Source: an uncultured Bacilli bacterium (GTDB lineage Bacteria > Bacillota_I > Bacilli_A > RF39 > UBA660). Taken from it: a stretch of 40,441 bases of DNA. Shown here piece after piece: positions 1 to 40,441 of the stretch. Made by a program: the position numbers and the translations under genes. Each line of letters opens with the position of its first letter. Position 1 is the first letter of the stretch. The stretch lies in NCBI GenBank assembly GCA_944372455.1, contig CALVZF010000009.1, positions 1 to 40,441 of the forward strand, written 5' to 3'. The notes under the pieces are model-generated. The model saw only the letters and a program-made list of their open reading frames with translations, did not search any database and was not told where the DNA came from.

Positions 1-331
<331 letters not shown>

Positions 332-384
332 CTATTTAATTTGGTGAATCACATTATCTTGTTTTCAGAGAACTATGTTCTCTT

Positions 385-490
385 TATTGGTAACGATAGC
401 AAAGTGGATACACCTGTTCCCATCCCGAACACAGAAGTTAAGCACTTTCACGCCGACGATAGTGTAAGCGAAAATAGGTAGTTGCCAATA
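385..490 (+). rRNA. rrf: 5S ribosomal RNA; prophage insertion target
   Basis: This is a complete 5S rRNA of about 106 nt. The 5' strand tattggtaac (385-394) pairs with the 3' strand gttgccaata (481-490) to form helix I, and the conserved block around cccatcccgaacacagaagttaagc lies in the middle (420-444). The last 16 bases belong to the sequence duplicated at the far end of the prophage (37142-37157). Integration therefore preserved an intact 5S gene, because the phage carries a copy of its 3' end. Confidence 0.93.
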
Positions 491-505
491 TTTTTTTGTT
501 TATAA
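475..505 (+). repeat. attL core, overlapping 5S rRNA 3' end
   Basis: The sequence taggtagttgccaata, a T run (7 T), then gtttataa recurs at 37142-37173 with 8 T. These are the outer limits of the prophage: the integrase lies just inside the left copy and the lysis/accessory genes just inside the right one. The core overlaps helix I of 5S rRNA. The identification as attL is inferred from position and duplication. Confidence 0.85.
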
Positions 506-537
506 AACCCCATAAAACCTTATTTTATGGGGTTTTT
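504..537 (+). terminator. Phage-supplied terminator after the 5S gene
   Basis: A perfect 14-bp stem (504-517 with 523-536) is followed by a T run. It sits just inside attL and should stop rRNA-operon transcription from running into the antisense of int. The host terminator of the operon now appears to lie beyond attR (37176-37206), so the prophage brought its own replacement. On the minus strand it may also end the int transcript. Confidence 0.85.
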
Positions 538-578
538 CATATTTTTGAATGTGTGCTAGATGGTATAAAATCGTGTGC

Positions 579-600
579 GTAGCAGACAAGTAGCAGACAA
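579..600 (+). repeat. Left tandem 11-bp repeats, candidate integrase arm sites
   Basis: gtagcagacaa occurs twice head to tail (579-589 and 590-600), directly beside the end of the integrase gene. The same pair recurs just inside attR (37083-37104, one unit diverged). Paired repeats flanking both attachment cores fit the arm-type binding sites of tyrosine integrases. Binding is inferred. Confidence 0.7.
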
Positions 601-604
601 ATTT

Positions 605-1648
605 TCAATCTATTTTTAATATCTCATTATATAGTTTTTCTACGTTTCTGTGTGTATAAATTTTTTCTGTAATATCTGTTATTGAGTGACCTACAATTCT
701 TTTTAAAATATATTCATCTGCACCTGCGTCTTTCATTTTTGTTATGAATGTATGTCTACCATCGTATGGTGTATGATTAAAATTTAATTCATTCATTAAC
801 TTATCAAATCTTCTTTTAAATTTTCCATAATTAAATTTATCTATAATACTTGTAAATGGATAATCGTTCTCTTTATCATAGAAATATTCCATTAAATGTT
901 TAATTTTTGGATGTATTGGTATAATTCTATCTTTTCCAGCTTCTGTTTTGGAACCTGTTATAAAGTAATTATCTTCTATGAAAATATTGTTTTTTTCCGT
1001 TGTGAAGACTTCATTAGGCCTTGTACCACTATATGCAAAAATTAAAGCTAATTTTACTATATCATTATACTGTAATCCCCAAAGAATAGATAACTCTTCA
1101 ACAGTAAATGGAGTATGTTTATCAGATTTTTTCTTTTCTCCTACCTTTAATTTATCAGCTGGGTTATTTGCTATAGGTAACTCGTATTCATTTATTGCAC
1201 AATCAAAGATTTTCTTGCATACTGTTTTAATATTTCCTTTTGCAGTGTATCCTAAATCACTATCATCAATAATTGTTTGCATTTTTTTATATTTTAATTC
1301 TAATAAAATATCATTATAAAGTTTTTTACAATGATTTTTATATACAGAAGATAACCCTTTTAAATTACTTTCACTCATTTTACCTTGTTCAACAAGTACT
1401 TCCAATTGATTTAAAACACCATTTTCCCAAATATATGAGAAAGTTAAATTTCTATAATCTAAATTATATGGATTTCCATGATAATCGGCAAGTAATTTTA
1501 ATCCTTCAGTTCTTGACTTTACATAACCTATCGTTTTTCTAATTTGCTTGCCATTTTCGTCCCATCCATCAGTTATATATACCCAATATGGGCATCTTCG
1601 TTTTCCTGATAATTTACTTATACTACCATAACCATTAGGCAACTTCAT
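605..1648 (-). CDS. int: Tyrosine recombinase / phage integrase
   Basis: This 347-aa integrase catalyses prophage integration and excision. The N-terminal part (about 1-60) resembles the AP2-like arm-binding domain (GYGSISKLSGKRR, then YWVYITDGWDENGK), followed by a core-binding SAM-like domain and the catalytic domain. Catalytic residues are visible: R in SGTRPNEV, R in YDGRHTF, H in VGHS and the nucleophile Y in KIYTHR. I start at ATG 1646-1648, where AAAAGGAG lies at proper spacing, rather than at an upstream in-frame ATG. The gene abuts the left arm repeats and attL, the standard place for int. It is the last gene of the leftward lysogeny module. Confidence 0.95.
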   Translation of the reverse strand: MKLPNGYGSISKLSGKRRCPYWVYITDGWDENGKQIRKTIGYVKSRTEGLKLLADYHGNPYNLDYRNLTFSYIWENGVLNQLEVLVEQGKMSESNLKGLSSVYKNHCKKLYNDILLELKYKKMQTIIDDSDLGYTAKGNIKTVCKKIFDCAINEYELPIANNPADKLKVGEKKKSDKHTPFTVEELSILWGLQYNDIVKLALIFAYSGTRPNEVFTTEKNNIFIEDNYFITGSKTEAGKDRIIPIHPKIKHLMEYFYDKENDYPFTSIIDKFNYGKFKRRFDKLMNELNFNHTPYDGRHTFITKMKDAGADEYILKRIVGHSITDITEKIYTHRNVEKLYNEILKID

Positions 1649-1664
1649 AATATCACTCCTTTTA

Positions 1665-1693
1665 TTGCACAATTTATAAAATTTTGCTATAAT
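1665..1693 (+). promoter_or_regulatory. Candidate rightward promoter between int and the nuclease gene
   Basis: TTGCAC (1665-1670), a 17-nt spacer and TATAAT (1688-1693) form a good sigma-A-type promoter on the plus strand, in the gap between two minus-strand genes. It would start RNA near 1700, directly before two hairpins. Confidence 0.55.
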
Positions 1694-1699
1694 TTAGAG

Positions 1700-1777
1700 T
1701 ATAGAAAAACAATTTATCGTGGTAGATAATTTTTTCTATACTTAACTCTTAACTGTTGGCGCAGTTAGGAGTTTTTT
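1700..1777 (+). ncRNA. Candidate short RNA / bidirectional terminator between int and nuclease genes
   Basis: Downstream of the promoter are a hairpin (1700-1709 with 1731-1740, perfect 10 bp, extended inside) and a terminator (aactc-t-taactg 1744-1755 with cagtta-g-gagtt 1762-1773, then TTTTTT). A transcript of about 78 nt would result. The same hairpins read on the minus strand could instead end the nuclease mRNA. No ORF is present. Existence as an independent RNA is inferred. Confidence 0.45.
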
Positions 1778-2355
1778 CATACATATATTTCATTTTCAAT
1801 ATCATATTCATCTGCTGGAACAAAAATTATTTCATTCATATATAAAGGTACCTTATATTTTGTCAAACTATTTTCTCTATTATTTACCATAAAACTTTGT
1901 GGAGCACAATATATTTTATCATTGTTACTATTAAGTTCTTTAAGTCCTAATAAGCAATACATAATTTCATAAATTTTTAAGAGACCGTAATCTCCATCAT
2001 ACATACTTCCTGGTACTTTTTCTTTTAGATTATATAATGTAGTGCTTTCATCTTTCAATAAATCTAATAGTTTTGGAAACCATTCAATCCTATATTTTAG
2101 CGTATCTTTTTTTACTATTTGATTTCTAAGAATATTATCATATTTTTCTATATTCTTTTTTATATGTTTATACTGTTTTTCTTTAGTTTTTATATAACTT
2201 GGTAGAAAAGTATCAAAATGTATTTTATGTAGTCCAACTAAATGATAAAAATTTTCATCTCTAAATTTTATAATTATTCTACCCTTTTGTCCTCTATCAA
2301 TAATAAAAATATATTTTTTTAATTCTTCAAATGTATTGATTAATTTTTGTAACAT
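1777..2355 (-). CDS. PBECR4-like (RelE/barnase-fold) nuclease, candidate toxin
   Basis: This 192-aa protein carries the block ENFYHLVGLHKI near residues 36-47. I associate it with the PBECR4 family, a phage group within the barnase/EndoU/colicin E5-D/RelE-like RNase fold, where such proteins are thought to cut RNA. The later KIYEIMYCLLGLK and NEIIFVPADE segments fit the beta-strand-rich rest of that fold. I start at ATG 2353-2355 with GAAAGG about 11 bases upstream; GTG 2362-2364 is possible but too close to the SD. Its start lies about 20 bases after a terminator that ends a structured RNA, the same order as in type III toxin-antitoxin loci. It may be a superinfection-defence toxin or a lysogeny gene; family assignment is from memory of motifs. 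Confidence 0.6.
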   Translation of the reverse strand: MLQKLINTFEELKKYIFIIDRGQKGRIIIKFRDENFYHLVGLHKIHFDTFLPSYIKTKEKQYKHIKKNIEKYDNILRNQIVKKDTLKYRIEWFPKLLDLLKDESTTLYNLKEKVPGSMYDGDYGLLKIYEIMYCLLGLKELNSNNDKIYCAPQSFMVNNRENSLTKYKVPLYMNEIIFVPADEYDIENEIYV

Positions 2356-2373
2356 ATACTGCACTACCTTTCA

Positions 2374-2406
2374 AAATAAAAAGGGATTTATCATTTGATA
2401 AATCCC
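2374..2406 (-). terminator. Terminator between structured RNA and nuclease gene
   Basis: An 11-bp perfect stem gggatttatca / tgataaatccc (2383-2393 with 2396-2406) with a 2-nt loop is followed on the minus strand by a U-rich run (2374-2382). It should release most transcripts from the promoter at 2546-2574 before the nuclease gene, letting only a fraction read through. Confidence 0.8.
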
Positions 2407-2540
2407 ACATAGTAGCTGCCCGATCTGTATCGGGCTAAGTGTCTTCAATTTTTCGTTTTACCTTTTCAGGTCGCCGAAGCTAGGCTGGGGCTACTACCTC
2501 CCGTCATTAATAGTATAACATAAAAACTATACTATTATTA
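2374..2540 (-). ncRNA. Structured RNA upstream of the nuclease gene
   Basis: Minus-strand region without an ORF, with its own promoter and terminator. Visible helices in RNA order: an outer closing stem tagtagc/gctacta (2490-2496 with 2410-2416); a GCC/GGC hairpin; acct-GAAA-aggt with a GNRA tetraloop; and gcccgat-acag-atcgggc (2418-2435). Its GC content is clearly above that of its surroundings, typical of a functional RNA in an AT-rich genome. I do not recognise the family. Tandem repeats typical of ToxI are not seen. The 5' end near 2540 is predicted from the promoter. Confidence 0.65.
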
Positions 2541-2545
2541 CTAAA

Positions 2546-2574
2546 ATTATACCACACTGTAAAAAAAGTGTAAA
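2546..2574 (-). promoter_or_regulatory. Promoter of the structured RNA
   Basis: On the minus strand TTTACA (2574-2569), an exact 17-nt spacer and TATAAT (2551-2546) form a near-consensus promoter. Transcription should begin around 2540 and run into the structured RNA. Confidence 0.75.
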
Positions 2575-2651
2575 ATATAATTTGTGGAATTTATGATATA
2601 ACATAAAAATAAAATTGTCAAGTTTTTAAAAATAAATTGTTTTGTACTTTT

Positions 2652-2969
2652 TTATTTTTCATTTATTTCATCAATGTATTTTAATATATTTTCAATATAC
2701 ATATCAGCTTCATCTTCTACATTTTCAATACTAAATTCTAATATACATTTATCTAAATGACATAATTCTAAATGGGCAAATTCGTGAAGAATAGCTCTTT
2801 TTTTATTTTCCTTTGATAAATTCCAATTGATAACTACTAAACACACATCTCTATATTTAAGTAGAAAACCATATATTCTTCTAGGAAGCTTTTTATATAT
2901 GATATTAGCATTGTAATAGTTAAGATAATCTTGTTCATTAACTTCGCCACTTAATAAGTTAATAAGCAC
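2652..2969 (-). CDS. ImmA/IrrE-like zinc metallopeptidase
   Basis: This 105-aa protein has a clear HEFAHLELCH motif (HExxH plus a downstream H), the signature of ImmA/IrrE peptidases, which cleave phage or ICE repressors during induction. It lies directly behind the repressor gene, the usual partner pairing. I start at GTG 2967-2969 because AGGAGG lies 8 bases upstream; other in-frame starts overlap the SD. Its role in repressor inactivation is inferred from family and position. A second HExxH protein occurs at 15633. Confidence 0.85.
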   Translation of the reverse strand: MLINLLSGEVNEQDYLNYYNANIIYKKLPRRIYGFLLKYRDVCLVVINWNLSKENKKRAILHEFAHLELCHLDKCILEFSIENVEDEADMYIENILKYIDEINEK

Positions 2970-3004
2970 TAGCAACACCTCCTAAAGCACCGATACTGCT
3001 GTGC

Positions 3005-3364
3005 TTATTTATCTAATTCTTTATCTATATCTTTCTTTAATGCATTTATTATTCCTAATACTGCTTTTTTATCTTCATCTGATAAATCTTTAGCTTTACT
3101 AAATAAAATATTATCTATTTCGCTATTATCATGTTCTAAATTTCTATATTTGCTTCTGCCAATTAAGTAGTCAACCGAAACATCAAAATAATCAGCTATA
3201 TAATCTAACATTTCTGGAGCAGGAGTAGATTGATGACTTTCCCATTTTGCAATTAATGGTTGTGAAACATCAAGTTCTTCTGCTATTTTATCTTGTGAAA
3301 TGTTTTTTTCCATTCTTAACATTTTAAAAATATCTCCAAACATTTTATATTCATTTATTATCAT
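3005..3364 (-). CDS. XRE-family repressor (cI-like)
   Basis: This 119-aa DNA-binding protein has an HTH_3 domain at about residues 7-60 (LRMEKNISQDKIAEELDVSQPLIAKWESHQSTPAPEML reads as the helix-turn-helix). The C-terminal part is short and charged, with no LexA-type peptidase domain, which fits inactivation by the neighbouring ImmA-like protease. ATG 3362-3364 is preceded by AGGAGGGG. It is divergent from the Cro-like gene at 3823, and palindromes lie in the shared control region. Expected function: keeps early promoters off in the lysogen. Confidence 0.9.
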   Translation of the reverse strand: MIINEYKMFGDIFKMLRMEKNISQDKIAEELDVSQPLIAKWESHQSTPAPEMLDYIADYFDVSVDYLIGRSKYRNLEHDNSEIDNILFSKAKDLSDEDKKAVLGIINALKKDIDKELDK

Positions 3365-3378
3365 AATTTCCCCTCCTA

Positions 3379-3392
3379 GATAACATGTTATC
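3379..3392. promoter_or_regulatory. Palindrome upstream of the repressor, candidate operator
   Basis: A perfect 14-bp palindrome, gataacatgttatc, lies just upstream of the repressor SD. Position and symmetry suggest autoregulation by the repressor or Cro-like protein. Confidence 0.55.
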
Positions 3393-3433
3393 ACAAATTG
3401 TAATAAAAAAATAGATAAAAATTAAAAAAAGTA

Positions 3434-3462
3434 TTGACTATAACAAAAAGGTATGATAATAT
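3434..3462 (+). promoter_or_regulatory. Rightward early promoter (PR-like)
   Basis: TTGACT (3434-3439), a 17-nt spacer and TAATAT (3457-3462) form a strong promoter reading toward the Cro-like gene and early operon. The start near 3469 falls at an inverted repeat, a natural point for repression. Confidence 0.75.
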
Positions 3463-3469
3463 TGTATTG

Positions 3470-3488
3470 TCATTACAAAAGGTAATGA
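3470..3488. promoter_or_regulatory. Inverted repeat at the early promoter start site, candidate operator
   Basis: tcattac and gtaatga (7-bp arms, 5-nt spacer) flank the predicted start of the early transcript. It differs in sequence from the palindrome at 3379, so two different proteins (cI-like and Cro-like) may be involved. Confidence 0.5.
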
Positions 3489-3492
3489 TGAT

Positions 3493-3815
3493 GTATAAAA
3501 AGAAATCAAGCCTGTCTGGTAAACTTACTTGATTTCAAATTCAATATTCAAAAAGGAATTGTAGGCAAGAGCTAATAGAAAAATTACTTCTTTTCTATTT
3601 TGAAGTTATTAACAGTTACATTAACCGTGATTAAAGAACTGGAAACGACTTCCAATAACTTTATTAAAAGTTTTCTCTTTATTCCACCCCCTTTCTATAA
3701 AAGAGATGGACTCCTACAAGAATTAGTTCTAAAGTTTCCTTTAGCAATCCTCCTTTCCTTTTTGGATAACTATATTATATAACATTTTGTAATTTTTTTC
3801 AAATAGAACGGAGGT
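3493..3815 (+). other. Long structured leader before the Cro-like gene
   Basis: About 330 bases without a convincing gene. It holds a 9-bp hairpin (gaaatcaag 3502-3510 with cttgatttc 3528-3536), a second one in the aatagaaaa / ttttctatt region near 3575-3598, and two pyrimidine tracts (ccaccccctttc near 3685, cctcctttcc near 3750) that are reverse complements of strong SD sequences. A 15-codon reading frame (ATG 3486, preceded by AAAGG) covers the first hairpin. A TTG-started 60-codon frame at 3600 has no SD and is not accepted. Possible roles are an attenuating leader or a minus-strand antisense RNA. Confidence 0.35.
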
Positions 3816-3822
3816 GTTTTTA

Positions 3823-4020
3823 TTGAAAAGGACATGGTTAATAGATCTTAGATTACAAAAAAATATTTCACAAGAGGATTTGGCAAAAGAATGTGATGTA
3901 ACACAAACAAATATTTGCCATATCGAGAATGGTATTCGTAGACCAAGTCCAGATTTAGCTCAAAAAATAGGAAAAGTTTTGAATTTTGATTGGACAAAAT
4001 TTTATGAAAAAGAAGAATAG
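3823..4020 (+). CDS. Cro-like XRE transcriptional regulator
   Basis: This 65-aa protein is almost entirely an HTH_3 domain (LRLQKNISQEDLAKECDVTQTNICHIENG). Start is TTG 3823, with GGAGG 8 bases upstream; GTG 3814 overlaps the SD. First gene of the rightward early transcript and divergent from the cI-like repressor, as expected for Cro. The short length without extra domains supports this. Confidence 0.85.
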   Translation: MKRTWLIDLRLQKNISQEDLAKECDVTQTNICHIENGIRRPSPDLAQKIGKVLNFDWTKFYEKEE

Positions 4021-4030
4021 GAGAGTAAGT

Positions 4031-4261
4031 ATGGAAAATTGGAAATTTGAAGAAATAGAAAATGAAATTGTAGTAAGAATACCAAAAGAGAAAAATTATA
4101 CATTAGATGATTTAAGACAAAAATTAATAAATAAGTTTTACAATCAAGATTCTTACGAAGAGTGCGAAATAGAAATATTAAAACTATTATTTGATTCAGA
4201 AAATAACGTAACTAAAAAATTAAAAGAATTTACAAAAGCGACTAATTATAATTATCGCTAA
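4031..4261 (+). CDS. Small early phage protein, unknown function
   Basis: 76-aa acidic/basic mixed protein (MENWKFEEIENEIVVRIPKE start) with GGAG before ATG 4031. It follows the Cro-like gene by ten bases and is probably co-transcribed. No known domain is recognised; the pattern suggests a small alpha/beta protein. Confidence 0.7.
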   Translation: MENWKFEEIENEIVVRIPKEKNYTLDDLRQKLINKFYNQDSYEECEIEILKLLFDSENNVTKKLKEFTKATNYNYR

Positions 4262-4281
4262 TTAAAAAAGGAGATTCAAGT

Positions 4282-4338
4282 ATGAAAATAAATTCAGACG
4301 GAACAGTTACAATAACAATTATTAAAGCAGAAAAATAA
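4282..4338 (+). CDS. 18-codon mini-ORF with a strong SD
   Basis: ATG 4282 is preceded by AAAGGAG at good spacing and encodes MKINSDGTVTITIIKAEK. The SD quality is the only argument for translation; the product may be a small peptide. It ends just before a hairpin terminator. Confidence 0.45.
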   Translation: MKINSDGTVTITIIKAEK

Positions 4339-4367
4339 AAGACTAGATAGTACTAGCATCTAATCTT
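4339..4367 (-). terminator. Terminator between convergent genes
   Basis: The arms aaga-c-tagat and atcta-a-tctt pair (4339-4348 with 4358-4367). On the minus strand it is followed by a U-rich stretch, so it should end the small minus-strand gene at 4375; it may also weaken rightward transcription. Confidence 0.55.
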
Positions 4368-4374
4368 GTTGGTG

Positions 4375-4557
4375 TTATAAAACGTCTTCTAATTTTTGAT
4401 TTTGATTTAATTCATTTAATTTATTAAAAATTTCTTCTGTAGCTTTGATTACATTATCATTGTTCTTGTTTGATGTTAGATTAGAAATATAATGATTCTC
4501 TATCATTGCTACAACGATATCTTTAGTAAATTCTAATAATTTATCATTATCAACCAT
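4375..4557 (-). CDS. Small protein on the opposite strand, unknown
   Basis: 60-aa protein (MVDNDKLLEFTKDIVVAMIENHY start) with GAGAGG before ATG 4555-4557 and its own downstream terminator. It runs against all surrounding early genes. Predicted mostly helical and acidic. No family recognised; an isolated reversed gene in an early region may be expressed in the lysogen. Confidence 0.6.
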   Translation of the reverse strand: MVDNDKLLEFTKDIVVAMIENHYISNLTSNKNNDNVIKATEEIFNKLNELNQNQKLEDVL

Positions 4558-4625
4558 TTCAAAACCTCTCTTCTAAAAAAGATACTATCATGGGGGTTAA
4601 TAAAATCAAATGAAAGGAGTTACAA

Positions 4626-4805
4626 ATGAAAAAAATAACTGTAAAAGAGGCTGCAAAAATAACGGGTATGACAGAGCAATTTATTAGAATCGGATTACAA
4701 CGTGAACGTTTACCGTTTGGATTTGCGGTAAAACTAAGTTCTAAATGGACTTACCACATAACTCCAGAAGTGTATAAATATCAAATAAAAGAGGTGAAAT
4801 CATGA
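4626..4805 (+). CDS. Excisionase-like / MerR-type HTH protein
   Basis: 59-aa protein: VKEAAKITGMTEQFIRIGLQ is a winged-helix HTH as in AlpA/Xis-type proteins, followed by a KWTYHITPEVYKYQ wing-like end. GAAAGGAG precedes ATG 4626. The stop overlaps the next start. Size and fold fit an excision or DNA-architecture factor working with the integrase; other small MerR-like regulators cannot be excluded. Confidence 0.65.
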   Translation: MKKITVKEAAKITGMTEQFIRIGLQRERLPFGFAVKLSSKWTYHITPEVYKYQIKEVKS

Positions 4806-5044
4806 GCAATAAAAAAAAGAACCACCCGAATCACCAAAAGGGAAGTTCTCTAATCAAAAAGATTATATTAGGATTATATCTTATAATAGCTATTTTGTCA
4901 ATTTTCAACCACAAAATAGTTAGTTTAGAGAACTTATTAACAGAAATAACAGTATATACATGTTTAGCATTTTCACTAAATTTGATACTTCAAAATGTAT
5001 CTATAAAACAAATTAAAGAAGATATTAAATTGTTATTTAAGTAG
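4802..5044 (+). CDS. Small membrane protein
   Basis: 80-aa protein with a basic N-terminus (NKKKNHPNHQKGSSLIKK) and two hydrophobic segments, about residues 20-37 and 50-68. It overlaps the preceding stop codon (translational coupling). No family recognised. Confidence 0.65.
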   Translation: MSNKKKNHPNHQKGSSLIKKIILGLYLIIAILSIFNHKIVSLENLLTEITVYTCLAFSLNLILQNVSIKQIKEDIKLLFK

Positions 5045-5052
5045 GTGAATTT

Positions 5053-5568
5053 ATGAATAACAATAGTTGGGTAAAATTACATATAAAATTTTTAAGTTGG
5101 GAATGGTATAAAGATTCAAATACTAAATCAGTATTTATTCATTGTTTGTTAAAAGCAAATTGGAAAGATGGAAAATTTGAGGGATATGACATTCCTAAAG
5201 GAAGTTTTGTTACAAGTGTTAGGAAACTTTCAGAGGAATTAAAGCTTTCAACACAGTGTATAAGAACATCACTAAAAAAATTAGAAAAAACGAAAAATTT
5301 AACAATCAAAACAACCAATAAATTCTCAATAATTACGGTAAATAATTATGATATTTATCAAAGTGTAACAAACGACCAACAAACAACTAACAAACAACTA
5401 ACAACAATAGAAGAATATAAGAATAATAGAATAAAAAAAGAAAAAATAAATAAAAAAGAAAAAAAGTTTTTTAATGTTCCTGAATGGTTTAATAAATCAA
5501 TTGAAAAAGAGGAACTAACTGATAACGAAAAACAAGAAATAGAAAATCTATTGGAGGAATTTAAATGA
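5053..5568 (+). CDS. Phage replication protein with winged-helix N-terminus
   Basis: 171-aa protein of the replisome-organiser type: SWVKLHIKFLSWEWYKDSNT and IPKGSFVTSVRKLSEELKLSTQCIRTSLKKLEK are typical of N-terminal DnaD-like/HTH phage replication initiators. A low-complexity Lys/Glu/Asn linker (about 120-145) leads to a short acidic C-terminus. A full DnaD C-domain is not seen, so the protein may be short. SD AGGTGA precedes ATG 5053. Confidence 0.75.
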   Translation: MNNNSWVKLHIKFLSWEWYKDSNTKSVFIHCLLKANWKDGKFEGYDIPKGSFVTSVRKLSEELKLSTQCIRTSLKKLEKTKNLTIKTTNKFSIITVNNYDIYQSVTNDQQTTNKQLTTIEEYKNNRIKKEKINKKEKKFFNVPEWFNKSIEKEELTDNEKQEIENLLEEFK

Positions 5569-5753
5569 TAAATTTAAAAGATTATAACTTAGAAAATTTT
5601 AAAGAAAAAGATTTATATACAATTGAAGAAATAGTAGAAATCATAGAAGACATGGAATGTACAATTCATAACTTAGAAGAGAAATTAGAAGAACTTCAAC
5701 AAGAAAAAGAAGAACCAGATAGATATGAAGATTATGTATTGGGGTTGATTTAA
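5565..5753 (+). CDS. Small acidic coiled-coil protein
   Basis: 62-aa protein dominated by acidic heptads (IEEIVEIIEDMECTIHNLEE). It overlaps the replication gene by four bases (ATGA), so it is translationally coupled. Function unknown. Confidence 0.65.
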   Translation: MINLKDYNLENFKEKDLYTIEEIVEIIEDMECTIHNLEEKLEELQQEKEEPDRYEDYVLGLI

Positions 5754-5885
5754 ATGAGTACAAAAAAATTTAAAGAGATAAAGAGTCAAAAGAAACATGC
5801 AATAGTATGGAAAATAATTAAAGGTGAAATTAAGCAAAATGAATTTACAAATAGACAATGGAAAATATTTTTAGGAGGAAATTAA
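5754..5885 (+). CDS. 43-aa basic protein, unknown
   Basis: ATG 5754 follows the previous stop directly and its own stop touches the ATG of the ERF gene. The product is basic (many Lys, two Trp). The leader gttgatttaaATG resembles the leaders of several late genes. No family recognised. Confidence 0.6.
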   Translation: MSTKKFKEIKSQKKHAIVWKIIKGEIKQNEFTNRQWKIFLGGN

Positions 5886-6554
5886 ATGGAAAATATAGAT
5901 ACAAAAAATTTAAATATATATCAAAAAATACAATTAGCAAAAGTTAAATTATTAGAACAAGGTGTTAAGGCAACAGGAAAAAATACAAATTCAAATTATA
6001 CTTACATGGAGTTAAAAGATTTTTTGCCAAAAATAACAAAAATATTTAACGAATTAAAATTATTTAGCCATTTTGAGATTATTCCACAAAAGGTTGAAAT
6101 AACAGATCAAGGTGAAAAAATAGAACAAGAAAAAGGAATTTTAAAAATAATAAACTCAGATAAAACAGATGAAATAGTAATTTATGCAATGCCAACAGCT
6201 GATGTAAAAATAGGACTTAGAAAAGATGGAACAGGTGGAGCACAACCAATTCAAAATTTAGGTGGTAAAAATACATACATAAAGAGATATTTGTATCAAA
6301 ATGCACTAGATATTGCAGAAGAAGATATTGTTGAAAAAACACCTGTAGAGAAAGTTGAACTAATTTCAAAGGAAAGGGCAGAAGATATAAAAAAATCTTT
6401 AATTGAATTGAAAATAGACGAAAAAAAATTTTTAAGGTATTACAAAGTAAAAGATGTTTATTCAATACCTACAACACTAGCTGTAGAAATTGAAATGAAA
6501 ATAGCAGAAGCAGAAGAACAAATCAAGCAAAAAGAAAGTGAGGAAATATTTTAA
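5886..6554 (+). CDS. erf: ERF-family single-strand annealing protein
   Basis: 222-aa recombinase of the ERF superfamily, which anneals homologous single strands during phage replication. Signature pieces are NIYQKIQLAKVKLLEQGVKATGKN at the N-terminus and GGAQPIQNLGGKNTYIKRYLYQNALDI near residues 118-145. The C-terminal part is a variable charged tail. AGGAGG precedes ATG 5886. SSB at 9881 is the expected partner. Confidence 0.88.
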   Translation: MENIDTKNLNIYQKIQLAKVKLLEQGVKATGKNTNSNYTYMELKDFLPKITKIFNELKLFSHFEIIPQKVEITDQGEKIEQEKGILKIINSDKTDEIVIYAMPTADVKIGLRKDGTGGAQPIQNLGGKNTYIKRYLYQNALDIAEEDIVEKTPVEKVELISKERAEDIKKSLIELKIDEKKFLRYYKVKDVYSIPTTLAVEIEMKIAEAEEQIKQKESEEIF

Positions 6555-7414
6555 TGAATGAATTAGAAATTATTAATAAACAATTACCAGAAATAGAATT
6601 TAAGGGATATGAAGAAATAAAGCAACAATTAGAAGAGGATGTATCAAAATATCAAAATTATATTGTAACTGAGGATACATTAGATGTTGATACAAAATTG
6701 AGAGCAGAATTAAATAAAAAAGCAAAAGCAATTGATGATAAAAGAAAAGAAATAGAAAAATTAGTTTCAGAGCCTATCAAAGAGTTTAAAGCAAAATGTG
6801 ATGTGCTTAAAAACTTATATACAGAAGTTAGTCAAAAAATTGATATTCAAATAAAAACATTTGAAGAAGAAAGAAAAGAAAAAAAGAAAGAGGAAATATT
6901 TGCATTATTAGATAAATTATCAAAAGAAAAAGGACTTGAAGATAAATATCAATCACTTATTGAATTTGATGAAAGATATTTAAATAAAACTTATGAAATG
7001 AAAGATATTGAAAAAGATTTAATAAATAAAATTGATGTTTTATTAACCCAACAAAACGAAGAAAAGGCAAATATAGAAGCAATTAAAAAACAAGTTGAAT
7101 TAGTTAATCAAAATACAAAAATTAAATTAGAAGCAGAAGATTTTATTCAAAAACTAAATTACATGTCATTTCAAGAAATAATTTTACAAATAACAGAAAA
7201 ATCAAAAAAAATAGAAGAACAAGAAAAAACCATTCAAAAAGAAATTGAAATTGATTCAACGGCAAATACAATTAATATTCCAAAAGTTGAAATAAAAGAA
7301 AATGAAAATGTATTTGAATTTAAATTAAAAATAACAGGAACAAAATCGCAATTAATTACATTAAGAAAATTTATGGAAACAAATAATATTTCCTATGAAA
7401 AATTAGGTGATTAA
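6554..7414 (+). CDS. DUF1351-like coiled-coil phage protein
   Basis: 286-aa protein with extensive coiled coil (residues 30-240) and a small beta-alpha C-terminus (FEFKLKITGTKSQLITLRKFMETNNI). Gene order directly after erf and the DVDTKLRAELNKKAKAIDDKRKEIEK block fit the DUF1351 family common in Firmicute phage recombination modules. Function not established. It overlaps the erf stop by one base. Confidence 0.7.
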   Translation: MNELEIINKQLPEIEFKGYEEIKQQLEEDVSKYQNYIVTEDTLDVDTKLRAELNKKAKAIDDKRKEIEKLVSEPIKEFKAKCDVLKNLYTEVSQKIDIQIKTFEEERKEKKKEEIFALLDKLSKEKGLEDKYQSLIEFDERYLNKTYEMKDIEKDLINKIDVLLTQQNEEKANIEAIKKQVELVNQNTKIKLEAEDFIQKLNYMSFQEIILQITEKSKKIEEQEKTIQKEIEIDSTANTINIPKVEIKENENVFEFKLKITGTKSQLITLRKFMETNNISYEKLGD

Positions 7415-7415
7415 A

Positions 7416-7739
7416 TTGGATTTATATAACGATTTAAACCAAAAACAAAGAGAACTAGATATAAGTATAAAATCCCTTAGAAAAACAGGAAATGACTATG
7501 CAGAGGCATATACAAACTACAGAATTAAATTAGCCCAAGAATTAGTTAAATTACGAGATGAGGGAATGCCTGTAACACTTGCTTATGATGTTGCAAGAGG
7601 TAAACAAGAAATAGCAAAAGCAAAGTTTAACGAGATATCAAAAGAGGCGATATATAAAGCTAATTTAGAGAGTATTAATGCACTTAAATTACAGATTAAA
7701 GTTTTGGAAAATACTTTAGAAAGAGAATATAGAGGTTAA
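7416..7739 (+). CDS. Small helical phage protein
   Basis: 107-aa helical protein (LYNDLNQKQRELDISIKSLRK onward). Start TTG 7416 has AGGTG at 6 bases; GTG 7407 overlaps the SD. Pattern AYTNYRIKLAQELVKLRDEGMPVTLAYDVARG is common in Firmicute phage early regions next to recombination genes. Function unknown. Confidence 0.7.
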   Translation: MDLYNDLNQKQRELDISIKSLRKTGNDYAEAYTNYRIKLAQELVKLRDEGMPVTLAYDVARGKQEIAKAKFNEISKEAIYKANLESINALKLQIKVLENTLEREYRG

Positions 7740-7741
7740 TA

Positions 7742-8170
7742 ATGAGGGAAGAATGGAAAGATATTGAAGGATATGAGGGTGTATATCAAATTAGTAATTC
7801 AGGTAGAATTAAGCGTATAAAAATATGGAATGGCAAAAAATTTATTACTGGTGAAAAAATATTAAAACCATATTTAAATGGTAAAAATGGAAAATACTTA
7901 AAAATAACGTTACACAAAGACAAAAAAGCGAAACGTGTATATGTTCATAGATTAATGGCTCAAACATACCTCGGGTTAAAATAAAACAGTAAATTACAGG
8001 TAGACCATATTGATAATAATAGTTTTAATAACAGTATTAAAAATTTACAATTATTAACTCAATACGAAAATATAAAAAAACAAATGAAAAATATGTATTC
8101 AAACATGAAATTGTATAATCACAACCGTATTAAACAAATGATAGAGGGATGTGTAAAAAATGATATTTGA
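7742..8170 (+). pseudogene. NUMOD4-HNH homing endonuclease broken by a nonsense codon
   Basis: Codons 1-80 encode a NUMOD4 domain (EEWKDIEGYEGVYQISNSG) plus the first HNH His region (YVHRLMAQTYL). An in-frame TAA at 7982-7984 interrupts it, yet the same frame continues with QVDHIDNNSFNNSIKNLQLLT, the core of the HNH motif, to TGA 8168-8170. One substitution would restore a full 142-residue free-standing homing endonuclease. It inserts between early genes and its end overlaps the next start. Probably a decaying selfish element. Confidence 0.85.
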
Positions 8171-8504
8171 AATGATAAATTTGTTTGACTGGAGAAAGAA
8201 AAAAGACATTCTAAAAGAATTAAAACAAAACGGTATTTACATACACGAAAGAGAATGGAGACATATTGTTGAAAAACATAACAAATTATATTGTGAACAT
8301 AAAATGGATTACTACATCTGTCATTCAAATAGAGGATATAAACTTACTAACAATGAAGATGAAATACGTGAATCAGCAAAAGACTATCGTAAAAGAGCAA
8401 TAAATCAATTAATAAAGGCTAGTGAAACATTGAAAGCATTAAATGAGAATGCAAATTTTAGATTAGAAGTAAAGGATGGAGAATTCTTTTATTCAGAGAT
8501 GTAG
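8160..8504 (+). CDS. Phage protein, unknown function
   Basis: 114-aa protein with a recognisable middle (HEREWRHIVEKHNKLYCEHKMDYYICHS) suggesting a small winged-helix, then a helical tail. Start at ATG 8160, with GAGGG about 12 bases upstream; ATG 8172 is an alternative. Function not recognised; the first part may be a DNA-binding fold of the type that re-reads HTH as a processed regulator. Confidence 0.6.
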   Translation: MIFEMINLFDWRKKKDILKELKQNGIYIHEREWRHIVEKHNKLYCEHKMDYYICHSNRGYKLTNNEDEIRESAKDYRKRAINQLIKASETLKALNENANFRLEVKDGEFFYSEM

Positions 8505-8513
8505 GAGGGAAAT

Positions 8514-8759
8514 ATGACAAGATTAGAACAAAGAAAAAACAGTGTTGAAAAAACATTAAAAGATTTTAAAATACCTTATAAAACAATGTATGACAGAAGA
8601 TATTTTAAAATAAAACATCAAGGGCATAAATTATTGCTAGAAGTAACTAATAGATATATTGATATAAGAAACAGAAAGGATACTATGAGTTATGGATATT
8701 TTGAAGGTGTAACTGACTTTAGATATTGTATTGAAAAAGGTTACAGTTTAGTAGATTAA
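8514..8759 (+). CDS. Small phage protein, unknown
   Basis: 81-aa basic protein (MTRLEQRKNSVEKTLKDFK start) with strong SD AGGAGGG. Beta-rich middle (RRYFKIKHQGHKLLLEVTNRYIDI). No family recognised. Confidence 0.65.
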   Translation: MTRLEQRKNSVEKTLKDFKIPYKTMYDRRYFKIKHQGHKLLLEVTNRYIDIRNRKDTMSYGYFEGVTDFRYCIEKGYSLVD

Positions 8760-8771
8760 TAGGGGGGAAAT

Positions 8772-9116
8772 ATGTCTGGATATACAAAGTTATTGAAATT
8801 TGATAAAGAAACAGTAAGAAAAATACAAATTCGTGATGATTACACTTGTTTGTTTTGTAAATTAGGTTATCACACGGAAAAATTTAATCCTAACTCACTA
8901 GATTTTATAGTAAACGATATAGCACACTTTATACCTAAATCAAAGTTGGGATTAGGGATAGAAGAAAATGGGATAGAAGTTTGCAGGTTTCATCATCATT
9001 TGTTGGACAACGGTCATAAAGGCTTAAGACAAGAAATGTTAAAAATAATGGAAAAGTATTTAAAAAGTCATTATCCAAATTGGGATAAAAATAATTTAGT
9101 TTATAGAAAATATTAG
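8772..9116 (+). CDS. HNH endonuclease-like protein
   Basis: 114-aa protein with an HNH arrangement: RDDYTCLFC, then DIAHFIPKSKLGLGIEENG and VCRFHHHLLDNG. One CxxC pair is followed by a late cysteine near the HHH block, which could bind zinc. It resembles HNH proteins in early regions of Firmicute phages (homing, nicking or recombination roles). AGGGGGG precedes ATG 8772. Unlike the HNH gene at 7742 it is intact. Confidence 0.8.
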   Translation: MSGYTKLLKFDKETVRKIQIRDDYTCLFCKLGYHTEKFNPNSLDFIVNDIAHFIPKSKLGLGIEENGIEVCRFHHHLLDNGHKGLRQEMLKIMEKYLKSHYPNWDKNNLVYRKY

Positions 9117-9132
9117 AAAAGAGGAATAAATA

Positions 9133-9531
9133 ATGAAAGATAATCATGGATATTTAAATGGATTAGGATATACAGTTATAGCAATTATAATTGCAAGTTT
9201 TATAGGATTAGTAGTTGGACTATTAATGTGGATAATACCGAAATATAGTGTTTGGAGTAAGGGACTAAAAGGAGAAGCTCAATTAAGAGAGTCAGAATAT
9301 TCTAAACAAGTATTAATAGAAGAAGCAAAAGCCAATTTAGAAGCAGAAAAATTAAATGCAGAAGCGGAAGTTGAAAGGGCCAAAGGTATGGCAAAGGCAA
9401 TGGAAATAGAAAACGGTAAATTAACAGATACATATATAAAGTATTTATGGGTTAGAAGTATGACAGGAAATGAAGCAAATACAATCTATATCCCTACAGA
9501 AGCAGGGTTACCAATTTTGGAAGCAAAATAA
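9133..9531 (+). CDS. Membrane protein resembling the C-terminal part of SPFH/prohibitin proteins
   Basis: 132-aa protein with one membrane segment (about 12-36), then an Ala/Glu-rich coiled coil (EEAKANLEAEKLNAEAEVERAKG) and the ending YIKYLWVRSM...IYIPTEAGLPIL, which matches the C-terminus of phage SPFH/band-7-type proteins. The band-7 globular domain itself is absent. Role unknown; possibly membrane organisation in infection. Confidence 0.65.
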   Translation: MKDNHGYLNGLGYTVIAIIIASFIGLVVGLLMWIIPKYSVWSKGLKGEAQLRESEYSKQVLIEEAKANLEAEKLNAEAEVERAKGMAKAMEIENGKLTDTYIKYLWVRSMTGNEANTIYIPTEAGLPILEAK

Positions 9532-9555
9532 TAGAAAATAAGGAGGATATAAGCA

Positions 9556-9870
9556 ATGAACGAAAAAGAATATACATTTCAATTTGTGGGAAAACCAATT
9601 GAAATAACAGAAGAAAAAGTGGAAAACAAAACAAGATTAATAGTAGGTAAGATTAATAACTGTAATACAAACTATCATTGGATTGTAGATGATAATGAAG
9701 AATTTGAAATAGGAGATTATGCAATAGTTGAAAATATGAATGATTATGATTTAGTAAAAATTATTGGTGTAATCGATACCAATAATAAATATCAAAAATA
9801 TATAACTAACTGTAACATTAATAAAAAAGTAGTAATGATAATTGATAGATACGATATAAGGAATGATTAG
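9556..9870 (+). CDS. Phage protein, unknown
   Basis: 104-aa acidic, beta-rich protein (EYTFQFVGKPIEITEEK start) with AGGAGG before ATG 9556. It lies directly before SSB. No family recognised. Confidence 0.6.
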   Translation: MNEKEYTFQFVGKPIEITEEKVENKTRLIVGKINNCNTNYHWIVDDNEEFEIGDYAIVENMNDYDLVKIIGVIDTNNKYQKYITNCNINKKVVMIIDRYDIRND

Positions 9871-9880
9871 GAGGTACTCA

Positions 9881-10342
9881 ATGAATAAAATTTTTGTAAT
9901 TGGAAGGTTAACCCAAGAACCATCAAGATACTCAACAACATCAGGAGAAACATATTGCAGATTTACAGTAGCAGTAGATAGAGAATATACCAATGAAAGA
10001 GGAGAAAAGAAAACAGACTTTATAGATTGCACAACATTTAAAAAACAAGCTGAAAATATACTTAAATACCTTACTAAAGGTAATTTAGTAGCTGTTCTAG
10101 GAAGATTAACAACTAACAAATATTACGATGAAAGAAGTCAAAAAAACATTTATACAACAAATGTAATAACAGAAAATGTACAATTTTTAGATAGCAGAAA
10201 AAAAGAAGTAAGTTCATTAACAGGAGAATTACCAAACCAAAATATAAATCCAGGAAATTCAAAGGATCCTTTTGATGAAATGAGTTATAACACAGAAACT
10301 CAAAGCCAATTTGATTTTAATGAAGATGATTTACTGTGGTAA
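9881..10342 (+). CDS. ssb: Single-stranded DNA-binding protein
   Basis: 153-aa SSB: OB-fold in residues 1-105 (MNKIFVIGRLTQEPSRYSTTSGETYCRF, then NLVAVLGRLTTNKY), disordered linker and an acidic tip ending DFNEDDLLW in place of the usual DDxPF. It protects ssDNA and recruits replication/recombination partners, here probably ERF. TAGGAGG precedes ATG 9881. Confidence 0.93.
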   Translation: MNKIFVIGRLTQEPSRYSTTSGETYCRFTVAVDREYTNERGEKKTDFIDCTTFKKQAENILKYLTKGNLVAVLGRLTTNKYYDERSQKNIYTTNVITENVQFLDSRKKEVSSLTGELPNQNINPGNSKDPFDEMSYNTETQSQFDFNEDDLLW

Positions 10343-10539
10343 TTATAATAGCACTCTTAATAACAGTGATAATAAAACTAATAAATGTTATAAGAGAAAG
10401 AAATGAAGAAATAAATATATTGAAACTAGCCAATACAAGTTTAATAAACATGGCAGTAGAAGAGGGATTAATACCAAAAAAATTTAAGGTAGATAGTCCA
10501 GAAGTAAAAATTAAAATCAATGACTATACCGATAAATAA
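10336..10539 (+). CDS. Small membrane-anchored protein
   Basis: 67-aa protein with an N-terminal hydrophobic segment (residues 2-17) and a charged coiled-coil tail. GTG 10336 overlaps the end of ssb by seven bases and has only a weak SD, so coupling is likely. Function unknown. Confidence 0.5.
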   Translation: MVIIIALLITVIIKLINVIRERNEEINILKLANTSLINMAVEEGLIPKKFKVDSPEVKIKINDYTDK

Positions 10540-10540
10540 A

Positions 10541-10603
10541 AAAACTACAATTCCATAATTACCTTATCTATCAGCGAGTTTTAGTAGTTTTCTCGCTTTT
10601 AAT
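10541..10603 (+). terminator. Terminator with a competing upstream hairpin
   Basis: agcgag (10573-10578) pairs with ctcgct (10592-10597) before a T-rich tract. The loop contains gtagtttt (10584-10591), which can pair instead with aaaactac (10541-10548). The two foldings exclude each other, as in attenuators. It would set transcription between the replication block and the methyltransferase gene. Confidence 0.5.
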
Positions 10604-10619
10604 TTTAGGGAGGAAGTTT

Positions 10620-11360
10620 ATGTTAGAAACAAATAAAATACACCTGGGAGATTGTTATGAACTAATTAAGAAAATTCCAGATAAAAGTATAGATTGTATT
10701 TATATTGATATACCATACTTATTTGATGAACATGGCGGTGGAAATAGTAAATTAGCGCATAGAATCAAAAAGTTAAATTCTAAAGAATTAAATAAAATAA
10801 GCAGTGGTATTGATTATAAAATTTTTGATGAGTTTAAAAGAGTAATGAAAAAAATAAATATATTTATTTGGTGTTCTAAACTACAAATTAGGGATGTTTT
10901 AAATTACTTTGATGATGAAAATATAAGATATGAAATTCTTACATGGAATAAAACCAACCCAACACCAAGTTGCAACAATAAATGGTTACCAGATATAGAA
11001 TATTGTCTATACTTTAGAGAAAAAGGAGTAAAACTTAATGATGGATATGAACTCAAAAATAAATGGTACTCTAGCCCAATTAATAAATTTGATAAAGATT
11101 TATATGATCATCCAACAATAAAACCATTAGAACTTGTTAAGAAACATATATTACATGCTACACAACCTGACAGTATAGTTCTAGATTGTTTTTGTGGAAG
11201 TGGTACAACATGTGTAGTTTGTAAAGAAACAGGAAGAAGATACATTGGAATAGAAATAGAACCTAAATATTACAAAATAGCAGTAAACAGATTAAATGGA
11301 ATAACAGCCGATGGACAAACTAGTATATTTACAAATTTTGATGAATTGGAGGATAAGTAA
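10620..11360 (+). CDS. DNA N6-adenine/N4-cytosine methyltransferase, beta-type motif order
   Basis: 246-aa methyltransferase. The catalytic motif IV comes first (D30-I-P-Y33) and the AdoMet motif I later (LDCFCGSGTT near 180-189), with HPTIKP before it, the beta-class order. Motif IV normally reads (D/S/N)PP(Y/F); Ile at the second position is unusual. Likely role: protection of phage DNA against restriction or control of packaging. AGGGAGG precedes ATG 10620. No partner restriction gene is present. Confidence 0.85.
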   Translation: MLETNKIHLGDCYELIKKIPDKSIDCIYIDIPYLFDEHGGGNSKLAHRIKKLNSKELNKISSGIDYKIFDEFKRVMKKINIFIWCSKLQIRDVLNYFDDENIRYEILTWNKTNPTPSCNNKWLPDIEYCLYFREKGVKLNDGYELKNKWYSSPINKFDKDLYDHPTIKPLELVKKHILHATQPDSIVLDCFCGSGTTCVVCKETGRRYIGIEIEPKYYKIAVNRLNGITADGQTSIFTNFDELEDK

Positions 11361-11362
11361 AT

Positions 11363-11476
11363 ATGAAATTAATAATATTAATAGCAATAGCAATGGTGCT
11401 ATACAAATTTTGGAAAAAGTTAGTAGAAGTAGATAAAAATTATGAAGAATTAATAAGGGATGATATAGGAGGTTAG
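11363..11476 (+). CDS. 37-aa single-pass membrane peptide
   Basis: Hydrophobic N-terminus (KLIILIAIAMVLYKFW) followed by a charged tail. GGAGG lies before ATG 11363 and the stop lies four bases before the next gene. Function unknown. Confidence 0.55.
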   Translation: MKLIILIAIAMVLYKFWKKLVEVDKNYEELIRDDIGG

Positions 11477-11479
11477 AAT

Positions 11480-11803
11480 ATGGATTTATGGATAAGAAGT
11501 CAAAGCAGAGAAATATTAACACCGATTCAAGAACCATTAAGCATAAGAGAATATATAAAATACAAGACAATTAAAGAAAGACAAATAAAAGAAAATTTTA
11601 GAAATGAATTTATAGAAATTTATGTTGATAAAGAAGTAGTAGATGAATATATAAGCTGTGAAATTATTTATAGAGATTGGTGCTTGGGTTCATATTCAAC
11701 TAAAGAAAGAGCATTAGAAGTATTAGATGAAATACAAAAAATATTTTATAATAATCAAAAATTTATAAATAATGTAGTTGTTTATGAAATGCCAAAAGAA
11801 TAG
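11480..11803 (+). CDS. Phage protein, unknown
   Basis: 107-aa protein with good SD (GGAGG before ATG 11480). The block CLGSYSTKERALEVLDEIQKIF is common in short phage proteins that resemble a beta-alpha domain. Function unknown. Confidence 0.65.
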   Translation: MDLWIRSQSREILTPIQEPLSIREYIKYKTIKERQIKENFRNEFIEIYVDKEVVDEYISCEIIYRDWCLGSYSTKERALEVLDEIQKIFYNNQKFINNVVVYEMPKE

Positions 11804-11814
11804 GAGTAATAGAT

Positions 11815-12108
11815 ATGAATAAAGAAGAAATATTAAATCTAACTGTGAAAACATGCATATTAGACAATTGGAAAGCTAAATTAAGTTATCCTTTGAATTA
11901 TAAGGATTTAGAAGAATTAGAAAGAATAATTGACTATTATGAAGAACATCAAAATAATTTAATAAAACAGTTAGACCAACAAGAACAGATAATAAGGGAA
12001 GCTAGGGAATATGTAGAAAAATTTGTTCCAATAGATAATGACACTATTTTAATGAGAGAAAGACAAAGAGATTATTTATTAGAAATATTAGATAGGAATG
12101 TGAAATAA
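11815..12108 (+). CDS. Small helical phage protein
   Basis: 97-aa, strongly helical acidic protein; the central part (LIKQLDQQEQIIREAREYVEK) is coiled coil. Preceded by GGAG. One of a run of small early genes; function unknown. Confidence 0.6.
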   Translation: MNKEEILNLTVKTCILDNWKAKLSYPLNYKDLEELERIIDYYEEHQNNLIKQLDQQEQIIREAREYVEKFVPIDNDTILMRERQRDYLLEILDRNVK

Positions 12109-12109
12109 G

Positions 12110-12454
12110 ATGTTAAAGATAAAAGAAAGATTGTTTGGAACTATATTAAAAAAACAAGAAGAATATGAAAACAGATATATATTTAAAGGGAAGTTAGAAG
12201 ATTTATTAAACCATGATTTTATGAAATTAAAAGTGAATGATGTAATAGAAGAATTAAAACTAAAAATAGGAAAAGATGATGAAGTTTACTATAAAAAAAG
12301 TGGTTGTGGATATTTTATCGCTTATAAAGATGAGGATTTTATTGTATTTATGAGTGGAGTTCCTATTTGGTGGATAGGAGATGAAAGTTTAACCAATTAT
12401 TATAGTGATGTTGATGACTTAATCAAAGCAGATTTAGTAGAAAAGATAGATTAG
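12110..12454 (+). CDS. Phage protein, unknown
   Basis: 114-aa protein; mixed alpha/beta with SGVPIWWIGDESLTNYY in the C-terminal half. It starts one base after the previous stop, so it is probably coupled. No family recognised. Confidence 0.6.
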   Translation: MLKIKERLFGTILKKQEEYENRYIFKGKLEDLLNHDFMKLKVNDVIEELKLKIGKDDEVYYKKSGCGYFIAYKDEDFIVFMSGVPIWWIGDESLTNYYSDVDDLIKADLVEKID

Positions 12455-12467
12455 GAAGTGAAATAGA

Positions 12468-12731
12468 ATGAATGAGAATTGCAAGTATTGTAAAACATCA
12501 AAAACTTGTTTAGAAAACGCAGATTATGGTTCTATTTATTGCCGATTACATAAAAGAATACCAAAGGTTATAAGCAAAACTTATGAGGAATTACAGGAAG
12601 AAAATCAAAAGTACAAAGAAGTAATAGATAAAGCGATAAAATATATAGAACAACATGCAATCACAGTAACTGACGGAACTATTACAACCAACAAACACGA
12701 ACTATTAGAGATATTAAAAGAGGTGGAATAA
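12468..12731 (+). CDS. Small protein with Cys-rich N-terminus and coiled coil
   Basis: 87-aa protein. The N-terminus has C5, C8, C14 and a fourth Cys near 25 (NCKYCKTSKTC...YCRLH), a possible zinc site, followed by a coiled coil (YEELQEENQKYKEVIDKA). It shares the EENQ(E/K) heptad type with the next genes. Function unknown. Confidence 0.6.
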   Translation: MNENCKYCKTSKTCLENADYGSIYCRLHKRIPKVISKTYEELQEENQKYKEVIDKAIKYIEQHAITVTDGTITTNKHELLEILKEVE

Positions 12732-13109
12732 ATGAAAACAATTAAAGGCTTTGAAAACGAAGATATAAAAGTATCAGATTTTGGTGAATGGGTTGGAAAA
12801 GATTATATTGATTATAAATTTGAATATAAAAATAATCAAAAATTAATTAAAACATTATTTGAAGAAAACCAAGAATTAAAAAAACAACTTGAAGTCGGAG
12901 AAGAACAATATAATGATTTGGTTGAAGAAAAAGAAAATTTGCAAGAGCAACTATCAAGTAAAACTTTACAGTTGGAAACTCAACAAAAAGAGTTTATAGA
13001 GTATTTAGAAAATGAAATAAATGAACTAACTTTATCATGGCGAGACGCTAGTTACATACCTGAAGAAATTTTATCAAAATATAAAGAAATAATAGGAGAA
13101 AATAAATGA
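12732..13109 (+). CDS. Coiled-coil phage protein
   Basis: 125-aa protein with a long coiled coil containing EENQELKKQLEVGEEQYN. Start directly follows the stop of the previous gene. The same EENQELKKQL module appears in the gene at 13374, which suggests duplication or module exchange. Confidence 0.65.
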   Translation: MKTIKGFENEDIKVSDFGEWVGKDYIDYKFEYKNNQKLIKTLFEENQELKKQLEVGEEQYNDLVEEKENLQEQLSSKTLQLETQQKEFIEYLENEINELTLSWRDASYIPEEILSKYKEIIGENK

Positions 13110-13132
13110 ACGAAATAGAAAGGTTATAGAGT

Positions 13133-13342
13133 ATGAAAAAGATAGAAAAAAATATTGAAAATTTAAGAAATGCACTAGAATTAATGAACAAATTAGCAAA
13201 TGAACTTAATTGTTTAGATTATTACACACCTAACAAGTATTTTGATGATTATCTTAATAAAGAAGAAAAGACAATTGTTGAAATAATAGGAGTTATGGAA
13301 AATATGAAAAATGATGAAGATTTATTTGAGGAAGAAAATTAA
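13133..13342 (+). CDS. Small acidic protein, unknown
   Basis: 69-aa helical protein (NIENLRNALELMNKLANELNCLDYY) with a weak SD. Acidic C-terminus. No family recognised. Confidence 0.5.
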   Translation: MKKIEKNIENLRNALELMNKLANELNCLDYYTPNKYFDDYLNKEEKTIVEIIGVMENMKNDEDLFEEEN

Positions 13343-13373
13343 ATAATTTAGAAATAGAAAGTAGGAATAAGTA

Positions 13374-13625
13374 ATGGAATTAAAAGAGGGAATGTATGTA
13401 AGAATAAAAGAAGATGGATTTAAAGCAAGTACTGAGGAACTATGTGAATATGCAGAAGAAAATCAAGAATTAAAGAAACAACTATCAAATAGCCATCAAA
13501 TAAAAAATCAACAAAAAGAAATAATTAATATTATAGAAAATAAATTTTTAGAAAGTACATTAGAAAGTTATGTGTGTATAAAAATAGAAGATTATTTAAA
13601 ACTAAAGAACATTTTATATAGATAA
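13374..13625 (+). CDS. Small coiled-coil protein
   Basis: 83-aa protein: a short N-terminal beta part (LKEGMYVRIKEDGF), then AEENQELKKQLSNSHQ coiled coil shared with 12732. It could be a chimera of a short SH3-like start and the common coil module. Function unknown. Confidence 0.6.
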   Translation: MELKEGMYVRIKEDGFKASTEELCEYAEENQELKKQLSNSHQIKNQQKEIINIIENKFLESTLESYVCIKIEDYLKLKNILYR

Positions 13626-13637
13626 AGGAGAATAGAT

Positions 13638-13904
13638 ATGATAAATAAAAATGGCAAAGTATTTACAAGATTAGGAATATGTTTAAATGTATTATTACAT
13701 TATAAGAAATATAAAAAATTACTAGGAGAACAAGTTACGGTAGTTAAAAACGATGGATTAGATCAATACAACAATTTAATAGGAGAACAAGGGTTTGTTA
13801 CTGATTTTGAATATGTAAATTTTGAAAAACCAATTATTGTTTGGTTTCCTAAAATAAAAAAGGAATATTGTTTTGCAATTAAGGAATTAAAGGAGAATAG
13901 ATAA
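13638..13904 (+). CDS. Small SH3-like phage protein
   Basis: 88-aa protein with AAAGGAG before ATG 13638. The part GEQVTVVKNDGLDQYNNLIGEQGFVTDFEY followed by FPKIKKEYCFAIKELKE resembles small beta-barrel (KOW/SH3-like) proteins. Function unknown. Confidence 0.6.
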   Translation: MINKNGKVFTRLGICLNVLLHYKKYKKLLGEQVTVVKNDGLDQYNNLIGEQGFVTDFEYVNFEKPIIVWFPKIKKEYCFAIKELKENR

Positions 13905-13905
13905 T

Positions 13906-14073
13906 ATGAATAAAGAAGAATATGCAAAATTACATTATCTATTAGCAAAACTAAAATATGAATTAGAAGTAGATTTCTGCAGTGCGACTAATCAAGAACA
14001 TGCTATTGAAATAAAAGGGCATATAGAAGCAATAGATGATGTTATGAAAGTGTTTATAATAGAGTGTGATTAG
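13906..14073 (+). CDS. Small helical protein
   Basis: 55-aa protein (MNKEEYAKLHYLLAKLKYEL start) with AAAGGAG upstream; its stop abuts the next ATG. Function unknown. Confidence 0.6.
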   Translation: MNKEEYAKLHYLLAKLKYELEVDFCSATNQEHAIEIKGHIEAIDDVMKVFIIECD

Positions 14074-14250
14074 ATGACAAAGGAAGAACTAATAGAATTA
14101 TTAAATACATTAAATTTTGAAGAAGTAAAATGTATGACATTATCTTATTATAAGAAAAAACCTAAAAAAAATGTTAGTTATTGGGAAGAAACAGAAGATT
14201 ATAATCCTAAAACAATATGTATAGGAACTGATTTAGAAAAAATAAAATAG
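14074..14250 (+). CDS. Small basic/acidic protein, unknown
   Basis: 58-aa protein starting right after the previous TAG (coupled). The last base of its stop codon belongs to a palindrome cluster. Function unknown. Confidence 0.55.
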   Translation: MTKEELIELLNTLNFEEVKCMTLSYYKKKPKKNVSYWEETEDYNPKTICIGTDLEKIK

Positions 14251-14351
14251 ATATCATGATATCAAAATAAGTAAATAAATTTATTTACTAAATACTTATT
14301 TATTAAATAATACTTACAATTGTAATTACAATAGTAAGTATGTAAACATAC
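14250..14351. repeat. Cluster of four palindromes in a gene gap
   Basis: In about 100 bases: gatatcatgatatc (14250-14263), a 20-bp perfect palindrome agtaaataaa/tttatttact (14270-14289), attgtaattacaat (14319-14332) inside an outer acttac/gtaagt pair, and gtatgt-aa-acatac (14338-14351). Such density is far above chance even in AT-rich DNA. Candidate operator array or replication origin; no coding potential seen. Confidence 0.6.
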
Positions 14352-14372
14352 ATACCAACTAAAGGAGTAAAT

Positions 14373-14531
14373 ATGAAAGAAAAAATAATTAATATGTTAG
14401 AAAAAGATATTGAGAATATTACATCTTTAAGAGAATTAGGACTATATAAAAAAGTAGAAAGTTATTTATTAAAGAGATATGCAAAGAAAATAATTGAAAG
14501 AATTAAAATGATGGAGGTAAATAATGAATAA
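14373..14531 (+). CDS. 52-aa basic helical protein
   Basis: ATG 14373 with AAAGGAG at good spacing, first gene after the palindrome cluster. Basic helical product (KSYLLKRYAKKIIERIK-like C-half). It overlaps the next gene by eight bases. Function unknown. Confidence 0.6.
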   Translation: MKEKIINMLEKDIENITSLRELGLYKKVESYLLKRYAKKIIERIKMMEVNNE

Positions 14532-14760
14532 ATACATAATACCAAGTGTAGTAACATTAGTATGTTTAGTATATATAACAATACTGATTACAACAGTAGT
14601 AGTAAAAAATAGTTATAAAGAAGAATTAAATACATGTAAAGGTATGAATAATACATATAAAGAAGAAGTATACAATAGAGATGAAATTATAGGAGAAATG
14701 GAACAAGAGATATTTGAGTTAAGGTTTAATTTAGAGTCATGTGAGAGTTATCATGAATGA
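14524..14760 (+). CDS. Membrane-anchored coiled-coil protein
   Basis: 78-aa protein with an N-terminal membrane segment (residues 5-27) and a charged coiled coil (RDEIIGEMEQEIFELRFNLE). Start in a GGAGG context. Topology resembles small Rz-type or anchoring proteins, but it lies in the early region; function unknown. Confidence 0.6.
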   Translation: MNKYIIPSVVTLVCLVYITILITTVVVKNSYKEELNTCKGMNNTYKEEVYNRDEIIGEMEQEIFELRFNLESCESYHE

Positions 14761-14914
14761 AAATCTAGAAATAGCAGAAGACTGGCTATTAGAACAGCTA
14801 ATTAAGGCAGATTTTGAAGAAAAAGAGACAGGAAAGATAATTTATGCAAGGATTAAGAAAAAAGACTTGTACAAGCTATTTATACAGTTTATTAAGTTGA
14901 TAAGAAAATATTAA
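14753..14914 (+). CDS. 53-aa protein, unknown
   Basis: ATG 14753 overlaps the end of the previous gene (coupled). Acidic first half and basic helical second half. No family recognised. Confidence 0.5.
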   Translation: MNENLEIAEDWLLEQLIKADFEEKETGKIIYARIKKKDLYKLFIQFIKLIRKY

Positions 14915-14956
14915 AAGGTGCAGAGATTGTGCAGAACACTGTAGCAAAATTTAAAA

Positions 14957-14990
14957 GTGCACAATAAATAAAAAATATTGTGCAAAATTA
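14957..14990 (+). terminator. Hairpin before the late regulator
   Basis: gcacaat (14959-14965) pairs with attgtgc (14977-14983), with an A-rich loop and a weak T content after it. It could end early transcription or structure the leader of the sigma-like gene. Confidence 0.35.
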
Positions 14991-15018
14991 AGGTTTTGGT
15001 TGTAGAAAGTAGGGATAT

Positions 15019-15444
15019 ATGAAGAACTATTATGACACACAAAAAGAATTAGAAGTGGCAGAAATAAGGTTAAATGTATTACAGAATAAAAAGAATATAT
15101 TATTTGAAAAAATGATGCCCAAAGCTAGCCAAATAAAAGAAATAGTTACAAGTGGTGGTAAACAAGAAGATGCTTATGCAAAATATATAACTGAAGTATA
15201 TGATTTAGATAAAGAAATAGAATTAAAGCAAAATGAAGTTAATATGTTAAAATATAATCTAAAAAAAATGGAAATCACAATACGTGAAATGAAAGAGTTA
15301 GAAGAAAAAGTGTTTGTTATGCGATACATTGATAATAAAAAAGTAAAACATATCGCACGAGAGTTAAATTATACTGAAAAAAACATATATAGAGTTTTAG
15401 ATATAATAAGAGAAAAAATAGAAAAAAATAGAAAAATTTCGTGA
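15019..15444 (+). CDS. Sigma-region-4-like late transcription regulator
   Basis: 141-aa protein: N-terminal two thirds helical/coiled coil, C-terminal HTH in LEEKVFVMRYIDNKKVKHIARELNYTEKNIYRVLDIIREKI, the sigma-70 region 4 pattern used by ArpU/RinA-type or DUF1492 phage regulators. It sits between the early and late modules, the usual place for the activator of packaging and structural genes. The target promoter is not identified. Confidence 0.75.
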   Translation: MKNYYDTQKELEVAEIRLNVLQNKKNILFEKMMPKASQIKEIVTSGGKQEDAYAKYITEVYDLDKEIELKQNEVNMLKYNLKKMEITIREMKELEEKVFVMRYIDNKKVKHIARELNYTEKNIYRVLDIIREKIEKNRKIS

Positions 15445-15498
15445 TATAATTAAAATGTGAAAATAACACAGAACAGTGAATGTCACTGAACCCCCTAA

Positions 15499-15521
15499 GG
15501 AGATAGAAATATCTCTTTTTA
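15499..15521 (+). terminator. Terminator after the late regulator
   Basis: gagata-GAAA-tatctc (15500-15515) followed by TTTTT. Short but well formed; a stable GAAA loop. Confidence 0.65.
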
Positions 15522-15538
15522 TTATGTGGTGATAATAG

Positions 15539-15685
15539 ATGAAAAATGAAAAGGTAGAAGAATATTGCATGAAATATCCAAATTGCAAATTTTGTCCTAG
15601 AAACAAAAGATGTGAAAGAGAAGAAAGAGAATATGAAAATAAAAGTAAAAAACTACGATTACGAAATAATAGAAGTAGAAAGTAA
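15539..15685 (+). CDS. Cys-rich mini-protein overlapping the next gene
   Basis: 48-aa basic protein with four cysteines (C10, C16, C19, C25 in YCMKYPNCKFCPRNKRC), a possible zinc knuckle. It overlaps the following metallopeptidase gene by 53 bases in another frame. SD is weak (GTGGTGA). Cys spacing is the main support. Confidence 0.45.
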   Translation: MKNEKVEEYCMKYPNCKFCPRNKRCEREEREYENKSKKLRLRNNRSRK

Positions 15686-15953
15686 CAATCAGAATCTAAT
15701 AGGCAATGATAACGACTATCATTGGGGAATTTGCGATTATAAACAAAGAAAAATATTTTTAATGAATGATTTAGATTTGAAAAACAAAAGAAATGTACTA
15801 ATACATGAAGTATCACACGCCTTTATAGAAGCCTATGGATTTTTACAAGTTAAATTAAACGATGAAATAATGAGTGACTTTATTGCTAGTTACAGTGAAG
15901 ATATATTAAAAATAGTTAATGATTATTTTATGGAGGTAATTAAATGGAAATAA
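15633..15953 (+). CDS. HExxH metallopeptidase-like protein
   Basis: 106-aa protein with RNVLIHEVSHAFIEAYG near residues 53-69; the HExxH motif and a downstream acidic EDI fit a minimal zinc peptidase of the ImmA/IrrE or SprT type. I start at ATG 15633 (GAAAGAG upstream) rather than an upstream in-frame start. It lies before the late operon, unlike the repressor-linked copy at 2652, so its target may differ. Confidence 0.65.
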   Translation: MKIKVKNYDYEIIEVESNNQNLIGNDNDYHWGICDYKQRKIFLMNDLDLKNKRNVLIHEVSHAFIEAYGFLQVKLNDEIMSDFIASYSEDILKIVNDYFMEVIKWK

Positions 15954-16189
15954 AAAGCAGATTCCCATATAGTGAACACATAGATGAAATAATAAATGAT
16001 ATGTGTTATACATTAAGCAAAAATAAAGATCTAATAAAAGATATTAGTAAAGATTTTACAAGAGCAATAAATATAAGTTTTGCAATAATACCAGATGAAA
16101 TATTAACAATGGATATATATTGTAGTAAGTTAGTTCAATCAGAGGAAATGAAACTAGAAAAAGAAATTGAATTGCAAAAAATGGAATAA
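15944..16189 (+). CDS. Phage protein, unknown
   Basis: 81-aa helical protein overlapping the previous gene by ten bases; TGGAGG precedes ATG 15944. Followed by a short intergenic segment. No family recognised. Confidence 0.6.
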   Translation: MEIKSRFPYSEHIDEIINDMCYTLSKNKDLIKDISKDFTRAINISFAIIPDEILTMDIYCSKLVQSEEMKLEKEIELQKME

Positions 16190-16253
16190 TTTGGTATACT
16201 CTAACCAAGAACTCGCTAGTACAGGAGTTTGTAGTAGTGAGGAGGTGTGAGAA

Positions 16254-16625
16254 GTGAAAAAAGTGTTATTCGGAGTAATTGCATTAATTTTTACATTATC
16301 ATTAACAGGGTGTACTGAAGAGTTAGATACTGAGCTTACTGGAAACACTGATGAACTAGTTTTAGAAGATGGACATTCAGGTGAAGCTGATGAATATGGA
16401 ATGACTTACTACATTAATGGATATGTAAAAAACGAGTCAGATAAAGAATATTCATATGTACAAATAAACTTTAATGCATATGATGCAGATGGAAATACTA
16501 TAGGAAGCTGTTTAGCAAACAACAGCGGACTTGAAGCAAACGGAAGATGGAAGTTTGAAGCATTATGTTCAGGAGATGCTAACAGTATAGCTAGTTATGA
16601 ATTAGACGAAATAACAGGATATTAA
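16254..16625 (+). CDS. Phage-encoded lipoprotein, FxLYD-like
   Basis: 123-aa lipoprotein: signal peptide 1-19 with lipobox LTGC, Cys20 as the lipidated residue, acidic linker, then a beta-sandwich domain (YYINGYVKNESDKEYSYVQINF, then YDADGNTIGS) of the FxLYD type. GAGGAGG precedes GTG 16254. It would be anchored on the outer face of the membrane of the lysogen; superinfection exclusion or lysogenic conversion is a reasonable guess. It lies in a gap between early and late modules, a usual site for cargo genes. Confidence 0.75.
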   Translation: MKKVLFGVIALIFTLSLTGCTEELDTELTGNTDELVLEDGHSGEADEYGMTYYINGYVKNESDKEYSYVQINFNAYDADGNTIGSCLANNSGLEANGRWKFEALCSGDANSIASYELDEITGY

Positions 16626-16639
16626 AAATATTAATTAGT

Positions 16640-16674
16640 TTAAGAAGATGGAAATTTATTTTCTGTCTTTTTTT
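16640..16674 (+). terminator. Terminator after the lipoprotein gene
   Basis: aaga-t-ggaaa pairs with ttttc-tg-tctt around a short loop, followed by TTTTTTT. It separates the lipoprotein gene from the tRNA-like gene, which then belongs to the late operon. Confidence 0.55.
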
Positions 16675-16680
16675 ATATAT

Positions 16681-16754
16681 CGCAGGAGTAGTGTAATAGT
16701 AGCATACAAGTCTCTTTAGCTTGTGGAGTGGTGCAAATCCAACTTCTGCAACCA
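16681..16754 (+). tRNA. Initiator-like tRNA with anticodon CUU (reads AAG)
   Basis: 74-nt tRNA-like sequence, cgcagga ... ttctgcaacca. The acceptor has six pairs plus position C1 facing A72, a mismatch that marks bacterial initiator tRNAs; the end is A73 plus encoded CCA. The anticodon arm is a 5-bp stem (caagt 16707-16711 with gcttg 16719-16723) and the loop ctCTTta, anticodon 16714-16716, compared with ctCATaa in tRNA-fMet. A T-loop tgcaaat and the end gcaacca also resemble tRNA-fMet. Deviations: 3-nt linker before a GUGU/GCAU D-stem, small variable loop, only three good T-stem pairs, and no GGG/CCC in the anticodon stem. A degenerate elongator tRNA-Lys or pseudo-tRNA is the alternative. 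It directly precedes the small terminase gene, which starts with AAG. Confidence 0.7.
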
Positions 16755-16777
16755 AAGACAATAAGGAGGTGGTATCA

Positions 16778-17128
16778 AAGAGAAGAAAGTTTAAAAGCGC
16801 AAAAGAATTTGAAAATAAATTTTTAAACTATCTTAATAACTGCAAATCCAGTGAAAAGCTACCTAATATAGCAGGTTTTTGTGTTTTTGAAGATATGAAT
16901 AGGGACACGTTCTATGCACAAGAAGACTTGTATTCCGACACGTTTAAAAAAATCAATGATATATTGGAAGATGAAGCATTAAATTGCAAGTGTTTAACAG
17001 ATGCAAGAGTTATCTTTTATATGAAAAATAAATGCGGTTATAAAGATAAGCAAGAACTAGATACCACCAATTCAAATAGAATAGAAATCATAAACGATTT
17101 GCCAAGTGATGTAGATGAAAATAAGTAG
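16778..17128 (+). CDS. terS: Terminase small subunit, AAG start
   Basis: 116-aa protein directly before the large terminase and overlapping it by 14 bases. Basic start (RRKFKSAKEFENKF), then a helical HTH-like region (ENKFLNYLNNC...DTFYAQEDLYSDTFKKINDILEDEAL) and a helical C-terminus, as in TerS, which recognises phage DNA for packaging. AAGGAGG (16763-16769) lies exactly 8 bases before AAG 16778-16780, the natural start position. The only nearby canonical start in frame, GTG 16769, overlaps the SD. The next ATG would remove about 40 residues. Assignment to TerS rests on context. Confidence 0.75.
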   Translation, partial: KRRKFKSAKEFENKFLNYLNNCKSSEKLPNIAGFCVFEDMNRDTFYAQEDLYSDTFKKINDILEDEALNCKCLTDARVIFYMKNKCGYKDKQELDTTNSNRIEIINDLPSDVDENK

Positions 17129-18476
17129 TCTAGTTGCTCCTTCTTTTTGGAATACTTTCAATTCAAAAAAACCAAGACAAATAGACAAAGGTGGAAGAGG
17201 TTCTACAAAAACAAGCAAAAATTCATTAAAAGTGAATTTCCATTGTTTAGAAGAAGAAAGATGTAGTGCTATTGTCATTAGAGAATATCAAAATACATTA
17301 AGAGATAGCGTATATAAAGAAATTAAAAGAGCATTAAAAAGATTAGGACTTGTAGAGAATATTGATTATTCATGTAGTCTACAACCTTTAAGAGTTAAAT
17401 TAAGTAACGGTAATAATATTTACTTTGCTGGTGCTGATGATTATGAAAAACTTAAAGGTATGATAGACGAAAATACACCTATTAAAATTGTTTGGTTTGA
17501 AGAGTTAACAGAGTTCAAGAATGAAGAACAAATAGAGCAGATTATTGCCACATTTTCAAGAGGAAATGACGACTGGTTTATTTCTCTTTATTCATTTAAC
17601 CCACCAAAAAATAAATATCATTGGGTTAACCAGTGGGTAGAAAAAATGAAAAATAGAGAAGATGTACTTGTTACTAATTCCGATTATAGAACAGTACCAG
17701 AAGAATGGCTCGGTAAGATGTTTATTGACGAAGCTAAAAGAATGGAAAAGTTTGATAATAAACGTTATCGTTGGATTTATCTAGGCGAAGTAATCGGAAT
17801 GGAAGGACTTATTTATAACCCTCAAATGTTTGAGTATGTAGATAAGGATTACATAGAACAGAACAACTTAAGAATTCTCTATCTAGATTTTCCTGTTGAT
17901 GGTGGACATCAAACGTCGGCTACTACTTGCGGGTGTTATGGACTAGCAAGTGATGGTTATTGGTATTTGTTAGATACTTACTATTATTCTCCAAATGAGA
18001 AGCCTAAAAAGAAAGCACCTAGCGAGTTATCAAGAGATATCTTTAACTTTGAAATAGCTATGATAAAGAAATGGAAATGTGGAGAAGATAAAGAAACCAT
18101 AGATTCTGCAGAGGGAGCTTTGAGAAATCAATTGTATACCGACTATGGAAAAAGATTTCATCCGGTCAATAAAGGTAAATCAAAAGAAGAATTAATTGAT
18201 TATTCACAGGCTTTTCTAGCAAAAGGAAAGTTTAGGATATTAGATAATAATAATAACAAGATTTTCAAGAAAGAAAATGAAAATTATATGTGGAAAGAGG
18301 GAACGGTTGAAAAAGGCAAACCAGAGCCTGATGAAACAGAAAAAGAGTTTATCGGTGAAGAACCTTATTACAATAGTTGGTCTAATGATTATTCATATTA
18401 TTATGCAGATCATACACAAGATGATTTTCAGTATTGGGTTAAAGATAATTTAAGTAAATTAGGAATAAAGGAGTAA
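17115..18476 (+). CDS. terL: Terminase large subunit
   Basis: 453-aa packaging motor and nuclease. Walker A GGRGSTKTS at residues 26-34, Walker B-like IKIVWFEELTEF near 115-125, and nuclease-type acidic residues in LYLDFPVDGG (near 255) and later DSAEGALRN. The N-terminus ISSLVAPSFW matches this terminase family, so ATG 17115 is the true start. It overlaps terS. Together with the portal it forms the DNA-packaging machine. Confidence 0.93.
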   Translation: MKISSLVAPSFWNTFNSKKPRQIDKGGRGSTKTSKNSLKVNFHCLEEERCSAIVIREYQNTLRDSVYKEIKRALKRLGLVENIDYSCSLQPLRVKLSNGNNIYFAGADDYEKLKGMIDENTPIKIVWFEELTEFKNEEQIEQIIATFSRGNDDWFISLYSFNPPKNKYHWVNQWVEKMKNREDVLVTNSDYRTVPEEWLGKMFIDEAKRMEKFDNKRYRWIYLGEVIGMEGLIYNPQMFEYVDKDYIEQNNLRILYLDFPVDGGHQTSATTCGCYGLASDGYWYLLDTYYYSPNEKPKKKAPSELSRDIFNFEIAMIKKWKCGEDKETIDSAEGALRNQLYTDYGKRFHPVNKGKSKEELIDYSQAFLAKGKFRILDNNNNKIFKKENENYMWKEGTVEKGKPEPDETEKEFIGEEPYYNSWSNDYSYYYADHTQDDFQYWVKDNLSKLGIKE

Positions 18477-18482
18477 ATTAGA

Positions 18483-18569
18483 ATGAGCGATTCGGTAATA
18501 ATAACATTTATAATTTGTATAACAATAGCGGTATTAGGAATTGTAGGTAGTTTTGGAGACAAAAAGTAG
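18483..18569 (+). CDS. 28-aa membrane peptide between terL and portal
   Basis: MSDSVIITFIICITIAVLGI start, one membrane segment, short charged end. GGAG lies before ATG 18483. Its stop codon TAG sits inside the portal SD (tAGGTGA). Function unknown. Confidence 0.5.
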   Translation: MSDSVIITFIICITIAVLGIVGSFGDKK

Positions 18570-18578
18570 GTGATTTAA

Positions 18579-20045
18579 AAGGAATTATATCAAGATATAC
18601 AAAGCAAATTAAGTAAAAAAGGAATTAATCTTGTTGTTGGAAATATTTACGATATGATGGCTATATGGAAGAGTTGGTATCGTGGTAATGTTAATGATTT
18701 CCATTATTACAATAGGAAAATGGCAGATGGTACAACAAAAAAATGCGAAAGACTAACTATGAATATGCCAAAAAAGATATGTGAAGATATATCAAAATTA
18801 GAATGGTCTGAAAAGGTACAAATAAAACTTGATAAGAAGAAAAATACGGAAAGACTATTAGAAGTATTAGATAGCAAAGAAAACAATTTTATGACCAATT
18901 TTCCAGCATTTCTTGAGAGAGTTTTTGCACTAGGTACAGGAGTTACTGTTGAATATAAGAAAAATGATAAAACATTAATTGATTATATTGATGGTGATAT
19001 AGTAATTCCTTACATGTACACCAACAGTTATATTAATGGTTTAATCACAGTCAGTAGATTTACCAAAGGTACAGAAACTAATAAAAAATATTTTACACAT
19101 ATTACATATCACGAATTCAAAGATGGGAAATATACAAAATTAAATGAACTTTATAAATCAAGCACTGACAATACATTAGGTCGTGAAATTGATTTTAACA
19201 GTGAATTCCCAGATGTCATAGAATTTGAAAGTTATGAAACAGACACACCACATTTCCAAGTATGGAAACCTTTAATTGCTAATAATTTTGATACAGATAG
19301 TCCGATGGGATTATCTATTTTAGCAAATCACATAGATAAATTTAAAGCAATAGATACTAAATACGACAGTTTTAATCGTGAGTTTGTTACAGGTAAGAAA
19401 CGTGTATTAGTTGATAGAACAACAGTTAAAAAGAAAGCTGAATCAGATGCAGAAGGAAATATAAATTATGTAAGCTATTTTGATACTGATGATGAAGTTT
19501 ATGTAGCAATATCTGGTATGGAAAATCAACCCGTTAAAGAAATAGATTTTACATTAAGATATGAAGAACATATAAATTCTATAAATGCAGATTTAAATTA
19601 TTTAAGTGCTGGCGTAGGACTAGGTCAAAACTTTTATAATTTTGAGGGTCAAGGAGTTAAAACTGCGACAGAAGTAGTATCAGAAAATAGTGATACTTAC
19701 AGAACTAAGAAACATCACGAGATTATGGTTAATGACTGTTTATATGATTTAGTTAAAGCTATTTGTTATCTTGAAAATATACCTTATAAATCAATAAATA
19801 TTGTATTTGATGATTCAATTATTGAAGATGAGAATGCTTTAATAAAACGTGGTTTAGAATTATACCAAAATAAAGTTATTTCACTTGAAAAGTTTATGCA
19901 AAAATACTTACATTATGAAGATAGTGAAATTCAAGAAGAAATAGCTAGAATAGAAAGTGAAAATAAATTAGTTCAACCTGAAGGGTTGGACTTTTTCGGT
20001 ATGAGTGAAAATAAAGAGAAATCTGAAACTACACCTAATGAATAG
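18579..20045 (+). CDS. Portal protein (SPP1 gp6-like), AAG start
   Basis: 488-aa portal, the dodecameric channel at the capsid vertex. INLVVGNIYDMMAIWKSWY followed by RGNVNDFHYY matches the conserved start region of Firmicute SPP1-type portals; part of it lies upstream of the first ATG (18654), so the true start must be earlier. The frame opens at TAA (18576-18578), and the next codon is AAG 18579-18581, with AGGTG 6 bases before it. No ATG, GTG or TTG occurs between that TAA and 18654. The leader gtgatttaaAAGG is identical to that of the capsid gene. Confidence 0.9.
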   Translation, partial: KELYQDIQSKLSKKGINLVVGNIYDMMAIWKSWYRGNVNDFHYYNRKMADGTTKKCERLTMNMPKKICEDISKLEWSEKVQIKLDKKKNTERLLEVLDSKENNFMTNFPAFLERVFALGTGVTVEYKKNDKTLIDYIDGDIVIPYMYTNSYINGLITVSRFTKGTETNKKYFTHITYHEFKDGKYTKLNELYKSSTDNTLGREIDFNSEFPDVIEFESYETDTPHFQVWKPLIANNFDTDSPMGLSILANHIDKFKAIDTKYDSFNREFVTGKKRVLVDRTTVKKKAESDAEGNINYVSYFDTDDEVYVAISGMENQPVKEIDFTLRYEEHINSINADLNYLSAGVGLGQNFYNFEGQGVKTATEVVSENSDTYRTKKHHEIMVNDCLYDLVKAICYLENIPYKSINIVFDDSIIEDENALIKRGLELYQNKVISLEKFMQKYLHYEDSEIQEEIARIESENKLVQPEGLDFFGMSENKEKSETTPNE

Positions 20046-20057
20046 GGGTTGGTGTAA

Positions 20058-21251
20058 ATGTCTTTAGATGAATTAGAAGAAAATGTTGAAAGACTTTATA
20101 TTGACATGGAAAATGAATTGCTTTTGAATATTGCTAAAAAGCTGTCTGCTGGTAAGTCTATGGAGATAGATAAATGGGATGAAATAAATCAGCAACCTTT
20201 GGTAGGTAGTGGCGAAGTAAATGAATGGCAATTGCAAAGATTAAAAGAACTTAATGGATTAAATGAAGAAAACGCAAAGATAATTGCGAAGTATTCTGGC
20301 AAAACTGTTGAAGAGGTAAATAAAGTCTTTGACAGAGCTAGAGAAATAGGTATGACAAGAGATGAAACCCTTATTCAAGAGGGCATTAAATTGGGAATAC
20401 TTAATGCAATAGAGCCTGATACCGAAGAATTGATAGCTAAAAGCATTTTATCAAACGCAGTTGAAGAAATATTAACTACATTTAATACACAGAATAATAG
20501 CCTTTTAGTAAGTGCTGGAGAAGAATATAGAGATATAGTCAATAAAGTATCTTCTCAAGTGCTAGCAGGTACTAAAACCACTAATAAAGCTATGCAAGAA
20601 GCCGTTAGTCAACTTGCAGAAAAAGGTTTAACTGGTTTTACTGCTAGAAATGGAGCAAGATGGAATCCAGAAGGCTACACAAAAATGGTTATCCGTTCAA
20701 ATACACAGAATACTATAAATCGTATTCAAGATGAGAGAATACAAGCTTGTGGTGGAGACTTCATAGAAATTAGCTCACATTCTGGAGCAAGACCTTTATG
20801 TAGTCAAGATCAAGGCCAAGTATTTTCACTAAGTGGTTATTCTGGTTACATTGAAGATTTAGATGGCAGCAGAGTTAAAGTTAGACCGTGGAGTTCTTCA
20901 ACTTATGGAAAACCTGCAGGAATACTAGGCATTAACTGTCGTCATTCAAGGTATATGTTTGTTCCTGGTTTGTCAAAAAGACGAGAAATGGACTTCACTA
21001 AAGCAGAAAATGATGAGGCTTATATAGAAAGTCAAAGACAACGTCAGTATGAAAGGACTATCAGAAATAAAAAAAGGGAAATAGCAATGCTTAAACAAAC
21101 TGGTGCAGAACCAAATTACATTAAGGGGAAACAAAACAATTTGAGCGACACTAGAAAAGAATATCTAGATTTTTTAGATAAGACTGGTAGAACTAGAATA
21201 ACAGCTAATGAATGGATAGGAACAATAAAAAAAAATAGCACTGCTTTATAA
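20058..21251 (+). CDS. Minor capsid protein (Phage_min_cap2-like, MuF-type region)
   Basis: 397-aa head protein. The block RWNPEGYTKMVIRSNTQNTIN followed by HSGARPLCSQDQGQVFSL and GINCRHSRYMFVPGLS is typical of phage minor capsid protein 2 / MuF-like proteins that attach to the portal and enter the head. ATG 20058, with AGGGG and GGTG upstream, is a normal start. Gene order portal - minor capsid - scaffold - capsid is standard. Confidence 0.88.
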   Translation: MSLDELEENVERLYIDMENELLLNIAKKLSAGKSMEIDKWDEINQQPLVGSGEVNEWQLQRLKELNGLNEENAKIIAKYSGKTVEEVNKVFDRAREIGMTRDETLIQEGIKLGILNAIEPDTEELIAKSILSNAVEEILTTFNTQNNSLLVSAGEEYRDIVNKVSSQVLAGTKTTNKAMQEAVSQLAEKGLTGFTARNGARWNPEGYTKMVIRSNTQNTINRIQDERIQACGGDFIEISSHSGARPLCSQDQGQVFSLSGYSGYIEDLDGSRVKVRPWSSSTYGKPAGILGINCRHSRYMFVPGLSKRREMDFTKAENDEAYIESQRQRQYERTIRNKKREIAMLKQTGAEPNYIKGKQNNLSDTRKEYLDFLDKTGRTRITANEWIGTIKKNSTAL

Positions 21252-21377
21252 GTAGTGTACTAATGATATGAAAGTCTTGACAGGGATTCAAAAGAGGTTA
21301 TTTATAGTTGAAAAATAATTCTGTCTTAGGCTATAAATAAAGTCTTGGGTATATCATTAGTACAGTGCTTATAAGGC
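21243..21377 (+). ncRNA. Nested-hairpin RNA element between minor capsid and scaffold genes
   Basis: A 13-bp perfect stem (gtactaatgatat 21257-21269 with 21351-21363), an outer stem (21243-21252 with 21368-21377), and an inner 10-bp perfect stem (ttatttatag 21298-21307 with ctataaataa 21331-21340). gacag and ctgtc in the inner region may form another contact, and aaagtcttg occurs twice. No ORF covers it. It lies in a 237-base gap of the head operon; candidate RNA-stability, processing or regulatory element. Family not recognised. Confidence 0.6.
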
Positions 21378-21488
21378 ATTTTAGGGCGTAGAAATACGTT
21401 CTTTTATTATGTCTTTTACTTAGTTAGACAATAAAGAGATTAAGGCGTGGGAATTACTTTGTTACCCATAGAAAAAACGGAGGTATTT

Positions 21489-22019
21489 ATGGAAGAAAAA
21501 GAAAATTCAGTTACTCAAACTGAAACAGTAGAAACTGAAGAAAAAACTGAGGTGTCAGGAGAACAACCTGTTGAAAAAAATGAAAAAACCTATACCCAAG
21601 ATGAAGTTAATGCTTTGGATAAAAAATTGAAAGAAAAATATGAAAAGAAATATGCAGGCATTGACTTAAAAAAGTATAAGGAATGGGAAGAAAGTCAAAA
21701 GACTGATTCTCAAAAACAACAAGAAATATTACAAGAAAATGAAACTTTAAAAAAACAACTTGTGATTGCAGAAAACAAGTCAGTAGTTGCAAATGCTGGT
21801 GTTGATTCTAAATTTCAAAAGTTTGTTTTATCAGAAGTCTCAGAAATGGAAGGGGAATTTGAAGATAATTTAAAAGATTATTTAAAAGAAAACCCTCAAT
21901 TTTTAATTAATAAAGTTGAAACACCTAAAACAAATGGTGTAGCAACTAAAAAGATTAGCGATGATGCCGATGATGGTGTTACGGCTATTTTAAAAGCGAA
22001 ACACCCAGATTTATTTTAG
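21489..22019 (+). CDS. Capsid scaffold protein
   Basis: 176-aa acidic, coiled-coil protein (EEKENSVTQTETVETEEKTE start; YKEWEESQKTDSQKQQEILQE in the middle; DDGVTAILKAKHPDLF at the end), the usual profile of a Firmicute phage scaffold directly before the major capsid gene. It directs procapsid assembly and then leaves. ATG 21489 has GGAGG 5 bases upstream, so it uses a normal start, unlike its neighbour. An earlier in-frame start exists but has no SD. Confidence 0.85.
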   Translation: MEEKENSVTQTETVETEEKTEVSGEQPVEKNEKTYTQDEVNALDKKLKEKYEKKYAGIDLKKYKEWEESQKTDSQKQQEILQENETLKKQLVIAENKSVVANAGVDSKFQKFVLSEVSEMEGEFEDNLKDYLKENPQFLINKVETPKTNGVATKKISDDADDGVTAILKAKHPDLF

Positions 22020-22035
22020 AAGGAGAGTGATTTAA

Positions 22036-23166
22036 AAGGCAAACGCAATTCAAACAAATGGTACTCACGAGAGACAAGAACGTTATGAAAATAACATTGT
22101 TAAATTAATGAGACCATTATTAAAAATCAGAAACACTTTTTCAAGTGACTACGAAGGAGAACCAGTTTCAGGTGCTGTTAAAGTTCCAGTTAGAAATATG
22201 GATCCAGAAATTAAACCTTATGATGTTAAAAATGGTGTTGATTTAAGTCAATCAGCAACTAATTATTTAACTATTTTAGTAGATGAACATGATGCTATTA
22301 ACGAGTTGATTGATGGTTATGAAGCTAGTGCTGTGCCTGATAATCTAGTAGCACAAAGATTAGAAGCAGGTGCATATGCTAGAGCAAAAAAACTTGAAGA
22401 CCATGCTGTTAATGCATTAAAAAATAACTCAATTGTTTCAACTCAAGCAGATTGTACAGAAGCTAATGTTTATTCAAATATTGTTAAAGATATTGCTATT
22501 CAAGCAAAAAGAGGAATTGATAAAAATAGAATGTATGTAGCCGTTTCTTATGAAACTGAAACACTGTTACTAACCGATGAGAAATTTTCTAACAGTGCAT
22601 CACAAATTGGTGCAGAATTAGCTAGAAATGGTATTATTGGTAGAATTAACGGTGTTAATGTAATTACTGAAGATTTGGGAGAAAATACTTCTGGACAAGC
22701 TATTGAATATATAATCTATGGTGTTGACTGGACTCAAAAAGTTGATGCTTGGAAAGTAGGTCTAGCTGTAAATGATTTGAAAGATGGCAAACATGTTGGT
22801 GCATCTGCTTTACAAGATAGATATGTATATACAGATACTGTTACTAACAAAAATGCTGTTCTTGTTAAATCTAAAGTTGGTATTTCCGCTGTAAACATTA
22901 CTCCAGTAACTAATTTATCTGGAACATTAGCTGACGAAACTAAAGTTGCTGATTTAGCAAGTGTTGGTGGTAGTGGAACTGTAACTTATACATTACCTAC
23001 TGGTGTAGCTGACAATGCTAAGTTTGAGATTAGTTCAAATACTGTAATTACAGCAGATGCAACTGTTGCACCAGGTACTTATACTATTGTAGTTAAGGGT
23101 ACTGATACAGCTAGCAATGAAGCTTCAGCAACTGCTGTTATTGAAGTAGCAGAAGCTAGTGAATAA
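22036..23166 (+). CDS. Major capsid protein with Ig-like C-terminus, AAG start
   Basis: 376-aa capsid protein with HK97-like fold features expected for this position. From AAG 22036-22038 it reads (M)ANAIQTNGTHERQERYENN, a typical start of this capsid family; the first ATG (22108) would remove 24 residues. AAGGAGAG (22020-22027) lies upstream and TAA (22033-22035) directly precedes the AAG in frame. Residues about 275-376 (ISAVNITPVTNLSGTLADE onward) form an added beta-sandwich, Ig/cadherin-like, likely displayed on the capsid surface. Leader gtgatttaaAAGG as in the portal gene. Confidence 0.9.
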   Translation, partial: KANAIQTNGTHERQERYENNIVKLMRPLLKIRNTFSSDYEGEPVSGAVKVPVRNMDPEIKPYDVKNGVDLSQSATNYLTILVDEHDAINELIDGYEASAVPDNLVAQRLEAGAYARAKKLEDHAVNALKNNSIVSTQADCTEANVYSNIVKDIAIQAKRGIDKNRMYVAVSYETETLLLTDEKFSNSASQIGAELARNGIIGRINGVNVITEDLGENTSGQAIEYIIYGVDWTQKVDAWKVGLAVNDLKDGKHVGASALQDRYVYTDTVTNKNAVLVKSKVGISAVNITPVTNLSGTLADETKVADLASVGGSGTVTYTLPTGVADNAKFEISSNTVITADATVAPGTYTIVVKGTDTASNEASATAVIEVAEASE

Positions 23167-23187
23167 TTTTAGAAAGGAGCAGTTTGT

Positions 23188-23556
23188 ATGGTAACCGAAC
23201 AAGATTATGAAGAATATTTTGGAGTAGATACTGCTCCTTCTAATTTTTCAAGATTAGAATTTTTAAGTTTAAATACTATTAAATCAAATATAACAAAATC
23301 TGTTCCTAAAGAAACTTGTCTTTGTTATGAAGACTTTAAAAAGGCTCTATTAGAACAGATTAATTTTTATGATATTAATAGTGATTTAATTACAAATGAA
23401 AGTACGAGTGGCTATACATTAGGTAGTTACTCTGAAAGTGCTTCAAACAAGAAAGAAACATCTAAAAGTATAGATAGGTTGAGCCCTGCGGCTTACGAAA
23501 TATTGTTAAGTTGTGGGCTTTTAGAAAGCTCGTTAGGAGGTTGTTGTTTATGGTAA
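23188..23556 (+). CDS. Head-tail connector protein (gp6-like)
   Basis: 122-aa protein directly after the capsid gene; EQDYEEYFGVDTAPSNFSRLEF and the helical centre resemble head-completion adaptors that sit under the portal. AAAGGAG precedes ATG 23188. Assigned mainly by order and size. Confidence 0.65.
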   Translation: MVTEQDYEEYFGVDTAPSNFSRLEFLSLNTIKSNITKSVPKETCLCYEDFKKALLEQINFYDINSDLITNESTSGYTLGSYSESASNKKETSKSIDRLSPAAYEILLSCGLLESSLGGCCLW

Positions 23557-23699
23557 AGTACAAAATGGGAGCTATTGTCAAAGAGGTTCCAAAAGGTGCT
23601 GAAAAGTGGTATATCAAAGCTGGCTGGAAGAAGTTAGAAACTCCAAAAGGAGAAAATAAAAATGATAAAACCAATTCCAAAGAGACTGCTACCACATAA
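23550..23699 (+). CDS. 49-aa small head protein, unknown
   Basis: ATG 23550 with TAGGAGG 8 bases upstream, overlapping the previous gene. Basic protein (MVKYKMGAIVKEVPKGAEKW start). It overlaps the next gene by 38 bases. Function unknown; small adaptors are common here. Confidence 0.6.
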   Translation: MVKYKMGAIVKEVPKGAEKWYIKAGWKKLETPKGENKNDKTNSKETATT

Positions 23700-24000
23700 T
23701 TGTATTTATAAAGAATATCTCGGTAACTCTGGCGAAAGTGATAAATGGGATGAAACAGGTAGTCAATTAAAATTTGTTAAAATTGAAGAAAAAACACAAT
23801 TGAAAGTTACTTCAAACGGCCGTGAAGTAATAGGAAATGCACGTTTATTCTATGATTTAACTAATTCTAGTGGTCTATATAGTAAGCCTATTCAAAACAG
23901 TAAAATAATCTATAACAACCATGAATATAGAGTGATTGATACAGATGTTTTATGTGGAGAACAGGACAAACCACATCACTACGAGGTACTCTTGAAGTAA
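23662..24000 (+). CDS. Minor capsid / head-closure protein (Minor_capsid_1-like)
   Basis: 112-aa protein starting MIKPIPKRLLPHNCIYKEYLG, which fits the Minor_capsid_1 family of A118-like phages (head closure). AAAGGAG precedes ATG 23662. The stop overlaps the next ATG. Confidence 0.75.
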   Translation: MIKPIPKRLLPHNCIYKEYLGNSGESDKWDETGSQLKFVKIEEKTQLKVTSNGREVIGNARLFYDLTNSSGLYSKPIQNSKIIYNNHEYRVIDTDVLCGEQDKPHHYEVLLK

Positions 24001-24356
24001 TGGCAAAACAGTTTAAAGACTTTAAAAGCGCTTGTGATTGGTTAAAAAATGTATGTGATGCAACAGCTGACAAAACGAGACCAGCTGTTGCGGAACAACT
24101 CTATAAAGATAGTAACGAGTTTACATATCGAGAAAGTGGAGAAATGTATAAATCTGGAGCTACTAATAGCGATTTTCAAAAAGGATATGTTATAGAACGC
24201 AGTCCATATGTTAGACGTCGTTATTATGAAGGTGGTAAACCTGGTGCAGGGAATAGAAAAGCAGAGCCTAGATGGTTTGATAAAACCTGGAATAAATATA
24301 AAGAAGATTATCAAGGTATGTGCGTAACTATTTTTAATAAGGAAAAGGAGAAATAA
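24000..24356 (+). CDS. Minor capsid protein (Minor_capsid_2-like, head-tail joining)
   Basis: 118-aa protein (MAKQFKDFKSACDWLKNVCD start; SPYVRRRYYEGGK and PRWFDKTWNKYKEDY later) of the head-tail joining type found between head closure and tail terminator genes. ATG overlaps the preceding TAA. Confidence 0.75.
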   Translation: MAKQFKDFKSACDWLKNVCDATADKTRPAVAEQLYKDSNEFTYRESGEMYKSGATNSDFQKGYVIERSPYVRRRYYEGGKPGAGNRKAEPRWFDKTWNKYKEDYQGMCVTIFNKEKEK

Positions 24357-24357
24357 C

Positions 24358-24750
24358 ATGAATATAGAATCTTTAATTACTTTATTAAGAAATGAAATAG
24401 AAAAAACTGGGTATAAGTGTAAATCTCCTGACTTGCCACCAGATGGAGAAAATATTGTATCCATTTCACTTGGTCAAGGAACAAACCAAAGGTCGATTAC
24501 TAAGGATATCCTATATAGCGATATTCCATTTTATTTGCTGATTAGAGGAACTTCTAACGATACTAACACTAGAACTATTGCAGATACTATTTTTAATCAA
24601 TTAGACCATAAAGAAAATATAGAAAATAATAATTTAAGAATTATTTTAATAAGTTGTAGTACTCCAAATTATGCTTTTAGAGATGAAAATCAAAGGATTC
24701 ACTATAACATTAATGCGACTATTAAGGTCGAATGGAAGGAGGAATTTTAA
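24358..24750 (+). CDS. Minor capsid / tail terminator protein (Minor_capsid_3-like)
   Basis: 130-aa protein; order directly before the tail tube gene and the alpha/beta pattern (ISLGQGTNQRSITKDILYSD, then LIRGTSNDTNTRTIADTIFNQL) fit a tail terminator. AAGGAG precedes ATG 24358. Its stop TAA overlaps the first base of the tail tube AAG. Confidence 0.75.
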   Translation: MNIESLITLLRNEIEKTGYKCKSPDLPPDGENIVSISLGQGTNQRSITKDILYSDIPFYLLIRGTSNDTNTRTIADTIFNQLDHKENIENNNLRIILISCSTPNYAFRDENQRIHYNINATIKVEWKEEF

Positions 24751-25205
24751 AGGCACAATATGAAAGTTCTGTAAAAAAATTTTTAGTACAATTTGATTTA
24801 AGTGAAGATGAAACACCAGACTGGGAGGATTTAATTTCACTTACAGTCGGTTATGATCAAGGAGAAACTCTTGACACATGGCAAGATTTATATAATTTCT
24901 TGTCAAACAATGTTAAGACTGGATTAGATCCTACTTGGTCTGTATCAGTAAAATTAGATAAGACAAATCCAGTATGTCAATTTATTTTAGATAAAGAATT
25001 CGCTGTTGGTGCAGAGGCTACTGCAAAAACAAAGATTGTAAACTTACTTAAAGGTACAAGTGGAAAGCAAATAGAATTTACTTCTACTTTAAGTTCAATT
25101 TCTTATGAAGCAAACGCTGAAGAAGTATTACAAATTGATTTTGACTTAAAAGTTTATGATAATTCAACATTTGAGGAAACAGATTATACAGCACCAACTG
25201 GCTAA
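24750..25205 (+). CDS. Major tail (tube) protein, AAG start
   Basis: 151-aa tail tube protein; reads (M)AQYESSVKKFLVQFDLSEDE and is beta-rich with TSTLSSISYEANAEEVLQIDFDLKVY near the end. AAGGAGG (24736-24742) is 7 bases before AAG 24750-24752, the ideal distance. An in-frame ATG at 24732 lies upstream of the SD itself, with only a weak AAGG before it, and would add MEGGIL. A terminator follows, as often found behind highly expressed tube genes. Confidence 0.85.
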   Translation, partial: KAQYESSVKKFLVQFDLSEDETPDWEDLISLTVGYDQGETLDTWQDLYNFLSNNVKTGLDPTWSVSVKLDKTNPVCQFILDKEFAVGAEATAKTKIVNLLKGTSGKQIEFTSTLSSISYEANAEEVLQIDFDLKVYDNSTFEETDYTAPTG

Positions 25206-25211
25206 AACAAC

Positions 25212-25242
25212 AGGGTAGGCATTCTAGTCTACCCTTTATTTT
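25212..25242 (+). terminator. Terminator after the tail tube gene
   Basis: agggtag (25212-25218) and ctaccct (25229-25235), followed by a T-rich run. It probably reduces expression of the following chaperone and tape-measure genes relative to the tube. Confidence 0.8.
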
Positions 25243-25260
25243 TATATTAGGAGGTAAAAA

Positions 25261-25692
25261 ATGTTAACATTAACAAGAAAAAAATATGAATTTGAAGAGC
25301 CAATACAAATTAAAGATGAAAACGGAGAATTAATAGTAGATTATGTTATGAAAATAACCCCAGAAGAAAAATTAGAAATTAGAGATATTATATTTGATGA
25401 ACAAGATGTTAAAAATGGTAGATTAATGAGTAAGCTACAAAAAGAAAAAAATATTGAAGCACTTGAAGAATTGGAAACAAAGGTATTAGCTGCTGCTCAA
25501 GAAAGACAAGAAAAATTTGAAAAAATTATTTTCAAAGATGAAAGAGATAGCATTATAGAAAAAGCAGGGAAATCGGCTTATATTGATTTGGTTGATATGA
25601 TATTTGATTTTTTCGTAAAAACCTTTGTGGACAAGAAAACATCACAAATAAATACTTTGAGTACACACCTTCGCAAGATTTCAAACAGTTAA
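25261..25692 (+). CDS. Tail assembly chaperone, first part (gpG-like)
   Basis: 143-aa protein between tail tube and tape measure, mostly helical (ITPEEKLEIRDIIFDEQDVKN). AGGAGG precedes ATG 25261. The position and a slippery site near its end mark it as the gpG-type chaperone that wraps the tape measure during tail assembly. Confidence 0.8.
   Translation: MLTLTRKKYEFEEPIQIKDENGELIVDYVMKITPEEKLEIRDIIFDEQDVKNGRLMSKLQKEKNIEALEELETKVLAAAQERQEKFEKIIFKDERDSIIEKAGKSAYIDLVDMIFDFFVKTFVDKKTSQINTLSTHLRKISNS
25608..25614 (+). promoter_or_regulatory. -1 ribosomal frameshift site TTTTTTC
   Basis: In the chaperone frame the codons are GAT TTT TTC, giving the canonical slippery heptamer T_TTT_TTC. The -1 frame opens exactly here (its preceding stop is TGA 25605-25607) and continues unbroken to 26249. 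Frameshifting between the two chaperone frames is conserved in long-tailed phages. Confidence 0.8.
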
Positions 25693-26249
25693 ATTTATTA
25701 AAAATTGATGATAAAGAATACTATTTAAACATTACATTTAAAAATGTAATGAAAATTTTTAAATTAATGAAAGATAATACTCCAGAAAATATTAAGAAAA
25801 GCATTGAACTGTTAGGTATAAGTGGTTTATCTTTTGAAGACCAAGCTATAGTTTTAGATGAAATTACTAAATACGTATTTGACATGAATCAACGACATTC
25901 AAATGGAGAAAAAACTTTTGATTTTGAATTAGATTATAAATATTATTTTGTTGATTTTCTAAATTTTGGTAATGGAATTAATCTTAATAAAGATGAAATT
26001 TCATGGTGGGAGTTTGATGCTATTTTAGAGGGAATTTTTTTAAATAAAGATTCTATTTTATCTACTGTTTTAGATTATCGATTATACGAAAAACCATCTA
26101 AAAATCCAAAAGTACAGGAAGAAAAAGAACATAAGTTTAGAATGAAGATGAAGAGAAAATATTCTCTACCTATCAAAACAAATGTTGATGTAGGATTAGA
26201 AAAATTATGGAATTATGTTGAAAAAAAGGTAGGTGAAAATAAAGAATAG
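25608..26249 (+). CDS. Tail assembly chaperone, frameshifted part (gpGT-like / Gp15)
   Basis: The -1 frame continues from the slippery site through FRKNLCGQENITNKYFEYTP into the region starting at ATG 25749. That ATG has no good SD, so synthesis mainly as a fusion (25261-25614 then -1) is likely. The C-terminal part (PENIKKSIELLGISGLSFEDQ, then KYSLPIKTNVDVGLEKLWNY) resembles the Bacteriophage Gp15 family. It ends inside the tape measure start region. Confidence 0.8.
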   Translation, partial: FFRKNLCGQENITNKYFEYTPSQDFKQLNLLKIDDKEYYLNITFKNVMKIFKLMKDNTPENIKKSIELLGISGLSFEDQAIVLDEITKYVFDMNQRHSNGEKTFDFELDYKYYFVDFLNFGNGINLNKDEISWWEFDAILEGIFLNKDSILSTVLDYRLYEKPSKNPKVQEEKEHKFRMKMKRKYSLPIKTNVDVGLEKLWNYVEKKVGENKE

Positions 26250-28530
26250 TGATGCAGTTGTAAAGTTCTTAATTGATTTAAGTAATAAAAACGCAATAAA
26301 AGGTGTAACAGAACTAGAAAAAAAAAGTTCTGCACTAGCAAATAAATTTAATCAAGCAGGAAAAGCTTTGACAATTGGATTAACAACACCAATTGTTGCT
26401 TTTGGAACATATGCAGTAAAAACTGCTACTGATTTTGATAGAGCAAGCAATCAAATTCAAGCAGGTTTAGGGTTGTCTACAGATAAAGCTAAAGAATTTG
26501 ATAATGTATTACGTGAAATGTATACAGCTAACTATGGTGAAAGTTATGAAGATTTAGCAAATAAAATTTCATATGTTGCTCAAGCAACAGGAGAAGTAGA
26601 CCCTAGTAAAATTAAAAATCTTACCGAAAATGCTATAGCGTTAGAAGAAACATTTGGGTCTGATTTTAATGAAACAATTAGAGGCGTAACAAACTTAATG
26701 ACACATTTTGGCATATCATCTGAAGAAGCTTTTGACTTATTTGCTAAAGGTAGTCAATCAGGATTAGATTATACAGCTGAGTTAGGAGATAATATAGCTG
26801 AATATGGCGGAAATTTCAAACAAGCTGGATATAGTGCAGCGGAATATTTCCAATTATTATCTAATGGAACAAAAAATGGTGCATATAATCTAGATAAGGT
26901 AAACGATTCTATTAATGAAATAAAAAACAGAATAGGCGACGGCACAATTAAAGAAAATTTATCAATGTTTAGTTCCGAAACAAAGACTATTTTTAAAAAT
27001 TGGGAAAATGGTAAAGGAACTATGAAAGATGTCATTAATTCTATCGTTTCTGATATATCAAATTGTGAAAGTGAACAAAAACAATTAACTATGGCAGCTA
27101 CTGCTTTCGGAACAATGGGAGAAGACGCTAACTTAAAAGTTGTAACATCATTAACTACAGTTGGTAATGAATTTAATAACGTTAAGGGGTCAATGGAAAC
27201 TCTTAAAGAAGTAAAATATGATGATTTAGGTAGTATGTTAGAGTCTTTAGGAAGGCAATTTAGCGATATAGCTCTTGATGTAGGAAATGAATTAATGCCA
27301 ACTATTCAATCATTTATGGGTAAAATTCAAGAACTTGTTAATTGGTTTAAAAGCCTAGATCCAGAAACAAAGACAATGATAGGAAACATAGCTAAGATAG
27401 CAGTTGTTGTCGGTCCTACTTTAATAATCTTTAGTAAGCTGATTAATACAATAAAGGACATAGATTCAGCATTTAAATTTTTATCTTCAAAAGGTAGTAA
27501 AGCTATTGAAATGATTCAATCATTTGGAGGACATGTAAAAAATGGACTGAATACTATAGCAAAGTTTACAAAAAGTTTAGGCAAAATGGCATTAGAATTT
27601 GGAAAAAGTGCTTTACAAGCTGGGATAGCTACTGTTAAATTTATTGCTCAAAAAACTGCAATGTTGGCAAGTGTAGTAGCAACTAATGCGATGGCGGCTG
27701 CTCAGGCAGCATTAAACTTCATAATGTCCTTGAATCCTATTACTTTAATAATAATTGCTATAGTAGCTTTAATAGCTATTTTAGTTGTTCTTTGGAATAA
27801 ATGTGAATGGTTCCGTGATGGAGTAATGACTGTTATAAATGCAATATGGGGAGCTATACAAGTAGCAATAGATTTTATTGTTAATTTATTCACTACTTTG
27901 TTTAATATAATTTGGGGATTAATACAATCATATGTAAATTTTTGGATAATGGTCTGGACTACTGTCTTTAATGTAGTAAGTACAGTATTAACGAACATAT
28001 GGAATGTAATACAATCAGTATTTAACTTTATATGGGGTATTATTTCAGGAGTTATAAATAGTATAATCTCAGCTTTTCAAACAGTAGCTAACGTTGTAAA
28101 AAGTGTTTTTAATTCAGTTAAAAATGCTATTTCATCTATATTTAGTGGAATAGTCAATATAATAAAAGCTCCAATTAATGGACTAATTGGGTTAGTCAAC
28201 GGTGTTATTAAAGGACTTAATAAAATCAAACTTCCAGATTGGGTACCAGGAATTGGTGGAAAAGGAATAAATATTCCTTTAATACCTAAGTTAGATACAG
28301 GAACTAACTATATAGCTCGTGAAGGACTAGCATATCTACATGAAGGTGAAGCAGTTGTACCAAAAAAATACAATCCTGCTATTGGTGGGTACGGTAATAA
28401 TTATCAGCCAAATATTACAATTATAGCAGAAATGCAGACAGATAAATTCGGACAAGTATTTGTTAGCAACATTAAAACATTATCAAATGGTTCAAAAGGT
28501 GACTATAATTATGGTGGAGGAATTAAATAA
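26242..28530 (+). CDS. Tape measure protein, AAG start
   Basis: 762-aa tape measure protein, which sets tail length. N-terminal TMP domain with helices (LIDLSNKNAIKGVTELEKK, then TDFDRASNQIQAGLGLSTDKA), a hydrophobic membrane-active stretch at about 480-540 (MSLNPITLIIIAIVALIAIL) and further amphipathic repeats. AGGTG (26231-26235) lies 6 bases before AAG 26242-26244. GTG 26233 in the same frame is inside the SD. Reading from AAG gives (M)NSDAVVKFLIDLSNKNAIKG, a normal start for this family. Confidence 0.9.
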   Translation, partial: KNSDAVVKFLIDLSNKNAIKGVTELEKKSSALANKFNQAGKALTIGLTTPIVAFGTYAVKTATDFDRASNQIQAGLGLSTDKAKEFDNVLREMYTANYGESYEDLANKISYVAQATGEVDPSKIKNLTENAIALEETFGSDFNETIRGVTNLMTHFGISSEEAFDLFAKGSQSGLDYTAELGDNIAEYGGNFKQAGYSAAEYFQLLSNGTKNGAYNLDKVNDSINEIKNRIGDGTIKENLSMFSSETKTIFKNWENGKGTMKDVINSIVSDISNCESEQKQLTMAATAFGTMGEDANLKVVTSLTTVGNEFNNVKGSMETLKEVKYDDLGSMLESLGRQFSDIALDVGNELMPTIQSFMGKIQELVNWFKSLDPETKTMIGNIAKIAVVVGPTLIIFSKLINTIKDIDSAFKFLSSKGSKAIEMIQSFGGHVKNGLNTIAKFTKSLGKMALEFGKSALQAGIATVKFIAQKTAMLASVVATNAMAAAQAALNFIMSLNPITLIIIAIVALIAILVVLWNKCEWFRDGVMTVINAIWGAIQVAIDFIVNLFTTLFNIIWGLIQSYVNFWIMVWTTVFNVVSTVLTNIWNVIQSVFNFIWGIISGVINSIISAFQTVANVVKSVFNSVKNAISSIFSGIVNIIKAPINGLIGLVNGVIKGLNKIKLPDWVPGIGGKGINIPLIPKLDTGTNYIAREGLAYLHEGEAVVPKKYNPAIGGYGNNYQPNITIIAEMQTDKFGQVFVSNIKTLSNGSKGDYNYGGGIK

Positions 28531-29957
28531 TGTACCAAATATTTATAAATAATGAGGAAGTAAAAACTGAAAATACCTTTTCTATTAATGAAGAATTTTT
28601 AAATACCTCAAACATTATTTTAAATAAAGTATATCCAAAATCATGGAGTATAAATAAGTTATTAACAGAAGTCTATTTTCCATCAGATTACTCCAAGTGC
28701 AAAATTTTAAAAAATGGTAATTTAATATTTACAGGATATGTTAAAAATTCAGGAGATTTTATACTAGATTTTAACAAACCTAAATATGCTACCTTGCAAG
28801 TGCTGGATTATAAAGGATTATTAAGTGAAGGTAAAACACTAGATTTTGTTATAACCGGAAAAACTGTTGCCGAAGCTATAGAACAAGTAGTAGAAGCTAT
28901 TTCAGATTATGGATTTGTCTTGGGAAACATTAATATTTTAAATGATGAAGTCATAGGAGCTTATTCAACTTTGGATAAGACTCCTTTTGATATTTTCCAA
29001 TATTTTTCAGAGATTACAGGATGTCTGTGGACTACTAGAATAGTTGATGAAGAACATACGGCTATTGATTTCTGTGACCCTGAACTATTACCAAAGGCAC
29101 CTAACATTGAATATTCACTAGAGTATTTAAAAAACAACAAAATAGAATCTATATTACCTTCATTTTCTACAACAGATTACAGAAATAAACAAATTATATT
29201 ATCAGAAAGTGTTTTTTCCTCAATAGATACGCAAGAAATAAAATATACAAATGGTTATGATTCAATATTTGTTACAGAACTACCAATAGGAAAAATTAGT
29301 TCTATTACAATTAACGGAGAAGAAATGACTATTGCAACTACAACAGAAAAGGAATTAGGTATATATGCCGATTTTTATTATAAAAGTGGTGAATTACAAT
29401 TTCAAAGTGAGGAAGTATTATCTAGTGGACAAAAAATTATCATCTCTTACACATCTATGATAAATGGTAGAGAAACATTTAATAATAATACTCAAATAGA
29501 TAGAATTAAAAACCAATTATCAAGAAATGGCACTATTGAAAGATATGAAACAAGGAATGATATAACTAATAGCAAGGAATTGTTAAAAGTTGCTAGTAAT
29601 TATATAAAATTCAATTCTAAACCAGAGATAACTTTATCAATTACGACAAGAAATAACGATTTATTTAAAATTGGTCAAAGAACGCACTTCAATATTGATA
29701 ATGACAAATTAAATGATGATTATATGGTGAAAAGCAAAACAATAAAAGTAATACAAAGTGGAGAAATAATAGAAACCATATATACCTATTCATTAATAAA
29801 CACATTTAATGCGGAATCCGAAATAAATTTTTTTGATAATCAGAGAAGAAAAGCAAGTGGAAATATTTCTGATGGTGAATTTATAACGAGAAATATTGAT
29901 ATTAACAATGTTATAAATATCAATTTTAAAAACCTTGTTATAGAGGAGGTAGTTTAA
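28530..29957 (+). CDS. Tail hub / baseplate protein
   Basis: 475-aa beta-rich protein right after the tape measure; YPKSWSINKLLTEVYFPSDYSKCKI and KPKYATLQVLDYKGLLSEGKT resemble siphovirus tail-hub proteins (late-control-D or Dit-Tal class). GGAGG precedes ATG 28530, with the ATG overlapping the TMP stop. It probably closes the tail tube and anchors fibres. Confidence 0.75.
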   Translation: MYQIFINNEEVKTENTFSINEEFLNTSNIILNKVYPKSWSINKLLTEVYFPSDYSKCKILKNGNLIFTGYVKNSGDFILDFNKPKYATLQVLDYKGLLSEGKTLDFVITGKTVAEAIEQVVEAISDYGFVLGNINILNDEVIGAYSTLDKTPFDIFQYFSEITGCLWTTRIVDEEHTAIDFCDPELLPKAPNIEYSLEYLKNNKIESILPSFSTTDYRNKQIILSESVFSSIDTQEIKYTNGYDSIFVTELPIGKISSITINGEEMTIATTTEKELGIYADFYYKSGELQFQSEEVLSSGQKIIISYTSMINGRETFNNNTQIDRIKNQLSRNGTIERYETRNDITNSKELLKVASNYIKFNSKPEITLSITTRNNDLFKIGQRTHFNIDNDKLNDDYMVKSKTIKVIQSGEIIETIYTYSLINTFNAESEINFFDNQRRKASGNISDGEFITRNIDINNVININFKNLVIEEVV

Positions 29958-31873
29958 TGACTGAATCATATAAAAACATACTTACCAAATATATAACAGG
30001 AACTCTAGAAGAACAAACGGGAAATAATGTACCGTATTTTGATAATCCTGTTACAATTCAAAATAATTTTTATAGTTATTGTAACCAAAAATTTGGAGAT
30101 TATTTTACTGTTAAAAATATAATACAACCAAATAATTCATCTAATTTTGTTTGTTGGGGAAATAAGTTTGATATGCAAACACTGAAAAATGTATCAAAGA
30201 TAGTTATTTTAGATAATAACTTCAATGTAGTACAGGCAATAGAAGAATATACTAGTGGAGTTAGTTTTGGTGAGTTTATTGATTTAAAGATAGATGAAAA
30301 CGGTAATTTTTACGTGTTGGAAAAATTTAATAATGCATATAGATTTATGATGTTAAATAACATATCTCTTAAATTACCAACTGAGGATAATTATAAGGTA
30401 AAAATTAGAAAATCATATGCAATTCCTAGTGAATATCAAAATAACGAATTTATAAATATAACTAAATCAGAAAACAATGATTATTATTGCTTTTTTGGTA
30501 ATGCTATTCCAAATACTAAAATGGTAGCACTAGAACTTAGAGTTAATGTTGGTATTGATAACGAATGGAATTTCTTTTCATCAGCAGAAACAAGCGATTT
30601 TATTGTAACAGGTAAAGGATTTGCTACGTGGGATAATAATAATAATATTCATATTAAAATTGGAGCAAGTATTGGTAATGTTGATTATCAATATTATGCT
30701 GAATATACGAATAATGAACAAACATTAGTGAGAAAAACCTTTTCTACAGAATTAGCTGACATAATTTCTGATTATGCTTTTGTGGATCCAAATACTACTT
30801 ATGTTTCAGTCAATGCAGTATGGAGTGAAAATGGACAATCTGATTATATTTACAAAGTCAATTATAGCAGTAACACATTAGATAAAATATATCAAAAAGA
30901 ATTTGCAGCATTATCATCTACTTCTGCTATGATTAAGCTTTTCATAACAGAAAATCATCAAATATTCTTTTTTGAGGTTACTCCGACTAGTGATGATAAT
31001 GAAAGTGATTATAATATTATTTTAGGGAAAATTATTGATACTTCAATTATTAGTAAAGATGCTGGTACGGTTCCATATAATGCATTATCAAATGTGTTTT
31101 TGTTTGTCCAAAGGAATTATAATTTGTACAATGTATGTTTTCAAAATCAAAATAATTTAATATATTTAACCCAAATTTATAATGAATTAAATTATAATGG
31201 TACACCATATATTAATCAGAATTCCTTAGTTCCAAATACTGTGTTATTACAAAATAACAGTAAGAAATTGTTTGACAGAAACTTATATAATTTAACTATT
31301 AATGGGGCAAACTTTACTGCTACAGTTGAAATATCAAATCAATTGTTGAATGATAATAACATTAATAAAGAAACATTAATAGGATTAACAAATCAACCAT
31401 TATTTGAGGGAAATTTGTTAATAGACAAAAATATATATGAAAAGGTATTAATGAATTTTAATAATGCAATAAATATGTTTAATGAATACGATAACACTTA
31501 CAATATTCTTGGTGCATCAAAAATAAATAAATCAATAAATACTATAAATAATTATGATAATGCAAAAATGACAAAATATCGTATAAATTATAAAGAATAT
31601 AACTCTAATACATATTGGAATGGGGATTCAACAATTTATTGGGATGGTAGTTCGGAAGAAAATTGGGAAGAAACTACAACTATAAAAGACTTGCCAACTC
31701 CTACAATAGTAAATAATTTAGCTACATATGTAATAAACATAAATACAGCACAAGGAATTAATACAATAGAGTTTTTGTCAAACGATGAGACAACAGTATA
31801 TCGTACTATAGATTTATCTAATTATGAGAAGAATAAAAATCTAAAAATTACTCAAGAAATGGAGGTAATGTGA
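29957..31873 (+). CDS. Large tail tip / fibre protein
   Basis: 638-aa protein, Asn- and Tyr-rich, with repeated beta strands as in a propeller or fibre (VKNIIQPNNSSNFVCWGNK, then VDEN-like loops). The C-terminal SNTYWNGDSTIYWDGSSEEN resembles short tail-fibre connectors. Start ATG 29957 has GGAGG. Specific fold not determined; likely host recognition. Confidence 0.65.
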   Translation: MTESYKNILTKYITGTLEEQTGNNVPYFDNPVTIQNNFYSYCNQKFGDYFTVKNIIQPNNSSNFVCWGNKFDMQTLKNVSKIVILDNNFNVVQAIEEYTSGVSFGEFIDLKIDENGNFYVLEKFNNAYRFMMLNNISLKLPTEDNYKVKIRKSYAIPSEYQNNEFINITKSENNDYYCFFGNAIPNTKMVALELRVNVGIDNEWNFFSSAETSDFIVTGKGFATWDNNNNIHIKIGASIGNVDYQYYAEYTNNEQTLVRKTFSTELADIISDYAFVDPNTTYVSVNAVWSENGQSDYIYKVNYSSNTLDKIYQKEFAALSSTSAMIKLFITENHQIFFFEVTPTSDDNESDYNIILGKIIDTSIISKDAGTVPYNALSNVFLFVQRNYNLYNVCFQNQNNLIYLTQIYNELNYNGTPYINQNSLVPNTVLLQNNSKKLFDRNLYNLTINGANFTATVEISNQLLNDNNINKETLIGLTNQPLFEGNLLIDKNIYEKVLMNFNNAINMFNEYDNTYNILGASKINKSINTINNYDNAKMTKYRINYKEYNSNTYWNGDSTIYWDGSSEENWEETTTIKDLPTPTIVNNLATYVININTAQGINTIEFLSNDETTVYRTIDLSNYEKNKNLKITQEMEVM

Positions 31874-31874
31874 A

Positions 31875-32543
31875 GTGACTAAAGTTTTATTTAAAAGAAA
31901 AACAAGTACAGAAATAGAAGAGCTACCAATAGAGGATGGCTCTTTTATTATTGACATTGAAAAAGGGAGAAGTTATACCGATTTTGGCGATGAAAGGATA
32001 TCAGTAGGCAGTGCTGGAAATGAAGTAGCTATTTCAGAGACAGAACCTATAAATGAAGATACGAAGGTTTGGTTAAATCCTAGTACTAATACAGAAAAAT
32101 ATAAAGATGAAAATGGGGATTGGCAAGAGGTTGCTGTAAGAGCAGTAGATTATCTACCAATAGGTACAGTTTTTGAATATGAGGGCACAAACATTCCAGA
32201 TGGTTATGAAGAAATTGATGATAATCCAATTATTACTGAAACAGAAAATGGAACATTAATTCAATATAATGATGGTAGATTGATATGTATGAAAACCCTT
32301 TCTGGAAATAGTGGAACACTTATTTCATGGGGAAATTTATATTACAAAGATATCGTGGCTGGTAATTGGGCATTTTCATTTGTTAGTATAGATAATATTC
32401 AAATAACAAATGCAACATCACAATTTTGGACTATTATATCTGATTATACAAATTCGTCAGCTGGAACTGTACGCATTATACGTCCAGATTCACATGAACA
32501 AAATTATAATATACAAATAATTGCAATAGGTAGGTGGAAATAA
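31875..32543 (+). CDS. Tail fibre / baseplate upper protein
   Basis: 222-aa protein; N-terminus TKVLFKRKTSTEIEELPIED and YKDENGDWQEVAVRAVDYLPIGTV are common in Firmicute tail fibres, and the end (TNSSAGTVRIIRPDSHEQNY) resembles receptor-binding tip domains. Start GTG 31875 with GGAGG 9 bases upstream. Confidence 0.7.
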   Translation: MTKVLFKRKTSTEIEELPIEDGSFIIDIEKGRSYTDFGDERISVGSAGNEVAISETEPINEDTKVWLNPSTNTEKYKDENGDWQEVAVRAVDYLPIGTVFEYEGTNIPDGYEEIDDNPIITETENGTLIQYNDGRLICMKTLSGNSGTLISWGNLYYKDIVAGNWAFSFVSIDNIQITNATSQFWTIISDYTNSSAGTVRIIRPDSHEQNYNIQIIAIGRWK

Positions 32544-33022
32544 TGAGAATTAAAAAAATACAAAATATAGCACCAGTACCAAGTGAACTTATAGGAACAG
32601 ATGGAACTCCAAGTGATACAAATACATATCATGCTAATGCTATTAATGAGCTTATTCAAGGGGAAACAGTAATACATAATGAAAAAATTTTGGGTGGACA
32701 AACAATTACAAAAGATTTTACCCCATATAAAAGATTGTTGATAACATACAGCATGTATGACAATTCTAGTGAAACATCAAATAATGCTGGAACAAGTGGT
32801 ATAGCAATTTTAGATTTAACTACAAATGTAAATCAAATGTATAGCGTATGCGGTAATATTCCTTATAATATATTTTCTTCTTCAACATCGCCGGAAGAAA
32901 TGGGATATGGTTTTAAAGTAAATAAAGCTAAAACAGAATTTTCTTGCAAATTCCATTATAAAGGCAATTTCCAAGACAACAATGAAAACTATCATGTATC
33001 AAAAATAGTAGGTATTAAATGA
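32543..33022 (+). CDS. Tail tip / receptor-binding-like protein
   Basis: 159-aa protein starting MRIKKIQNIAPVPSELIG, with beta-strand-rich middle. It starts at the stop of the previous gene and uses AGGTGG as SD. Its C-terminal fold resembles that of the preceding protein (GIAILDLTT versus a similar beta-sandwich), so the two may be paralogous tips. Confidence 0.6.
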   Translation: MRIKKIQNIAPVPSELIGTDGTPSDTNTYHANAINELIQGETVIHNEKILGGQTITKDFTPYKRLLITYSMYDNSSETSNNAGTSGIAILDLTTNVNQMYSVCGNIPYNIFSSSTSPEEMGYGFKVNKAKTEFSCKFHYKGNFQDNNENYHVSKIVGIK

Positions 33023-33056
33023 TAGATAATACAACATATAGAAAGGCAAGAACAAC

Positions 33057-33380
33057 ATGTTAGAGTTTATCATTGAATATTGGCTAGAAGTGGGTTTTGC
33101 ATTTATTATCGGAATATTTACCTATCTATTTAAACATTTAATGAAAAGACAAAAAGAAATCAATTTGAAACAAAAAGCAATTGAAAATGGAGTACAAGCA
33201 TTACTAAGAAATGAATTAGTTCGTAGATATAGAGAGTATGAATCAAAAGGTGAAATTTCAATACTAGATAAAGAAAATATAGAACACATGTTCAAAGAGT
33301 ATAAAAACTTGGGTGGAAATGGTACAGTAGCTCAAATGTATGAAAAAATTTTATCGTTACCAATAAAAATAGTGAGGTGA
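33057..33380 (+). CDS. Membrane-anchored protein, candidate holin-like
   Basis: 107-aa protein with an N-terminal membrane segment (about 4-24) and a helical cytoplasmic tail (KQKAIENGVQALLRNELVRRYREY). Proteins with this tail occur near phage lysis genes of Clostridia and Bacilli. It might be a second holin or an anchoring factor. Confidence 0.6.
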   Translation: MLEFIIEYWLEVGFAFIIGIFTYLFKHLMKRQKEINLKQKAIENGVQALLRNELVRRYREYESKGEISILDKENIEHMFKEYKNLGGNGTVAQMYEKILSLPIKIVR

Positions 33381-33385
33381 TGTAA

Positions 33386-33730
33386 GTGGAAATAACAAGA
33401 GGGGATAATAAACCTTTTAAATTTAAAAGAACTAGAAAAGATGGCTCAGTAATAACAGAGCTTCCAAAGAAAATGTATATAACATTTAAAAAGAATGCTG
33501 GGACAAATGTAGCACTATTTCAAAAAACATTAGAGGATGGTTCAATAAAATATTCCGAAGAAGACAATTATTATAGATTTGAAATACTTCCAAAAGATAC
33601 AGAAAATTTAGGATATATAACTTGTTATTTTGACATAGAAATAATAACTAACGATGATAAAACTAGAACTATTTATAAAGGGGAACTAGAAATAGCAAAA
33701 GAATACACTCATAAAGAAAATGAGGTGTAG
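33386..33730 (+). CDS. Small beta-sandwich tail accessory protein
   Basis: 114-aa protein ([20 protein letters not shown] start; [13 protein letters not shown]-like strand pattern near the end). It resembles the N-terminal domain of baseplate upper proteins (BppU), which attach fibres. GAGGTGA precedes GTG 33386. Confidence 0.6.
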
Positions 33731-33732
33731 AA

Positions 33733-35082
33733 ATGGAAGAAGAAATAATAGTAATAGAAGATGATGAAGAGGAAGAAATAGTTACTATAGAAGAAGCTGA
33801 AGAATTTGTTTATCCAGATTTACAAGAAAAAGAAGTAACGCCAACAGGAGAAATACAAGAGGTAATTGCTGATGAAGGGATCTATGGATTATCTAAAGTA
33901 ACTGTAAATAAGGTTAGTTTACAAGATAAATCTGTAACTCCTTCATGTTTTGATCAAGAAGTGATGGCAGATAATACGTATTCAGGCTTAAATAAAGTAA
34001 CAGTAGTAGGCGATAGTAATTTAATATCAGAAAATATTACAGAAGGTAAGACTATATTTGGAGTAGCTGGAAGCGCTAAGGTAGAAGAGATCTGGCAACC
34101 GGAACCTGATTGGTGGGATATTAAAACAATTTTAAAAAATGATACAGAAAACTATGCTCATAAATTTATTGTTTTAAGCACGGATGGATCGCCAACATGG
34201 ATAGCAAGTAACTCATCAGGAGTGAGAATGAAAACTTCAGATGGAGGAAATTATAATTTAAGTAGTACTCCAATAACTCATACTTGGGATAGAATGCAAG
34301 ATAAACCTTGTAGTAAGGGCTATAAAACAAGATATTGTATATTCTATACAAATTCTGAAGTTACAAATATCAAAAATATTGTAAATCCGCAAGATTCAAT
34401 ATATATTGTGGCAAATACATCATTTAAAAATCTTAATAATATATCATATAATTATGCGTTAGAAGCAATAGAAATATTGGATGATGGAGAACTGTATAAT
34501 TATGCTACTACATTCTTTACGTACTGCTGTTCGCTTCAAAAGGTTCCTAAACTTAGATTTAGTCCAGCATGTAATGGCGGATTTAGTAATTGTTATTTGC
34601 TAAAAACATTACCGAAAATTACATTTGAAGGAACCGGTTATAGTGGATTCACCCAAACCGGTATAAAGCAAGCTACCATTGATTGTAATGGAATAAATAC
34701 TTTTCAAGCATTTGGTGATAATCCAAACCTAGAAGAATTGAACTTTTTAAACACGGAATCACTGAAGAGTATTAACATAAGCATGGCTAGAGCCTTGCAA
34801 AAGATTAGTGGTTTAAATTTAATAAATGCTACCTCAATATATCTATTTCAAAGTTCTGACAGTACAGTAAAAATTATAGAAGATATAAGTAATATAAACG
34901 CTCCTTGTAGTTTTAGTATGTCAAGTCGTTTAACATACCAAAGTCTATTAAATATATTCAATGCTCTTGTTGATTTAACAGGACAAACAGCCAAGACTCT
35001 TACAATAGGTCCAACAAATAAATCTAAATTATCAGATGAAGATTTACTAATAGCTGTAAATAAAAATTGGAGTGTGAGTTGA
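33733..35082 (+). CDS. Leucine-rich-repeat tail fibre-type protein
   Basis: 449-aa protein. After an acidic start, repeats of the type [20 protein letters not shown] / LSKVTVNKV and [21 protein letters not shown] / LNKVTVVGD occur, then [16 protein letters not shown], common in phage fibre stalks. Residues about 240-430 carry BspA-like leucine-rich repeats ([34 protein letters not shown]). Likely a surface adhesin of the virion or baseplate. GAGGTG precedes ATG 33733. Confidence 0.75.
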
Positions 35083-35294
35083 TGATGAAAATTATCAAAG
35101 AAAATAATATTGATGTATTAATGCCAGAAATAGGTTATCTATTACATGATAAATCAGAAGTATTAGAAGAAGGACAAGCTCCTTATTTAACTGACAAAAT
35201 ATATCTTGCTAAATCAATTACAACAATAGAACAATGCAAAGAAATATGGGAAGAGGTGAAAATAGATGAAAATCAATTGGAAAGTAAGAATTAA
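35082..35294 (+). CDS. Small late protein, unknown
   Basis: 70-aa acidic protein ([20 protein letters not shown] start). ATG 35082 overlaps the stop of the previous gene; GGAG lies nine bases upstream. Position between fibre and holin resembles small XkdX-type genes, but no motif confirms this. Confidence 0.6.
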   Translation: MMKIIKENNIDVLMPEIGYLLHDKSEVLEEGQAPYLTDKIYLAKSITTIEQCKEIWEEVKIDENQLESKN

Positions 35295-35535
35295 GAATCC
35301 ATATTTTTGGATACAAATAGGGATTGCAATATTAATGCCTATTTTAGCTTATTTAGGGCTTGCTGTAGAAGATTTAACTACTTGGGGTAAAGTAGGACAA
35401 GTTCTATTAGAAGCAGTCTCTAATCCTTACGTATTAGGCTTAGTAGTGGTATCTGTATTTAACGCAATACAAGACCCTACTACAAAAGGATTATCAGATA
35501 GCGAAAAAGCTATGACTTACACAGAACCAAATTAA
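35266..35535 (+). CDS. Holin (phi LC3 family)
   Basis: 89-aa protein beginning MKINWKVRIKNPYFWIQIGI, the typical start of phi LC3-type holins, with membrane segments at about 13-33 and 50-70 and a charged tail. AGAGGTG precedes ATG 35266; it overlaps the gene before. It permeabilises the membrane so the following endolysin can reach the wall. Confidence 0.9.
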   Translation: MKINWKVRIKNPYFWIQIGIAILMPILAYLGLAVEDLTTWGKVGQVLLEAVSNPYVLGLVVVSVFNAIQDPTTKGLSDSEKAMTYTEPN

Positions 35536-35554
35536 TTAGAAAGAAGTGATTTAA

Positions 35555-36253
35555 ATGCAAATGAATATAACTCAAAAACAATTAAATTTAAAACATCTAG
35601 GATATTACAAGAAAAAAATAGATGGAATATGGGGTAGTGGAAGTATTGATGCTACTAGAAGATTCCAAAGAGATTATGGACTAGCACAAGATGGTATTTT
35701 CGGTGCTAAAACAGAAGCTAAGTCAATTGAAGTATGGAAAGATATACAAGCTAAATTAAATAACTATGGTTATGGTCTTGCTGTTGATGGTTTAGTAGGA
35801 ACTAATACTATTAATGCTATAAACGATTTTCAACGTAAAAATGGTCTTGTAGTGGATGCTATGGTAGGTAAAAATACTATGGCAAAGTTAAACACATCAG
35901 TATCTTACAAATGTAAATATTTTGAAGATAAAGAATTCACTTGTAAATGTGGATGTGGTACTAATAAACAAAAAAATGGTATAAAAAAAATAGCAGATGA
36001 TATTAGAGGTCATTTTGGAAAACCAGCATATATCAATTCAGGAACAAGATGTTCTAAACATAACAAAAATGTTGGTGGTGTTTCTAATTCACAACACTTA
36101 TACGGAAATGCTATTGATATAGAAATACCTGGTGTAATTGGTAAAACTTTATTGGCATATTGTAATTCAATAGTTGCTAGTGGTAGAGCAAGATACACAT
36201 ATTTAATTAGTGGTAGTAATGCAGTTCATATAGACACAGGTAATTTAGAATAA
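35555..36253 (+). CDS. Endolysin: two PG-binding repeats plus M15 peptidase
   Basis: 232-aa protein. Two peptidoglycan-binding domains (about 5-55: YYKKKIDGIWGSGSIDATRRFQ; about 56-108: YGLAVDGLVGTNTINAINDFQ), then a Peptidase_M15-type domain: FEDKEFTCKCGC, SGTRCSKHNKNVGGVSNSQH, LYGNAIDI and HIDTGN, giving His-Asp-His zinc ligands. It cuts cell-wall peptide bonds at lysis. The leader gtgatttaaATG equals that of portal and capsid but with ATG. Confidence 0.9.
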   Translation: MQMNITQKQLNLKHLGYYKKKIDGIWGSGSIDATRRFQRDYGLAQDGIFGAKTEAKSIEVWKDIQAKLNNYGYGLAVDGLVGTNTINAINDFQRKNGLVVDAMVGKNTMAKLNTSVSYKCKYFEDKEFTCKCGCGTNKQKNGIKKIADDIRGHFGKPAYINSGTRCSKHNKNVGGVSNSQHLYGNAIDIEIPGVIGKTLLAYCNSIVASGRARYTYLISGSNAVHIDTGNLE

Positions 36254-36258
36254 TAAAG

Positions 36259-36288
36259 GCTAGTTCTCAATGAGGACTAGCTCTTTTT
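36259..36288 (+). terminator. Late operon terminator
   Basis: gctagttctc (36259-36268) pairs with gaggactagc (36272-36281), followed by a T-rich run. It closes the late operon before the accessory region. Confidence 0.85.
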
Positions 36289-36291
36289 TAA

Positions 36292-36319
36292 TTGACAAAA
36301 CTTATAATTATGTTATAAT
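36292..36319 (+). promoter_or_regulatory. Consensus promoter downstream of the late operon
   Basis: TTGACA (36292-36297), 16-nt spacer, TATAAT (36314-36319). It reads toward the toxin-antitoxin candidate; a T-rich tract near 36350 could end a short RNA. Confidence 0.6.
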
Positions 36320-36365
36320 ATGAATCACTACAAAAAGCAGTTGTCAACTTTTTTTAATTTAAGTA

Positions 36366-36393
36366 TTGAAAAAATATTGACATTGTGTATAAT
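36366..36393 (+). promoter_or_regulatory. Promoter of the candidate antitoxin RNA
   Basis: TTGAAA (36366-36371), 16-nt spacer, TATAAT (36388-36393). Transcription would begin near 36401 and end at the terminator 36497-36536, giving an RNA of about 135 nt. Confidence 0.6.
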
Positions 36394-36400
36394 TAAATTG

Positions 36401-36536
36401 TAGGTCTGTTGTTATATTATGTTGTTTTAGTATCATAATATAAAAAGAGATACATTTGATATTGCGTGTTAGGTGTTATCTCCACATATTTGTGTTGAAC
36501 ACCATAACTCTTAGTTGAGTTAGGTGTTCTTTTTTT
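36401..36536 (+). ncRNA. Candidate type I antitoxin RNA
   Basis: Rightward RNA without an ORF. It ends in a strong terminator: gaacacc-a-taactc (36497-36510) with gagtta-ggtgttc (36517-36529) and a T run ending at 36536, exactly at the stop codon of the minus-strand toxin. Its whole length is complementary to the toxin 3' UTR, like TxpA/RatA and BsrG/SR4 pairs. It contains agagatacatttgata (36446-36461) and gttaggtgtt (36468-36477), repeated in inverse orientation in the toxin mRNA 5' end. Confidence 0.55.
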
Positions 36537-36631
36537 AATGTCTGCTGTTTAAAAATCTGGACATTGCTAATATAATTAACAATGTTATTACTAAATACTC
36601 CATTGGAATACCTTTCATAAAATCTTTTCAT
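36476..36631 (-). CDS. Alternative 51-codon frame at the toxin SD
   Basis: ATG 36629-36631 has an ideal SD (AAGGAGGTGA, 9 bases) and opens 51 codons of non-hydrophobic sequence (MKRFYERYSNGVFSNN start). It overlaps the hydrophobic peptide in another frame. It may be a coupling leader (as Mok for Hok) or the true product. Uncertain. Confidence 0.3.
   Translation of the reverse strand: MKRFYERYSNGVFSNNIVNYISNVQIFKQQTLKKEHLTQLRVMVFNTNMWR
36535..36618 (-). CDS. Candidate type I toxin, 27-aa membrane peptide
   Basis: Starts MKGIPMEYLVITLLIILA and ends with a basic, polar tail (SRFLNSRH): one membrane segment and a charged end, as in small Firmicute type I toxins. Its ATG (36616-36618) lies 22 bases after the strong SD, in another frame from the nearer ATG, so translation may need coupling. 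The mRNA leader contains cctcc that can mask the SD. Stop at 36535-36537 coincides with the antisense RNA terminator. Confidence 0.5.
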   Translation of the reverse strand: MKGIPMEYLVITLLIILAMSRFLNSRH

Positions 36632-36712
36632 GCGGACTCACCTCCTTCCGAAATTAATAAATTAAAATCTTGCGGAGGCAACACCTAACTATCAAATGTA
36701 TCTCTAATTGAT

Positions 36713-36741
36713 ATTATAAATTAAATTATCTATATTCGCAA
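36713..36741 (-). promoter_or_regulatory. Promoter of the candidate toxin mRNA
   Basis: On the minus strand TTGCGA (36741-36736), 17-nt spacer, TATAAT (36718-36713). The start near 36706 coincides with an inverted copy (36680-36705) of a sequence in the toxin 3' UTR (36446-36477), so the mRNA 5' and 3' ends can pair. Confidence 0.6.
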
Positions 36742-36874
36742 TAAAAATATATTCATTTTCGCAGAAACTACTGATAGAAAATAATTATTTTAAGTTTTAT
36801 CCACAAAAATTGTAAAAATCACTAATTTGTATAAAAAAACAAACCATGATATCTTACCTTTAGGGGGTGATATC

Positions 36875-37048
36875 ATGAAATCTAAAATATTGAGAGATTT
36901 GCAATTAGAACTTTTTAAACAAGAATTACATACAAATAGTGATTCAATTATACTAACAATTAATGATGAAAAAAAGAACGCATATTACGTTCTTAATGGT
37001 ATTGAAAAACATAGCATTGATTATTGGTATGCTGTGTTATATTTTTAA
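36875..37048 (+). CDS. Small protein next to attR, unknown
   Basis: 57-aa protein (MKSKILRDLQLELFKQELH start) with AGGGGGTGA before ATG 36875. Last gene before attR, a usual place for lysogen-expressed cargo. Mixed alpha/beta; no family recognised. An upstream in-frame start at 36827 has no SD. Confidence 0.6.
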   Translation: MKSKILRDLQLELFKQELHTNSDSIILTINDEKKNAYYVLNGIEKHSIDYWYAVLYF

Positions 37049-37082
37049 AATATAGCTTATAAGAACGTCTAAATTGGTATGT

Positions 37083-37104
37083 GTAGCAAACACGTAGCAG
37101 ACAA
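37083..37104 (+). repeat. Right tandem 11-bp repeats, candidate integrase arm sites
   Basis: gtagcaaacac and gtagcagacaa head to tail, the second unit identical to both left units (579-600). Same orientation and similar place relative to the att core at each end. Binding inferred. Confidence 0.65.
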
Positions 37105-37141
37105 AAATGTCGTTTTTCCCTTATTTTATAAGGAATGTCTT

Positions 37142-37173
37142 TAGGTAGTTGCCAATATTTTTTTTGTTTATAA
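37142..37173 (+). repeat. attR core (copy of 5S rRNA 3' end)
   Basis: taggtagttgccaata, 8 T and gtttataa, the copy of 475-505 with one more T. Right boundary of the prophage. The 5' part of 5S rRNA is absent here. Confidence 0.85.
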
Positions 37174-37175
37174 TA

Positions 37176-37206
37176 AAAGATTGGAGAAATTTCCAATCTT
37201 TTTTAT
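37176..37206 (+). terminator. Original rRNA operon terminator, displaced by the prophage
   Basis: aaagattgga with ttccaatcttt and a T run, directly after attR. Before integration it would have followed the 5S gene at 490 by about 20 bases. It now ends only transcripts leaving the prophage. Confidence 0.75.
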
Positions 37207-37210
37207 TTAA

Positions 37211-37535
37211 AAAAAAGCGAAGAAAATAGGCTATTCTTTTCTTCACAGCGATGTTAATACGTTACAAAAATTTAGGTAATGTTGGGTGTGAGATCAACAT
37301 TTATTTTACTTTTTGTAACGTAATACATTTTAATATATTTAAACTTATTTTTTCAATTTTCGGAATATTTGTAATATTAGAATGAAATTTTGTAAAAATT
37401 TGTCCACTTTTGGCTTATTTATGTAATTTAATGCAGAATTTTTTTTAAATTTATTCACTTTAAAATTATTATTTTAATATATTTTTTTTTAATTATTTTT
37501 GGTATAATATATTAACGATAGGAGGGTGTACTAAA
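37211..37535 (+). other. Gene-free AT-rich region with two hairpins
   Basis: About 325 bases without a gene. Hairpins: gaagaaaa / ttttcttc near 37219-37244, and a 13-bp perfect stem tacgttacaaaaa (37258-37270) with 37310-37322, with an inner pair aatgttg (37278-37284) / caacatt (37295-37301). The rest is A/T tracts and the promoter-like TATAAT near 37504 before the next gene. The large hairpin may be a host RNA or a transcription barrier. Confidence 0.5.
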
Positions 37536-39119
37536 ATGGTATTTAGAAAACCTTACGCTTTATTAATAAAATATTTTAAAATAATTCATATTGTAATAAC
37601 TATTTTTATGATTTACTTAACATATAAAACTGTTAACTTATATAAGTTTTTTGCTTCTTATGTTAAAACTGGATGGTCAAGTTTAAATGCAGAAGAAATC
37701 AATTCATATATTGGACCATTAATTTTTATTTCAATTTTTATAATTGTAATTTTAGCGCTTGTTATATTCTTTTTAATGCGATTTAAAAATAAGCCTAGAG
37801 TATATTATTTATTAACTCCTATAATATATTTAATCTTATTAATTATTTTTATTTATACCTTGTCAGTATTAAAAACAGCTGAATTTGATGTAGTGAGTCC
37901 TATAACTTCAAGAATTACAAGAGATATCTTAATGATAGCTATTGGAATCCAATTTTTATTTATTGTGTTTTCTCTTTTCAGGGCGATCGGATTTGATATT
38001 AAAAAATTTAACTTTAAGCAAGATATAGCAGATTTACAAATAGGAGAACTTGATAATGAAGAAGTAGAACTAAACTTAGAAGTAGATAAATATAAAATAT
38101 CCAGAATGGCAAAAAGAAGAGTTAGAAATGTATCTTATATTTTTAAAGAACATAAATTTATCTTTAGTTTACTACTTTTTATAGTGTTTGGTAGTTTAAT
38201 AACATATTTTGCGTTAAATAAATTTGTTTTATCTCCAACATATAAAGAAGGGAGACAAGTTGATTTAGGAAATTATGACATTATTATTAATAAATCTTAT
38301 GTTACAAATAAAGATTATAAAAGTAAAATTATAAATAAAAATAATAAATACATTTTAGTATCATTTTCTATAATAAATAAAATACAAGATATGGTATTTA
38401 ATATGAATAATGTTTCGTTAAATCTCAACGATAAAATTTACTATCCAGTAACAAATATTTATAGTGATTTTATTGATATTGGAAACGGTTATATAGATCA
38501 AAAATTAAATACAAAAAAAGAAAATAACTATTTTTTAGTTTTTAAAATTCCTAATGAAGAAAAAATAAATAATCCTATTTTACAATATACTATTAGTAAA
38601 AAATATGATAAAAATAATAATCTACAGAATAAATATAAAAAATTTAAACTAAATCCAATTAACGATGATAATATTACTATAATTGAAAAAAAATTACGTG
38701 AAAATTCTAATATCTCTGGAAATGAATTATTAATTAATGAATATAGTATTAATAATAAATTTGAATATTCATATAAATTATGTACAACCAATAGTAATTG
38801 TGAAAATAAAACTTATCAAGTAAATACAGAAAATAGCCTAGATAATTCTTTAATTCTAATGTTAAACATTTCAGCGACTATGGGAGAATATAATAATAGT
38901 TCAATTAAAAATTTAACTGATTTTATAGAAAAATTTGGATCAATAACATATACTTTAAATAATCAAACCTATAATCAGTCTAATTTAAATCTTTTAAATA
39001 CTAATACTTTTAATGGAAATGAAATATTTATAAATATTCCTAGTAGAATTAATGATGCTTCAAATATATATTTAGATATTAACATTAGAAATATAAAATA
39101 TAGATATAAATTAAATTAA
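37536..39119 (+). CDS. Multi-pass membrane protein with large extracellular domain, host gene
   Basis: 527-aa protein with about four N-terminal membrane segments (roughly 12-30, 50-80, 90-112, 130-150), a cytoplasmic linker with a basic patch, another segment near 207-228, and then about 300 extracellular residues rich in Asn and Lys (DUF4352-like beta pattern: VDLGNYDIIINKSYV). AGGAGGGTG precedes ATG 37536 and TATAAT lies about 35 bases upstream. Codon use is even more AT-rich than the phage. Function unknown; probably a surface protein of the host. Confidence 0.75.
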   Translation: MVFRKPYALLIKYFKIIHIVITIFMIYLTYKTVNLYKFFASYVKTGWSSLNAEEINSYIGPLIFISIFIIVILALVIFFLMRFKNKPRVYYLLTPIIYLILLIIFIYTLSVLKTAEFDVVSPITSRITRDILMIAIGIQFLFIVFSLFRAIGFDIKKFNFKQDIADLQIGELDNEEVELNLEVDKYKISRMAKRRVRNVSYIFKEHKFIFSLLLFIVFGSLITYFALNKFVLSPTYKEGRQVDLGNYDIIINKSYVTNKDYKSKIINKNNKYILVSFSIINKIQDMVFNMNNVSLNLNDKIYYPVTNIYSDFIDIGNGYIDQKLNTKKENNYFLVFKIPNEEKINNPILQYTISKKYDKNNNLQNKYKKFKLNPINDDNITIIEKKLRENSNISGNELLINEYSINNKFEYSYKLCTTNSNCENKTYQVNTENSLDNSLILMLNISATMGEYNNSSIKNLTDFIEKFGSITYTLNNQTYNQSNLNLLNTNTFNGNEIFINIPSRINDASNIYLDINIRNIKYRYKLN

Positions 39120-39149
39120 AATCATAAACAAAAATTTTTGTTTATGATT
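39118..39149 (+). terminator. Palindromic terminator, left copy flanking the IS element
   Basis: A 30-bp perfect palindrome within a 32-nt segment (centre between 39134 and 39135; arms aatcataaacaaaaa). It directly follows the membrane-protein stop. The same 32 nt occur at 40336-40367. Here the T run is cut off after one T by the IS end. Confidence 0.8.
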
Positions 39150-39165
39150 CTTAAATTGAAAATTG

Positions 39166-39194
39166 AACCGCACCACAAAGGGGTGCGGTTTTTT
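39166..39194 (+). terminator. Terminator inside the IS left end
   Basis: aaccgcacc (39166-39174) pairs with ggtgcggtt (39182-39190), followed by TTTT. It overlaps the inverted end and shields the transposase from outside transcription. Confidence 0.7.
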
Positions 39195-39236
39195 GATAAA
39201 ATAAAAGAGCCCAACCCGGCAAGGAGGAGCTCATAA

Positions 39237-40148
39237 ATGAATTATAAACAATTAACAGAAAAAAATAAAGTATAAATAGATATTTTGTTAAAACAAAATT
39301 TATCAATGAGAGAAGTAGGAAGAAGATTAGGAATAAGTCATTCAACAATATCAAGGTATAAAGCAGGAATATATAAGAAAAGAAAAATAGATATAAATAA
39401 AAAATATGAGATATTTATAAAATATTTATTTGACCATTATGACAGAAGAGATCATTCAATAGAAGTATGTGTATATCAATTTAAAAAACAATATATAGGT
39501 GCGAAAAGCGTAAGTGTAAAACAAGTATATAATTGGATAGAACAAGGGAAAATACATTTAAAAAGAGATGATTTATGTTATAAAAGACATAAAAAGAAAA
39601 AACGAAGCGGAATGATGGAACATTTTCTGTGGAATCTGGAGAATAAGACAATATTACCAATAAGTTTAAGGCCAAAATATATTGAATATAGAAATGAACC
39701 GGGTCATCTAGAAATAGATTCAATATTAGGCAAAAAAGACGAACAACAAGCTATAATATCTATAGTAGACAGATGTACAAGGAGATTGTGGTTAATTAAG
39801 GCAGAATATCGATATGATTATTACACAGCAAACTTAATATATAAATATATAGTATCAAATGATATAGAAGTAAAATCAATAACAGTAGATAACGGACTAG
39901 AATTTAGAGCATTAGGGATAGCGGCAAAAAGATTGGGAGTAAAACTATATAAATGTGATCCATATTGTTCATTTCAAAGAGGAAGTAATGAAAGAACGAA
40001 TGCATTAGTAAGAAGATACTTACCTAAAGGTATGTCATTTAAAATGACACCACAAATATATTTAGATGATATAGCATTCAATATAAATTCAATGCCAAGA
40101 AAAATTTTCGGATTTAAAAGTTCATATGAAATAGAATTAAAGTATTAA
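39237..40148 (+). pseudogene. IS30-family transposase with in-frame stop
   Basis: ATG 39237 (AAGGAGG upstream) opens MNYKQLTEKNKV, then TAA at 39273-39275 interrupts; the same frame continues as IDILLKQNLSMREVGRRLGI (HTH) to 40148. DDE residues are present: D in HLEIDSILG, D in TVDNGLEF, E in SNERTNALVRR. One base change restores a 303-residue transposase. Re-initiation at TTG 39285 is possible but would lose about 16 N-terminal residues. Confidence 0.85.
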
Positions 40149-40154
40149 TTTTTT

Positions 40155-40266
40155 CGTTTGTTTAAAAATTGTAATATATTCTATTTTTTTGTCAATGATA
40201 AAATAAACACAAAGTGTCATTGACAAAAAAAGTAGAATATATTTAAGAAAAAGTAACAAACAAAAG
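40155..40266 (+). repeat. Long inverted repeat inside the IS right end
   Basis: Arms 40184-40198 / 40217-40231 (15 bp perfect, tttttttgtcaatga) continue with 11 more pairs (40173-40183 / 40233-40243) after one bulge, and further weaker pairing to gtttgtt / aacaaac. It lies after the transposase stop, before the right inverted end. Confidence 0.7.
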
Positions 40267-40335
40267 AAAAAAATTGACTAATATTTTTTATTTGTTAAAA
40301 TTGTATTAACTGGTGCGGTTGAGATTACAATTAAA

Positions 40336-40367
40336 AAAATCATAAACAAAAATTTTTGTTTATGATT
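40336..40367 (+). terminator. Palindromic terminator, right copy flanking the IS element
   Basis: Identical 32 nt to 39118-39149; here the palindrome extends to 38 bp (40334-40371) with the full T run, so this looks like the original end of the terminator belonging to the membrane-protein gene. Confidence 0.8.
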
Positions 40368-40441
40368 TTTTACAGACTGTTGACAAAGAAAAAAAAGTTA
40401 ATAGTCTTTTCATATAGAAGGAAATATAATATAATAGAGAT

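Follow-up and report, generated by a model that had tools for sequence, protein, structure and literature searches.

The window, the whole 40,441-nt stretch of DNA analysed here, contains a prophage with integrase, repressor, terminase, portal, head and tape-measure genes. Within it, the minus strand carries in succession a promoter region, a structured RNA, an intrinsic terminator and a gene for a PBECR4 nuclease, the gene being flanked by the integrase on one side and by the ImmA and CI genes on the other (Table 1). A sequence-only reading of this DNA had suggested a possible prophage module, and the prophage setting is borne out by the phage genes around PBECR4. The 23S and 5S rRNA genes (1-490) immediately precede the prophage, a notable integration site, and a weak Rfam tRNA (16682-16750, 39 bits), unreported by ARAGORN, stands directly before the terminase gene.

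Table 1. Features of the PBECR4 locus and its flanks (positions in the window).
Feature	Position	Strand	Details
Phage integrase (context)	605..1672	-	PF00589, E 1.8e-12
PBECR4 nuclease, putative toxin, 192 aa from ATG 2355	1777..2355	-	PF18813
Structured RNA, putative antitoxin, ~130 nt	2376..2505	-	predicted start near GACGGGAG to end of terminator U-tract
Intrinsic terminator between RNA and gene	2378..2406	-	stem 2406-2383, then U-tract
Closing stem P1, 3′ strand	2410..2416	-	4/7 pairs with double-sided changes
P4 hairpin GCCCGAU-ACAG-AUCGGGC	2418..2435	-	7/7 pairs with double-sided changes
P3 variable hairpin ACCU-GAAA-AGGU	2460..2471	-	3/4 pairs with double-sided changes
P2 hairpin GCC-UAGCUUC-GGC	2473..2485	-	identical in 23/23 RNAs
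Closing stem P1, 5′ strand	2490..2496	-	pairs with 2410-2416
Inverted repeat TAATAGTATAG...CTATACTATTA	2508..2537	-	overlaps proximal -10; from fold analysis
Proximal extended -10 TGTTATACT	2512..2520	-	9 nt before GGGAG
Distal promoter-like site TTTACA-17-TATAAT	2546..2574	-	11/12 consensus with TG
ImmA/IrrE-like metallopeptidase (context)	2652..2978	-	phrog_87, E 1e-6; Pfam M78 slightly below cut-off
CI-like HTH repressor (context)	3005..3394	-	HTH_3, E 5e-12

The gene product matches PF18813 above the curated cut-off (E 9e-10, 39.6 bits, cut-off 27), which confirms the PBECR4-like nuclease proposed by the sequence-only reading. Translation probably starts at ATG 2355 and not at GTG 2364, since relatives begin with MLQ. 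The protein was modelled by AlphaFold with a pLDDT of 91.8 and a pTM of 0.88, and the best VIA structural alignments of the model are to the BECR-fold RNases colicin D, BrnT and RelE and to a toxin from a toxin-antitoxin complex, all of them weak (Z at most 3.7). Foldseek returned nothing significant from the PDB (T4 RegB at E 1.4) and, as the best viral match, one unnamed protein from BFVD (A0A4D6ASU0, E 5e-6, TM 0.54). Throughout the clade of the window protein, His38 and Ser154 do not vary, and the His stays unchanged in a wider set as well. In a survey of phage polyvalent proteins, PBECR domains are predicted to be RNases, having a His in an N-terminal helix and a C-terminal Thr or Ser (PMC5512222). 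By sequence comparison, the clade His and Ser correspond to this site, and a catalytic role for them is an inference. In Pfam, the protein matched PBECR4 alone; it had no match among NCBIfam and PADLOC models, and none of the ToxN-type models and PDB sequences was related to it. With tblastn, neither phages nor plasmids gave a match to the window protein, and phages gave none to the L008 protein.

The stretch 2376-2540, which includes the terminator as well as the inverted repeat upstream, folds at -52.3 kcal/mol (z -5.3), with 0 of 200 shuffled sequences as good, indicating that the folded RNA is real. Its core, positions 2409-2508, is the part matched by covariance model R1. The closing stem and the 7-bp hairpin anticipated from the letters alone were both found (P1 and P4), as was a small hairpin after GGCG (P3), for which the earlier label of GNRA hairpin holds only as a 4-bp stem with a GAAA loop. 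The invariant core comprises GGGAG, the closing stem, CCCAGCCUANCUUCGGCG, a hairpin, an A-rich strand and GAAG. In addition, we propose that the CUUC of the P2 loop could pair with GAAG 2443-2446 as a pseudoknot. This pairing is kept in about 95% of cells, yet it is invariant; because the pseudoknot and P2 hardly vary, neither gains covariation support. Inspection by eye raised HDV-like and twister-like ribozymes as candidate folds, but they were set aside, the former because the strand for the HDV P1 pairing is absent. Rfam, searched at gathering and at relaxed thresholds, contains no family that matches the window RNA, so a match to an unrelated RNA family, which would have counted against a new RNA-nuclease pair, did not appear.

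The link between this RNA and the nuclease is conserved. The same RNA lies directly upstream of PBECR4 in 16/16 distinct loci found for the clade (the window and L025-L039), the relatives having been collected by protein search first and the RNA sought afterwards. Most of these loci belong to Bacilli of the gut and rumen and one to a Clostridia bin, and together they span many genera. The contig of L038 ends within the PBECR4 gene, and the PBECR4 reading frame of L039 is broken (from 6004) with the upstream RNA intact, possibly through an assembly error. Scanning 193 genomes of the family with R1 recovered the RNA in seven, namely all five with a clade PBECR4 and two without; no clade PBECR4 toxin lacking the RNA was seen. 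Covariation was assessed on sets of 17 and 23 relatives, also used for R1. Among 23 RNAs fitted to R1, 14 of the 25 pairs changed on both sides, where shuffles gave 7.0; of the cells, 94.1% were paired versus at most 54% when the structure was slid. Fitting biases this alignment towards R1; an earlier MAFFT alignment, not fitted to the model, gives agreeing covariation. Stems P1, P3 and P4 thus covary among relatives. Tandem repeats, which the sequence-only reading had rightly found missing from the window RNA, are absent from its 15 relatives too.

The evidence on transcription start concerns two sites. The near-consensus promoter put forward earlier does exist as the distal site, and a comparable 11/12 distal site occurs in L032, L033 and L059, but this AT-rich stretch shows no excess of promoter-like sites (25 against 21.5 expected). 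A -10-like hexamer stands at a near-fixed distance before GGGAG in the PBECR4-linked loci and is absent from the phage copies described below. Judged from sequence, the proximal extended -10 appears to be the better-supported start; the conserved hexamer, which relatives linked to PBECR4 carry some 9 nt ahead of GGGAG, places the RNA start probably near GACGGGAG. The inverted repeat that overlaps it is a possible operator or 5′ hairpin. The terminator called by the sequence-only reading is present as a stem followed by a U-tract.

PBECR4 genes are sparse (13 of 392 genomes in a PF18813 search, a model that overlooks some members of the window clade, such as that in G004), and the PBECR4 loci recovered from other families with PF18813 contain no copy of the window RNA. 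In most distant PBECR4 loci, the gene follows a promoter, a stretch that resembles an RNA, and a terminator. Specifically, a terminator-like hairpin at no more than 90 nt was found in 14/26 other PBECR4 loci versus 12/243 control ORFs (Fisher p 6e-10), and fold z-scores separate the upstream regions from controls only weakly (p 0.026). Near-identical direct repeats (at least 23 matches in a 28-base window) occur in 9/27 PBECR4 upstream regions versus 2/140 control ORFs. The repeat-bearing regions include L007, L011, L016, L080, L081 and L083, and the plasmid loci L074 (Enterococcus faecium), L077 (Macrococcoides) and L078 (Pediococcus); the repeats are two-copy, with a copy spacing of 52-83 nt. 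Tandem repeats are also present in the PBECR4 loci L088 and L096. The covariation of the repeat hairpins comes partly from selection, the units having been chosen by eye. With the conserved link, an RNA new to Rfam, and distant PBECR4 genes that have repeats and terminators, the proposal of an RNA-nuclease pair in type III order gains support beyond the window.

Several further observations concern these distant loci. PBECR4 is common on Enterococcus plasmids (92 plasmid records), and L074 (NZ_OR234015.1), with its two-copy repeat, is on a plasmid named vanA; no clear upstream RNA was found for the plasmid PBECR4 genes L075 and L076, where one was looked for. Loci L009, L012, L020 and L082 seemingly share another RNA, which is single-copy and has a GGTAGAC-like stem; two of these loci, L012 and L020, are on one contig. 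In L016 (1380-1510), the PBECR4 frame seems broken and the upstream RNA intact, an assembly error not being excluded. A PBECR4 subfamily (L017, L084-L086) is without upstream RNA; by eye, its neighbours look like ffh, plus rpsP for L017, and the subfamily may have a housekeeping role at an ffh/rpsP-type locus.

Three of the distant loci (L008, L010, L014) carry the Rfam RNA drum (RF02958) directly upstream of PBECR4, at 46-60 bits against a gathering score of 43. Drum above the cut-off occurs in 2 of 382 genomes of the phylum, and both copies adjoin PBECR4; a further hit in G394 was rejected as below cut-off and within an ORF. Drum thus occupies the same slot as the window RNA, with a terminator behind it, but its model fails to match the window, even at E 10. 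We found no paper giving a function for drum.

RNAs of the window type also occur without the nuclease. G132 contains a solitary RNA with its terminator and no PBECR4. In L040, L041, L042, L046, L047, L048 and a 129-kb contig of G591, the RNA lies just before a gene of 275-276 aa, without a terminator between the two, and in the phage contigs examined the large terminase and portal genes follow this gene. In the 136-kb phage G569, the RNA is within a cluster of about 24 tRNAs with tmRNA, ROOL and OLE, and in contig C7 of G163 it sits between ROOL and tRNA-Gln. PBECR4 was not found in the phage records with window-type RNA; this absence is somewhat soft, because PF18813 missed a clade member in G004. 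BLASTN of the RNA against phages gave short AT-rich chance pieces or nothing.

These copies bear on the main rival explanation, in which the RNA is a cis-acting element, that is, a put- or EAR-like processive antiterminator, or a leader or riboswitch that sets how often transcription passes the terminator and enters the nuclease gene. The order of promoter, RNA, terminator and gene is compatible with such an element, and so is the phage group in which the RNA forms the leader of a terminase operon. However, the RNAs beside tRNAs in two phage contigs have no ORF directly downstream, the solitary copy has a terminator and no gene to control, and distant PBECR4 genes are preceded by unrelated RNAs, some with tandem repeats, which fits a protein ligand better than an element that binds RNA polymerase. 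We therefore consider a cis-acting role unlikely.

A second RNA, recognised by an independent repeat-type pattern, behaves in a similar way. It forms RNA, terminator and PBECR4 in L088, L092/L093 and L096, stands with a terminator and without PBECR4 in L090 and L094, and is alone inside tRNA arrays in L087 (155 kb) and L091 (154 kb), the latter with GOLLD and skipping-rope RNAs nearby. Matches of the pattern in L045, L089, L095 and L097 were rejected as coding. The genes beside the solitary copies look, by eye, Fic/Doc-type (L094) and Panacea-like (L090). Together with the window-type RNA, two unrelated PBECR4-linked RNA types stand alone in the tRNA arrays of large phages, each on the basis of two large-phage contigs that carry it in or beside tRNA or large-RNA arrays; most of the phage evidence is from metagenome contigs. 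Occurrence in phage RNA arrays would also be expected of an ordinary phage RNA with an unknown role of its own, like ROOL, GOLLD or OLE, that is found beside PBECR4 through descent only. The association in every one of the 16 clade loci over many genera, the strongly conserved invariant core, and the parallel pairs of PBECR4 with unrelated RNAs leave this explanation with next to no credibility.

In type III toxin-antitoxin systems, a promoter is followed by tandem repeats, a Rho-independent terminator and the toxin, and phages escape these systems by means of pseudo-ToxI RNAs (PMC5086642). The window resembles ToxIN, CptIN and TenpIN in having an RNA, then an intrinsic terminator, then a nuclease gene in one promoter region, and some PBECR4 loci share with them tandem RNA repeats, in two copies. 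In contrast, the window RNA is a single copy of about 130 nt, and PBECR4 is a putative BECR-fold family that, in the model and PDB sequence searches, showed no sequence relation to ToxN, CptN or TenpN. Because its RNA has no tandem repeats, the window module is type III-like and not a strict member of these families. Among working systems, AbiF-RCd22 of a C. difficile prophage comes closest; in it, a structured RNA neutralises the toxin through direct binding, similar to type III (PMC12373285); here too, a prophage bears a toxin with an associated structured RNA, but AbiF is an Abi_2 protein linked to Cas13, whereas the window has only PBECR4, of another family. In AvcID, which acts against phage, an RNA antitoxin is paired with a toxin other than ToxN, namely AvcD, which is a deoxycytidylate deaminase (PMC10511110) and not a PBECR4 protein. 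PBECR domains of the same class are carried by phage polyvalent proteins, and solo phage versions are noted in the accessible part of that survey, which does not mention RNA partners (PMC5512222); the window PBECR4 is a solo gene too, accompanied by an RNA. No literature linking PBECR4 to an RNA was found; subscription papers and preprints were outside the search, and priority is not assured.

The order of RNA, terminator and RNase, the RNA-only loci, the repeats of relatives and the phage copies fit an RNA antitoxin and a toxin freed on infection, and in our judgement the window RNA and PBECR4 probably form a type III-like toxin-antitoxin module of the prophage. Toxicity, neutralisation and defence are inferred in this proposal, as are RNA-protein binding and the trigger, without expression, binding or toxicity data. 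The RNA would fold around its invariant core, bind the PBECR4 protein and block its RNase site. The terminator would yield mostly RNA and little toxin mRNA, so that the lysogen would be safe. An incoming phage that stops host transcription would leave the RNA unreplaced, and the freed RNase would halt the infection or the cell, while phages with their own RNA copy would keep the toxin blocked. The phage copies are thus probably decoy antitoxins, a role that is likewise inferred. The same copies could instead serve as a recognised infection signal if the RNA were an activator, guide or sensor and the protein were inactive alone, with the RNA or its phage copy turning the nuclease on. We regard this as very unlikely, given that a conserved terminator favouring RNA over protein suits an inhibitor, that the tandem repeats resemble known RNA antitoxins (PMC5086642), and that solitary RNA copies are tolerated.

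Whether the antitoxin reading extends to PBECR4 as a whole, as a large family of RNA-neutralised toxins with several unrelated RNA antitoxins, whose spare RNAs large phages routinely carry as antidotes, is a question on which we find the evidence evenly balanced. If the antitoxin reading is true, a nuclease family known by name only and the orphan Rfam RNA drum would each gain a function, the class of RNA antitoxins would gain a toxin with a putative BECR fold (RelE/colicin D-type), and the locus would offer a natural test of whether phage tRNA arrays hold RNA antidotes. Furthermore, if large phages carry spare antitoxin RNAs in their tRNA/ROOL/GOLLD arrays, some orphan structured RNAs would be explained. 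In L067 (G569) and L049, unnamed structured-looking stretches lie between tRNAs, near ROOL, OLE and tmRNA, some of which stretches may be further decoys or RNAs of an unknown kind.

Follow-up and report, generated by a model that had tools for sequence, protein, structure and literature searches.

What is encoded by the 74 nucleotides that precede the late genes of this phage, and at which codon would the product act? The window, the whole stretch of 40,441 nucleotides analysed here, represents a prophage in a small-genome bacterium (1.15 Mb in 49 contigs). From its letters, the original prediction had described a tRNA-like gene with an A73-CCA end and the anticodon loop CTCTTTA, and interpreted it as an initiator tRNA redirected to AAG.

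16681..16754, + strand: initiator-type tRNA, anticodon CUU (16714-16716), encoded CCA end, C1.A72 mismatch (evidence: Rfam, family covariation, relatives compared with host tRNA-fMet)

Coordinates and letters of the gene were borne out. C16681 stands opposite A16750, A16751 is followed by CCA at 16752-16754, and the loop CTCTTTA holds CTT at 16714-16716. Covariance-model scoring with Rfam RF00005 matched 16682-16750 with 39.1 bits (E 6e-5), above the gathering score of 29, and a whole-genome search recovered the window tRNA at E 4e-7. A genuine tRNA gene, not a chance resemblance, occupies 16681-16754. ARAGORN did not call it in the window, owing to its irregular arms, and since the minimum of single-sequence folding was not a cloverleaf, covariance evidence was used for this copy. 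The predicted mismatch of C1 and A72 is present, but in the window copy it caps a 7-bp acceptor stem (8 steps in total), whereas it occupies the standard 1:72 position in regular relatives. The T stem of the window copy consists of 3 bp plus G.A, so that the extra acceptor step and the shortened T stem together keep the usual 12-step acceptor/T stack. Its D stem shows U:A in place of A11:U24. Near the tRNA, a promoter scan performed no better than shuffles and a terminator scan found no + strand terminator just upstream.

Relatives were gathered by anticodon-free pattern scans of genomes and viral contigs, complemented by a scan for the CTCTTTA loop. The loop is found in every family copy and the anticodon is CUU in all members. 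Eight distinct copies show the irregular form (window, L001, L025, L029, L063, L250, L253 and L254, with L255 the same as L063) and seven a regular or near-regular cloverleaf (L225, L260, L268, L269, L272, L325 and L326). Pairing is complete (100% of cells) in both groups, with 4 pairs changed on both sides among the irregular copies and 9 among the regular copies aligned with host tRNA-fMet. Position 1:72 lacks a Watson-Crick pair in 15/15 distinct copies, being C.A everywhere except for C.U in L029; in the irregular copies, this 1:72-type mismatch caps an extra base pair, the acceptor gaining one step and the T stem losing one. L325 and L326 form a link between the two forms, combining regular arms with the irregular form's changes in the D loop (AGTAG) and T loop (TGCAA). 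Judged by this comparison, the copy in the window is a derived and rearranged version of an initiator-type tRNA in which CUU has replaced CAU. The earlier objection that the D and T arms are irregular is thus true of the window copy, but is accounted for in part by a derived subform to which regular relatives exist. The family has six other carriers, all of them genomes of uncultured 'Bacilli' or 'Tenericutes'.

A corrected T-arm pattern, free with respect to both anticodon and start codon, returned CUU members, all with AAG, and otherwise ordinary CAU tRNAs without AAG plus chance matches. With the pattern one base longer, only CAU phage tRNA-fMet genes and chance matches were obtained, while the pattern ACCA...GGTGGTATCNAAG yielded mostly chance matches but also L225, the key regular member. 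Two candidate relatives were discarded as chance, L256 and L105 (G002), the latter situated inside a gene that is peptidase-like by eye. BLAST of the 75-nt tRNA against annotated phages gave, among the matches listed, tRNA-Met or unannotated sequence; five unannotated human-faecal matches were inspected and carried the anticodon CAU, once CAA. No annotated phage matched the window region at the DNA level. An initiator-like tRNA with anticodon CAA, which would read UUG, lies at 401-477 of L408 (MT835577.1 2471-3347), a human faecal phage contig. Its T stem is damaged and a terminator-like hairpin follows; it could be decayed or an attachment-site copy.

The regular members clearly belong to the initiator class, contrary to the decayed elongator that the original prediction had considered as an adverse outcome. 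A11:U24 is present in 7/7 regular copies, which share the GCAACCA end with host tRNA-fMet. When L225 and L268 were compared with the host tRNAs, tRNA-fMet was the best match at 78% identity, the next best reached 64-65%, and Lys was outside the top six. Bacterial tRNA-fMet (host L293) resembles the phage tRNA in the missing 1:72 Watson-Crick pair, in A11:U24 of the regular copies, and in the GCAACCA end, the T loop and the general sequence, and differs in the anticodon, in A37 where the phage tRNA has U37, and in the third anticodon-stem pair. In the CUU members, 29:41 is mostly G-C, 30:40 always G-C and 31:39 U.G in every one. Hence the suspicion that the GGG/CCC pairs are absent is correct for the third pair, a conserved U31.G39, but most members retain the other two G-C pairs of the three. 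In E. coli, both the third G-C pair and A11:U24 help initiator function. Recognition by initiation factors and formyltransferase may be altered by the U.G pair and, in the window form, by the lack of A11:U24. The CUU tRNA appears to work like an initiator and to derive from the initiator class, but since 31:39 is U.G in every CUU member it is described as initiator-like and not as a standard tRNA-fMet. Copies of tRNA-fMet with CAU are also present in phages.

Directly behind the tRNA follows the gene for the terminase small subunit.

16762..16771, + strand: Shine-Dalgarno TAAGGAGGTG of terS, matching the complement of the 16S 3' end over 9 bases, at good spacing from AAG
16778..17128, + strand: terminase small subunit (terS; phrog_606), AAG start aligned to the starts of homologues

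The terS AAG aligns with the TTG or ATG start of homologues from phages without the tRNA, for example L003, L006 and L359; in such TerS homologues, TTG or ATG stands at the AAG position or within a few codons. A suitably placed ATG, GTG or TTG is absent from terS of the window, and in L001, L251, L252 and L255 the frame from the preceding stop to AAG contains none of the three. A GTG within the Shine-Dalgarno sequence is in frame in the window; it was rejected as a start because it overlaps the Shine-Dalgarno sequence and is out of frame in these four relatives; the ATC in GGTATC is out of frame as well. GGTG followed after 6-7 nt by AAG is kept in nearly all tRNA-bearing loci, and unrelated TerS types all start with AAG when located beside the tRNA. 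A Shine-Dalgarno sequence and AAG are found downstream of every family tRNA but one. In this exception, L025, the tRNA (355-428, - strand) is directly followed by an ATG gene, and the contig ends 428 nt on, before the portal gene. The arrangement suggests a role of the tRNA in trans, for genes farther away.

Downstream of the tRNA extends a terS-terL-portal-head-tail cluster.

17115..18476, + strand: terminase large subunit (phrog_3717, phrog_2), ATG start overlapping the end of terS; ATG kept in tRNA-bearing loci
18579..20045, + strand: portal protein (phrog_533), AAG start right after an in-frame TAA, Shine-Dalgarno AGTAGGTGAT
20058..21251, + strand: minor head protein (phrog_581), ATG start in the window
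22036..23166, + strand: major capsid protein (phrog_267), AAG start right after an in-frame TAA, Shine-Dalgarno AAGGAG
24750..25205, + strand: major tail protein (phrog_820, weak), AAG start
26242..28530, + strand: tape-measure gene, probable AAG start behind Shine-Dalgarno AGGTGA; same arrangement in L029 and L260

Scanning the window for a Shine-Dalgarno sequence plus AAG identified terS, the portal gene at 18579, the major capsid gene at 22036, the major tail gene at 24750 and the tape-measure gene at 26242. The linked AAG start is real and extends beyond one gene. Further calls at 5967 and 6620 lie within ATG genes. For the portal protein, the phrog_533 match extends from residue 14 onward, and the first ATG encodes residue 26, 12 residues later, so that a start upstream of this ATG is required. 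The stop codons directly in front of AAG (18576-18578 and 22033-22035, and TAA or TGA in homologues) may have been selected against read-in or may reflect an AT-rich spacer. In the major tail gene an in-frame ATG (24732) stands upstream of the Shine-Dalgarno sequence; the homologues in tRNA-bearing phages all display a Shine-Dalgarno sequence plus AAG, and several are without any ATG, GTG or TTG near the start. The tape-measure gene probably starts at AAG as well, less certainly than the others, and the GTG at 26233 overlaps its Shine-Dalgarno sequence. The minor head homologue of L255 carries AAG at the codon that is ATG in the others (MSLDELEEN versus KSLEKLQEQ). The overlap of terL with terS makes translational coupling of the two genes possible.

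For comparison with sister phages, a TerL-profile scan that took account of neither tRNA nor start codon gave 43 relatives with a TerL identity of 48-83%; more distant ones were excluded. The portal gene starts with AAG in 13/13 tRNA-bearing loci versus ATG in 30/30 usable loci without the tRNA, and the capsid gene with AAG in 8/8 versus ATG in 18/18, some loci being one phage in two samples (L337/L338), so that distinct phages are slightly fewer than these counts. Every tRNA-bearing locus of sufficient length has the portal AAG start, and those reaching further have it also in capsid and tail genes. AAG at homologous start positions was encountered only in phages with the tRNA. Beyond the first codon the aligned N-termini are little changed, as illustrated by the capsid proteins KANALGTGTHKRKE (L337, AAG) and MANALGTGTHKRKE (L358, ATG). 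In 11/13 portal and 6/8 capsid genes, AAG comes immediately after an in-frame stop, so that there is no upstream start, and the next ATG in these genes is located about 25 codons inside or is absent. The original prediction had allowed for homologues with other anticodons and no linked AAG starts; the opposite was found: CUU is kept, and AAG starts accompany it in the genes for TerS, portal, major capsid and major tail.

When codons of any kind were counted 6-9 nt downstream of Shine-Dalgarno cores where ORFs begin, AAG made up 23/144 cases in tRNA-bearing loci, second only to ATG, versus 4/324 in loci without the tRNA (Fisher p 2.4e-9); all four of the latter lie directly beside an ATG. On the late side of the tRNA, 40 AAG calls were made in 102 kb, a few of them probably false positives, compared to 3 in 72 kb on the early, upstream side, which are all beside an ATG and spurious. 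The TerL, adaptor and connector genes use ATG in nearly all cases, irrespective of the tRNA. At position -1, A precedes 21/21 portal and capsid AAG starts versus 32/49 ATG starts; it would pair with U37 of the tRNA, which is suggestive only. Two tRNA-bearing phages additionally encode a tRNA-Pro(UGG) in the late region (L346:7452-7526 and L348:12910-12986).

In the TerL tree the tRNA-bearing phages form one clade (support 100/99). The system hence arose once in this sample, and the clade-level association represents one origin. Inside the clade, TerS has been swapped for different types, each with AAG beside the tRNA, and the minor head gene of L255 constitutes a further change. An initiator-like tRNA-Met(CAU) occurs in sister phages without the CUU tRNA (L361:7100-7176 and L362:2884-2959); a tRNA of this type is a plausible source, and possibly the ancestral state, of the CUU tRNA.

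These data make it very likely that the phage encodes a second initiator tRNA (CUU), probably carrying lysine, which starts virion genes at AAG; the supposed redirection of an initiator tRNA is supported by the initiator-class regular relatives, the kept CUU and the linked AAG starts. The sequences themselves show the initiator-type body, the CUU anticodon, AAG starts that are forced, their strict co-occurrence with the tRNA and their restriction to the late side. The phage tRNA would have descended from a bacterial-type tRNA-fMet, and its CUU anticodon would pair with AAG; as C34 should read G only, AAG and not AAA is expected, which matches the observation. Heading the late operon, the tRNA would be co-transcribed with the late genes, and after maturation would enter the ribosomal P site at AAG codons behind strong Shine-Dalgarno sites. 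The genes started in this way would be those for TerS, portal, major capsid and major tail, and probably the tape-measure gene; ATG remains the start of the genes in between. With fMet-tRNA alone, host ribosomes should initiate the AAG genes poorly, so that virion synthesis would be locked until the late transcript supplies the tRNA. With the tRNA first in this transcript, virion translation would be doubly dependent on late transcription, presumably the purpose of the arrangement. Another possible purpose would be to continue virion synthesis when the host initiator tRNA is attacked, but full independence from the latter is disfavoured because the same operon contains ATG genes, unless these are translationally coupled. 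Counted against this explanation are the ATG gene of L025, the U.G third pair, the U:A at 11:24 in the window and the single clade.

The main competitor is the same initiator tRNA acting at the same AAG starts but carrying formylated methionine; in this case the codon would have changed and the first residue would not. A tRNA-fMet-type body and acceptor end favour the formyltransferase, and alanine as second residue of the capsid protein would suit removal of methionine. However, CAU is the main signal for MetRS, whereas CUU together with A73 constitutes a Lys identity set (PMC9976931). In bacteria, Lys identity is specified by anticodon and A73, and a Lys anticodon confers Lys identity on human initiator tRNA (PMC9976931). 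As CUU and A73 fit these published rules, lysine is the more probable first residue, and methionine charging is rather unlikely.

An ordinary elongator tRNA-Lys(CUU) supplementing AAG decoding is very improbable. ARAGORN labels the regular members tRNA-Lys(ctt), but a Watson-Crick 1:72 pair is missing in all 15 distinct copies, A11:U24 is found in all regular ones, their nearest host tRNA is tRNA-fMet with Lys beyond the first six, the host genome already has a tRNA-Lys(CUU), and AAG at homologous start positions would be left unexplained. Initiation at non-cognate codons could to some extent be forced by strong Shine-Dalgarno sites. AAG might then be a weak start for host fMet-tRNA that keeps virion genes low, the tRNA being unrelated. 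Yet no codon other than AAG is involved, and it is found always in phages with the tRNA, aligned genes of sister phages lacking it show no AAG starts, and high output is needed from the major capsid and tail genes, which makes this account just as improbable. The least probable proposal is that the element does not function as a tRNA but forms part of the late mRNA leader and serves processing or regulation in cis. Its constant position a few bases upstream of the next Shine-Dalgarno sequence would agree with this, but the anticodon loop does not vary and corresponds to start codons at kilobase distances, CCA is encoded, and L025 retains the tRNA before an ATG gene.

The preferred reading, a second initiator tRNA for AAG, has man-made counterparts. 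Engineered initiator tRNAs with changed anticodons start at matching non-AUG codons, e.g. UAG with CUA (amber; PMC8576571, PMC13232202), and initiation with AAG/CUU, one of several such pairs, has been reported to work in vitro (PMC13232202). They share the initiator body with a new anticodon, whereas the phage system is natural, conserved in a clade and has several cognate starts. Phage tRNAs with anticodon-loop changes that evade host tRNA-targeting defences have been described (PMC10264068); the changed loop is common to both, but here the start codons changed too.

Phage suppressor tRNAs gate late genes through stop-codon recoding. There, too, a phage tRNA opens late genes that the host cannot fully read, but the present case concerns initiation instead of stop codons and no codon is reassigned in elongation. 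A search of the open literature (5.39 million papers), with subscription journals mostly outside its scope and absence therefore no proof, revealed neither a natural initiator tRNA with its own start codon nor AAG starts in phages. To our knowledge, it would be the first natural second initiator tRNA with a start codon of its own.

A natural orthogonal initiation code, in which the main virion starts were moved from ATG to AAG and the sole initiator tRNA reading them is supplied by the phage, probably with lysine first, is likely. In bacteria, the use of a single initiator tRNA that starts translation at AUG and its near relatives is regarded as universal. If the proposal is true, the meaning of start codons can evolve, late phage genes are under an unusual lock, and protein engineering gains a ready-made orthogonal initiation pair. 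It would also explain the failure of gene finders, which place capsid and portal starts 25 codons late or miss the gene and label the tRNA as tRNA-Lys. The first residue, the need for formyl and the acceptance by IF2 and IF3 become testable.

Three further features of the window concern the prophage and its borders. An integrase-like gene adjoins the 5S rRNA gene that closes an rRNA operon (386-490 and 605-1672, - strand), and the attachment site of the prophage may therefore be located there. Directly upstream of the tRNA lies a small lipoprotein-like gene (16254-16625) with phrog_14275 in its C-terminal part; small lipoprotein-like phage genes are sometimes superinfection-exclusion factors. 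Beyond the prophage, a transposase/integrase-like gene, IS30-like by eye, is present at 39285-40148.

Follow-up and report, generated by a model that had tools for sequence, protein, structure and literature searches.

A family of gut phages appears to start its virion genes at AAG, and a private start code for particle building seems to exist in some viruses. In the window, by which we mean the whole 40,441-nt stretch of DNA analysed here, a phage-encoded modified initiator tRNA with a CUU anticodon pairing with AAG very probably serves the genes for small terminase (TerS), portal, major capsid (MCP), tail tube and tape measure, all of which would start at AAG. The tRNA gene, the virion genes with their predicted starts, and the neighbouring elements are as follows.

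16641..16680, + strand: terminator-like hairpin and T run (hairpin script; weak, AT-rich), stopping some 8 nt short of the tRNA
16681..16754, + strand: tRNA(CUU) gene, predicted to be initiator-derived (Rfam tRNA, 39.1 bits)
16778..17128, + strand: TerS gene, AAG start at 16778, Shine-Dalgarno (SD) sequence AAGGAGGTG with 8-nt spacing (PHROG 606)
17115..18476, + strand: large terminase, ATG start, overlapping TerS (PHROG 3717)
18579..20045, + strand: portal gene, AAG start at 18579 (PHROG 533)
22036..23166, + strand: MCP gene, AAG start at 22036 (PHROG 267)
24750..25205, + strand: tail tube gene, AAG start at 24750 (PHROG 820)
26242..28530, + strand: tape measure gene, AAG start at 26242 (PHROG 1272)
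35266..36253, + strand: holin and endolysin, both with ATG starts

The first-pass annotation of this DNA had proposed AAG starts for these five genes, and all five coordinates were verified in the sequence. In the portal and capsid genes a TAA (18576-18578 and 22033-22035, respectively) directly abuts the AAG, and canonical codons occur only far downstream, as that annotation had described: the first in the portal gene is residue 26, with an ATG alternative at 18654, and the first ATG of the capsid gene is at 22108. Its description of canonical alternatives inside or before the SD of the other three genes likewise agreed with the sequence. TerS has an in-frame GTG at 16769 (9 nt upstream of the AAG, inside the SD), the tail tube gene an in-frame ATG at 24732 (18 nt upstream, before the SD) that is stop-closed in several relatives, and the tape measure gene an in-frame GTG at 26233 (9 nt upstream, overlapping the SD) that is unavailable in G291. 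All five genes are open under translation table 11, and none contains an in-frame stop that would have to be decoded as an amino acid. The large terminase is a virion-module gene that retains a canonical start, and the lysis genes of the window phage (holin and endolysin) are not part of the AAG set.

Results showed that AAG stood at all 56 homologous starts checked for the five genes in the AAG clade (ATG, 0; AAA, 0). It was present in 19 of 19 TerS genes behind tRNA(CUU), in 16 of 16 portal homologues and in 8 of 8 capsid homologues; no in-frame canonical codon lay within 30 codons upstream in 15 of the 16 portal homologues, and an upstream canonical codon was absent from all 8 capsid genes. 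Inside portal genes AAA outnumbers AAG (546:154), yet the starts are AAG. The upstream GTG or ATG codons of TerS, tail tube and tape measure are often missing, out of frame or stop-closed in relatives, and AAG stays. Comparison with ATG-using homologues, a check proposed in the first-pass annotation, placed ATG at exactly the AAG residue in the portal and capsid of sister phages without the tRNA. The N-terminal segments are conserved, and purifying selection acts on them (pN/pS 0.27 over portal codons 2-24); the ATG homologues and this selection bear out the earlier reading of the codons after AAG as family N-termini. The same AAG pattern, sought in phages carrying the tRNA, was there and was absent from the tRNA-less sister phages.

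Where AAG loci include the tRNA region, tRNA(CUU) lies directly upstream of the AAG TerS gene, except that L075 has another gene first. In G068, L001 and L020 no tRNA was seen alongside the AAG starts; truncated contigs are the probable reason, and that of G068 begins inside the capsid gene. Sequencing error was ruled out, as independent viral contigs and MAGs show AAG at these same positions. In the MCP tree, the G292/G293 MCP nests among ATG capsids, yet its start is AAG, and a single AAG clade for MCP was rejected (AU test, p = 5e-46). On this phylogeny, a capsid gene imported from an ATG lineage was independently converted from ATG to AAG.

A second code, AGG with tRNA(CCU), was found in other phages. 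G305, its relative L241, G306, G308, G309, G079 and G249 combine a tRNA(CCU) bearing a 1-72 mismatch with AGG at SD distance, and the CCU phages have AGG starts on portal, capsid, tail genes and more. G309 7066 is a 143-aa gene without any canonical codon. Residue 2 behind AGG starts is Ala in 12/34 and Ser in 5/34, compared with 6% and 5% behind internal AGG. G307 has the tRNA(CCU) and no clear AGG starts.

Codons at SD spacing were counted, observed against expected, in a codon-blind test of the late regions of AAG phages. ATG occurred 51 times (expected 7.6) and AAG 33 times (expected 6.4, p = 2e-14, which like the other SD-site p-values counts related phages as independent), and no other listed codon was in comparable excess. 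AAG was not among the frequent codons at SD sites in the early regions of these phages. In the window alone the signal was weak (AAG 4 vs 1.6 expected, p = 0.08), so the case rests on conservation. When phages were divided by tRNA, CUU phages had AAG 24 (expected 7.5) and AGG 0, CCU phages had AGG 30 (expected 3.9) and AAG 5 (expected 7.4), and phages with neither tRNA had AAG 8 (expected 5.4) and AGG 0; codon and anticodon covaried between CUU and CCU phages (Fisher p = 5e-12). The start codon is matched to the initiator anticodon and distinct from AUG/CAU, which is one mark of an orthogonal initiation system.

The tRNA(CUU) noticed earlier just ahead of the first AAG gene is present, with a 23-nt gap between its end (16754) and the TerS AAG (16778). 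Its anticodon matches AAG as claimed; the derivation from an initiator, rather than an ordinary Lys tRNA, had gone unrecognised. The window tRNA has a C1xA72 mismatch, an encoded CCA, the loop CUCUUUA, G30-C40 and U31.G39, together with a shortened T stem, part of which is gone, and the T-loop UGCAAAU. ARAGORN misses this short-T-stem variant and Rfam detects it. The tRNA(CUU) is unique in its genome, and its pattern occurs in 2/291 family genomes (G000 and G185). Ahead of the gene, a consensus scanner with a GC rule found no terminator, and a sigma-70 promoter search gave nothing above chance. In all private tRNAs compared, the 1-72 pair is non-Watson-Crick (C1xA72, but A1xA72 in L241), 30-40 is always G-C, 29-41 is G-C or A-U and 31-39 is U.G or C-G. 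They lack the full set of three G-C pairs of initiators (29-41, 30-40 and 31-39) and carry CUU or CCU in place of the initiators' CAU. Identity to the host initiator is 77-78% for most canonical-length CUU tRNAs and 71% for L067, compared with no more than 65% to host Lys tRNAs (54-65% to host Lys(CUU)), while the window's short form shows 62% identity to both the host initiator and host Lys(CUU). Judged from these comparisons, tRNA(CUU) is a derivative of an initiator tRNA, and the window version is more derived. Read by eye, the 11-24 pair is A11-U24 in the canonical-length CUU variants and G309, and U11-A24 in the window type, G305 and G308. The R11:Y24 pair of the D stem is a determinant for MTF. 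With R11:Y24 lost (U11-A24), G-C pairs replaced by A29-U41 and U31.G39, and the T stem partly missing, formylation and P-site entry of the window tRNA may be weakened.

These features bear on three other readings. The tRNA might be an ordinary phage Lys or Arg elongator and the AAG at start positions a quirk of one clade, and ARAGORN does call the canonical-length variants tRNA-Lys(ctt) and the CCU ones tRNA-Arg. Elongators, however, have a paired 1-72 and would resemble host elongators, whereas these tRNAs have a 1-72 mismatch, the canonical-length CUU variants are nearer the host initiator than Lys tRNAs, and the matched codon recurs in other groups of phages; this reading is extremely improbable. 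We give equally little credence to proteins beginning elsewhere, at the downstream ATGs (18654, 22108) or at upstream GTG/ATG codons overlapping the SD. In-frame canonical codons do lie 9-18 nt upstream in the window's TerS, tail tube and tape measure genes, but such codons are unconserved and absent in 15/16 portal and 8/8 capsid genes, purifying selection acts on the codons that precede the portal's downstream ATG, the N-terminal sequences agree with those in ATG-using phages, and G309 7066 offers no canonical codon.

It is also very unlikely that AAG and AGG are starts weakly read by the host CAU initiator, with the phage tRNA unrelated or an elongation helper. Initiation at near-cognate codons by fMet-tRNA is an established phenomenon, and an elongator tRNA-Lys(CUU) is also among the host's own tRNAs, but codon and anticodon switch jointly (AAG with CUU, AGG with CCU), all private tRNAs have the initiator-type mismatch, tRNA-less sister phages use ATG, and high-copy capsid genes are an odd site for weak starts. 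Moreover, in a reporter assay in yeast, which is not the phage's host, AAG and AGG were the only single-mismatch codons failing to initiate (PMC2909995), and both may have been favoured as the near-cognates least readable by a normal initiator. The private virion start code proposed in the first-pass annotation came through every sequence test (conservation, ATG homologues, tRNA co-occurrence and the AGG/CCU parallel), and the pattern proved stronger and broader than described there.

Further candidates were sought. A scan of viral contigs for C1xA72 tRNAs with any anticodon gave believable tRNAs with CAT, CUU and CCU only, and CAV anticodons with C1xA72 gave no believable tRNA in these contigs. 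Among DAT anticodons with C1xA72 in viral contigs, one believable tRNA was found, in L198, and was rejected, as its phage has no ATT start signal. The window's PBECR4 nuclease was considered as a partner destroying host tRNA and rejected, since it was not found in other AAG phages. None of the five human-faecal INPHARED matches examined had a CUU tRNA; their anticodons were CAT or CAA.

We propose that the modified initiator tRNA(CUU) reads AAG as the start codon of the virion gene set. Its gene heads the late gene block, so the tRNA is probably produced along with the mRNAs that depend on it, and the private start code is probably expressed late. Pairing of AAG with the host initiator (CAU) should be poor, given the mismatch at the middle base, and the AAG genes would therefore stay silent until tRNA(CUU) is present. 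This would require that the tRNA is expressed and formylated, that IF2 accepts it, and that it carries Lys or Arg, or Met through mischarging. The benefit may be a late-expression lock, independence from the host initiator, or both. More broadly, it is likely that phages have repeatedly evolved a natural orthogonal initiation, in which an initiator tRNA with an altered middle base (CUU/CCU) and AAG/AGG virion starts allow proteins to be made only with the phage starter tRNA.

Like bacterial tRNA-fMet, the phage tRNAs have a 1-72 mismatch, A73 with encoded CCA and G30-C40, and the canonical-length variants resemble it in overall sequence (77-78% identity in most). Unlike it, they carry CUU/CCU instead of CAU, have U.G or C-G instead of G-C at 31-39, and are phage-encoded and serve a subset of genes. 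Unusual mycoplasma initiator tRNAs reportedly relax the GC/GC/GC anticodon stem and keep the middle G-C; the phage tRNAs are similar in both respects, but mycoplasma initiators retain CAU and work for the cell as a whole. Stop-recoded phages usually employ a suppressor tRNA. As in such phages (genetic code 15 crAss-like; PMC9523058), decoding here would be phage-specific and differ from that of the host, but only the start signal changes and no elongation codon changes meaning. Engineered orthogonal initiation, with amber-initiating or AAG/CUU initiators, likewise combines a changed-anticodon initiator with a corresponding non-AUG codon poorly read by the native one (PMC8576571, PMC13232202), and AAG/CUU initiation by engineered initiators functions in vitro, as cited in PMC13232202. 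The phage system, unlike these man-made ones, is natural and tied to virion genes. A search of open-access literature found no report of a natural case of such a start code.

Known natural changes of the genetic code, to our knowledge, alter stop or sense codons, and we know of no report of a natural system in which a subset of genes has its start signal moved to another codon and is served by an initiator of its own. If true, the finding would offer synthetic biology a source of naturally evolved orthogonal codon/tRNA pairs, and it makes testable how much divergence (in anticodon, 31-39 pair and T stem) a bacterial initiator tRNA tolerates with charging, formylation and acceptance retained. 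It would also account for missed or truncated start calls in capsid, portal and tail genes, and these phages would gain a translational lock on their late genes.

Family assignment identified the five AAG-started proteins of the proposed private start code, and the AAG codons and the upstream tRNA(CUU) lie in the sequence where the first-pass annotation had placed them:

16778, AAG of the small terminase (TerS)
18579, AAG of the portal
22036, AAG of the major capsid
24750, AAG of the tail tube
26242, AAG of the tape measure

Portal and capsid were the clearest cases. As had been claimed for both, an in-frame TAA lies immediately 5' of AAG and a long stretch free of canonical starts follows, with the first ATG, GTG or TTG at residues 26 and 25, respectively. 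A temperate phage, the window carries upstream genes for integrase, ERF, SSB and a sigma-70-region-4-like protein. Its capsid (22036-23166) has 376 aa compared with 279-282 aa in most relatives, and the ~95 extra residues are probably an added C-terminal domain. Upstream of the tape measure, frames 25261-25692 and 25608-26249 overlap and resemble a tail-chaperone frameshift pair. A PBECR4 nuclease (barnase/EndoU/colicin E5/D/RelE-like family; 1777-2364, minus strand) adjoins the integrase and was not found in other AAG phages.

AAG was present at matching residues in related viral contigs and in MAGs, the latter labeled mostly as uncultured Bacilli or Tenericutes. Homologous starts were AAG in 56/56 cases (TerS 19, portal 16, capsid 8, tail tube 7, tape measure 6), with the TerS count less independent than the other four because its starts were chosen as the best Shine-Dalgarno (SD) AAG behind the tRNA, whereas the others were placed by homology. 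AAA occurred at none of these 56 starts but outnumbered AAG inside portal genes (546:154), which indicates that AAG at the starts is not kept merely as a lysine codon. Portal residues 2-24 were under purifying selection (pN/pS 0.27). Sister phages lacking the tRNA had ATG at exactly the same residue in portal and capsid, followed by similar N-termini (MELYNNIQ.. vs KELYNNIQ..; MANAIG.. vs KANAIG..). In genome G185, a sixth AAG-started gene with a strong SD and the N-terminus KAKITYVNK was observed 3' of the tape measure (contig C7, oriented position 39036).

Codons at SD spacing were counted, whatever their identity, close to the 5' termini of open frames. Late regions of AAG phages contained ATG 51 times (expected 7.6) and AAG 33 times (expected 6.4, p 2e-14), and no other codon listed came close; these p-values overstate independence because near-identical phages were included. 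AAG was absent from the frequent codons in early regions of AAG phages, and showed only a slight excess in ATG phages (16 vs 8.4, p 0.01).

The window tRNA(CUU), a single copy in its genome, scored 39.1 bits with Rfam and was not detected by ARAGORN. Its pattern was found in 2/291 host-family genomes (G000, G185), seven viral contigs and about a dozen MAG contigs, and 17 distinct variants were collected. The AAG pattern recurred in phages carrying this tRNA: in AAG loci reaching the region, it lies directly 5' of an AAG-started TerS, except in contig L075, where another gene intervenes. The acceptor end is of the initiator type (C1 opposite A72, A73, encoded CCA). Canonical-length variants share 77-78% identity with the host initiator (71% in contig L067) and 54-65% with the host Lys(CUU) tRNA. 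In the anticodon stem, G30-C40 is invariant, 29-41 is G-C or A-U, and 31-39 is U.G; 16S A1339 and G1338 grip G30-C40 and G29-C41, pairs that matter in start selection (PMC11497404). The window subclass is more derived (short T stem, T-loop UGCAAAU, U11-A24), with 62% identity to each host tRNA. For this subclass, the case for initiator ancestry is made by the acceptor end and by an orthologous position within the canonical-length series.

A scan of viral contigs for tRNAs sharing the acceptor features above but bearing a different CNU anticodon led to contig L120 (phage G305), in which tRNA(CCU) is followed by a small terminase with an AGG start. Its portal reads TAA-AGG, and AGG also starts the capsid, tail tube, tape measure and a phrog_1194 gene. 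Contig L241 (86% identity to G305) has AGG at TerS, portal, capsid and tail tube as in G305, and its tRNA(CCU) carries an A1xA72 mismatch; the 1-72 mismatch was preselected in CCU phages, which were found by searching for it, except in L241, found by portal similarity and bearing its own. L242, a 58% relative, has a GTG portal start and no detected tRNA. AGG was also found in phage G306 at the capsid and, by eye, the portal, in G308 (9 vs 0.6 expected; ATG only 2), in G309 (15 vs 1.9 expected), which has a 143-codon gene without any canonical start codon, and in host-family genomes G079 (minor head) and G249 (capsid, tape measure). G306 also has an AGG-started amidase endolysin and holin (26332, 27330; L128/L129 reverse-complemented), whereas the window holin and endolysin start at ATG. 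Residue 2 after AGG starts was Ala in 12/34 and Ser in 5/34, and this start-like preference was absent after internal AGG. Phage G307 has the CCU tRNA, and clear AGG starts were not seen there.

Codon and anticodon changed together. CUU phages had AAG 24 times (expected 7.5) and AGG 0 times; CCU phages had AGG 30 times (expected 3.9) and AAG 5 times (expected 7.4); phages with neither tRNA had AAG 8 times (expected 5.4) and AGG 0 times (Fisher p 5e-12 for AAG/AGG by tRNA type). Of all the evidence, this concerted switch argues most strongly that the tRNA reads the start codon. Three AAG users (G068, L001, L020) have no visible tRNA, and their contigs are cut. An any-anticodon scan (same acceptor type, then GGTG) gave believable tRNAs only for CAT, CUU and CCU. 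Contig L198 (IMGVR 3300009155_000146, phage G311) has a C1xA72 tRNA at ~196-270 with loop CUAAUAA (anticodon AAU); G311 showed no ATT excess at SD sites, its SD signal being weak in general. Contig L235 (MT835577.1), which may be bacterial, has an initiator-like tRNA at 2871-2947 with anticodon CAA (would read UUG) and an imperfect T arm. The genes right behind the tRNA in L075 (~934-1000; CUU, AAG, nearby in-frame ATG) and L245 (~1578-1610; CCU, AGG) look homologous and are a possible natural swap pair.

All AAG phages formed one clade in the portal protein tree (100/99). In the capsid tree, the G292/G293 capsid nests among ATG capsids (relatives L027, L021) yet has an AAG start, and a single AAG clade was rejected (AU p 5e-46), so this gene appears to have been acquired from an ATG lineage and then changed to AAG.

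To our knowledge, no natural private start code is known, and none turned up in the open-access literature searched. The tRNA probably arises from the head of the late block and serves to start translation at AAG. A terminator-like hairpin immediately 5' of the tRNA in many of the phages would fit late, antiterminated transcription, although these regions are AT-rich. Engineered initiators with AAG/CUU pairs initiate in vitro, according to work cited in PMC13232202. With the normal yeast initiator, only AAG and AGG failed among single-mismatch codons (PMC2909995). Both codons would suit a private signal well. With CUU, charging with Lys is favoured by U35 and U36 of the anticodon together with A73 (PMC9976931). 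Met is a possible charged amino acid, since E. coli MetRS mischarges tRNA-Arg(CCU) with Met (PMC9976931) and human MetRS, as a phospho-mimic, charges tRNA-Lys(CUU) (PMC4179492). Both anticodons retain C34 and U36 of CAU. For the phage, such a code may lock virion genes against leaky expression during lysogeny, or may instead free it from reliance on a host initiator tRNA that is being attacked.
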